From contig MHAF01000111.1 in the NCBI GenBank assembly GCA_001802865.1, forward strand, positions 1-32,247: a DNA stretch of 32,247 bases. Reading direction: 5' to 3'. The notes beneath the pieces are model-generated. The model searched no databases, was not told the origin of the DNA, and was given only the letters and a program-made list of their open reading frames with translations. Positions 1 to 32,247 of this stretch are shown here, in pieces. Made by a program: the position numbers and the translations under genes. Source of the DNA: Ignavibacteria bacterium RBG_16_34_14 (GTDB lineage Bacteria; Bacteroidota; Ignavibacteria; Ignavibacteriales; Ignavibacteriaceae). Numbering within the stretch: position 1 is the first letter of the stretch; each line of letters begins with the position of its first letter.

Positions 1-468
1 TTTGTAATATTCGGCTTTCTTTTTCTGTTCATCATTGTGATAAAAAATTACCGAACGATACTGCGTTCCAACATCAGCGCCCTGTCTATTTAAAGTAGTT
101 GGATCATGAGTTTTAAAGAATATTTCCATGAGTTCATCATAAGAAACAACTTTCGGATCATAACTAATCTGTATTACTTCAGCGTGCCCGGTTGTTTCAT
201 CACATACCTGTTCATAGGTGGGATTTTTTACTGTCCCTCCTGCATAACCAGACACTACTTTATGCACACCGTCAACTCTTTCATAAAATGCTTCGGTGCA
301 CCAGAAACATCCTCCGCCAAAAGTTGCTATCTCAAGATTTAAATTCTGAGTCGAATCCATTCCAATCATCTCACTTTCTCTATTTGTTGATTTTGCTTCC
401 TTACCGCTATATCCTGTAATGCTGAATAAGAAAATAATTAAACCGGTTATTAACACATTCTTTTTCAT
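1..468 (-). CDS. msrA: Peptide-methionine (S)-S-oxide reductase MsrA, exported, 3' truncated by window edge
   Basis: Reading the minus strand from the ATG at 466-468 gives an open frame of 156 codons that runs off the window. MsrA reduces methionine-S-sulfoxide in oxidised proteins. The hallmark GCFWC is present, with the catalytic Cys at residue 54. It is followed by family-typical stretches: [28 protein letters not shown] and [10 protein letters not shown]. The first ~22 residues ([20 protein letters not shown]) form a hydrophobic signal peptide or anchor, so the enzyme should act in the periplasm or at the membrane rather than in the cytosol. No lipobox Cys is seen. The C-terminal end, where resolving cysteines often lie, is outside the window. 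It is divergent from the TolC-family gene, with 159 nt between the starts. Confidence 0.93.
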
Positions 469-627
469 AACTATCCTGTTTTTTACAGATAAATATCATT
501 AAGTCCTGCCGTTGAGTTATAACAAAATAATAACATTTGGTTAAAAAAACTTACCATAAAATTCCCTTATTAAGATAATGCTTAATTTTATACTGTTAAT
601 TTTATTGAAAAAGGTTATGGTGAAAAA

Positions 628-1926
628 ATGAAACTTCTTATAATTATAATATTCATTCTAAGCTTTACAGCTTTCCCGCAGGAAAAAATAAAACTTACAT
701 TGGATGAAAGTATTAAGATAGGTTTGGAGAAAAGCAAAAGAATTAATATATCAAAAATGAAGGTGATGAAAGCCGAAGCAAGATTAAGTGAAGTTAATAG
801 TGAGAGACTGCCAACACTTAACTTCTCAGCAAACTATACAAGATTAAGTAATATTGATCCCTTCTCAATCAATACTCAATTCGGAAACTTTAGCATTATT
901 GAAAACATACCAAACAGTTACACTTTAAGGCTTTCGTTAAGACAGCCTCTTTTTACGGGATTCAAATTAAAGAGTGCGGCAGATATTGCAGAATATAATT
1001 CGCTTGCTGCCGAAGAAGAATTGACACAAGCCGAACAGGATCTGGTTCTCGATATTAAAACTGCTTATTGGAATTTGTACAAGGCAAATATGTTAAAGAA
1101 TGTTGTTGATGAAAATATTGTACAGATAACAGCTCATTTAAATAATATAGAGAATTTTCTAGCTGAGGGTCTTGCAACAAATAATGATCTGTTAAAAGTA
1201 AAGGTTCAGTTTGCTGAAGCCCAGCTAAGACAAATTGATGCCGCAAACCTGATTAAACTTGCAATGTTAAATCTCAATAGTCTAATTGAACTCCCATTAA
1301 CAACTGAAATTGAAATATATAAAATACCTGAGCAGATTGATGAAATTAATGATCTTGAAAATCTTAAAGAGAAAGCATTACTAAACCGGCATGAACTTAA
1401 AGCAATGGAATACAGAGTTAAGGCTGGTGAAACAGGAATTGCACTTGTCCAGTCTGGTTGGTATCCGCAATTATTTTTAAATGGTAACTACTACTATGCA
1501 AATCCAAACCAAAGATATTTTCCACCTGATGATAAATTCCGGGATAGCTGGGATGTTGGTATTACAGTATCATTTGATATCTGGAACTGGAATAAATCAG
1601 GTTATCAAACTACGCAGGCAGTAGCAGATTTTGAACAAGCTAAAGATAACTACAAGATTCTGAAGGATGCCATATTTTTACAGGTTACACAGAATTATTT
1701 AAATCTTGTTCAAACAAAGGAGAAACTTGTTGTATCTAAAACAAGTGTTGCACAAGCCGAAGAGAATTACCGTGTTGCAAGTGAATTGTATAAAGAAGGT
1801 TTGCTGCTTAACTCGGAACTTCTTGATGTTGAAGTTACTTTGCTGCAGATAAAAACAAATTATATACAAACAGTAATTGATTATGAAATTGCAAAAGCAA
1901 AATTAGAAAGGGCTATTGGAGAATAG
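628..1926 (+). CDS. TolC-family outer-membrane efflux protein
   Basis: This 432-residue protein starts with a sec signal peptide (MKLLIIIIFILSFTAFPQ, cleavage near residue 18). It then shows the two repeated OEP halves of TolC-type channels: long Ala/Glu/Leu-rich helices (about 30-210 and 250-430) with the typical DLVLDIKTAYWNLYKA and FLQVTQNYLNLVQTKEKL segments. Such trimeric channels form the outer-membrane exit duct of RND, ABC or MFS efflux and type I secretion systems. The length matches the family. No adaptor or inner-membrane pump gene is adjacent in the window, so the substrate cannot be inferred. The start follows an AAAAAGG/GGTG purine stretch. The stop at 1924-1926 is the natural family end (AKLERAIGE). 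Confidence 0.93.
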   Translation: MKLLIIIIFILSFTAFPQEKIKLTLDESIKIGLEKSKRINISKMKVMKAEARLSEVNSERLPTLNFSANYTRLSNIDPFSINTQFGNFSIIENIPNSYTLRLSLRQPLFTGFKLKSAADIAEYNSLAAEEELTQAEQDLVLDIKTAYWNLYKANMLKNVVDENIVQITAHLNNIENFLAEGLATNNDLLKVKVQFAEAQLRQIDAANLIKLAMLNLNSLIELPLTTEIEIYKIPEQIDEINDLENLKEKALLNRHELKAMEYRVKAGETGIALVQSGWYPQLFLNGNYYYANPNQRYFPPDDKFRDSWDVGITVSFDIWNWNKSGYQTTQAVADFEQAKDNYKILKDAIFLQVTQNYLNLVQTKEKLVVSKTSVAQAEENYRVASELYKEGLLLNSELLDVEVTLLQIKTNYIQTVIDYEIAKAKLERAIGE

Positions 1927-2094
1927 AGTACCCTAAGTCTTGGAGAGAACAGATTTCTCTGCACATACAGCGATCCGATTTATGGTGTGAGAGTAATTCC
2001 TTTTGTAACCGAAGAGGGCAAGGTTAAATCATTCACTCTTAGTGTTCATCCATTTGTTGAGTTTACAACTTATGAGTTTGTGAAGAGCAATTAG
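1927..2094 (+). pseudogene. C-terminal gene fragment (possible serine-hydrolase tail)
   Basis: Directly after the TolC stop, and in the same frame, 55 sense codons run to a TAG at 2092-2094. The residues look like real protein (YSDPIYGVRVIPFVTEEGKV, then HPFVEFTTYEFVK) but have no start codon and no upstream part. The pattern resembles the C-terminal accessory domain that follows beta-lactamase-like serine hydrolases; that identity is a guess from memory. I read it as the tail of a gene whose 5' part was deleted. The shared frame with TolC is probably chance. Confidence 0.45.
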
Positions 2095-2103
2095 TAATTA
2101 TTT

Positions 2104-2205
2104 ATCAAACTGGTTTTTACCGCTCTATTTATATCTATAATAATTTTATCTTCATTGTGTTGCGGCTTATCAAATTTTCGGATTGTTCCGGTGGATTATA
2201 CCTGA
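2104..2205 (+). pseudogene. Lipoprotein signal-peptide fragment without a start codon
   Basis: The frame reads I-K-L-V-F-T-A-L-F-I-S-I-I-I-L-S-S-L-C-C-G and continues 13 residues to a TGA at 2203-2205. This is a textbook type II signal peptide with a lipobox-like end (SSLCCG). The position where Met is expected holds ATC (2104-2106) instead of ATG, and no ATG, GTG or TTG precedes it in frame after the TAA at 2095-2097. It looks like the decayed 5' end of a lipoprotein gene. Together with the preceding fragment it marks a deletion-scarred stretch between TolC and the next gene. Confidence 0.4.
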
Positions 2206-2215
2206 AATAAAAACA

Positions 2216-2539
2216 TTATTCGGTCTCAAAAGTTTTGGGCTCCCAATCCATACCTTCACAGGGAATGTAATCCAATGTCGGATGTTTATCATACTTGATA
2301 CACAATACAGCACTTTTATCAAAATGCCTGCAGCTTGAACATAAGGATGATTCAAATAAATTCTTATTTTTTTCTTCAAATTTCTTATAACTGATGATTG
2401 CAGGATAAACTACAAATCCATATAAAATAATAACAATTGATATCCACCAGATAGGATAATCTAAATAATCCTTTAAAACCCATGCTAAAGGAATTGAAAT
2501 TGCCAGTCGTATCAGAGTCCAAAAAACTATATCACCCAT
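2216..2539 (-). CDS. Small membrane protein with a four-cysteine C-terminal tail
   Basis: I do not recognise this 107-residue protein. Residues ~4-22 and ~29-49 are two hydrophobic helices (FWTLIRLAISIPLAWVL and WWISIVIILYGFVVYPAII). A charged linker and a soluble tail follow, with Cys67, Cys70, Cys80 and Cys94 in a CxxC-x9-C-x13-C arrangement suitable for a zinc or iron site. The motif PCEGMDWEP near the end looks conserved rather than random. An AAGG purine stretch lies about 11 nt before the ATG. The gene stands alone, facing the decayed region. It could be a small redox or metal-binding membrane protein; function is unknown. Confidence 0.65.
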   Translation of the reverse strand: MGDIVFWTLIRLAISIPLAWVLKDYLDYPIWWISIVIILYGFVVYPAIISYKKFEEKNKNLFESSLCSSCRHFDKSAVLCIKYDKHPTLDYIPCEGMDWEPKTFETE

Positions 2540-2705
2540 TTATAAGATGCCTTAATTTATTCATTAAAATTGTTATTGTAATTAATTAAAAATAATACAC
2601 TACAAGTAAAATTGTGTTATTTTAATTAATATCTTCTTATTTTTATGCCTGAATAAAATTATTCAATTAGGACGATAGATTAAAAGATTCGGAGTTTAGG
2701 GAGAG

Positions 2706-2777
2706 TGAGCGCGGGTGGTTTCGAACCACCGACCCTCTGCTTAAAAGGCAGATGCTCTACCCCTGAGCTACGCGCCC
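2706..2777 (-). tRNA. tRNA-Lys (anticodon TTT)
   Basis: The minus strand folds into a full 72-nt cloverleaf. The acceptor stem GGGCGCG pairs with CGCGCTC (one G-U) with discriminator A. The D arm is GCTC...GAGC. The anticodon stem TCTGC/GCAGA carries loop CTTTTAA, giving anticodon TTT. The T arm GGTGG-TTCGAAA-CCACC is perfect. No CCA is encoded. It decodes AAA/AAG lysine codons. It sits alone between the four-Cys protein and the NtrC-type gene. Confidence 0.96.
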
Positions 2778-2857
2778 TTAAAATTAAATGAGTGCAAATA
2801 TAAATAAATGACTCTGGTATTTCAAATTTTGAACAAGTTGTAAAACAATTATTATAA

Positions 2858-4234
2858 ATGGGTAACATGTCAAAAAATGCAAAAATACTTGTTTGTGATG
2901 ATGACGAAACATTGTGTTATTTGTTAAAGGAACAGCTCTTAGAAGAAGGTTTCGGTGTTGATGCTGTCTATGATGGAAGTTTCGCCATAGATGCTGTAAA
3001 AAAGAAACATTACGATGTCTTACTTCTTGATTTAAATATGAAAGAAACTTCAGGAGAGGAAGTTTTAAAATTTGTATCCGAGTTTAATACTTCTCTCCAG
3101 GTTGTTATTCTTACTGCACAATCTGAAATAAGAAAAGCTATTGATTGCATTAAGATGGGAGCCTATGATTTTATAACCAAACCTTATAATTTTGATGAGC
3201 TGGTTCTTGCCGTAAACCGGGCTATTGAACATAAAGACCTGCTTGTAAAAACAACTATTCTTTCAAACCAGATAAATAAAAAATCTGCCAGCAACATTAT
3301 TGGCGAAAGCCTTGAACTTCACAGGGTTATTAATCTTGCCAACAAAGCAGCAATGTCCGATTCAAATATTCTTGTTGAAGGTGAAACCGGAACAGGGAAA
3401 GAATTATTAGCTGAATATATCCATAAACATTCCGCACGCGAAGATAAACCATTTGTTGTTATCAACTGCGCTTCGCTTCCTGATCAATTAATTGAAAGCG
3501 AACTTTTCGGACATGAAAAAGGCGCTTTTACCGATGCAAAAAATACTAAGCAAGGTCTTGTTGAAATTGCTCATGGAGGAACATTGTTCCTTGATGAGAT
3601 TGGAGAGCTAAGTTTATCATTACAGCCAAAGCTGTTAAGATTTCTTGAGAACGGAGAGTATAGAAGAATCGGCGGTGTAACAAGCCTAACATCAAATGTA
3701 AGAGTAATCGGGGCAACAAATAAAAATCTTATTGAAGAAGCTGATAATAAAAATTTCAGAAAAGATCTTTTATTCAGAATGAATGTAATAACTCTTACAA
3801 TTCCTCCTTTAAGAGACAGAAGGGGGGATATCCTTCTTCTTGCAAATCATTTCCTTGAAACCAAATCCCCAATCAGGTCACCGAAAAAACTATCACAAAA
3901 AGCCGAAGAAGCATTATTATCATATTCATTTAATGGCAATATCAGGGAGCTTGAACATATAATCGAGCGCGCAATTATTTTTGCTGAAGGGGAATTTATC
4001 CAGCCTGACGATTTAAGCCTCCCGATTGTTGGCTCACAAGGCAGGGCATCCCATATCTACGAAGACAATGGAAGTTCTGAGGAAATTATAAGCATGGAAG
4101 AAGTTGAGAAGAGACATATAGCAAGAGCACTTAGTTATTATAAGTGGGATAGAGCACAAACTGCAACAAGGCTTGGAATAAGCCCCAAGACTCTTTATAC
4201 TAAGATCAAGAAGTACGAGATCAGACAAGAATAA
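2858..4234 (+). CDS. NtrC-family sigma-54-dependent response regulator (REC-AAA+-HTH)
   Basis: This is a 458-residue bacterial enhancer-binding protein. The receiver domain (about 8-122) has the acidic pocket CDDDE and phospho-acceptor Asp58 (LLLDLNMK). The AAA+ domain (about 148-380) has Walker A GETGTGKE, the sigma-54 contact loop GAFTDA (the classical form is GAFTGA), Walker B GGTLFLDEIGE and the arginine-finger region FRKDLLFRMNV. The C-terminal Fis-type helix-turn-helix reads ATRLGISPKTLYTKIKKY. It should bind upstream sites and drive open-complex formation by sigma-54 RNA polymerase once phosphorylated. The hybrid kinase follows 8 nt downstream and is its likely partner. An in-frame ATG at 2867 is an equally possible start, because neither has a clear ribosome site. 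Confidence 0.93.
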   Translation: MGNMSKNAKILVCDDDETLCYLLKEQLLEEGFGVDAVYDGSFAIDAVKKKHYDVLLLDLNMKETSGEEVLKFVSEFNTSLQVVILTAQSEIRKAIDCIKMGAYDFITKPYNFDELVLAVNRAIEHKDLLVKTTILSNQINKKSASNIIGESLELHRVINLANKAAMSDSNILVEGETGTGKELLAEYIHKHSAREDKPFVVINCASLPDQLIESELFGHEKGAFTDAKNTKQGLVEIAHGGTLFLDEIGELSLSLQPKLLRFLENGEYRRIGGVTSLTSNVRVIGATNKNLIEEADNKNFRKDLLFRMNVITLTIPPLRDRRGDILLLANHFLETKSPIRSPKKLSQKAEEALLSYSFNGNIRELEHIIERAIIFAEGEFIQPDDLSLPIVGSQGRASHIYEDNGSSEEIISMEEVEKRHIARALSYYKWDRAQTATRLGISPKTLYTKIKKYEIRQE

Positions 4235-4242
4235 AAGATTTC

Positions 4243-6219
4243 ATGGTTGATAAAATCATATCTAAATATGCTCTCAAAGAGATACTTGAAAACGATAAAG
4301 ACTCCTTAGCTATAGCCGATAAGAATCTAAAAATCCTCTGGTTTAATAAAAACTTTAAAAAGAATTCGGGTATTGAAAGAATAAAAGGAAAGAGCCTTTC
4401 GAAACTTTTTCAATATTCAGAGATTGAATCCCTTCTATTTGATAAACCGGGATATTCATCAATAAAAATTCCCGGCTTAGATAATAAACTGCTGGTTACA
4501 CCTCTTAAAACAGACAAAAAGCTGGATGGTTATCTTTTAAAGCTCGAAGTAAAAAATAAATTTGTTGTTAAAGATAAAAAACCATCTAAAAACCATATAA
4601 TAAATTTTCAACAAGAATTCCATGAAATATTATCTGTGCTGGTTAAGGAAAAATCTTTTACAAAGATAACAGATGAGATACTAAAAAAGGCTACATCTTC
4701 GAGCAGAAGTCTATTTGGACTCCTCCTATTGATAGAAGATAAAAATAAATTTTCTTTTCATTATTATGATCCTGATAAATACATTGAAGCCCCTGATGAG
4801 ACCAGCCGCGGTTTAAAAGATAGCCTGAATTATATTCAAAGATGGCTTTCTATAAATAAAAAGGCTTTAGTCATTGAAAATGTTAGAGCCAATATTGGAT
4901 ATCATCTTACTGAAATATTTAATTGCAAATATTTAATTATTCTACCTTGTTTTTTTGAAGATACACTGATAGGAACAGTTATACTTGGCAGGAAGAATAA
5001 CAGCTACACAACGGAGGAAACAGCTATTCTCGAAAGGCTTGCATCGCTTCTAACTTTTTCTATTACAAGTTTTCGGACCCGCGAACTGAACTTAGCTCTT
5101 GAAAACAGATTATTGCAGGCACAAAAACTCGAAACAATTGGAAAACTCTCAAGCGGTATGGCTCATGATTTTAATAACTTACTCTCAAGTATTTTTGGAA
5201 GTCTTAACCTTCTGAAGAAGAGAGTTCCACAAAGTGAAAATGTAACCCGGCTTATTGATAACATTGAAAATTGCTCCATCCGTGCAAGAGATTTAACCAA
5301 GGGTCTTCTATCGTTTGGAAAGCCAACACCTAAGAGAAAAGAGTTAATAAAGTCTAACCTTTTATTGTCTGAGATAATAAAGGTTATCACTCAAACCTTC
5401 CCTAAAAAGGTTACTTTAAATTATGATATAAAAGAAAATTTATATGATTTGTTAGGCAACCCAACCGAAATTTACCAGGTACTATTAAATCTATCTGTTA
5501 ATGCCAAGGAAGCTATTGATGACAAGGGAGGTATTCTAACGATAAAGGCACGTAATATTACTGTTAGTAATAAAAACATCATAAACTATCCTCTTTTAAA
5601 TAAAGGAAACTATGTATGCTTTACAGTAAGAGACAACGGATCGGGGATAAGCGAGGATAACATTCAAAAAATATTTGATCCTTATTTTTCTACAAAAGAA
5701 AAGGAAACAGGTTCTGGTTTAGGGCTTTATGTATCCTATGGAATTATAAAAGCGCATAACGGGCATATTGATGTTACAAGCAACATAAATGAAGGAACCC
5801 AGTTTGATGTTTATCTCCCTTCTTATGAGCCAACCAAAGTTGATAAGGTTTCTCCTGCTGATAAATTAATACTTCTTGCTGATGATGAAATTATGCTGCG
5901 GGATCTTTTAGCTGAACTTCTCGAATCAAATGGTTATGCCGTCATTAGAGTAATTTCAGGAAAAGAAGCGCTGAAAGTTTTGACCGAAGAAATTAAAGTT
6001 GATCTTATAATACTCGATTATAATATGCCCGAAATGAATGGACTGGATTGTGTTGCTGAGATCAGAAAATTTAATAAAGAAGTTCCTATACTTCTTTCAT
6101 CTGGAAGTCTTGGACTGAACGGACAGACCATTGATATGAAAAAAATGGGAATTAATAGCTTTGTTAATAAACCATATGAGTTTGATATAATGCTCGCTAC
6201 AATCCAGGAATTAGTGTGA
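4243..6219 (+). CDS. Soluble PAS-GAF hybrid histidine kinase with C-terminal receiver
   Basis: This 658-residue kinase has no membrane segment. Order: a weak PAS-like domain (about 8-95), a GAF domain (about 130-275), a short helix, a DHp domain with phospho-accepting His308 in MAHDFNNLLSSI, and an HATPase domain (about 400-515; N box NLSVNAKEAIDD, G boxes DNGSGISED and GSGLGLYV). A receiver (about 540-655) follows, with Asp592 in ILDYNMPEMNG. The HDFNN H-box is typical of NtrB-like or HisKA kinases that pair with NtrC proteins, which fits the upstream gene. GAF and PAS suggest a cytosolic ligand or redox input. Its last nine bases overlap the end of the convergent receiver-DHp gene at 6211-6219, so no terminator fits between them. 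Confidence 0.92.
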   Translation: MVDKIISKYALKEILENDKDSLAIADKNLKILWFNKNFKKNSGIERIKGKSLSKLFQYSEIESLLFDKPGYSSIKIPGLDNKLLVTPLKTDKKLDGYLLKLEVKNKFVVKDKKPSKNHIINFQQEFHEILSVLVKEKSFTKITDEILKKATSSSRSLFGLLLLIEDKNKFSFHYYDPDKYIEAPDETSRGLKDSLNYIQRWLSINKKALVIENVRANIGYHLTEIFNCKYLIILPCFFEDTLIGTVILGRKNNSYTTEETAILERLASLLTFSITSFRTRELNLALENRLLQAQKLETIGKLSSGMAHDFNNLLSSIFGSLNLLKKRVPQSENVTRLIDNIENCSIRARDLTKGLLSFGKPTPKRKELIKSNLLLSEIIKVITQTFPKKVTLNYDIKENLYDLLGNPTEIYQVLLNLSVNAKEAIDDKGGILTIKARNITVSNKNIINYPLLNKGNYVCFTVRDNGSGISEDNIQKIFDPYFSTKEKETGSGLGLYVSYGIIKAHNGHIDVTSNINEGTQFDVYLPSYEPTKVDKVSPADKLILLADDEIMLRDLLAELLESNGYAVIRVISGKEALKVLTEEIKVDLIILDYNMPEMNGLDCVAEIRKFNKEVPILLSSGSLGLNGQTIDMKKMGINSFVNKPYEFDIMLATIQELV

Positions 6220-6891
6220 AGTTTCTGTCTTTTCCTTATCAACATCAATCATTTTAATATCTTTAACATAATCAGAGAATACGGGCTTCTTTATTGAATT
6301 CAACTGGTTCAGCACATCACTTATTTCTTTAATTGCTGCATCAATATAATTAAGTCTCTTCATAACGGCTTCCCTGGAAATTACTTCTTTATTTATCTCT
6401 CTTTTAAGAGCCGCCGAAGAGAGGCTCATAAGGGTGAGCGGCTGTTTTATTTTATGGTTAGCTGTAACGACAGTTGCAGCAAAAGTATTTTTCTGTTCTG
6501 CTTCAAGATATTTTTTTTGAGCTTCGGAAAGTTTTAGAGCTGAATAAACCCTTGCAAGAAGCTCAACCTTATTGAAAGGCTTTTTAATATAATCGAATGC
6601 CCCCGCTTCAAGACCTTCCTTTGTATCTTCGGCCCCGGATTTTGCGGTTACAAGTATTATAGGAATGTTGACTGTTGAAGGATTGTTCACAAGTGTTTTG
6701 CAAACTTCAATGCCGTTCATTTCAGGCATCATAACATCAAGCAGAATTAAATCCGGCAGTTCACTAATAGCTTTGTTGATTCCTGATTTTCCACCATAGG
6801 CAGTTAATATTTCAAAGCCTTCGGTCTCAAGCCTGTCCTGCAGAAGGAATACATTTTCAGGTAAATCATCTATAACAAGTATTCTTTTCAA
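6211..6891 (-). CDS. Receiver-DHp protein lacking a kinase ATPase domain
   Basis: The protein has 226 residues. Residues 1-120 are a full receiver (Asp8/Asp9 pocket, phospho-acceptor Asp52 in LLDVMMPEMNG, Thr82, Lys104). A helical linker (about 120-138) leads to a dimerisation/phosphotransfer-like helix pair at about 138-200. The H-box-like sequence ANHKIKQPLTLM places His146 where kinases carry their phospho-histidine. The frame then ends without any N or G box, so it cannot autophosphorylate by itself. It may be a phosphotransfer relay, a substrate of another kinase, or a regulator of one by heterodimerisation. It is the last gene of the pilus operon, 1 nt after the triple-receiver kinase. 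Confidence 0.85.
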   Translation of the reverse strand: MKRILVIDDLPENVFLLQDRLETEGFEILTAYGGKSGINKAISELPDLILLDVMMPEMNGIEVCKTLVNNPSTVNIPIILVTAKSGAEDTKEGLEAGAFDYIKKPFNKVELLARVYSALKLSEAQKKYLEAEQKNTFAATVVTANHKIKQPLTLMSLSSAALKREINKEVISREAVMKRLNYIDAAIKEISDVLNQLNSIKKPVFSDYVKDIKMIDVDKEKTETSH

Positions 6892-6892
6892 T

Positions 6893-9800
6893 TTAACTTA
6901 ATCCGATTTTAGTGAATAGTTTTTCAATTTTAAATGCCAAAGTAACCGCATTAACTGGTTTTTGTATATAATCGTTAAAGCCATGTTTTAAAATGATTTC
7001 ACGATCGCCGACCATTGCTTTTGCGGTTACAGCAAACACTGGAATATCTGCCCACTCAGAGTTTTCTTTTATTTTCTTTAAAGTTTGAAACCCATCCATA
7101 CCCGGCATCATTATGTCAAGCAGGATGAGATCTGGAGTTTCATTTTCTAATAATTCAAGAGATTCTTGGCCACTATTTGCAAGCATCGTCTTGCAACCGC
7201 AGGATTGTACAATTTCATTTACTGTAAATAACGTGTCTTCATCATCATCTACTAATAAAACCGTACCTTTATATTCAGTTTCATCTTTTTGATCATCGGG
7301 TTGCAAAATAGCATTCTGTGATTCTTCTTCAGTTTCTTCTTCAATAATTTTATGTTCATTTACTATTTCAGTCATCATTGAGTATTCTTCATGTATCCTA
7401 ATTCTGTCACGAACTATTTTAAGAACATCCAACGGGTGACCTTTTGATTTAACAGTTATCTCTTCAACGGTATTATGCAGTGAAGATTTTTCTTCTTCGC
7501 TTAGATCTTTTGCTGTACTTATAATTATAGGTATGTGCCGTGTTTCCTTACTTGATTTTAATTTATGAGATAAACTGATACCATCAATATTAGGCATTAA
7601 CAGATCAAGAATAATTAAATCCGGTTGTATCTCTAAAATTTTAATGTAAGCAAGCCGACTGTCTTTTATATATTCAATTCTTACTTTATCATTTTTAAAA
7701 GCACTTTTGAATTTTTCAAATTCCATTTCATCATCATCAATAAGAACTATCTTCTCAATTCTCTTCTTAGCCATATTTTCAAGTTTTGCAAATGCAGATA
7801 AAAGTTTCTCTGATGAAATCGGTTTTACAAAATATTCAAACGCACCAAGGCCATATCCAAGATTTTTATCTCCTATTACTGAAATAAGAATAACAGGAAT
7901 ATCCCGTGTTGCAGGATTTTCTTTAAATTCTTTCAGTATGTTCCAGCCATCTTTTTTAGGAAGCATTACATCGAGTGTAACTGCAAAAGGCTGCAGCTTA
8001 ACTGCTTTCTCCAATCCCTGCTCTCCATCTTCAGCATAAGCAACTTCATACCCCCTTGAAATTAAATATTGTCCGATCGTATATCTTATTTCAGGATCAT
8101 CATCAATTATCAGGATAGGATGTTTCCTATTTTTAAGAAGAGTTTCAATATTTACTTTTTGATCTTCAGGTTTTTCAGCACGGATTTCTAAAACTTTTAA
8201 AGGAATACTGAATGAAAATGTAGAACCTTTTCCAATCTCACTTTGTACTGATATTGACCCATTCAGCATATCTGCAATTTTCTTGCAGATTGTTAAACCC
8301 AAACCGGAACCGCCATATTTCCTTGTAGTAGTTCCATCTATCTGCCGGAATTCTTCAAATATTATCTGCAGGTCGCTTTGAGACATTCCTATTCCGCTAT
8401 CAACAATGTCAAACTTTAATGCATCACTGTCAGGTGCAGATATAATTAATTCAACCTGACCTTTCTCTGTAAACTTAACCGCATTGCTAAGAAGATTAAT
8501 TAATACCTGTGTTATCCTTCCTTTGTCTGTACTAATTTGAATATGAGTATTAATTTTTTTAGTTAATTTAAATTCGATGTTTTTATTTAGAGTTAATGGA
8601 GTAATAGCATTTTCAACATCATCAATTAATTCATCAAGCAAAAGCTGTTCTTCCCGGATTTCCATCTTACCTGCTTCAATTTTGCTGAGATCAAGAATAT
8701 CATTTATAAGGTTCATTAATCTTTTGCCGCTTTTTAAAACAACTTCAAGGCGTTCTTTATTTTTTCCTTTGAGAGAACTGCTTTCAAGAATTAATTCAGA
8801 TAAACCCAGAATAGAATTCATCGGAGTTCTTAATTCATGCGACATATTGGCTAAGAACTGAGATTTCATATGTGTTGATTCTTCTGCTCGTTCTTTCTGA
8901 ATGGCAAGTTCATCGGCTTTTTCCTTAAGTTCTTTATGAAGCTCCACAAGCTTTTCATTCTGTTTTGTTATCTGCTCATTCTGTTTCTGATATTCATTAT
9001 TTAATCTTTTTAATTCTGAAACAAAATTCTCCAGTTGAACAAGAGCAGTTGCATTCGTTAAACCAATTGCAAGCTGTTCCTGGATGTTTGAAAGATATTC
9101 TCTTGCTTCCGGGGTTGGTTTATCAAATCCGCCCAGTTCAAGCACAGCGATTACTTTACCATTATATAATACCGGGACAATCAGAAGAGACCTGATTTCT
9201 ATTGAAAGCATGCCTGTATTAATAACCGGAAGATTACCTCCCGAATTTATTTCAATAGTCTCATGATTTTTTATAACAGGTTCGAAAAATTCTGATTTGT
9301 AGTTTGTATATTCTTCTTTTAGGCCGTAAGAACTTAAAAGAGAGATTTCTTCTTTATCTACAAGATAAAGTGCCCCAACTAAAAGATTGCTGGTTTTAAT
9401 AATTTTTCGAAGAGTCGCTTCAGATATCTCTTTTAAAGTCGGATTCTGATTTATGAGCGTAATAAACTCAGAATATTCATGCTTTGATTTATTATTCCTT
9501 TCAAGGTCATCGAGCATATTGTTAAAGGCCTTTGCCAGTTCACCAATTTCATCTTTACTTTTTATACTAATCCTGTTTTTAAAATTGCCTCCCTTTGTTA
9601 TTTCAGCAGCTCGGCTTAATTGTGTAAGCTGTTTTCTTATTTTATCAGTGAAAATAAAAGTAAGTATAAGGGAAAGAAGAACTCCGGCAATTCCTAGTAT
9701 AGCAAGCATTGATTTAAGGCTCGACCTGAGGTCCGCTGCTTCACCTAAGGTATTAAATATAAGAAACTCTATCCCGCTGTTTATTTCGGAAACATTTGAA

Positions 9801-10438
9801 TCCTTAAAAATTGTTGCTACTAAATCGGCTTTATCCGAGGTTTCTGTAAAAAGCTCAAAATTCTTTTTTGATTTTAATTCTTTATAAGCCTCTGCAAGAT
9901 TAAAAATAAAATTTTGGTTGTTATCCTTGTTTGATATTTCAAAAGGGGAGTCATTCAATATTACTGCAATTTCAGCATTTATCTTTTTCGATAGCTTATT
10001 AAGAAACTCATTTGATAAAAGACGACCGTAATAATAAACTCTTCCGTTCTCATCAACATATTTTTTAATAACAGCATGAGGATTATTTTTAATGAACTCT
10101 TCCGTAGAAAAATTATTTTGGGAGAGGTAAATACTTTCCCCGGAAAATTCTTTTGAAAGTTTATTTTTGCTTACTTCCCTGAAAACAAAATCAATGTTTT
10201 GTGGATTTTGGAGAGTAATAGAAACAGAGCCTTTAATATAATGCTGAAATTCATCTTCCGTATCCTGCAGCATTTCCCGGTAGGAATAAATAAAGTCGTT
10301 TGCAGACCTTATAAGGTACTGGGATCTTTGCGAAGTTAAAGTGTTGTACATTATTGAATAGAATGCAAAGGCAGAACTTGCAATAATAAGAACAACTATA
10401 GCAAAGTTGATTAACAGAATACGATATCTGATTTTCAT
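6893..10438 (-). CDS. Membrane hybrid histidine kinase with HAMP, GAF and three receivers
   Basis: This is a very large sensor kinase of 1181 residues. TM1 is at about 7-29, followed by an extracytoplasmic sensor of roughly 210 residues and TM2 at about 240-263. Then come HAMP (about 263-316), GAF (about 330-472), and a coiled coil rich in Gln/Lys/Glu (about 475-525). The DHp domain carries His534 (NMSHELRTPMNS), and the HATPase domain spans about 635-745 (NLLSNAVKFT, DSGIGMS, GGSGLGLT). Three receivers follow, with phospho-acceptors Asp823, Asp945 and Asp1108. The extracytoplasmic part has no motif I can name. It starts 2 nt after the upstream response regulator stop, inside the type IV pilus operon, so its likely job is to tune pilus assembly or the motor through the flanking receiver proteins. 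Confidence 0.93.
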   Translation of the reverse strand: MKIRYRILLINFAIVVLIIASSAFAFYSIMYNTLTSQRSQYLIRSANDFIYSYREMLQDTEDEFQHYIKGSVSITLQNPQNIDFVFREVSKNKLSKEFSGESIYLSQNNFSTEEFIKNNPHAVIKKYVDENGRVYYYGRLLSNEFLNKLSKKINAEIAVILNDSPFEISNKDNNQNFIFNLAEAYKELKSKKNFELFTETSDKADLVATIFKDSNVSEINSGIEFLIFNTLGEAADLRSSLKSMLAILGIAGVLLSLILTFIFTDKIRKQLTQLSRAAEITKGGNFKNRISIKSKDEIGELAKAFNNMLDDLERNNKSKHEYSEFITLINQNPTLKEISEATLRKIIKTSNLLVGALYLVDKEEISLLSSYGLKEEYTNYKSEFFEPVIKNHETIEINSGGNLPVINTGMLSIEIRSLLIVPVLYNGKVIAVLELGGFDKPTPEAREYLSNIQEQLAIGLTNATALVQLENFVSELKRLNNEYQKQNEQITKQNEKLVELHKELKEKADELAIQKERAEESTHMKSQFLANMSHELRTPMNSILGLSELILESSSLKGKNKERLEVVLKSGKRLMNLINDILDLSKIEAGKMEIREEQLLLDELIDDVENAITPLTLNKNIEFKLTKKINTHIQISTDKGRITQVLINLLSNAVKFTEKGQVELIISAPDSDALKFDIVDSGIGMSQSDLQIIFEEFRQIDGTTTRKYGGSGLGLTICKKIADMLNGSISVQSEIGKGSTFSFSIPLKVLEIRAEKPEDQKVNIETLLKNRKHPILIIDDDPEIRYTIGQYLISRGYEVAYAEDGEQGLEKAVKLQPFAVTLDVMLPKKDGWNILKEFKENPATRDIPVILISVIGDKNLGYGLGAFEYFVKPISSEKLLSAFAKLENMAKKRIEKIVLIDDDEMEFEKFKSAFKNDKVRIEYIKDSRLAYIKILEIQPDLIILDLLMPNIDGISLSHKLKSSKETRHIPIIISTAKDLSEEEKSSLHNTVEEITVKSKGHPLDVLKIVRDRIRIHEEYSMMTEIVNEHKIIEEETEEESQNAILQPDDQKDETEYKGTVLLVDDDEDTLFTVNEIVQSCGCKTMLANSGQESLELLENETPDLILLDIMMPGMDGFQTLKKIKENSEWADIPVFAVTAKAMVGDREIILKHGFNDYIQKPVNAVTLAFKIEKLFTKIGLS

Positions 10439-10440
10439 AC

Positions 10441-10806
10441 CTACGTATCTCTTTGCAAAACTTTTCTGATTGTAATAAGCAGTTCATCAAAGTCATAAGG
10501 TTTACTGATAAAATCATTAGCCCCCATTTTAGCTGAATCAATTGCACTTTTAACATCTGCATAAGCAGTTAATACAATTATTTTCGATTTTATACTTTGT
10601 TCATTTAATTCCCTGAGAACATCAAACCCATCTTTCCCGGGCATCTTAAGGTCCAGGAGCAGTAGATCAACATTGTTCCCTGAGAGATAATGAAAAGCAT
10701 CATCTCCGTTGTTAACATAATCAACATTGTAGCCTACTTCCAGTAATTCATCTTTAAGCGCTGTACACAGGCTAATATCATCATCCACAATAAGTATTGA
10801 TTCCAT
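10441..10806 (-). CDS. Single-domain CheY-like response regulator
   Basis: This 121-residue protein is only a receiver. Asp8-Asp10 form the acidic pocket, Asp52 (LLLDLKMPGKDG) is the phospho-acceptor, Thr80 lies in VLTAY, and the Lys of ISKPYDFDE is at about 103. The sequence resembles receivers of NtrC-type regulators (SAKMGANDFISKPYDFDELL). No output domain follows, so it must act by protein contact or as a relay, as PilG or CheY do. It starts 6 nt after the secretin stop and ends 2 nt before the hybrid kinase, which makes translational coupling likely. Confidence 0.93.
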   Translation of the reverse strand: MESILIVDDDISLCTALKDELLEVGYNVDYVNNGDDAFHYLSGNNVDLLLLDLKMPGKDGFDVLRELNEQSIKSKIIVLTAYADVKSAIDSAKMGANDFISKPYDFDELLITIRKVLQRDT

Positions 10807-10812
10807 ATTCCA

Positions 10813-12048
10813 CTATTTATCATATTGTTTTTCGTTAAGCTGATAGAATTTTATTTTCTGTTTATGATTTTCAACTTCATTTTTTATCAAATTCTCAGAT
10901 GTTGAAGTAGAAGAAAGTCTTTCCTTAAGTGTAGGAAGTATTCCTACTTCTAAAAGAATTACAAGTTCTTTTTTCCGTGTAATATTCTGGTCGCTTCCAA
11001 AAACGTAACGCAGACCAAAGAACCACCAGGGAAGATCTTTAAGAAAAGGAATTCCTGTACGAACGACACTTTCCTCATTTACAAAAAGACCACCAAGGAT
11101 CGCTTGTTCACCATTAAGCATTACAATCTGGGTCTCTGCACTTGTTTTCCTGATTTCAGTAGTTGTTTCACTCTGAACAAAGGAGCTTCTTTCTACAAGT
11201 ATATCGAGAAGAGTATAATTAACATTATCTTCCTCATAGATGTATGGCGTAACCTCTATTATTGTACCCGTGGGGAAGAATTTCTCAATAACGTTTCCTG
11301 CAAAGTCTCTTTGCTTTACAGAGAAGTCCGAACCAACTTGTATCCTTCCTTTATTTCTGTCTCTTACAATTATATTAGGGCTGGCAATAATTTCTCCTAT
11401 GTTTTCTTCTTCAAAGAATTTAAACATTGCTGTGGCCTCACCATAAAATTGTCCAAGATCAAATTTCGAGGATGAATTTAATTTAAAGTCCGGAGGATTC
11501 TGGGTTGTACCTGTACCACCCTCTAAGTTTGGGGATGGATCGCTTATTATTTCTCCTCCAACTGATAATCCATCTTTAGATAATAAAACTTTCCAGTCAA
11601 TGCCTCTGTTCCTGGCTTCATTAACATCCATTTCAAAAAAGACCGCAGATATCTTTATATCTCTTGAATCAATAGAAGCATATGTTTCAGGCGTTCTGTT
11701 AAGAGAAGGATCATCCTTCCTTTTAATAATAATTATATCTTCCTTCTCTTCCAGGGTAAGGTTATGATACTGGACCAGCACAATTAAAGCCTTATCGTAA
11801 GCCATGTTGCTTATCTCTATGCCTATCGGCTGATCGGACTGAACTGTAGAAACGATTCTTCTTCCGGTAGTGCTTTCACTTATTTTACTTAAAAGCTCTA
11901 CCGCCTGATCGAATTTTACATTAGCTGAAAGAGAAACTAATTCATCGGGATTTGTAAAGCCTTTAAATTCTTTTTCAAGATATTCCTGTGGAAAAGACTG
12001 TACCGCAAGAAGCAAAAGAACGAAAAATATTTTAAGTGTTGTTTTCAT
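10813..12048 (-). CDS. pilQ: Short type IV pilus/T2SS secretin (PilQ/GspD-like)
   Basis: I chose the ATG at 12046-12048. It has a GAGAG ribosome site 7 nt upstream and gives a clean signal peptide (MKTTLKIFFVLLLLAVQSFP). An in-frame ATG at 12064-12066 overlaps the previous stop but would add only six polar residues. The mature protein has a small N-terminal STN/N0-like domain (about 30-125). The secretin core follows (about 140-380): SAVFFEMDVNEARNRGIDWK, ASPNIIVRDRNKGRIQVG, VMLNGEQAILGGLF and GIPFLKDLPWWFFGLRYVFG. At ~411 residues it is much shorter than typical PilQ (~600-700); the AMIN domains and stacked N1 repeats are missing. It should form the outer-membrane pore for the pilus. Confidence 0.87.
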   Translation of the reverse strand: MKTTLKIFFVLLLLAVQSFPQEYLEKEFKGFTNPDELVSLSANVKFDQAVELLSKISESTTGRRIVSTVQSDQPIGIEISNMAYDKALIVLVQYHNLTLEEKEDIIIIKRKDDPSLNRTPETYASIDSRDIKISAVFFEMDVNEARNRGIDWKVLLSKDGLSVGGEIISDPSPNLEGGTGTTQNPPDFKLNSSSKFDLGQFYGEATAMFKFFEEENIGEIIASPNIIVRDRNKGRIQVGSDFSVKQRDFAGNVIEKFFPTGTIIEVTPYIYEEDNVNYTLLDILVERSSFVQSETTTEIRKTSAETQIVMLNGEQAILGGLFVNEESVVRTGIPFLKDLPWWFFGLRYVFGSDQNITRKKELVILLEVGILPTLKERLSSTSTSENLIKNEVENHKQKIKFYQLNEKQYDK

Positions 12049-12062
12049 TTTTACTCTCTCAA

Positions 12063-12947
12063 TCATTTATTTGGTTTTTCTTTTTCAAGTTCGAGTTCAA
12101 CTTTCTCAATAATACCGCCTTTGTTAAGAATAAAGCTTACTCTGTTTCTTTCATAATCTATCTTAGTTAGGTATCCAAGGTATACTGGTTCACCTTCCCA
12201 AACTAAGTATGTATTGCCTTTACCATCAGAAAGGAAAGCCCCTTCGGGAATGAGAGCCAGTAGTTTAGCTCCTTGTACATCCAGAAGCTCATCATAATTA
12301 GGTGGGATTTCATTCCTGATAATCGGGTAGAAAGCATCATATACAGGATTTGTAGTAAGATTGTTTTCTACTAATGAAGCAGTTACAAAACGATCTGTTG
12401 AAGAAAAATAAGTCCCTGCAGTCAAAGTAAATCCAACCAGGAAGTTTGGAATTCCATCTTTGTCGTTTGCTACAAGGTTTCCTAAAGATAAGCCTGTTAT
12501 TTTCTTTAATTCTTTACTCTGTTCAATTGAATAAATAAGACTGAAGAGGTCATTATATGATGCTCTTCCGCTTAATTTGTATTCATGGTAAAAGAATTCC
12601 TTGTCCTGCTTCTGTTCCAGATATTCAACATCAACCTGAGATAGCGGCGAGTAAGGTATACTTACATTATTAATAAAGTTATAAAACTTTATTGAAGACA
12701 AGTCTTTAGGAATATTAAACTTTCTTGCTGCGAGAATTGAATCCAGCACGGAAGATCTTTTTAAAAGACCTTGATACTGAACAGTAAGCTGTTCGGTGTT
12801 GTATTCGTTAGCTTTTAACTCTTCGAGTTTAGCTCTTTTTTCGTTCAGTTTACTGCGCTGAAAGAAAAATACATACACGCCACTGATAAAAACTATCAGC
12901 ATCAGTAAACCTACTAGACCAAGGGTGCTTCTTAATTTCTTGTTCAT
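12063..12947 (-). CDS. pilO: PilO-like inner-membrane platform protein with PilP-like C-terminal domain
   Basis: The protein has 294 residues. A short cytoplasmic start is followed by one TM helix (about 10-29) and a coiled coil (about 30-70). The ferredoxin-like periplasmic PilO/GspM region is at about 85-180, including GRASYNDLFSLIYSIEQSKEL. After a linker, the last ~75 residues (LLALIPEGAFLSDGKGNTYL through VSFILNKGGIIEKVELELE) look like the small beta domain of PilP/GspC that contacts the secretin. That makes it a probable PilO-PilP fusion linking inner membrane to outer-membrane channel. Its ATG overlaps the PilM-PilN stop by ATGA (12944-12947), and the secretin follows at once. The PilP assignment rests on position and pattern only. 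Confidence 0.75.
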   Translation of the reverse strand: MNKKLRSTLGLVGLLMLIVFISGVYVFFFQRSKLNEKRAKLEELKANEYNTEQLTVQYQGLLKRSSVLDSILAARKFNIPKDLSSIKFYNFINNVSIPYSPLSQVDVEYLEQKQDKEFFYHEYKLSGRASYNDLFSLIYSIEQSKELKKITGLSLGNLVANDKDGIPNFLVGFTLTAGTYFSSTDRFVTASLVENNLTTNPVYDAFYPIIRNEIPPNYDELLDVQGAKLLALIPEGAFLSDGKGNTYLVWEGEPVYLGYLTKIDYERNRVSFILNKGGIIEKVELELEKEKPNK

Positions 12948-14488
12948 TGTATTACATTCTTTTGATAGTTTGATAAATCAAATGTTATAAGGAACTTGTA
13001 AGTGTTTTGCTCCCTAAGAGCTTCATAACTTACACTTTTAAGAATTGCAGATTCAATAGAATATGCAAATTCGGTAAGTACATTCCTGTTGAGAGCATAA
13101 CCTTCTATTGTAACTTTACCTTCAGCAAAATTCAGTTTTGTTATCCACATGCTGTTTTTGCTTCCGACAAAGTCTGATACATGTTTTAATACCTGCTGCC
13201 AGACTCCAGTACCTGCCGATGCAGAGTCAAGAATAGTTTGTGTCTGATCAAAACCGGAAATTTTTGTTTCGATCTCTGCTATCTTTGTTAGTATTTCCTG
13301 ATTTTGTCTCATCAGGATAGTTTGTTCCGCAATCTGGTTATCAAGCTGATTAATCTCTTTCTGGTTTTCGAGTATATACTGAGTTGCAAAAAAAGTTATA
13401 CCAAACAATAGGGGCAGCATTGCATAACCATGCCAGCCAAACTGAAAGAATTTCTGATCTTCTTTTACATACTTTGGTAAAAGATTTACTCCTTTATGTA
13501 AATTTTCAAGCTCATCATAATAGTCGGTGGCAATAGCTACAGGTACGCTGAAGGCTGAAAACTTATCTTTTTCTTCAGGTGTTAATCCACCCAGGTCAAC
13601 ATCGCTGAATTCCAAGCGGGAAACGTTAGCTTCGGGAAATGTTCCATAAAAGGAGAGAATAAGATTTTCAGAATCATCTTCACCACAAACAATTATATTA
13701 TCTAATGAAGAGATTCCGCCATTTTCCATTTCAAGTAATATTTTAGAGAAATAAACATCATATGTATGAAGATTAAGTGTACCAATATCTAATGTCGCTC
13801 CAACATGTTTTAATTTACGGCCTTGCAAAAAAATCAGCTTGCTGTATTCTTTTCCTATATATACTATTAATGACTGATCATCGGGGAAAAACTTTTTGGT
13901 TTTAGCCACATAATAGGCAAGTGAAATTTCGGCACTTTTCACAGAAGGTATTTTAAAATGCCGCTTGCCATGAAAACGGGCTAATGAGTTGATCATATTT
14001 ATACAGGCAACTTCACCGCCAAGGAATACGGATAGAAGAGACTTATCAGCAAGCTCAACATATCCAAGATTTTGCTTTTCTACAGCAATATTTTTCGATT
14101 CCTGTATATCATCTATTATATCATCCGCTACTTTTGCTGAAGCAAGTTGCTTTGAACCTTCGTAGATATGGTAATGAAGTGCGGGTTCGGTTAATGCAGG
14201 AATGAATAAACTTTTCTTAAGATTAATTCCTGCTAAATTATTGGCAAGAGTTGTAACAGTAGAGGCCGCCATTTTGCTGTCAAGTGAAGTATCCTGGCTC
14301 TGAATCTTTTCTAAATCCAAGTCGGTACCTTCAATACTAAGATTTGAGATTCCTTCTTCAAGGTCTATGGTTGGCTGGACAAAATCAACAGCTGCCGTTT
14401 TAAGAACCATAAGCTTACCATTGACCTTTGATACTACAGCTACTTTGGTATCATTGCCTTCAAAATAAATACATATTAAGGGTTTCAT
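12944..14488 (-). CDS. pilM: PilM-PilN fusion protein
   Basis: The protein has 514 residues. The first ~320 are a divergent actin-like PilM domain (phosphate-1-like LICIYFEGNDTKVAVV, then SLIVYIGKEYSKLIFLQGRK, HVGATLDIGT and a late IIVCGEDD). A TM helix follows at about 352-372 (GYAMLPLLFGITFFATQYIL), then a coiled coil (about 373-410). The C-terminal part matches PilN/GspL (WQQVLKHVSDFVGSKNSMWI, then TIEGYALNRNVLTEFAYSIE). In most bacteria cytosolic PilM and membrane PilN are separate and bind through the PilN N-terminal peptide; here one chain covers both, as in GspL of type II secretion. It starts 2 nt after the PilT stop and overlaps the next gene by 4 nt. Confidence 0.82.
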   Translation of the reverse strand: MKPLICIYFEGNDTKVAVVSKVNGKLMVLKTAAVDFVQPTIDLEEGISNLSIEGTDLDLEKIQSQDTSLDSKMAASTVTTLANNLAGINLKKSLFIPALTEPALHYHIYEGSKQLASAKVADDIIDDIQESKNIAVEKQNLGYVELADKSLLSVFLGGEVACINMINSLARFHGKRHFKIPSVKSAEISLAYYVAKTKKFFPDDQSLIVYIGKEYSKLIFLQGRKLKHVGATLDIGTLNLHTYDVYFSKILLEMENGGISSLDNIIVCGEDDSENLILSFYGTFPEANVSRLEFSDVDLGGLTPEEKDKFSAFSVPVAIATDYYDELENLHKGVNLLPKYVKEDQKFFQFGWHGYAMLPLLFGITFFATQYILENQKEINQLDNQIAEQTILMRQNQEILTKIAEIETKISGFDQTQTILDSASAGTGVWQQVLKHVSDFVGSKNSMWITKLNFAEGKVTIEGYALNRNVLTEFAYSIESAILKSVSYEALREQNTYKFLITFDLSNYQKNVIQ

Positions 14489-14490
14489 TT

Positions 14491-15720
14491 TTATGCCGCC
14501 GTTAATAGTTGTTGAATTCTGGTTTTATTGTTTGCATAAGCAACCGCGTTTTCCAATGAAATTTTATTTTCGAGGTATAAACGTTTTAAATCCTGTTCCA
14601 TTGTTATCATACCCATATTACCCCCCTGGTTAATCATCATATAAATTTCACTTGTGTTATTATTTTTTATTGCTGCCTTAACACTTGGGGTAGCAATCAA
14701 AACTTCCTTTGCCATAATAATTTTCCCATCCGAACTCGGAATAAGCTTCTGAGAAACAACTGTAACCAACACATCAGCTAACCTGTTCCTTACGCGTTCC
14801 TGTTCATGGGGATTAACTTCTGCTATAATTCTGTCTATAGATTCTGTTGCTGATGATGTGTGAAGTGTTGAAAAAACCTTATGACCAGTATCAGTTACTT
14901 CGAGAGCAGCCATAATTGTATCAGGGTCTCTCATTTCACCAATTACAATTATATCGGGGTCCTGTCTTAATGCCTGGATAACACCATCTTTAAAAGTAAG
15001 TACATCGCGTCCCACTTCCCTGTGCCTCACAATGGATACTTTTGACAGATGGACATACTCTATCGGCGCAGCTACAATAACTATATGGCAGGGATCAAAA
15101 TTATTATGGAAGTCAATAAACGAATCAAGTGTTGTTGATTTACCCGAGCCCGTTATACCGGTAACAAGTGATAGTCCGAATTTAATGTAATTGTGGCTCA
15201 TCATCTTAACTACATTAGGATGAAAACCAAGCGATTTAAGTGGTCTGATTGCCTGGTTAATAGCTCTCATATTAAGAGCCAAGGTATCAAGATCGTAATA
15301 CGCATCTGCTCTGAATCTTACATCAATATTTCTTCTATCATAAAAGTAGGTATAGCTGAAATCAAGGTTCCTGGTAAGTACAAGATATTTTCTCTGGTTT
15401 GAATTGAGCAGATTAATTATAAGTGCGGCCGATTCATCAAGAGTAAAAGTAGGAAGATCTTCTATCCTGTGTTTCTTACCATAAATTCTCATCCAGATTG
15501 CTGCTGTATTTCCATGTCCTCCAATTTCAATATCTGAAGCATCTCTTTCTATCATGCTTGTTAAAAATTTATTGAATAGGATTCTTAAAGATATTCTCTC
15601 CTCGGAAGTCAACTTTTCAATATTTTCTAAAATGTAATTAACCCTCTCGGGCCCGTAAAAAGCCGGTGGGATTGTTTTAGCGAACTTTTCCAGAATAGTT
15701 TTTTCTTTCGTGACTGCCAA
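14491..15720 (-). CDS. pilT: PilT/PilU-like pilus motor ATPase with altered Asp box
   Basis: This 409-residue secretion ATPase has an N-terminal PAS-like domain with RDASDIEIGG (about 58-67). The core carries Walker A GITGSGKSTT (Gly188-Lys194), Walker B VIGEMRDPDT with Glu262, and His box HTSSATESIDRIIAEVNP. Segments VSQKLIP and AIKNNNTSEIYMMINQG match PilT rather than PilB, and the tetracysteine motif of PilB is absent. The Asp box, normally TIEDPIE, reads VAAPIEYVH: Ala217-Ala218 replace the acidic pair. The following KVSIVRHREVGRD is normal. The protein may be a PilU-like accessory motor or a low-activity retraction ATPase. A 68-nt gap separates it from pilB. Confidence 0.88.
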   Translation of the reverse strand: MAVTKEKTILEKFAKTIPPAFYGPERVNYILENIEKLTSEERISLRILFNKFLTSMIERDASDIEIGGHGNTAAIWMRIYGKKHRIEDLPTFTLDESAALIINLLNSNQRKYLVLTRNLDFSYTYFYDRRNIDVRFRADAYYDLDTLALNMRAINQAIRPLKSLGFHPNVVKMMSHNYIKFGLSLVTGITGSGKSTTLDSFIDFHNNFDPCHIVIVAAPIEYVHLSKVSIVRHREVGRDVLTFKDGVIQALRQDPDIIVIGEMRDPDTIMAALEVTDTGHKVFSTLHTSSATESIDRIIAEVNPHEQERVRNRLADVLVTVVSQKLIPSSDGKIIMAKEVLIATPSVKAAIKNNNTSEIYMMINQGGNMGMITMEQDLKRLYLENKISLENAVAYANNKTRIQQLLTAA

Positions 15721-15788
15721 TTTTTTACTTACTTTTTGCTTTTAATTTTAATCTGTTTCGTAATTATTACTTGCTTGTTTTGGAATAT

Positions 15789-17579
15789 TTACTCATCGGA
15801 TGTTCCGGATATTACTTCTTCAAATGATGTAATTCCCATTTTTACCTTTTCTATTCCTGAATCCCTTAGCATTAACATACCATCTGCTTTAGCTTGTGCT
15901 CTGATCTTTTCTTCATCAACTTCAATACCAGAACGAACTATTATCTGACGTATTTCTTTTGTAAAGTAGAGTGACTCATGAATGGCAATTCTACCTTTAA
16001 AGCCAGTATTATTGCACTTTTCACAACCTTTAGCTTCATAAAAAGGATTACTTTTCCATTCATCTACTTTAAGATTAAGATGCTCAACAATAGCCTCGTC
16101 AATTTTATTTAATTTCTTTTTACAGTTATCGCATAATCGCCTGATCAATCTCTGGGCAACAATAATATTAATTGCATAAGCGATAAGGAAAGGTTCTATA
16201 CCCATTTTATAAAGACGTGCAACTGCACTTGGCGCATCGTTAGTATGTAATGTTGAAAAAGTTAAGTGACCGGTGTTCGCAAGCTTAATTGCAACTTCAG
16301 CAGTTTCTTTATCTCTCATCTCACCAACAAGTACTATATCAGGATCGTGACGAAGTATTGATCTGATAGCCTGTTCAAATCCCATTTTATATCCTATCTT
16401 TAACTGCCGGGCACCATTGATTACATACTCAACAGGATCTTCAACTGTAAGTACGTTTACAGTTGGATCAATAACCTGGCAAAGGGCTGCAACAAGAGTT
16501 GTACTTTTTCCACTTCCTGTTGGCCCGGTCAATATCACCATTCCCTGAGGCTGTTTTATCGCTTTCTCAAATGCTTTGCGTGCATAACCCGCTAAGCCAA
16601 GTTTATCGAGATCTTTAATTACTTTTCTATCATCAAGAATTCTTATTACAACGCTTTCAAATTTATTTTTTAATTCAGTTCCCACTGTAGGTAAAACCGA
16701 AACTCTGAACCTTATAACCTGACCATCAATTTCTCTCTGTATAAAACCATCCTGAGCCATTTCTCTTTCAAAACGGTCCATTCCTTTTGAGCGATCTTTA
16801 ACTACGGCTACAACAGCTTCTGGTAGGGTTCCATCCTGAATATGCCAGGGTTGAAGATTGCCATCAATTCTAATTAAAATTTCTGTTCTGTTTCCCGGTT
16901 TAGGAACAAAATGAATGTCACTTGCACCTTTTCTTACTCCTTCAACAAGTGCACCTTCAACAAGATTTATAAGAGCACTTTTATTTATTTCTGCATCGAG
17001 AGCCTCTTCATCAAAAGATTCATCACGCTCAATATGCATTTCTGTATTTTCTGCTTCCTCCATCATCTTTAAGAATACGTTTTCAGGAGGAATAATTGTA
17101 TTAACTAACTTTTCATACTCCTTATTTCTTATAAAAAGGACTTCATACTTTTTTGCATTTAACCCGAATGCAATCTTTGGAATATTTCTATCTGTCGGGT
17201 CAACTGCTGCAAGAATTAATTTATCTTTTATCCTTTCATCAAACATGAAGGGTAAAACTTTATGTTCAAGCATCTGCTGCTTAAGACCTTCAGAAGAGTT
17301 TGTAACTAATTGTTTTAGAGCGTTTATTTTTTGAGGGGAAATTTCTTCAATCGCAACATCCAGTTCACGGAAAGCATAAAGAATTGCAACTTCCCTGAAG
17401 ATCTGGTCGTGATCATACCCAAACTCCTGAACAAGGATCTGCGCAAGGTTTCTTTTAATCTTGCTTTTGTCATTATTTTTTGCTTGTAATGCTTTATCCA
17501 GCATTACGCCATCAATTATTCCTTTTTTAAAAAGGAGATACCCGATTTTGTCGGTCATTTCAAGATTGGTCTCGATCAT
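15789..17579 (-). CDS. pilB: PilB/GspE-type assembly ATPase
   Basis: The protein has 596 residues, close to the PilB length. The N-terminal domain (about 8-150; IGYLLFKKGIIDGVMLDKAL) is of the T2SSE_N/MshEN type. The central domain begins near 205 (VRKGASDIHFVPKPGNRTEI). Walker A GPTGSGKSTTL lies near 350, the intact Asp box is LTVEDPVEYVINGARQ, Walker B is VGEMRDKETAE, and the His box is STLHTNDAPSAVARLYKMG. The zinc tetracysteine is Cys483/Cys486 and Cys519/Cys522. All catalytic signatures are present, unlike in the neighbouring PilT. It drives pilin polymerisation at the PilC platform. Confidence 0.93.
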   Translation of the reverse strand: MIETNLEMTDKIGYLLFKKGIIDGVMLDKALQAKNNDKSKIKRNLAQILVQEFGYDHDQIFREVAILYAFRELDVAIEEISPQKINALKQLVTNSSEGLKQQMLEHKVLPFMFDERIKDKLILAAVDPTDRNIPKIAFGLNAKKYEVLFIRNKEYEKLVNTIIPPENVFLKMMEEAENTEMHIERDESFDEEALDAEINKSALINLVEGALVEGVRKGASDIHFVPKPGNRTEILIRIDGNLQPWHIQDGTLPEAVVAVVKDRSKGMDRFEREMAQDGFIQREIDGQVIRFRVSVLPTVGTELKNKFESVVIRILDDRKVIKDLDKLGLAGYARKAFEKAIKQPQGMVILTGPTGSGKSTTLVAALCQVIDPTVNVLTVEDPVEYVINGARQLKIGYKMGFEQAIRSILRHDPDIVLVGEMRDKETAEVAIKLANTGHLTFSTLHTNDAPSAVARLYKMGIEPFLIAYAINIIVAQRLIRRLCDNCKKKLNKIDEAIVEHLNLKVDEWKSNPFYEAKGCEKCNNTGFKGRIAIHESLYFTKEIRQIIVRSGIEVDEEKIRAQAKADGMLMLRDSGIEKVKMGITSFEEVISGTSDE

Positions 17580-17648
17580 ATTAATTTTATTTTATTTTCA
17601 AGATAGTGACTCTATACTTTTCCACTCTTATGTGGCACAGATTATCCG

Positions 17649-17668
17649 CCTGCCTGTTGCCAGGCAGG
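17649..17668. repeat. GC-rich perfect hairpin, REP-like
   Basis: CCTGCCTG-TTGC-CAGGCAGG forms an 8-bp perfect stem with a 4-nt loop in the 106-nt gap between pilC and pilB. It is strikingly GC-rich against an AT-rich background. Short palindromes of this kind occur as dispersed REP-like elements in many genomes. There is no T-run, so it is a poor terminator, but it could stall polymerase or protect mRNA between the two genes. Confidence 0.6.
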
Positions 17669-17685
17669 ATTGCATTATTAAAATA

Positions 17686-19059
17686 TCAAGTTATGTTTTT
17701 CTCCACGTAAATCTGATTTGATGCGCCTGGTGTTTTGGGCCGTACGGTTGCTGTTTCTGCAGACACAAGTGTCAATGCAATCATTACAACCATAATTACC
17801 ATTGCTATAGAGATCTGAACGAATTCAATAAAGTTTTTCAGTTTATAAACCGTTTCGCTTTCATAATAGTTTGCAAGCTGCAAGCTTGTATTTTTTAATG
17901 TACCGGTTTCCTCCCCTGAGTGAAGTCTTGAGAGAGCTGTTTCTGTAAAAACACCTGAAGCTGTAAATGCATCAGTGACACCTACACCTCGTTTTATCAT
18001 TAAAGGTATAGCAATGTTTTTAACTCTTTCCTCGAAGTACCTGTTACCTGTTGCTTCTGCCGCTATTCTGATAGGCTCTATGCTTTCCGCCGAACCACTA
18101 TAAAGGGTATAAAATACACGGCAGTAAACTTCTATTAATGTTTTATGAATCAGCGAACCAAGTACAGGAATTTTTAGAATATGTTTATCAATTATATAAC
18201 CACCTTTTTTTGTGAGAGCTAAACGCCATAATACAATGGGGGGCAATAATGTTAATGCCGCAACAAGAATAGAATTCTCAATAAGAAAATCACTCATGGC
18301 AAGTGTAAACGCTGTCATTGGAGGAAGGTCAATTCCGAACTTAACAAAAAGTTTCGCTGTTTCGGGAAATATATATCCCACATAAAAAAGTACAGCAAGA
18401 AAGAGAACAAATAATGTAACTGCAGGAGTTATAAGAGCGCTTCTTAAATTCTTTCTAAATTCCTGTTTTCTCTCAAGGAACTTGGCCGTGGCCCTGTAAA
18501 TCTCTGTCATATTACCACTCTTTGAGGCTAACCCTAACATATATGCAGTAAATTTTCCAAAAATATTTTGATATTTTAAGAATGTGGTTTCGCTGTCTGC
18601 ACCTTTTTTAAGATCATTATTAATTTCTTTTAAAGTTTCCTTAAGGGTTTTATTCTCGGTGTCATTAATAAGAAGAGTAAGGATTTCCCCATAAGGAAGC
18701 TTTTGTTCAAGAAGCTCAGCGCTTATTTTAACATAAGTTACAAGGTCGGCCTGGGGAATTTTGCGTTGAAAATCAAATAACTTTTTATTAATTGAAAGTA
18801 CCTCAAAACCAAGTTTACTTAGAGCATCTTCAACTTCTTTTTTTGAATAAGCTTTTTGTTCACCCTTAACCGGTTTTTCCTTTCCTTTGCGGGCTCTGTA
18901 AACGAAAGTAGCTTTTTTCTCAATCGTATTTATCTTTAACTGGTTTTTTTCCGCCAGACGATAAATCTTCTTTTTACCTTCAGTGATTGTACTGGCAGAG
19001 AGAGAGCCGCTTATACTTTGCCCGTTTACTTTTTTTGCAGTGAACTTAAATTCAACCAT
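17686..19059 (-). CDS. pilC: PilC/GspF-type inner-membrane platform protein
   Basis: This 457-residue polytopic protein has two T2SSF domains. The first (about 105-230) ends in TM ITPAVTLFVLFLAVLFYVGY with the GYIFPETAKLFVKFG motif. A second hydrophobic segment is near 255-280. The second T2SSF domain (about 300-425) carries FYTLYSGSAESIEPIRIAAE and RLHSGEETGTLKNTSLQLAN, followed by the final TM (ISIAMVIMVVMIALTLV). An N-terminal cytoplasmic extension of ~100 residues precedes domain one. PilC is the platform on which PilB acts. It is the first machinery gene after the pilin terminator, with 350 nt of non-coding sequence upstream, so it probably has its own promoter. Confidence 0.92.
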   Translation of the reverse strand: MVEFKFTAKKVNGQSISGSLSASTITEGKKKIYRLAEKNQLKINTIEKKATFVYRARKGKEKPVKGEQKAYSKKEVEDALSKLGFEVLSINKKLFDFQRKIPQADLVTYVKISAELLEQKLPYGEILTLLINDTENKTLKETLKEINNDLKKGADSETTFLKYQNIFGKFTAYMLGLASKSGNMTEIYRATAKFLERKQEFRKNLRSALITPAVTLFVLFLAVLFYVGYIFPETAKLFVKFGIDLPPMTAFTLAMSDFLIENSILVAALTLLPPIVLWRLALTKKGGYIIDKHILKIPVLGSLIHKTLIEVYCRVFYTLYSGSAESIEPIRIAAEATGNRYFEERVKNIAIPLMIKRGVGVTDAFTASGVFTETALSRLHSGEETGTLKNTSLQLANYYESETVYKLKNFIEFVQISIAMVIMVVMIALTLVSAETATVRPKTPGASNQIYVEKNIT

Positions 19060-19157
19060 ATTACTTTCTCTTTATATTAATTTGTTGATATGTTTCAATT
19101 CTCATTCCAAAACAAATTAACTTCAGAATTATCTTTTTCGCATATATTATTAATTGT

Positions 19158-19300
19158 TTAGAAAGAATTACACCTTAAAACAAACATTCAGGGTTAGAAA
19201 AAACTACTTTTATTTTTTGTTAATCGTTTAGAAGAATTATATTGCCAATCTGTTAGGGACAGTGAAGAGAATTTTAGTTTGAGATAGGTAAGTATTAGAA
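19158..19300. promoter_or_regulatory. Cluster of four TTAGAA boxes upstream of pilC
   Basis: The 350-nt gap between pilC (19059) and the downstream pilin (19410) contains TTAGAA at 19158-19163, 19194-19199, 19228-19233 and 19295-19300, spaced 36, 34 and 67 nt. Two copies sit in a longer repeat, TTAAT(T/C)GTTTAGAA(A)GAATTA, at 19150-19170 and 19220-19239. The fourth is half of the palindrome TTAGAA-TAA-TTCTAA at 19295-19309. Nothing else in the gap looks coding. The regular spacing suggests repeated binding of one regulator at the pilC promoter, but this is inference. Confidence 0.35.
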
Positions 19301-19332
19301 TAATTCTAAGCAAGTAGGTACTTCTTTAAAAT

Positions 19333-19370
19333 AAAAAGGCTGATAAAGTTTTTCATTTATCAGCCTTTTT
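19333..19370 (-). terminator. Rho-independent terminator after the pilin genes
   Basis: A 15-bp perfect inverted repeat (arms 19333-19347 and 19356-19370, core AAGGCTGATAAA) has an 8-nt loop. Read on the minus strand it ends in a T-rich run, so it terminates transcription from the two pilin genes 40 nt after the last stop. The A/T flanks make it nearly symmetrical, so it could also work on the plus strand. It should hold pilin mRNA apart from the pilC-pilB-pilT transcript. Confidence 0.88.
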
Positions 19371-19409
19371 CTTACTAAATTATTTTAGTGTAATGACTAT
19401 AATTAAGTA

Positions 19410-19811
19410 TTATCTTACTTGAGTTACAGTAATGCTGGTTGGTGATACAACCGCCTGATGCTGAATATTCTGCCCAGCATCATTTTTTTCCGTACCTGTA
19501 CCAGTAATTGTAACTGACTGAGCGGTAAGTGCGGCAGAATAATTACCATTAGCTGTAGTATCGAGCTGTGAAGGTATTTCCCATCCATTACCAATGGGAC
19601 CGCCAGTATTAAAGGTGTTACTTCCACCACCCATAGATCCTGGTTTCTTATAATGCTGTTGTGCCATCGCACCGAGGTTATTTAAGTCGGATACTACGCC
19701 ATCTCTGTTTGAAGAAACAGCATTAGCATTGAACAAGTTGATACCAACAACTACGGCGATACCTACTACGATAACGCCAAGTACGATTAAGAGAAGCTGT
19801 TGTTGACCCAT
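19410..19811 (-). CDS. Pilin-like protein with ultra-short leader, copy 2 (probable major subunit)
   Basis: The protein has 133 residues. It begins MGQQQLLLIVLGVIVVGIAV, a hydrophobic helix that starts almost at the N-terminus. Gly2 would be the prepilin-peptidase -1 residue. No Glu is at +5. The rest is a small Gly/Thr/Ser-rich globular head with YKKPGSMGGG and VTITGTGTE, both shared with the upstream paralog. A strong ribosome site (AAAGGAG) precedes the ATG and a strong terminator follows, as expected for an abundant structural subunit. It lies in the same orientation as and close to the pilus machinery. A non-pilin single-pass protein is possible, but context and N-terminus favour pilin. 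Confidence 0.75.
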   Translation of the reverse strand: MGQQQLLLIVLGVIVVGIAVVVGINLFNANAVSSNRDGVVSDLNNLGAMAQQHYKKPGSMGGGSNTFNTGGPIGNGWEIPSQLDTTANGNYSAALTAQSVTITGTGTEKNDAGQNIQHQAVVSPTSITVTQVR

Positions 19812-19877
19812 TATTGATCTCCTTTATTTGTTGTAATTAGTTAGTTAGTTTTTTTATAGTTTATTAATTAAAGAACA

Positions 19878-20261
19878 TCATCTTATAACCAGTGTGTTGT
19901 AAGAATCTGAAGTTACTGTAGTTCTTACTTCTATTGAATCTTCACCTGTTACCACCTCAGTTCCCGTGCCAGTAATTTCCAATTCATCTTGCTGGATAAT
20001 TGTTATAGTATAATTACCTGTGGTGGTTGACTGCATACTACCGGGGATTGCCCAGCCTAAAAAAGATCTTCCTCCGCCACCAAATTCCCTTGGTTTTTTA
20101 TAATAGCCAATTGCCATAGATGCAAGGCTGTTACATTCATTGACTAAGAGGTCCCTTTTATTATCAATTGCTCCCTGCCGGAATAATTGAATTGAGATAG
20201 CAATAGCAATTCCTACTATAATAATTCCTAGGACTATAAGTAAAATTTGTTGCTGTCCCAA
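19878..20261 (-). CDS. Pilin-like protein with ultra-short leader, copy 1 (TTG start)
   Basis: This 127-residue paralog of the next gene has the same N-terminus (MGQQQILLIVLGIIIVGIAI), the same YKKP...GGGG...GW-IP region and the same ITGTGTE block. The start must be TTG (20259-20261): an in-frame TAA lies five codons upstream and no ATG or GTG is available, while the GQQQ start matches copy 2. The ribosome site is weak (AGAAAG). This suggests lower expression than copy 2, which fits a minor or alternative subunit. The spacing to copy 2 is 66 nt, so both probably share a transcript ended by the 19333-19370 hairpin. Confidence 0.72.
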   Translation of the reverse strand: MGQQQILLIVLGIIIVGIAIAISIQLFRQGAIDNKRDLLVNECNSLASMAIGYYKKPREFGGGGRSFLGWAIPGSMQSTTTGNYTITIIQQDELEITGTGTEVVTGEDSIEVRTTVTSDSYNTLVIR

Positions 20262-21007
20262 TTTTTGGTCTTTCTTTTATTCCTGATATTTCAAAACCTT
20301 TTGTAAAAAGTACTTCATCTGTTTTAAAAGGATTTAGTAATTTTTTCCTCGTTAAGTAATTTTTGCTTTTGCAAACTTCCTTAATCAGAACTTCCTTACT
20401 GGCAAATAAGCTCAATAAATTTTTCAAAAAACACATGATTTATATTTCCGCTCCTGGTGTATAAAAAAACGTGCCATCAGAAGTGATTTATTTATTATTA
20501 ATAGTAAGATAATTTCAGTTGAAAGGGATGAAAAAGACTTTTGTAGCTTTTACCTTTAAATCCTACGACTTTTCGTAAAATTTACTATGTGTTATTATAA
20601 GATAGAGTCATTAGTCTTTAGCATTCGTTGCATTCACTTAGGTCATTCACGTTATATTGTTATCGAATTATTAATTCTGTTGACTGCCATTCGGGATAGT
20701 GATATATTAATATAGTTTAAGTTCAAATTCTCAAAGTCTTATCATTTCAAAGGCCGTTATCTTCCCTTAATTTACACATCAACTTTCTTTAAGAACAATT
20801 TCAAGAAATAGTCTCAAGATGCGTCAGGAAATTTTCATGCCAATAGCAAAAAAACCTCATTTGTCAATTGTTTTAAACTTTTTTATCTCTGGCAAAACGT
20901 TTGACTATAATAAGTGGAGTCAAAAATTGCCCTCACTCACCACCGTTCGGGATGACTCCTAAAAGAACTAAATAAAACGTTCAAAAAAAATAGAAGGATA
21001 ATTAAGA
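20262..21007. other. 746-nt divergent regulatory region between the two pilin clusters
   Basis: No convincing conserved gene lies here. A 90-codon minus-strand ORF (20164-20436) starts in it and overlaps pilin copy 1 in another frame; see the findings. Visible structure: an AT palindrome TATATTAATATA (20703-20714); a 7-bp inverted repeat GGAGTCA...TGACTCC (20916-20922/20953-20959) in the probable 5' UTR of the plus-strand minor pilins; two copies of an ATTCGGGAT/GTTCGGGAT motif (near 20690 and 20945). It must hold the promoters for both the minus pilin genes and the plus minor-pilin operon. Confidence 0.6.
20889..20911 (+). promoter_or_regulatory. Candidate promoter for the minor-pilin operon
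   Basis: CTGGCAAAACGTTTGAC (20889-20905) has the GG and TTG elements of a sigma-54 site at the right spacing, but the essential -12 GC is GA. Directly after it, TATAAT (20906-20911) is a perfect -10 hexamer, without a good -35 at 17 nt. Either reading puts a start site about 80-100 nt before the first gene. Weak evidence. Confidence 0.25.
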
Positions 21008-21502
21008 ATGAATACCGGACAGATGATGCTTGCTTTAGGAGCGATGATTTTATTATCAACCACAGTATTAAGAGTTAATAGTAATTTTCTTATGAGCGAT
21101 ACTGTGCTTGATGAAACTAAATATAATTTTCTTGCTACTTCAATCGCTACCTCAATAATTCAGGAAGCAAAAAGTAAAGCTTTTGATGAAGCAACAGACA
21201 GTACTTCTATAAATGTTATTGGATTCCTCACCAATTTTGACAAACTTGGGCCCGATAACGGTGAAGTCCGTACGAATTTCAATGATTTTGATGACTTTGA
21301 TGGTTATTCGGGTGCAGATTCATCAATGCCATCGGCTGTTTTTTATTACTCATGTACAGTTAATTATGTTGATGGAAATAATCCTGATGTTACAGTTAAT
21401 AACAAAACATGGAATAAAATACTCACTATTACAGTTACCAGTCCTTACATGAATGATGTAGTTAGAATGTCAACAATTTATAGTTATTGGTTTTTCAGAT
21501 AG
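21008..21502 (+). CDS. PilV/GspI-like minor pilin with short leader
   Basis: The protein has 164 residues. It begins MNTG followed by the hydrophobic helix QMMLALGAMILLSTTVLRV. Gly4 fits a prepilin-peptidase -1 site; +5 is not Glu. ATSIATSIIQEAKSKAFDEA in residues ~44-65 resembles the post-helix segment of PilV/GspI proteins (lAxsliEeAk). The C-terminus is beta-rich (KILTITVTSPYMNDVVRMST). AGAAGGA is placed about 10 nt before the ATG. It is first of three genes separated by 9 and 12 nt, in the order seen for pilV-pilW-pilX minor pilins. These proteins would form the tip and priming complex. Confidence 0.7.
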   Translation: MNTGQMMLALGAMILLSTTVLRVNSNFLMSDTVLDETKYNFLATSIATSIIQEAKSKAFDEATDSTSINVIGFLTNFDKLGPDNGEVRTNFNDFDDFDGYSGADSSMPSAVFYYSCTVNYVDGNNPDVTVNNKTWNKILTITVTSPYMNDVVRMSTIYSYWFFR

Positions 21503-21511
21503 GAGGAACAA

Positions 21512-22111
21512 ATGGGATTTAGCAGCTTACTTGATATAATCGGATCAACACTAATCGGTGGAATGTTATTACTAATTCTGTTTCGCCTTAATGATGCATC
21601 GGCAGAAAACACTTACAATAATTCCGGAGAATTAACAAGCCAGCAGAATATCTCAACAGTTGTACAAATTCTTGAAACAGATTTCAGGAAGATTGGCTTT
21701 TGCAAAGACTGGAATAAAATCCCCAACCCCACTCAGGCAATAATTTTGGCAGATTCAAATAAAATAAAATTTTTAACCGATGTAGAAGCCGATGGGAATG
21801 TAGATACAATGTATTACTATATAGGATCCACAAATGAAATTCTCACTACGCCTAATCCGAGGGACAGATACTTATATCGAGTAGTCAATGGAGAACTTCC
21901 CGTTAAAGTTAATTTAGGAATAACGGAGTTTAGTCTGCTTTATTTCGATGTTATTAGTGATACTTTGAGTTTTCCAATTACTGTACCCGGGGCAATTCAG
22001 AGTATGCAAATAAATGTTGCTGTCGAAAACGTTGATGCCTACGATAATGAATACTCTTCGGTTTTCTGGAGACAGATTCGATTAGCAGCTCAGAATTTAA
22101 ATAATAGATAA
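21512..22111 (+). CDS. PilW/GspJ-like minor pilin with short leader
   Basis: The protein has 199 residues. It begins MG followed by FSSLLDIIGSTLIGGMLLLI. Gly2 is the candidate cleavage residue and Phe would be +1, as in classical pilins, but +5 is Leu and +6 Asp. The body shows the PilW/GspJ pattern: a region with VVQILETDFRKIGF, then a late GITEFSLLYFD and a SMQINVAVE strand. A strong AGGAGG ribosome site lies 5 nt before the ATG. It is the second gene of the minor-pilin operon. The family call rests on pattern and position. Confidence 0.72.
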   Translation: MGFSSLLDIIGSTLIGGMLLLILFRLNDASAENTYNNSGELTSQQNISTVVQILETDFRKIGFCKDWNKIPNPTQAIILADSNKIKFLTDVEADGNVDTMYYYIGSTNEILTTPNPRDRYLYRVVNGELPVKVNLGITEFSLLYFDVISDTLSFPITVPGAIQSMQINVAVENVDAYDNEYSSVFWRQIRLAAQNLNNR

Positions 22112-22123
22112 GGAGCCAAAATA

Positions 22124-23347
22124 ATGAACGGTAAAGCAACACTTTTGGTAGTAGCAGGTTTCAGTTTGATTTTTCTTGTTGTGGGAAGAAATTTAGGAAA
22201 TATTTCTAGCCGTGCAGTTGATAATTCTGTTGAGTATTATAACCAGACTGTTGCACACGAACTTGCTGTCAGTTCTGCAAACTTAGCCGCAAACCAAATT
22301 TTCTTTGATAATGCATGGAATACCGGATTTTCAAACCTTGATTTAAAAGGTGGAAAGATTAATGCTACTGTGCAGACAATTGATGTTATAAAGAATATCA
22401 AAAAGATAACTTCAGCTGGAACTTATCAGGGTAAAACACATACGGTTGAAGTTGTTCTTGCACCGAGCAGTTTTTCTAAATTTGCTTATTATTCAACAAA
22501 TGAAGGTGGAACAATTTGGTGGACTGGCAATGATACTGTTTGGGGACCTTTTCATACACAGGATCATTTGAGAGTGTCTAATCATCCGGTTTTTTATGGT
22601 AAAACAACCACGAACAAATCTTTAGTTTATTATAAAAACAAAAATACAGATCATCCAAAATTTTATGGTGGATTTGAACAAGGGATTGGCCTTCCTCTTC
22701 CGACAAATGGTTTATCTCCTATAGAAGCAGTTGCTGATGATGATGGTTATAAATTTACAGGTAAAGATACGGTTTATCTAACCTTTGCTGGAGATAGTAT
22801 TAAGTTCAGGTATCAATGGAATAAACCTGACACAACTGTTCTTACTGCTTCATTAGCACCTAACGGGGTTATCTTTGCAAAAGATGCTGTTGTCAGATTA
22901 AAAGGAACTGTAAAAGGACAATATACTGTTGCTGTTTCAGGTTCATCAAGCAATAAGGGAAAAGTTTTCCTTGACAACGACATTGTATATTCCCAAGATC
23001 CTCGTGTTTATCCGAATTCAACAGATTTATTAGGAATAGTAGCAAAGAATGAGATTTTAATAACAGAAAATACAGCAAATAATAATCACATAAACATCCA
23101 TGCCTCGATTTATTCTGAATCGAAAGGATTTGGTGCACAAAATTATAACTCAAGACCTGTTAGTGGAGACATAAATTTATTAGGTGGTATTATTCAGAAT
23201 ATAAGACAGGCAGTAGGAACCTTTAGTGGTTCAACAACAACGCATGGTTTTAATAAAAGATATAAATACGATGAAAGGTTAATGTACAGTTATCCCCCAT
23301 CATATCCGGGAACGGGTATTTTTGAAATCGTATCCTGGCAGGAATAA
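22124..23347 (+). CDS. PilX/GspK-position minor pilin with DUF4900-like domain
   Basis: The protein has 407 residues. It begins MNG followed by KATLLVVAGFSLIFLVVGRN; Gly3 is the candidate leader end. A helical stalk (about 25-65) leads to a large secreted domain. Residues 125-200 (SKFAYYSTNEGGTIWWTGND, then VWGPFHTQDHLRVSNHPVFY) look like the DUF4900 domain found in pilus-associated proteins. The later half is beta-rich with RVYPNSTDLLGIVAKNEILI and IHASIYSESKGF. It is third in the minor-pilin operon, where PilX or GspK sits in other systems, so it is a candidate tip protein. The ribosome site AAGGAG is clear and a terminator follows 76 nt after the stop. Confidence 0.75.
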   Translation: MNGKATLLVVAGFSLIFLVVGRNLGNISSRAVDNSVEYYNQTVAHELAVSSANLAANQIFFDNAWNTGFSNLDLKGGKINATVQTIDVIKNIKKITSAGTYQGKTHTVEVVLAPSSFSKFAYYSTNEGGTIWWTGNDTVWGPFHTQDHLRVSNHPVFYGKTTTNKSLVYYKNKNTDHPKFYGGFEQGIGLPLPTNGLSPIEAVADDDGYKFTGKDTVYLTFAGDSIKFRYQWNKPDTTVLTASLAPNGVIFAKDAVVRLKGTVKGQYTVAVSGSSSNKGKVFLDNDIVYSQDPRVYPNSTDLLGIVAKNEILITENTANNNHINIHASIYSESKGFGAQNYNSRPVSGDINLLGGIIQNIRQAVGTFSGSTTTHGFNKRYKYDERLMYSYPPSYPGTGIFEIVSWQE

Positions 23348-23422
23348 TATCAATAATCTTTAAGAGAGTTTAACCTTGGCATGATATACTGTGTTACTCT
23401 CTCAATCATCATTCTGGGAGGG

Positions 23423-23453
23423 AAGTCCCGACTTGTCGGGACTTTCTCTTTTT
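23423..23453 (+). terminator. Rho-independent terminator of the minor-pilin operon
   Basis: AAGTCCCGA-CTTG-TCGGGACTT gives a 9-bp perfect stem with a 4-nt loop (23423-23444), followed by TCTCTTTTT. It lies 76 nt after the DUF4900-like gene stop. A weaker AGAGAGT/ACTCTCT pair at 23363-23402 precedes it. Confidence 0.88.
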
Positions 23454-23459
23454 AAGCTT

Positions 23460-23637
23460 CCTCATCTTACATATCTGAAAAAATATTATGATAAACTTTC
23501 TCTTGTTATTAAAGGAGATTTATTTAATAAGGAAAGATTAATTGAAATATTTAATTTTAAACTTTGGTAAATATGATTATCTTATTGAAGATTATAAAAA
23601 GAAATTATTAGATGACAGAGAAAAAATTTCTAAATAG
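23460..23637 (+). pseudogene. Frameshifted 3' remnant of a gene overlapping the nucleotidyltransferase start
   Basis: From 23460 a frame reads PHLTYLKKYYDKLSLVIKGD and then LFNKERLIEIFNFKLW to a TAA at 23568-23570. One frame over, starting near 23560, it continues NFGKYDYLIEDYKKKLLDDR to a TAG at 23635-23637. The two halves look like one C-terminus broken by a single frameshift. The second stop lies 26 nt inside the next gene, the overlap expected of a coupled two-gene unit. No start or N-terminal part is present; the terminator sits where it would be. Confidence 0.5.
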
Positions 23638-24130
23638 AATGGCAAACGGAACAAAGGACATAGTTCAATTATTTCTTGATAAACTTAATAAATTAAAAAT
23701 TGACTACTGCGTAATTGGAGGTTTGGCAGTTAATGCTTATGCAGAGCCTGTTGCTAGTCTTGATTTGGACTTGGTTTTAGCAATTAATGATATTGGAAAA
23801 CTTCTTGAGCATGTTAAAAAGGATTTCAGTATTACAAAATTTGAGCATAGCATAAATTTACAACATCCCGATTCTGATTTGCGGATTCAATTACAAACAG
23901 ATTTAAGATATCAAACTTTTATTACAAACGCTTCTAAATCGAAAGTTTTAGGATATAAAATGAAAGTCGCTGCTTTAGAGGATGTGTTAAAAGGAAAAGT
24001 ATGGGCTTATTCTGACGAAGAGAGACGAAAAAGTAAAAGGCAGAAAGACTTAGCTGATATAATGCGTCTTATTGAAACTCATCCTCACCTTCACAATTTA
24101 ATTCCTGAAAATATTAAAAAGCTTATCTGA
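23612..24130 (+). CDS. Nucleotidyltransferase-fold protein (AbiEii/DUF6036-like)
   Basis: This 172-residue protein has the minimal polymerase-beta-type motif: Gly36-Gly37 in YCVIGGLAVNAY, followed by Asp51-x-Asp53 in ASLDLDLVL. A later DSDLRIQLQTDLRYQTFI strand and AALEDVLKGKVWA are typical of AbiEii/MNT-like or DUF6036 proteins, which transfer nucleotides to RNA or protein, often as toxin-antitoxin partners. No intact antitoxin is adjacent, only the broken frame upstream. Met10 (23639) is an alternative start. Its last 8 nt overlap the convergent end of aspS. Confidence 0.75.
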   Translation: MTEKKFLNRMANGTKDIVQLFLDKLNKLKIDYCVIGGLAVNAYAEPVASLDLDLVLAINDIGKLLEHVKKDFSITKFEHSINLQHPDSDLRIQLQTDLRYQTFITNASKSKVLGYKMKVAALEDVLKGKVWAYSDEERRKSKRQKDLADIMRLIETHPHLHNLIPENIKKLI

Positions 24131-25889
24131 TTTTCAAATGTAGTTCCTTCAATTGTTCTTCACTCACTTCAGAGGGACAATCATCCATTAAAGAAACCGC
24201 ACTTGCAGTTTTTGGAAAAGCAATTACATCACGTATTGAATTCTCCCCGGCAAAAAGCATAACCATCCTGTCAAATCCAAATGCTATTCCACCATGTGGA
24301 GGTGCACCGTATTTAAGGGCGTTCATCAGGAAACCAAATTTATGTTCTGCTTCTTCTTTTGAAATTCCCAGAGCTTTAAACATCTTCGCCTGAAGTTCAG
24401 AATTATGGATTCTTATACTTCCCCCTGCAATTTCATTTCCATTTAATACAAGATCATAAGCTCTTGCTTTTACATTTGCAGGATCCGTTTCCATTAATTC
24501 AACATCTTCAAGTCTTGGAGAAGTGAAGGGATGATGCATTGCATAAAATCTTTTTGTCTGTTCGTCCCATTCAAATAAAGGAAAATCTGTAACCCAGAGG
24601 AGCGCTGGTTCAGCATTGGATTTTATCAGATCAAGTCTTCTTGCCATTTCTAACCTTAATGTACCCATAATAGAAAGTGCTTTTAGACGTTGACCGGTAA
24701 TGATAAAAATTAAATCGCCTTGTTTTGCACCAACAGCTTTTACAAGGTTTTCTTTTTCCTCTTCTGTAAAGAATTTCATTACGGGAGCTTCAAGACCTTC
24801 AGCTTTAACTCTTATCCATATCAAACCAGCTGCGCCAAGTTTCTTTACAAAATCTGTAAGCACATCGAGCTGGTTTCTTGTGTAATCACCACACCCCGGT
24901 GATAATAGACCTGTGATGATTCCTTTATTATTTAATTGATCCTGGAAAACCTTAAATGTTGTTTTTGCAAAGACATCATTGAGAGTTTTCATTTCAAGAT
25001 TAAAACGGAGATCGGGTTTATCGCTTCCATATTTCTCCATTGCTTCATCAAAAGATAATCTTGGTATTGGCAGATGAAGTTCCTTATTCCAGATTTCTTT
25101 ATATAAAACTTTCATTAAACCTTCGGTAGCCAGGAAGATATCTTCTCTATCTATAAAAGACATCTCAACATCTATCTGGGTAAATTCCGGCTGACGGTCT
25201 GCTCTCAAATCTTCATCACGGAAACATTTTACAATCTGGAAATAACGATCAAATCCCGCCACCATAAGAATTTGCTTGTAGGTTTGGGGAGATTGTGGAA
25301 GTGCATAAAATTTCCCTTTATGAATCCTGCTCGGAACAAGATAATCTCTCGCACCTTCGGGAGTGCTTTTCATAAGGACGGGGGTTTCAACTTCAACAAA
25401 ACCATTCTTATCAAAATACTCTCTGGTTAATTGATACATCTTATGACGCAGTATAAAATTTTTCTGTATAGAAGGTCTCCGCAAATCGAGATAACGGTAT
25501 TTTAATCTTAAATCTTCACTCGCATTAACCTCGTCGCTAATTGGAAACGGAGTTGTTTGGGCTTCATTAAGAATTACAAGTTTTTTTACCATTACATCAA
25601 TATGTCCGGTGGGAATTTTTGAGTTATCTGTTTCCGGCGGACGCTTCCTTACGGTTCCTTCAACAGAAATAACAAACTCATTCCTTAACTTTCCCGCAAG
25701 CCGATGAGCTTCTTTATCGAATGAAGGTTCAAAAACAACCTGTGTAATTCCGTATCGGTCGCGGAGATCAATGAATATTAATCCGCCTAAATCACGGCGT
25801 GTATCTACCCAGCCGTTAAGTACAACGACCTCTCCAATGTTACTTTTCCGCAGTTCTCCGCAGGTATGGGTTCTTCTCTTAAAAAGCAT
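24123..25889 (-). CDS. aspS: Aspartate--tRNA ligase
   Basis: This 588-residue class IIb synthetase charges tRNA-Asp. The N-terminal OB-fold anticodon-binding domain (about 1-110) contains GWVDTRRDLGGLIFIDLRDR. Motif 2 is FRDEDLRADRQPEFTQID at about 218-236. A bacterial GAD insertion spans about 290-410. Motif 3 is GGIAFGFDRMVMLFAG at about 528-545. Length and layout match bacterial AspRS. Whether it also charges tRNA-Asn cannot be told by eye. It is divergent from the phosphorylase gene, with 85 nt between starts. The tail overlaps the nucleotidyltransferase gene by 8 nt. Confidence 0.97.
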   Translation of the reverse strand: MLFKRRTHTCGELRKSNIGEVVVLNGWVDTRRDLGGLIFIDLRDRYGITQVVFEPSFDKEAHRLAGKLRNEFVISVEGTVRKRPPETDNSKIPTGHIDVMVKKLVILNEAQTTPFPISDEVNASEDLRLKYRYLDLRRPSIQKNFILRHKMYQLTREYFDKNGFVEVETPVLMKSTPEGARDYLVPSRIHKGKFYALPQSPQTYKQILMVAGFDRYFQIVKCFRDEDLRADRQPEFTQIDVEMSFIDREDIFLATEGLMKVLYKEIWNKELHLPIPRLSFDEAMEKYGSDKPDLRFNLEMKTLNDVFAKTTFKVFQDQLNNKGIITGLLSPGCGDYTRNQLDVLTDFVKKLGAAGLIWIRVKAEGLEAPVMKFFTEEEKENLVKAVGAKQGDLIFIITGQRLKALSIMGTLRLEMARRLDLIKSNAEPALLWVTDFPLFEWDEQTKRFYAMHHPFTSPRLEDVELMETDPANVKARAYDLVLNGNEIAGGSIRIHNSELQAKMFKALGISKEEAEHKFGFLMNALKYGAPPHGGIAFGFDRMVMLFAGENSIRDVIAFPKTASAVSLMDDCPSEVSEEQLKELHLKIR

Positions 25890-25974
25890 TTTTTCTTGAA
25901 TTATAAATCGTGAGGGATAAAAATAATCAATAAAGAAAGGGGTTACAAATAATAATTATTCTTAATTTTACATT

Positions 25975-27279
25975 ATGAATGTTGTTGATCTTATACGAAA
26001 AAAAAGGGATGGGAAAGCTTTAGAAAAAGATGAGATTGAATTACTTATTTCCGGTTATACAAAAAATAAAATACCCGATTATCAGTTCTCCGCTTTTTTA
26101 ATGTCTGCATATCTAAGGGGGATGAATTCAAAAGAAACTTCTTATCTTACTAATGCAATGCTATATAGTGGTATAGTATTAAACTTAGATTCTATCCCTG
26201 GCGTAAAGATAGATAAACACTCAACAGGTGGTGTTGGGGATAAAACCTCCTTAATTATTGCACCAATTGCTGCAGCAGCAGGAGTTAAAGTCCCTATGAT
26301 TTCAGGAAGAGGACTTGGACATACAGGAGGAACTCTCGATAAGCTTGAATCAATTCCTGGTTTCAGAACAAATTTATCAATCAGCGAATACAAGAGAATA
26401 TTAAACAAATGTGGTGCTGTTTTAATCGGACAAACAAAAGATATTGCCCCTGCAGATAAAATGATTTACGCTTTAAGAGATGTAACTGCAACTGTTGAAT
26501 CTATTCCTTTAATAACTTCAAGCATAATGAGCAAGAAACTTGCTGAAGGAATTGACGGGTTGGTGCTTGATGTTAAAACGGGTAACGGTGCTTTTATGAA
26601 AAAAGAAAAAGATGCAGTTGCGCTTGCAGACTCTCTTATCTCAACGGCAAAGGCTTTTAATAAAAAAGTAATCGCTTTTATTACCAATATGGACCAGCCG
26701 CTTGGAAATTATATTGGCAATTGGCTTGAGGTTTATGAATCAATCTTAATCCTTAAGGGAGAGAAGAGAAACGATCTATATGAATTATGCATTACACTTG
26801 CAGGGACAATGATCTTTCTTGGAGAGAAAGCAAAAACACAAGAGCAGGGAGAATCTATTGCTGAAGAGTTAATGAGTAATGGAAAAGCTTATCAAAAGTT
26901 TATTGAAATTGTTAATGCTCAAGGCGGAGATATTGGCTTTATCAAAAATCCCGAAAAATATCCGAAGCCTTCTTACAAAAAGGTAATAAAATCATCCGTG
27001 AACGGTTATTTAAAAAGTGTAAATACATTTGAACTAGGTATGGCTGCTGTTGAGCTTGGTGCAGGAAGAATGAAGAAAGAGGATAAGATTGATCCAAAAG
27101 CAGGAATTATTTTCAATTACAAAATTGGGGATAAAATTAAAGAGGGCGATGTGATAGCAGAACTTTTTTCTGACAAGAAAAAAAGCATTTTACATGTTGA
27201 AAAAAGATTTAACAACCTGGTGGAATTTTCTGATAAGAAAATCGGTCCACCAAAACTTATAAAAAAAATAATAAATTAG
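25975..27279 (+). CDS. Pyrimidine-nucleoside (thymidine) phosphorylase
   Basis: The protein has 434 residues, the usual length. It cleaves thymidine, uridine or deoxyuridine with phosphate to base plus (deoxy)ribose-1-phosphate in nucleoside salvage. The family signature KHSTGGVGDKTSLIIAPIAA (near residue 80) and SGRGLGHTGGTLDKLESIPG are intact, as are YALRDVTATVESIPLITSSI and LDVKTGNGAFM. The C-terminal alpha/beta domain has DPKAGIIFNYKIGDKIKEGD. It could be deoA- or pdp-type; the sequence alone does not decide. No clear ribosome site precedes the ATG. The ferritin-like gene follows after 10 nt. Confidence 0.95.
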   Translation: MNVVDLIRKKRDGKALEKDEIELLISGYTKNKIPDYQFSAFLMSAYLRGMNSKETSYLTNAMLYSGIVLNLDSIPGVKIDKHSTGGVGDKTSLIIAPIAAAAGVKVPMISGRGLGHTGGTLDKLESIPGFRTNLSISEYKRILNKCGAVLIGQTKDIAPADKMIYALRDVTATVESIPLITSSIMSKKLAEGIDGLVLDVKTGNGAFMKKEKDAVALADSLISTAKAFNKKVIAFITNMDQPLGNYIGNWLEVYESILILKGEKRNDLYELCITLAGTMIFLGEKAKTQEQGESIAEELMSNGKAYQKFIEIVNAQGGDIGFIKNPEKYPKPSYKKVIKSSVNGYLKSVNTFELGMAAVELGAGRMKKEDKIDPKAGIIFNYKIGDKIKEGDVIAELFSDKKKSILHVEKRFNNLVEFSDKKIGPPKLIKKIIN

Positions 27280-27289
27280 GAGAATAAAA

Positions 27290-27742
27290 ATGGCTGACAA
27301 AAAAAAGATAGTTGAAAACCTTACTAAAAGTTACTGGCTGGAAATAGAAACAGTAATTAACTACATCTCAAACTCAGTTAATCTTGATGGCGTGAGAGCA
27401 GAGGAAATAAAAAAATCTCTGGCTGTAGATATTACAGAAGAAATAACTCATGCACAGAGACTTGCAAAAAGAATAAAAGAGCTTGGTGGTACAGTTCCGG
27501 GTTCATTTGATTTTAAAGCAGGACAGATAAAATTACAAACACTTGAAGATACAACGGATGTGGTTTCCGTAATTGAGGGCGTAATTGAAGCTGAAAACGG
27601 TGCAATTAAGCAATACAACAAAATAATAAAGTTGTGTGATGGTGTTGATTATGTAACACAGGATTTATGTATTCAACTACTGGGAATGGAAGAATCTCAT
27701 CGCATTGAATTCCAGGGATTTTTGAAAGAATATAAGAAGTAA
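27290..27742 (+). CDS. Bacterioferritin-like diiron protein without the heme methionine
   Basis: This 150-residue four-helix ferritin-like protein carries Glu18, Glu51, His54, Glu102, Glu134 and His137. These match the ferroxidase ligand pattern of bacterioferritin (E...ExxH...E...ExxH), and the first three have the same residue numbers as in E. coli Bfr. The residue that supplies the heme ligand in Bfr (Met52) is Ile52, so heme binding at the dimer interface is unlikely. It probably oxidises and stores Fe(II), but a Dps-like or rubrerythrin-like role is possible. AGGAGAA precedes the ATG by 5 nt and overlaps the phosphorylase stop region, so the two genes are likely one transcript. Confidence 0.83.
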   Translation: MADKKKIVENLTKSYWLEIETVINYISNSVNLDGVRAEEIKKSLAVDITEEITHAQRLAKRIKELGGTVPGSFDFKAGQIKLQTLEDTTDVVSVIEGVIEAENGAIKQYNKIIKLCDGVDYVTQDLCIQLLGMEESHRIEFQGFLKEYKK

Positions 27743-27751
27743 TCGTTGTAT

Positions 27752-27799
27752 AGAGCAGCGTGCATGGACGCATCCACAATTTCCAATGCACTTTGCTCT
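27752..27799. repeat. Imperfect inverted repeat after the ferritin-like gene
   Basis: AGAGCAGCGTGCATGG pairs with CCAATGCACTTTGCTCT with a two-base internal mismatch and one bulge, around a 15-nt loop. It begins 10 nt after the stop. The downstream side has only short T-runs, so it is a weak terminator or mRNA 3' structure. Confidence 0.45.
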
Positions 27800-27871
27800 C
27801 CATTTCCTTAATAAGATTTATTTATATTAAAAGTGTCTTTGAGTTTAATTTTTTAAAAGTGAGGGTGTTTT

Positions 27872-28741
27872 ATGTTATTCATAATCGCTTTTCTTGCTGC
27901 TCTAGTAGCAGCTTTAGTTTATTTCAATGCTAAAAAGAGGTTTAACAAACCGGAAGCAAATTTTGCTTTAATAGGTTTGATTGTTGCAGCATTGATTGCA
28001 ATCCTTCAATTCTGGACAGTTATTCCTGCTGGTCATGTTGGTGTAATAGATTTCTTTGGTAATGTAAGCGATAATACTTTGTACCCGGGAGTTAACTTTG
28101 TTAACCCGATGGCAAATGTTATTAAGTTTGATGCACGAACGCAGGAACTAAAGGAAGTAATGAATGTTCCTTCAAAAGAAGGTATGAGCGTTGAACTTGA
28201 AATTAGTCTGCTTTATAGTCTGAGTTTTGCAAATGCAAACAAAATTTACAAAACTGTTGGCGAAGATTACGTAGAGAAGATTCTTATTCCACAATTCAGG
28301 TCTGTTGTACGTGGGGTAACTGCGAGTTATGATGCAAAGGCTTTGTATACTGAAGAGAGAGAAATTCTGTCGAAACGCATAGAGACAGATTTATCAAAAC
28401 TTGTTGAACCAAGAGGTATAACTTTGGAGGCGGCACCATTAAGACAGATTATTCTACCTCCCGGACTTACCGGTGCTATTGAAGAAAAACTGAAAGCTGA
28501 ACAGGAAAGTCAGAGAATGCAGTTCATTCTTCAGAGAGAAACACAGGAAGCCGAAAGAAAAAGAATTGAGGCCAAAGGTATTGCTGATTTCCAGGACATT
28601 GTTTCCAAAGGCATTAGTGATCAATTGCTTAAATGGAAAGGTATTGAAGCTACTGAAAAACTGGCAAATTCCAACAATACAAAGATTGTTATTATTGGTT
28701 CAGCAAAAGATGGTTTGCCAATTATTTTAGGAAATCAGTAA
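27872..28741 (+). CDS. SPFH/band-7 (prohibitin-like) membrane protein
   Basis: The protein has 289 residues. Two hydrophobic segments (about 2-18 and 31-52) anchor it. The band-7 domain (about 50-230) has IPAGHVGVIDFFGNVSDNTL, YPGVNFVNP, FDARTQELKE and the helix IEEKLKAEQESQRMQFILQR leading into a charged coiled coil (about 200-240). Prohibitin-like proteins form ring scaffolds at the membrane and modulate proteases or lipid domains. No NfeD or FtsH partner is adjacent. GAGGGTG precedes the ATG by about 5 nt. A large hairpin follows 17 nt after the stop. Confidence 0.9.
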   Translation: MLFIIAFLAALVAALVYFNAKKRFNKPEANFALIGLIVAALIAILQFWTVIPAGHVGVIDFFGNVSDNTLYPGVNFVNPMANVIKFDARTQELKEVMNVPSKEGMSVELEISLLYSLSFANANKIYKTVGEDYVEKILIPQFRSVVRGVTASYDAKALYTEEREILSKRIETDLSKLVEPRGITLEAAPLRQIILPPGLTGAIEEKLKAEQESQRMQFILQRETQEAERKRIEAKGIADFQDIVSKGISDQLLKWKGIEATEKLANSNNTKIVIIGSAKDGLPIILGNQ

Positions 28742-28757
28742 TTTTTTAACCTGAAAT

Positions 28758-28837
28758 CTCAATATGACTAATTAGTCAATTGTCTTAGAGAATATATTTC
28801 TCTATTTTTGAACCAATCGGTCATATTGAGTTTTTTT
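28758..28837 (+). terminator. Large hairpin with U-tract abutting the hemX-like start codon
   Basis: Arms CTCAATATGAC (28758-28768) and GTCATATTGAG (28820-28830) are perfect complements. The pairing extends inward by eight more positions with two A-C mismatches. The loop holds a second hairpin (TAGAGAA/TTCTCTA). Seven Ts (28831-28837) follow and touch the ATG at 28838. It serves as terminator of the SPFH gene and may also act as an attenuator for the heme operon, because the only GAG ribosome-like site is buried in the right arm. Confidence 0.7.
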
Positions 28838-29680
28838 ATGAATTCTTTTATTGATTTTATCAACAACCTTCTTCCCTTTCTTTACATAATTACCTTTACT
28901 GTTTACTCTTATGATTTTATGTCGGAACGATCATTCGGAAAAGCCAATAGGGGTTTGGCTAATTACAAACGTCTTTTTCTCTTTTCAACTCTGCTTATAC
29001 ATCTTATCTATCTTCTTACAAGAACGATAGCATTCAATCATCCGCCTATTACGAATGTTTTCGAGATATTTACTGTAATGGCTTTCTCTGTTTCGTTTTC
29101 TTATTTTATTTTAGAACTCGTTACAGATATACGAGGCACAGGACCTTTTATTATAATATACTCTATAATTTTCCAGGTTATCTCCTCAATCTTTATAAAA
29201 GATCTAATTGAGGTTAAAGAAGTCCTTAGAAACAATTTACTTGGCTCTCATGTTTTTACAGCTTTACTGGGACTTTCCGGATTCACAATCTCCGCTGTTT
29301 ATGGATTTCTTTATCTCACTCTTTATAAAGATATAAAGCTCAACAAATTTGGATTAATATTTAACAGGTTGCCAAGTCTTGAAGTGCTTGAGAAACTCAG
29401 CTACCTTTCGGCAGTTATTGGTTTTATACTCCTTACGATTGCAATGACTATTGGGGTAATCTGGCTGCCTAAAGCTTTTCCTGATTTTTCATATTCCGAC
29501 CCTAAACTGATTAGTTCATTCCTTGTATGGCTTCTTTACGGTATTGGTATTCTTAGTAAAAGTTTGGGAAAGTGGAGAGGAAAGAAAGTGGTTGTACTAT
29601 CTATAATAGGATTTGTAATGGCAATAATGTCAACTATGATAAGCAATTTTCTCGCAAAAAGTTTTCACTCATTTTATTAA
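28838..29680 (+). CDS. HemX/CcsA-family membrane protein
   Basis: The protein has 280 residues from the ATG at 28838. A TTG at 28808 would add ten residues read through the hairpin arm and is less likely. About eight hydrophobic helices cover the chain, with the cytochrome-c-assembly/HemX pattern GLSGFTISAVYGFLYLTLYK and a conserved DPKLISSFLVWLLYGI near the end. The tryptophan-rich heme-handling WGxxWxWD motif of CcsA is not present, so HemX is the better name. HemX adjoins hemA in several phyla and affects glutamyl-tRNA reductase level. Here hemA starts 1 nt after the stop, which supports that role. Confidence 0.82.
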   Translation: MNSFIDFINNLLPFLYIITFTVYSYDFMSERSFGKANRGLANYKRLFLFSTLLIHLIYLLTRTIAFNHPPITNVFEIFTVMAFSVSFSYFILELVTDIRGTGPFIIIYSIIFQVISSIFIKDLIEVKEVLRNNLLGSHVFTALLGLSGFTISAVYGFLYLTLYKDIKLNKFGLIFNRLPSLEVLEKLSYLSAVIGFILLTIAMTIGVIWLPKAFPDFSYSDPKLISSFLVWLLYGIGILSKSLGKWRGKKVVVLSIIGFVMAIMSTMISNFLAKSFHSFY

Positions 29681-29681
29681 G

Positions 29682-30947
29682 ATGAACCTAATTGCTGTTT
29701 GTATAAATCATCATACTGCACCAGTAGGTGTAAGAGAATCCTTTTTTTTACAGGATGATGAGATAAAAAATTTTATAAATGATATTAAAGGGAAGTTTCT
29801 TAAAGAGGGACTTGTAATATCAACATGTAACAGAACAGAAATTTATGGTTTACCTGTTAACCAAAATATAAACTCACAGAATCTTCAGAATTTTCTTATT
29901 GAATATAAAACAAAAAAAGAATTGGGGTCTGAGTTTTTTCATCATTTTATTTCCCAAACAGCAGTTGATCATCTCTTCAGTGTTGCTACAGGGATTGATT
30001 CCTTATTAATTGGAGATAACCAGATTTTCAAACAAGTTAAAGAATCAATTGAAATTGCAGAAGAGATGCACTTTTCCGGTTTCCTGATGAAAAGGATTTT
30101 TGATGCTGTGATTAGAGCTGGTAAAAGAGCAATTACCGAAACAAGAATAAGCGAAGGGGCAGTAACTGTTAGTTATGCTGCTGTTCAGCTGATTGAAAAA
30201 ATATTTTCAACACTAAATAAAAAATCTGCTCTTGTTATTGGTGCTGGCGAAACGGGCGAGATCGCCGCTAAACATTTGGTTGAAAGAGGAATTGGCAAAC
30301 TCTCAATTACAAACCGGACTTTTGAGCATGCTGAAGAGCTTGCCGAAAAATTAAAAGGGAAAATAATTCCTTTTGATAATCTCAGGGAACGGCTTCATGA
30401 ATTTGATATAATAATAAGTGCTACAAGCGCCGAGAACCTTATACTTACAAAACAAGATATTGAAGCCGCAATGAAAAAGAGAAATTATGCTTCAATGGTT
30501 TTGATGGATATTGCCATACCAAGAGACATTGATCCTTCTTCCGCTGAAATAGATTATGTATTTTATCATGATATTGATTCCCTGGACATAATTGTTGAAC
30601 AGAATCTTGAAAAAAGAAAAGCAGAGATTCCAAAAGTAAAAGCAATTATTGATGAAGAGGTTAATAATTTTTTTACCTGGTATAATTCGCTTGAAGCGGC
30701 GCCTACAATAAAAATATTACGTGACCATTTTGAAACTGTAAGAAATGAAGAGGTTGAAAAGAACATTAATAAATTCTCTGAAGCTGACAGAGAAAAGCTT
30801 GATATTATTACAAAAAGAATCATGAATAAATTACTTCATCAACCTACGGTCGAATTAAAAAAGAACAGCGAGCCGGGAATAGGAACTGATGAATCTGCCA
30901 TGAGAATAAGTATAATAAGAGAGTTATTTGGAATAGACAAAAAGTAG
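29682..30947 (+). CDS. hemA: Glutamyl-tRNA reductase
   Basis: The protein has 421 residues and performs the first committed step of C5-pathway tetrapyrrole synthesis, reducing glutamyl-tRNA(Glu) with NADPH to glutamate-1-semialdehyde. The catalytic domain has Cys49 in ISTCNRTEIYG, and GIDSLLIGDNQIFKQVK matches the conserved GxDSxxxGExQI region. The NADPH-binding Rossmann segment is VIGAGETGEIAAKHL (about 186-200). The C-terminal dimerisation helix ends near HQPTVELKK. The full-length chain shows no missing motif. It is tightly coupled to the hemX-like gene and followed by hemC after 127 nt. Confidence 0.97.
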   Translation: MNLIAVCINHHTAPVGVRESFFLQDDEIKNFINDIKGKFLKEGLVISTCNRTEIYGLPVNQNINSQNLQNFLIEYKTKKELGSEFFHHFISQTAVDHLFSVATGIDSLLIGDNQIFKQVKESIEIAEEMHFSGFLMKRIFDAVIRAGKRAITETRISEGAVTVSYAAVQLIEKIFSTLNKKSALVIGAGETGEIAAKHLVERGIGKLSITNRTFEHAEELAEKLKGKIIPFDNLRERLHEFDIIISATSAENLILTKQDIEAAMKKRNYASMVLMDIAIPRDIDPSSAEIDYVFYHDIDSLDIIVEQNLEKRKAEIPKVKAIIDEEVNNFFTWYNSLEAAPTIKILRDHFETVRNEEVEKNINKFSEADREKLDIITKRIMNKLLHQPTVELKKNSEPGIGTDESAMRISIIRELFGIDKK

Positions 30948-31030
30948 AATGAATGAATGGTTGAATGATTAAAAAAAAGATTCAAACGTCAAATGTTTTA
31001 TCATATAATCATTCTTCAATTCAATCATTC
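30947..31030. repeat. Imperfect 24-bp inverted repeat between hemA and hemC
   Basis: The left arm 30947-30970 (repeats of GAATGAAT then GGTTGAATGATT) and right arm 31007-31030 (AATCATTC...CAATCATTC) match at about 20 of 24 positions around a 36-nt centre. The left arm begins inside the hemA stop. It could be a small MITE-like insertion, a REP-type element, or a processing hairpin between two heme genes. Confidence 0.55.
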
Positions 31031-31074
31031 AAAAACAGCGATTAAATTTTTTATAATGTTGGTGGATAATTAAC

Positions 31075-32031
31075 TTGAAGAATAAGATAATAATCGGTTC
31101 CCGCGGAAGTGAGCTTGCTTTATGGCAGACAAACTTTGTTAAAATAAAACTTGAAAAGGTAGATAAAAATATCTCTGTCGAAATAAGAATTATTAAAACA
31201 AAAGGAGATAAGATTCTTGATGTTGCTCTTTCAAAGATTGGTGATAAAAGTTTATTCACTAAAGAACTTGAGAATCAGCTTCTTGAGAGAAAAATTGATC
31301 TTGCAGTTCACAGCTTAAAAGATTTGCAAACACAATTACCTGACAATTTAAAACTTGCCGCTGTTTCTAAAAGGCATCCTGTAGAAGATGTTCTTATTGC
31401 ACGGAAGAAAGGAATTACAATACAAACACTAAAACAAAATGCTGTTGTTGCAACGGGATCTTTAAGAAGAAGATGCCAGCTTCTTCATCTACGCCCTGAT
31501 ATAAAAGTTGTTGAACTGAGAGGGAATGTTCCATCAAGAATTGAAAAATTTTTGAATTCAGATTGGGATGCAATCATTCTTGCTAGAGCAGGAGTTGAAA
31601 GATTAAATCTTAAAAAGTATATCTCGTCTTTCATTAGTACAGAGGAGATTCTCCCTGCGGTGGGACAGGGTGCTCTTGGAATTGAAACTCATATTGGAAA
31701 TATTTTTGTGAATGGGTTGCTTTTATCTTTTCACGATGAGGATACTTATCAAGCAGTTCTTGCAGAACGTGCTTTGCTGAGAAAGCTTGAGGGTGGCTGC
31801 CAGGTACCAATCGGAGCTTATGCACAGGTAAAACCAAACGGACTTCATCTTGATGCAATGGTTGGAAATCTTGACGGCTCATTAACTTTCAGAAAGAAAG
31901 TAAGGGGCAGCAAGTATAAGCCCGAACAACTTGGGAAAAACCTGGCAAATGATCTTTTAAAAGCCGGGGCTAAAAAAATTCTTGACGAAATTTATAATTC
32001 GGTAAGGATAAGCCAAAATATATTGGCATAA
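31075..32031 (+). CDS. hemC: Hydroxymethylbilane synthase (porphobilinogen deaminase)
   Basis: The protein has 318 residues. It joins four porphobilinogens into hydroxymethylbilane. The start is TTG at 31075-31077, giving (M)KNKIIIGSRGSELALWQ, the family's exact N-terminus; GGTGG lies about 10 nt upstream. Conserved blocks: HSLKDLQTQLPDNLKLAAVS, ATGSLRRRCQLLHLRPDIKV, ELRGNVPSRIEKF and PAVGQGALGIE. Cys242 in EGGCQVPIGAYA carries the dipyrromethane cofactor. All domains are complete. It follows hemA in the usual hemA-hemC order; hemD does not follow directly. Confidence 0.97.
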   Translation: MKNKIIIGSRGSELALWQTNFVKIKLEKVDKNISVEIRIIKTKGDKILDVALSKIGDKSLFTKELENQLLERKIDLAVHSLKDLQTQLPDNLKLAAVSKRHPVEDVLIARKKGITIQTLKQNAVVATGSLRRRCQLLHLRPDIKVVELRGNVPSRIEKFLNSDWDAIILARAGVERLNLKKYISSFISTEEILPAVGQGALGIETHIGNIFVNGLLLSFHDEDTYQAVLAERALLRKLEGGCQVPIGAYAQVKPNGLHLDAMVGNLDGSLTFRKKVRGSKYKPEQLGKNLANDLLKAGAKKILDEIYNSVRISQNILA

Positions 32032-32051
32032 TATAGTAGTAAGGAAGGACA

Positions 32052-32111
32052 ATGATTATTAATCCAAATAACGACAGTGTAATAAAAATAGAAGATTGGC
32101 GCATAAATTAA
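32052..32111 (+). CDS. 19-residue ORF with strong ribosome site before the TetR gene
   Basis: ATG at 32052 is preceded by AAGGAAGGAC, the best Shine-Dalgarno sequence in this part of the window. The frame reads MIINPNNDSVIKIEDWRIN and stops at 32109-32111, one base before the TetR ATG. It may be a translated leader that couples to the regulator, or a truncated gene. No homology is recognised. Confidence 0.35.
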   Translation: MIINPNNDSVIKIEDWRIN

Positions 32112-32112
32112 C

Positions 32113-32247
32113 ATGACAGTGCAGGAGAGAAGAGAAAGCAGAAAAAATCTAAAGCGGGAAAGAATAATCGAAACCGCATTCGAACTTTTTTCTAAAAAGA
32201 GCTACCACGAAGTAATGATGGAAGATGTAGCAAAATTTACTTCTGTT
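32113..32247 (+). CDS. TetR-family transcriptional regulator, 3' truncated by window edge
   Basis: Forty-five codons are visible. KRERIIETAFELFSKKSYHE followed by VMMEDVAKFTSV is the N-terminal TetR helix-turn-helix: helix 1, then the start of helix 2 and the HTH. The ligand-binding part is outside. The ATG lies one base after the stop of a 19-codon ORF and has no strong ribosome site of its own, so it may be translated by coupling. Targets cannot be inferred. Confidence 0.85.
   Translation, partial: MTVQERRESRKNLKRERIIETAFELFSKKSYHEVMMEDVAKFTSV

Follow-up and report, generated by a model that had tools for sequence, protein, structure and literature searches.

A putative dedicated phosphorelay encoded with a type IVa-like pilus in an Ignavibacteria bacterium

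The pilus operon of Ignavibacteria bacterium RBG_16_34_14 continues into a block of His-Asp signalling genes, which on sequence evidence we are somewhat inclined to read as a multistep phosphorelay dedicated to a type IVa-like pilus. The window, i.e. the whole stretch of DNA analysed (32,247 nucleotides, contig MHAF01000111.1), carries on its minus strand the gene for a PilQ-like secretin (10813..12066), the final pilus machine gene ahead of the relay, followed by those for a CheY-like single receiver (10441..10806), a hybrid kinase of 1181 aa (HHK; 6893..10438) and a receiver-DHp protein with no ATPase domain (RRdhp; 6211..6891). The successive gaps are 6, 2 and 1 nt, so that the coordinates bear out the gene order and spacing reported in an earlier note on this DNA. 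The secretin scored 87.5 bits with Pfam Secretin and 88.9 bits with TIGR02515 (PilQ), under the NCBIfam cut-off of 284.35. Pfam recognised Response_reg in the CheY-like protein, the receiver sequence of which is NtrC-type. HHK matched HAMP, GAF, HisKA, HATPase and three receivers, and RRdhp a single receiver together with a sub-cut-off HisKA. This agrees with the earlier count of five receivers, two DHp domains and one ATPase, one DHp being clear and the other degenerate. The genes named for the block do lie within the 6211-12066 assigned to it, but the module is longer. Two plus-strand genes that had been missed converge on it, encoding an NtrC-type sigma-54 activator (2858..4234; receiver with D58, AAA+ with GAFTDA, Fis-type HTH) and a second hybrid kinase (HK2; 4243..6219; weak GAF, HisKA with H308, HATPase, receiver with D592), the latter convergent with RRdhp and reaching 9 nt into its end. 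No minus-strand terminator-like site was found between the genes from secretin to RRdhp, those listed falling within reading frames; this agrees with a single transcript, without proving one.

Conservation was assessed in 60 loci which, to judge by named relatives, probably belong to the order Ignavibacteriales; out of 129 genomes with a secretin, these were chosen to favour long contigs and a wide spread. Three of these (L057, L060 and L061) had less than 7,000 bases downstream of the secretin and were left out, leaving 57 loci with at least 7 kb. RRdhp was retained in 55/57 and intact HHK in 53/57, HK2 in 51 and NtrC in 52 of the 57; HHK, RRdhp, HK2 and NtrC were all present in 48/57, and all five proteins, with the CheY-like one, in 37/57. 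The CheY-like gene directly followed the secretin in 47 of the 60 loci. The gaps stayed near zero, while HHK in most lineages was only 33 to 63% identical to that of the window. Thus, the linkage proposed earlier is conserved in relatives, and its description as a non-chemosensory His-Asp module that is a constant component of this operon is supported. Since the gene block is kept across the whole order, the pilus is probably governed by a circuit dedicated to it. Weak HisKA domains are undercounted here, since the domain profiles were seeded with proteins of the window and taken through two search rounds. HHK was absent or broken in a few loci with RRdhp (L089, and L085 with only a receiver), L070 and L090 had HHK and RRdhp without CheY-like, HK2 or NtrC, and HK2 and NtrC were lost jointly in L069, L070, L085 and L090, where RRdhp was retained. 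Outside the order, 20 stretches of the same class were sampled from 19 of 76 matching genomes; 18 of these pilus stretches had no module, and the remaining two (L171 and L172, family f13) had CheY-like, RRdhp, HK2 and NtrC but no HHK. As RRdhp occurs without intact HHK in L089, L085, L171 and L172, HHK would not be the only donor.

HHK consists of a transmembrane segment, an extracytoplasmic domain, a second transmembrane segment, HAMP, GAF, HisKA (H534), HATPase and three receivers, REC1 (D823), REC2 (D945) and REC3 (D1108). The extracytoplasmic signal input suggested in the earlier note is matched by a sensor domain on this kinase, CACHE-like in the predicted model. The His was invariant in all 55 complete kinases of the order alignment, and the REC3 active site (Asp, Lys, acid, Thr) was intact in 57/57 HHK proteins reaching it. 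At the corresponding positions of the 58 HHK proteins of the order, REC1 had Asp in 33, Asn in 12 and a gap or another residue in 13, and REC2 had Asp in 40, while in the window itself both receivers still had their catalytic residues. Eleven HHK proteins had fewer than three receivers, and every one of these retained a receiver closest to REC3; in L085 the sole remaining HHK receiver was a free one of 151 aa. Participation of all five receivers as relay steps was therefore rejected. The five receivers in a row had been counted correctly, but as a relay the phrase overstates the case because REC1 and REC2 are not conserved across the order; these two may be regulatory or decaying. HHK is thus a multi-receiver kinase in which active sites are lost from the earlier receivers and retained in the final one.

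RRdhp scored 20.6 bits for HisKA, below the Pfam cut-off of 26.9, and starts with TTG at a position where most relatives have ATG. Residues D52, K104, H146, Q150 and P151 were invariant in 57/57 proteins of the order alignment, and the His was also present in both f13 proteins. In the AlphaFold2 model, the receiver (D52) runs via one long helix into the DHp helix with H146, helices 108-166 and 173-199 forming the predicted hairpin that carries this residue. Pfam found no HATPase domain, and the protein stops at residue 226, 27 residues beyond the hairpin; an active kinase was therefore rejected. In family f1, Lys directly follows the His in 31/31 proteins. An acid after the DHp His aids autokinase activity and is not required for transfer. 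Among 22 relatives outside the class that matched beyond the His in searches with the seeded profiles, 12 were REC-HisKA-HATPase proteins, and therefore RRdhp has probably descended from a kinase by loss of the ATPase domain. The architecture is not unique, as a short REC-DHp protein resembling RRdhp is encoded on a contig of Acidobacteria (L121). Hpt matched this genome just once, within a 1143-aa frame. By analogy, RRdhp would be a kinase-derived phosphotransferase working like Spo0B, ChpT and PhyT, that is, a kinase relative that probably turned phosphate carrier through ATPase loss.

Two proteins are candidate outputs. D52, T80 and K102 of the CheY-like protein were conserved in 48/48 sequences of the order alignment, and it is a candidate terminal output of the relay, though not an obligatory one, since it is missing from 13/24 loci of family f2. 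The active site of NtrC was conserved in 53/53, with receiver, GAFTDA and HTH all present, as were H308 and D592 of HK2 in 53/53. The receivers of CheY-like, NtrC and HK2 grouped together (support 90/85) in a tree of few columns that gives no order among the three; CheY-like may have arisen from the NtrC receiver. A sigma-54 factor was encoded in 20 of the 21 relatives examined. Ahead of the first pilin, sigma-54-like sites with a score of at least 14 occurred in 7/29 regions vs 0.05 in dinucleotide shuffles, with which an earlier test, its shuffles keeping base content only, was repeated. The window's own possible -24/-12 site (20461..20476, minus strand) scored 12.0, with a perfect -24 heptamer and a poor -12, and is weak alone, as a window-wide scan gave 4 matches vs 10.9 expected by chance.

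The machine itself lies upstream on the minus strand. PilB-type ATPase (15789..17579; PF00437, 339.8 bits), PilT-family retraction ATPase (14491..15720; TIGR01420, 321.9 bits against a cut-off of 319.1) and PilC-type inner membrane protein (17686..19059; PF00482, 101.2 bits) together with the secretin in one machine provide the type IVa hallmark, PilT being above the NCBIfam cut-off. A PilMN-like protein (12944..14488) has a PilN domain at its C end (PF05137, 21.7 bits; cut-off 22.8), and a PilO-like protein (12063..12947), which had no Pfam or NCBIfam match, is named by position only, being conserved there in relatives. Two leaderless pilin-like proteins (19410..19811, sequence MGQQQLLLIVLGVIVVG..., and 19878..20261) were compared by their start relative to the hydrophobic helix: the pilins begin at this helix or 2-4 residues ahead of it, and the leader peptide is absent. 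The pilin-like protein belonged to no Pfam or NCBIfam family, its best PDB sequence match being Geopilin (E 0.42). Prepilin peptidase (PF01478) was found in 4/59 genomes of the order and not in the other 55; the present genome had no match. According to PMC4471445, the peptidase accompanies prepilins in every phylum listed except Nanoarchaeota. The pilus served by the relay thus appears to do without the peptidase usually held obligatory for type IV pilins.

The earlier proposal that the relay replaces a chemosensory system is unsupported in general. CheW was present in 116/142 genomes of the order, so the two normally coexist, and replacement as a general rule was rejected. CheW had no match in this genome (78.6% complete) or its genus sister G075, and was absent from some near-complete genomes that keep the relay (G006 and G025); the relay therefore does not need CheW.

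In the relay that we favour, the CACHE-like domain of HHK would detect something beyond the inner membrane and trigger autophosphorylation of H534, from which the phosphoryl group would pass to D1108 of REC3 and then to H146 of RRdhp, the ATPase-less phosphotransferase, whose own receiver may gate transfer. RRdhp would in turn phosphorylate CheY-like, acting on pilus motors or platform, and/or NtrC, switching sigma-54 pilin promoters. HK2, as a His-Asp hybrid, may provide a second input, to RRdhp or straight to NtrC. In its widest form, which we advance tentatively as a possibility, RRdhp is the hub of a branched phosphorelay with two hybrid kinases and two outputs (CheY on the machine, NtrC on the pilin genes), giving order-wide built-in control of a leaderless-pilin, peptidase-less type IV pilus.

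It is also conceivable, if somewhat unlikely, that there are two separate two-component systems, HHK with CheY/RRdhp governing pilus activity and HK2 with NtrC governing pilin transcription as a PilS/PilR analogue, RRdhp taking no part in NtrC phosphorylation. HK2 and NtrC do form their own two-gene unit on the opposite strand, and their joint loss in four loci that keep RRdhp fits such a division. However, the receiver Asp of the hybrid kinase HK2 is invariant, and such a receiver usually calls for a second phosphotransferase; moreover, RRdhp stands beside HK2 and NtrC without HHK in L171 and L172, and the CheY-like and NtrC receivers are related in the tree.

We consider it unlikely that the DHp dimer of RRdhp serves, instead of phosphotransfer, to bind a receiver and strip its phosphate as a phosphatase would, or to hold the kinase as a scaffold. 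The Gln at +4 from the His is invariant, and in CheZ a Gln serves water activation; but the His, unneeded by a scaffold or phosphatase, is invariant as well (57/57 and both f13 proteins), as is the site of RRdhp's own receiver. That the regulatory genes are passengers beside the pilus operon, controlling something else, is very improbable: the 18 of 20 outside-order stretches without the module would suit this reading, but order-wide linkage with near-zero gaps around so divergent an HHK, and the sigma-54-like sites ahead of the pilins, argue against it.

Most knowledge of type IV pilus control comes from proteobacteria and cyanobacteria. A literature search, covering the titles and abstract openings listed, with most subscription journals outside its reach, gave no account of a relay encoded with the pilus genes of this order. 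Pil-Chp of Pseudomonas likewise has several receivers and a CheY-like protein in the control of a retractable pilus, but the present block is without CheA, CheW or receptor. PilS/PilR exerts sigma-54 control of pilin genes; as in the present case, its kinase and its NtrC-type sigma-54 activator are linked to a type IV pilus, and possible sigma-54-like sites precede the first pilin in some of the regions scored here. HK2, however, is a hybrid with a C-terminal receiver, and it converges on a further putative relay that includes a candidate phosphotransferase. PilR is not mentioned in PMC8787478.

LvrB was among the fold matches of RRdhp, and in this and other REC-HisKA-HATPase hybrid regulators the receiver precedes the DHp as in RRdhp, whereas RRdhp stops after the DHp hairpin. 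In Caulobacter, TacA is NtrC-type and ShpA a classical HPt. PMC7010744 describes ShkA-ShpA-TacA as a hybrid kinase with a pseudo-receiver, the phosphotransferase ShpA and TacA as output, a likeness in all three components; the three are tied to no pilus operon, and ShpA is separate, whereas here a receiver-DHp fusion, RRdhp, would take this place. In PMC3433190 and PMC5898713, ChpT, Spo0B and PhyT are kinase-like phosphotransferases with a DHp-type His carrier and no ATP use, PhyT receiving phosphate from a single-domain receiver; by the same accounts ChpT and PhyT retain a degenerate ATPase-like domain, whereas RRdhp has none and bears an N-terminal receiver. Compared with these systems, a different circuit appears to have become a lasting part of the pilus operon throughout this order, few members of which have been cultured. 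The circuit therefore lends itself to direct testing, since it predicts the receiver in use, the His that bears the phosphate and a single relay with two outputs.

Gene calls in the window placed on the minus strand, in this order, pilC, pilB, pilT, pilMN, a PilO-like gene, the secretin gene, a CheY-like single-receiver gene (CheY), the gene of a 1181-residue hybrid kinase (HHK) and that of a 226-residue receiver-DHp protein (RRdhp). The last three junctions have gaps of 6, 2 and 1 nt, which bears out the arrangement described in an earlier note. That description was right but understated, since two genes convergent on RRdhp from the opposite side were not part of it: that of an NtrC-type sigma-54 activator (NtrC, 2858-4234) and that of HK2 (4243-6219), another hybrid kinase. 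HK2 ends 9 nt inside RRdhp, and this tail-to-tail overlap (6211-6219) is exactly kept in many relatives. With 321.9 bits, the PilT protein exceeded the PilT/PilU family cut-off of NCBIfam (319.1 bits). A single 514-residue protein encoded at 12944-14488 apparently fuses PilM- and PilN-like parts, the former presumably PilM, as named from its position; relatives of the fused protein occur in 107 of 197 class genomes.

A search of 146 genomes from the order (probably Ignavibacteriales) detected the secretin in 129, and gene order was read at 60 of these loci, in 47 of which CheY directly follows the secretin. Downstream genes were counted at the 57 loci where 7,000 bases or more follow the secretin. 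In this conserved-synteny check, which the note had proposed, the claimed linkage was kept in the order, with RRdhp present at 55 loci, intact HHK at 53, NtrC at 52 and HK2 at 51; these four genes occurred together at 48 loci, and along with CheY at 37. In family f2, 13 of 24 loci were without CheY, whereas all 34 loci of family f1 had it. The f2 loci without CheY between secretin and HHK were L066, L070, L071, L075-L082, L086 and L090, where the secretin-HHK gap is 26-273 nt. RRdhp was found without HHK at L085 (genome G001), L089 (genome G020) and at L171 and L172 of family f13; at L085, a free receiver resembling the last HHK receiver (REC3) occupies the place of HHK. Loss of CheY, HHK or HK2/NtrC in some lineages shows that the circuit tolerates rewiring.

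Beyond the order, the regions flanking relatives of pilMN were compared in 19 genomes (20 stretches). In two of these stretches, both from f13, the corresponding position holds CheY, RRdhp, HK2 and NtrC, with HHK absent. By presence and absence, these four genes seem to be the older core, HHK having been added or lost. The module was absent from the other 18 stretches, among which L181 and L187 have a lone receiver, L189 has a kinase distantly resembling HHK, and L173, a second f13 pilus locus, has different regulators, among them a kinase and a relative of NtrC.

RRdhp comprises a normal receiver followed by a stretch with the nearly unchanged motif NH(K/E)IKQPLT. Asp52, Lys104, His146, Gln150 and Pro151 were invariant (57/57), and the His is present in both f13 proteins as well. 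A Pfam search found no ATPase domain in RRdhp. In the AlphaFold2 model (mean pLDDT 84), the last receiver helix extends as a single helix (residues 108-166) bearing His146 and a second helix spans residues 173-199, a predicted hairpin as expected for half of a DHp four-helix bundle. Fold matches covering more than the receiver include LvrB, a REC-HisKA-HATPase regulator, whereas RRdhp is without the ATPase. When 22 relatives from outside the class, matching beyond the His, were domain-typed with profiles seeded from the window's own proteins, 12 proved to be REC-HisKA-HATPase proteins, the full set was not obtained for nine, and one was a short REC-HisKA protein. The 12 complete kinases suggest that RRdhp is related to kinases and probably retained the His but lost the ATPase domain. 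The short protein (L121, an Acidobacteria contig, 833-1570) has 245 residues, is without ATPase and as short as RRdhp, and may represent a separate origin of this architecture. The residue following the His of RRdhp is Lys in 31 of 31 f1 proteins, and Glu in 23 of 24 from f2 and both from family f3. An acid at this position is thought to aid attack on ATP, not transfer from aspartate; hence its loss in f1 fits a carrier role for RRdhp. The sole Hpt-domain match of this genome falls within a 1143-residue frame, and no separate Hpt protein able to do the job of RRdhp was seen in the genome (78.6% complete).

Each protein family was aligned separately, and the HHK alignment had 58 rows. The phosphoacceptor His was present in 55, the remaining three (L053, L057 and L085) being all truncated or broken. 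The Asp, acidic pocket, Thr and Lys of REC3 were kept in 57 rows, the exception (L057) ending at a contig edge. By comparison, the phosphoacceptor position of REC1 held Asp in 33 rows and Asn in 12, the other 13 having a gap or a different residue; the Asp of REC2 was present in 40, and both receivers formed long branches in f2 in the receiver tree. Each of 11 HHK-type proteins with one or two receivers by profile count retains a receiver whose best match is REC3, among them L085 with its single free receiver. The invariance of REC3, as against the decay or loss of REC1 and REC2, suggests that REC3 is the likely relay step of HHK and that REC1 and REC2 are dispensable. The REC1 and REC2 of the window, however, still have their catalytic residues. 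Across the family, REC1 and REC2 may be regulatory, like the pseudo-receiver of ShkA, to which the cited passages ascribe a regulatory role (PMC7010744).

The model of HHK residues 1-330 (mean pLDDT 84) has an alpha/beta domain, presumed extracytoplasmic, between two long helices, the second of which continues into HAMP. Its top PDB matches were integrative models that include McpB, a receptor, and WalK, a kinase, followed by crystal structures of the sensor domains of Tlp3 (Campylobacter) and TlpA (Helicobacter); TlpC and LuxQ ranked below these. Identity was low throughout, and across the 16 matches with E no higher than 0.001 the TM-scores were modest (0.26 to 0.51). The sensor domain is predicted to be CACHE-like.

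The receiver tree gave one clade per receiver type, in which the CheY receiver grouped with those of NtrC and HK2 (support 90/85), apart from the RRdhp and HHK receivers. NtrC was complete in its sigma-54 activator parts by domain search and alignment, and a sigma-54 factor was found in 20 of 21 genomes searched, including that of the window. A sigma-54-like -24/-12 site scoring at least 14 of 16 by its fit to the consensus preceded the first pilin in seven of 29 regions (L195-L224), as compared to a mean of 0.05 in dinucleotide shuffles and 0 on the reverse strand. Three of the seven (L219, L222 and L224) come from other orders; sigma-54 pilin promoters may therefore be older than the regulatory module. 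In the window, the corresponding site combines a perfect -24 element with a poor -12 (score 12.0), and a scan across the whole window gave fewer matches than chance. Transcriptional control of pilins is thus likely for some of the relatives, but no more than possible in the window's organism.

Both pilin-like genes before pilC (19410-19811 and 19878-20261, minus strand) lack a leader peptide: the hydrophobic helix begins right at the start of the proteins (MGQQQ, or LGQQQ from a TTG start), and in-frame stops lie five or six codons upstream. Three further pilin-like or minor-pilin-like genes (21008-23347, plus strand) have a leaderless start too, so that all five starts (MGQQQ, LGQQQ, MNTGQ, MGFSS and MNGKA) are at the helix or 2-4 residues before it. 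Relatives of the first protein, found in 81 of 149 class genomes, match nearly always from residue 1. Prepilin peptidase (PF01478) was detected in 4 of 59 order genomes, 8 of 149 class genomes and 12 of 14 control genomes, and was not found in six single-contig genomes of the order. A passage of the Melioribacter roseus genome paper notes pilA and pilD as missing (PMC3534657). Pilins that need no leader cleavage, or only removal of Met by methionine aminopeptidase, would explain both the leaderless starts and the missing peptidase. Processing by a different, unrecognised peptidase is a possible alternative, given that each of the five proteins has a Gly immediately preceding its helix.

The earlier note also held that the relay replaces a chemosensory system, such as the Chp system of Pseudomonas. 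A search of 142 genomes from the order found CheW in 116; those without a match include that of the window (a 2.74-Mb draft, 78.6% complete), G075 and the near-complete G006 and G025. Thus, relay and chemosensory parts usually coexist in the order, which does not support replacement as a general rule, and the relay persists in genomes without CheW. Flagellar motility is reported for M. roseus in a passage of its genome paper (PMC3534657).

In the proposed relay, phosphate would pass from the His of HHK to the Asp of REC3, then to the His of RRdhp, and finally to CheY, NtrC or both; HK2 would provide another input. The weakest links of this scheme are the partner choices, in particular which receiver RRdhp would serve. 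A relay of four steps, whose carrier is a receiver-DHp protein without ATPase and which is tied to the pilus operon across the order, is plausible. By analogy, RRdhp may work like Spo0B, ChpT and PhyT. Spo0B is a kinase-derived phosphate carrier. ChpT (PMC3433190) and PhyT (PMC5898713) are described as such in the cited passages. The proposed relay would vary known phosphorelays in having a receiver-DHp carrier without ATPase and an order-wide linkage to the pilus operon.

What the first reader, a model, noticed from the sequence alone, without database searches (positions are those of the whole stretch)
19410..23347. Five pilin-like proteins with 2-4 residue leaders and no Glu5
Seen: the two minus-strand paralogs and the three minor-pilin-like proteins all start with M-G, M-N-T-G or M-N-G directly before a ~20-residue hydrophobic helix. 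Known: classical type IV prepilins have leaders of about 6 or more residues, cleavage after Gly, and Glu at mature position 5. Here every leader is shorter, the candidate +1 residues are Gln, Gln, Gln, Phe and Lys, and none has Glu5. The five sit beside a complete PilB/C/T/M/N/O/Q set. Inference: a divergent pilin class with its own processing or registration rule.
Basis: partly seen in the sequence, partly recalled or inferred. Interest (0 to 1): 0.78.

Follow-up and report, generated by a model that had tools for sequence, protein, structure and literature searches.

The report
Pili built without the pilin-cutting enzyme
These bacteria carry the machine for type IV pili, but their pilin genes start almost exactly where the finished pilin should start and most of their genomes lack the enzyme that everywhere else must trim pilins first, so they probably build pili without that step.

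Summary
The window is an Ignavibacteriales MAG contig with a pilQ-O-MN-T-B-C operon, two major-pilin paralogs (MGQQQLLLIVLG) and a PulI/J/K-like trio. The starts are real: of 204 distinct GQQQ pilins from relatives, all have Gly2, 199 read MGQQQ, and 198 have no upstream in-frame start codon, so there is no leader. AlphaFold2 predicts a classic lollipop pilin (pLDDT 92); its best PDB fold match is full-length PAK pilin.

The decisive result lies outside the window. Prepilin peptidase (A24) is absent from this genome and 74 of 79 relatives, while PilC is in 75 of 79. Across the class, 129 of 245 genomes have the pilin but only 12 have A24. There A24 sits in a separate operon, usually with canonical long-leader, Glu5 prepilins.

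Best explanation: a peptidase-independent type IV pilus lineage whose subunits are translated in mature form; at most Met is removed. Reviews call the peptidase universal. The 2013 Melioribacter paper noted missing pilA and pilD, not what replaces them. Correction: PulJ-like subunits keep an invariant Asp near position 5. Assembly and N-termini remain untested.

The parts
19410..19811 (-). major pilin 1, leaderless (MGQQQLLLIVLGVIVVG...), 133 aa
   Evidence: found in 71/79 relatives; AF2 pLDDT 92, helix 2-55 plus four strands; best PDB fold match 1oqw PAK pilin, prob 0.99, TM 0.62; next to pilC
19878..20261 (-). major-pilin paralog 2, TTG start (LGQQQILLIVLG...), 127 aa
   Evidence: 44% identical to pilin 1; its counterparts in relatives also mostly use TTG or GTG starts, 32/48 against 3/156 for pilin 1
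21008..21502 (+). minor pilin, PulI/PilV-like by position, MNTGQ start
   Evidence: first of a conserved three-gene set; Mxx[GSAV]Q in 42/42 sequences
21512..22111 (+). minor pilin, PulJ/PilW-like, MGFSSLLD start with invariant Asp
   Evidence: 75/79 relatives; sub-threshold match to PpdB-type minor pilin NF007848, E 0.006; AF2 pLDDT 82.7, helix 3-59 plus seven strands; no fold match in PDB
22124..23347 (+). minor pilin, PulK/PilX-like by size and gene order, MNGKA start
   Evidence: MxG[K/R] in 36/38 sequences; weak DUF4900 match
17686..19059 (-). PilC, platform protein
   Evidence: phmmer to PilC in 3jc8, 5e-24; T2SSF domains
15789..17579 (-). PilB, extension ATPase
   Evidence: TIGR02538 type_IV_pilB 3.4e-128, below its strict cut-off
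14491..15720 (-). PilT, retraction ATPase
   Evidence: TIGR01420 above its curated cut-off (321.9 against 319.1 bits)
12944..14488 (-). PilM-PilN-like fusion
   Evidence: PilN domain 2.1e-4, just below cut-off; the PilM half is by synteny only
12063..12947 (-). PilO-like protein
   Evidence: synteny only; no family or PDB match
10813..12066 (-). PilQ, secretin
   Evidence: PF00263 9.9e-25; TIGR02515 best in NCBIfam

Best explanation
This is a type IVa-like pilus system that works without a prepilin peptidase. The start codon of each pilin gene sits at, or 1-3 codons before, the point where the mature subunit begins, so the ribosome makes the subunit already in mature form. At most the initiator Met is removed (residue 2 of the major pilin is always Gly, which methionine aminopeptidase permits). 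The subunits sit in the inner membrane by their N-terminal helix and are pulled by PilB/PilC into a filament that passes through PilQ and is retracted by PilT; the I-J-K trio primes the tip. Shown: leaderless starts, predicted pilin fold, synteny and co-occurrence with PilC, genome-level absence of A24. Inferred: insertion topology, Met removal, assembly and retraction.
For: No A24 in this genome; none in 74/79 relatives by Pfam or by a profile built from the class's own A24 proteins (only the same five genomes give E below 1e-58), including six single-contig genomes of 98-99% completeness (G003, G009, G020, G027, G066, G068). PilC is in 75/79. Class level: pilin 129/245, PilC 129/245 (126 shared by my tally), A24 12/245. 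Phylum level: pilin 101/296, A24 38/296, both in 11, so 90 pilin genomes lack A24; most A24 hits are in one family (f35) without this pilin, showing that the search works in this phylum. In A24-bearing genomes A24 sits in another operon with its own ATPase (plus secretin and PilM-like genes where the contig reaches), usually with canonical prepilins with 6-29 residue leaders and Glu5, while the GQQQ pilins examined there still start MG. 204 unique pilins, 100% Gly2, 198 with no alternative upstream start. Fixed N-terminal lengths in the minor classes. Pilin fold. No peptidase conserved beside the operon.
Against: No experiment shows that these proteins form pili or what their N-termini are. 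Established reviews treat peptidase processing as required before assembly (PMC10191384). I-like subunits mostly begin Met-Asn, which methionine aminopeptidase would leave, so Met removal cannot be the general rule. A nearly invariant small residue (usually Gly) just before the helix could still be a cleavage site. Foldseek E for the pilin is only 0.047 and the J-like model matched nothing in PDB. Profile links to canonical pilins are sub-threshold. All 12 class genomes with A24 also carry the GQQQ pilin, although their A24 is accounted for by its own operon.
Confidence: 0.7

Rival explanations
1. An unknown, non-A24 peptidase removes the 1-3 residue leader after the small residue (usually Gly) at the cytoplasmic face, as PilD does elsewhere.
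For: Gly before the helix in all 204 major pilins and 35/42 I-like subunits; Gly at position 3 in 36/38 K-like subunits.
Against: No protease is conserved in the pil neighbourhood; the residue is not Gly in several J-like and I-like subunits; leaders cleaved elsewhere vary in length (6-29 in the canonical operons of the same class), whereas these are fixed.
Confidence: 0.15
2. The proteins are pilin-fold membrane proteins of a degenerate or repurposed machine (for example secretion or adhesion at the membrane) and do not build extended pili.
For: The M. roseus genome paper judged the pilus set incomplete for lack of pilA and pilD (PMC3534657). Without a charged leader the usual topology signal is missing.
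Against: Extreme sequence conservation across the phylum, 1-10 pilin paralogs per genome, near-perfect co-occurrence with PilC, PilT above its curated cut-off, secretin present.
Confidence: 0.12
3. Prepilin peptidase is present but missed (incomplete MAGs or a very divergent A24), so this is an ordinary T4P with odd leaders.
For: This MAG is 78.6% complete; among the controls Lactococcus lactis rings for PilC and N_methyl but not for PF01478, so the profile may miss members.
Against: Absent from six closed genomes of the order and from a lineage-specific profile search; found readily in 38 genomes of the phylum; the pilins have no leader to cut.
Confidence: 0.03

Closest known systems
Type IVa pilus (T4aP; PilA/PilB/PilC/PilT/PilMNOQ, PilD)
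   Same: PilB, PilC, PilT and PilQ homologs, pilin fold with about 54-residue N-terminal helix, minor-pilin trio in I-J-K order
   Different: no PilD in most genomes, no class III signal peptide, no Glu5 in the major pilin, PilM-PilN apparently fused
Type II secretion pseudopilins (PulG/GspG, GspI-J-K)
   Same: gene order and relative sizes of the I-J-K trio; K-like subunit lacks Glu5
   Different: PilT present; no leaders; J-like carries Asp, not Glu; no GspO
MSHA pili
   Same: loci without their own prepilin peptidase
   Different: MSH genomes have a peptidase from another system (PMC6668835); here most genomes have none at all
Archaeal adhesion pilins (Haloferax PilA type; from general knowledge, not tested)
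   Same: Gln at or near the N-terminus and no Glu5
   Different: archaeal prepilins have leaders and are cut by PibD
Melioribacter roseus type IV pilus genes (Kadnikov et al. 2013, PMC3534657)
   Same: same order; pilT, pilQ, pilB, pilC reported, pilA and pilD not found
   Different: the paper took this as an incomplete system; the pilA equivalents and the lineage-wide pattern are identified here

Membership tests
Type IV filament superfamily / T4aP | extension ATPase PilB/GspE | tested here: met
   PF00437 1.9e-101; TIGR02538 3.4e-128
Type IV filament superfamily / T4aP | platform protein PilC/GspF | tested here: met
   3jc8 PilC 5e-24
Type IV filament superfamily / T4aP | retraction ATPase PilT | tested here: met
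   TIGR01420 above cut-off
Type IV filament superfamily / T4aP | secretin PilQ | tested here: met
   PF00263 9.9e-25
Type IV filament superfamily / T4aP | PilM, PilN, PilO assembly subcomplex | tested here: inconclusive
   PilN just below cut-off; PilM and PilO by synteny only
Type IV filament superfamily / T4aP | pilin lollipop fold | tested here: met
   AF2 pLDDT 92.1; best PDB match 1oqw, prob 0.99, TMq 0.62, E 0.047; prediction only
Type IV filament superfamily / T4aP | class III signal peptide with hydrophilic leader on pilins | tested here: not met
   leader at most M or MG in 204/204 major pilins, 198 with no upstream start; 1-4 residues in minor subunits
Type IV filament superfamily / T4aP | prepilin peptidase (A24) in the genome | tested here: not met
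Type IV filament superfamily / T4aP | Glu at mature position 5 of the major pilin (usual, not obligatory) | tested here: not met
   positions 2-9 are G-Q-Q-Q-L-L-L-I across the family
Type IV filament superfamily / T4aP | assembles into an extracellular filament | not testable with these tools
   needs microscopy and mass spectrometry
N_methyl prepilin family PF07963 | match to the prepilin N-terminal motif | tested here: not met
   no such Pfam match for any of the five; none in this genome

The most novel reading that the evidence does not exclude
A phylum-spanning branch of type IV pili dispenses with prepilin processing: subunits are translated directly in mature, leaderless form and polymerise without a prepilin peptidase, so the peptidase is not a universal core component of type IV filaments.
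Probability: 0.7. Interest if true: 0.87.

Novelty: new variant of a known kind. Interest (0 to 1): 0.8.

Why it matters
Prepilin peptidase is held to be one of four proteins found in every type IV filament system (PMC10191384) and its cut is held to be required before assembly. A large bacterial lineage with the machine but no enzyme and no leader gives a natural experiment on why processing exists, what Glu5 and a free mature N-terminus are needed for, and how pilins can be inserted N-in without a charged leader. It may also explain why genome papers call such organisms pilin-less, and gives a clean signature (MGQQQLLL) for finding their pili.

Tried and rejected
Start-codon artefact: rejected. 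Canonical pilins elsewhere used by this machine: none in this genome by PF07963. A24 missed because the MAG is incomplete: rejected with closed relatives and a lineage-specific profile. A24 shared from a second system: possible in at most 5/79 relatives and 12/245 class genomes, and there A24 sits in its own operon, usually with long-leader substrates. Peptidase gene in the pil neighbourhood: none recurrent. Gly-specific cleavage rule for all five: not upheld in J-like and I-like relatives. Led nowhere: Foldseek of the J-like model, PDB searches with J, K, PilMN and PilO, plasmid records, profile-profile alignment to canonical pilins (P 0.12), papers on leaderless pilins.

Full report
WHAT IS THERE. 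The window (G000:C111, a 2.74 Mb MAG, 78.6% complete) carries an operon on the minus strand: pilin 2 (19878-20261), pilin 1 (19410-19811), PilC, PilB, PilT, a PilM-PilN-like fusion, a PilO-like protein and PilQ, then a response regulator and a large hybrid histidine kinase. Diverging on the plus strand are three genes of 164, 199 and 407 aa in the order and relative sizes of PulI-PulJ-PulK. Named close relatives are Ignavibacteria, for example GWC2_36_12, so the organism belongs to Ignavibacteriales. PilB, PilC, PilT and PilQ are supported by sequence; PilN is just below its cut-off and PilM and PilO rest on synteny.

THE STARTS ARE REAL. I extracted the family from relatives at order, class and phylum level: 204 distinct sequences. 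All have Gly2, all have Gln4-Gln5, 199 begin MGQQQ; the upstream frame closes a median of 4 codons before the start, 198 have no in-frame ATG/GTG/TTG upstream, and 180 have a Shine-Dalgarno-like motif. No longer leader is possible in nearly all of them. The minor subunits have equally fixed N-termini: Mxx[G/S/A/V]Q in 42/42 I-like, MxG[K/R] in 36/38 K-like, and MG or another short start before an invariant Leu-Asp in J-like. In the same class, canonical prepilins from other operons have leaders of 6-29 residues with Glu5 (one longer value there lacks an upstream Met and is not counted).

THEY ARE PILINS BY PREDICTED FOLD AND CONTEXT. AlphaFold2 with 106 sequences gives pLDDT 92.1: one helix from residue 2 to 55 and a four-stranded sheet. 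Foldseek's best PDB match is full-length PAK pilin (1oqw; probability 0.99, TM 0.62, E 0.047), with other pilin entries at ranks 5, 7 and 9. Profile matches to Geobacter pilin are sub-threshold (E 0.6), so fold and context, not sequence, carry this point. Across the class the pilin and PilC occur in nearly the same genomes (129 each, 126 shared by my tally). The J-like model (pLDDT 82.7) has a long N-terminal helix plus strands but no PDB fold match; its only family lead is a sub-threshold PpdB match (E 0.006).

THE PEPTIDASE IS MISSING. PF01478 finds nothing in this genome, in 74 of 79 relatives over its cut-off, or in 233 of 245 class genomes, although it rings in 12 of 14 control genomes. 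A profile made from the class's own A24 proteins finds only the same five relatives strongly. Six single-contig relatives (98-99% complete) have the pilins and PilC but no A24. At phylum level 101 of 296 genomes have the pilin and 38 have A24, with 11 in common. In the A24 loci inspected, the gene mostly lies beside its own ATPase, and where the contig reaches its own secretin and PilM-like genes; in most of them there are canonical prepilins such as GFSLTELMVVLVIIG. GQQQ pilins sampled from A24-bearing genomes (G051, G065, G188, G280, G332, G391) still start at M/V-G-Q-Q-Q. So where the enzyme exists it belongs to another system with substrates that need it.

HOW IT PROBABLY WORKS. The simplest account is that translation initiation has replaced proteolysis: the start codon marks the mature end. 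For the major pilin, Met would be removed because residue 2 is Gly (general knowledge of methionine aminopeptidase; inferred here). Minor subunits keep a few extra residues. The J-like subunit keeps an acidic residue near the Glu5 position; the major pilin has Gln-Gln-Gln instead. Exact register to canonical pilins is uncertain by 2-3 residues because the alignments are weak. Fixed N-terminal length is what one expects if the encoded end is the working end; leaders that are cut off vary. A non-A24 peptidase cannot be excluded, but none is linked to the operon and the Gly is not universal among the minor subunits.

KNOWN OR NEW. [quoted passage not shown] Denise et al. 2019 (PMC6668835) note MSH loci without a peptidase, but those genomes have other systems that encode one. 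Kadnikov et al. 2013 (PMC3534657) saw pilT/Q/B/C in Melioribacter roseus without pilA or pilD and inferred an incomplete set. I found no paper describing leaderless pilins in the open-access library. Membership: it works like a T4aP and shares its machine, but fails two defining features (leader, peptidase), so I file it as a new variant and not as an ordinary T4aP.

LIMITS. All evidence is sequence and prediction. Contig C114 of this MAG carries a second aspS block and may be contamination, so paralog counts for this genome are approximate.

Noticed in passing
19878-20261 and relatives: The pilin-2 paralog uses TTG or GTG starts in 32 of 48 sequences against 3 of 156 for pilin 1: a conserved weak start, perhaps setting subunit ratio.
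   Followed up: partly
L210:4405-6755 and L211:3246-5309 (own genome, C19 and C142): Two further I-J-K minor-pilin sets in the same genome, all leaderless (MNTGQ/MGFST/MGGKA and MGNVQ/MSTILD/MGKGL), suggesting interchangeable tips.
   Followed up: partly
L209 (own genome, C114:3500-9162): Second copies of aspS, a nucleoside phosphorylase and the Band 7 protein beside another GQQQ pilin, mirroring window 24123-28741; either a duplicated block or contamination by a related strain.
   Followed up: no
23612-24130: AbiEii-like nucleotidyltransferase (PF08843, 3.8e-5) between the minor pilins and aspS; no partner gene identified.
   Followed up: no
L156-L171: A second, canonical type IV filament or T2SS-like operon in scattered Ignavibacteria with its own A24 and a highly conserved prepilin (GFSLTELMVVLVIIGVLVLLALP-type); possibly acquired sporadically.
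   Followed up: partly
G003:C1:2518637-2519617; G137:C31; G179:C192; G127:C52: Canonical-type PilC without a detected A24 in the genome; in G003 (closed genome) one PilC frame holds a stop, so the second system looks decayed there.
   Followed up: no
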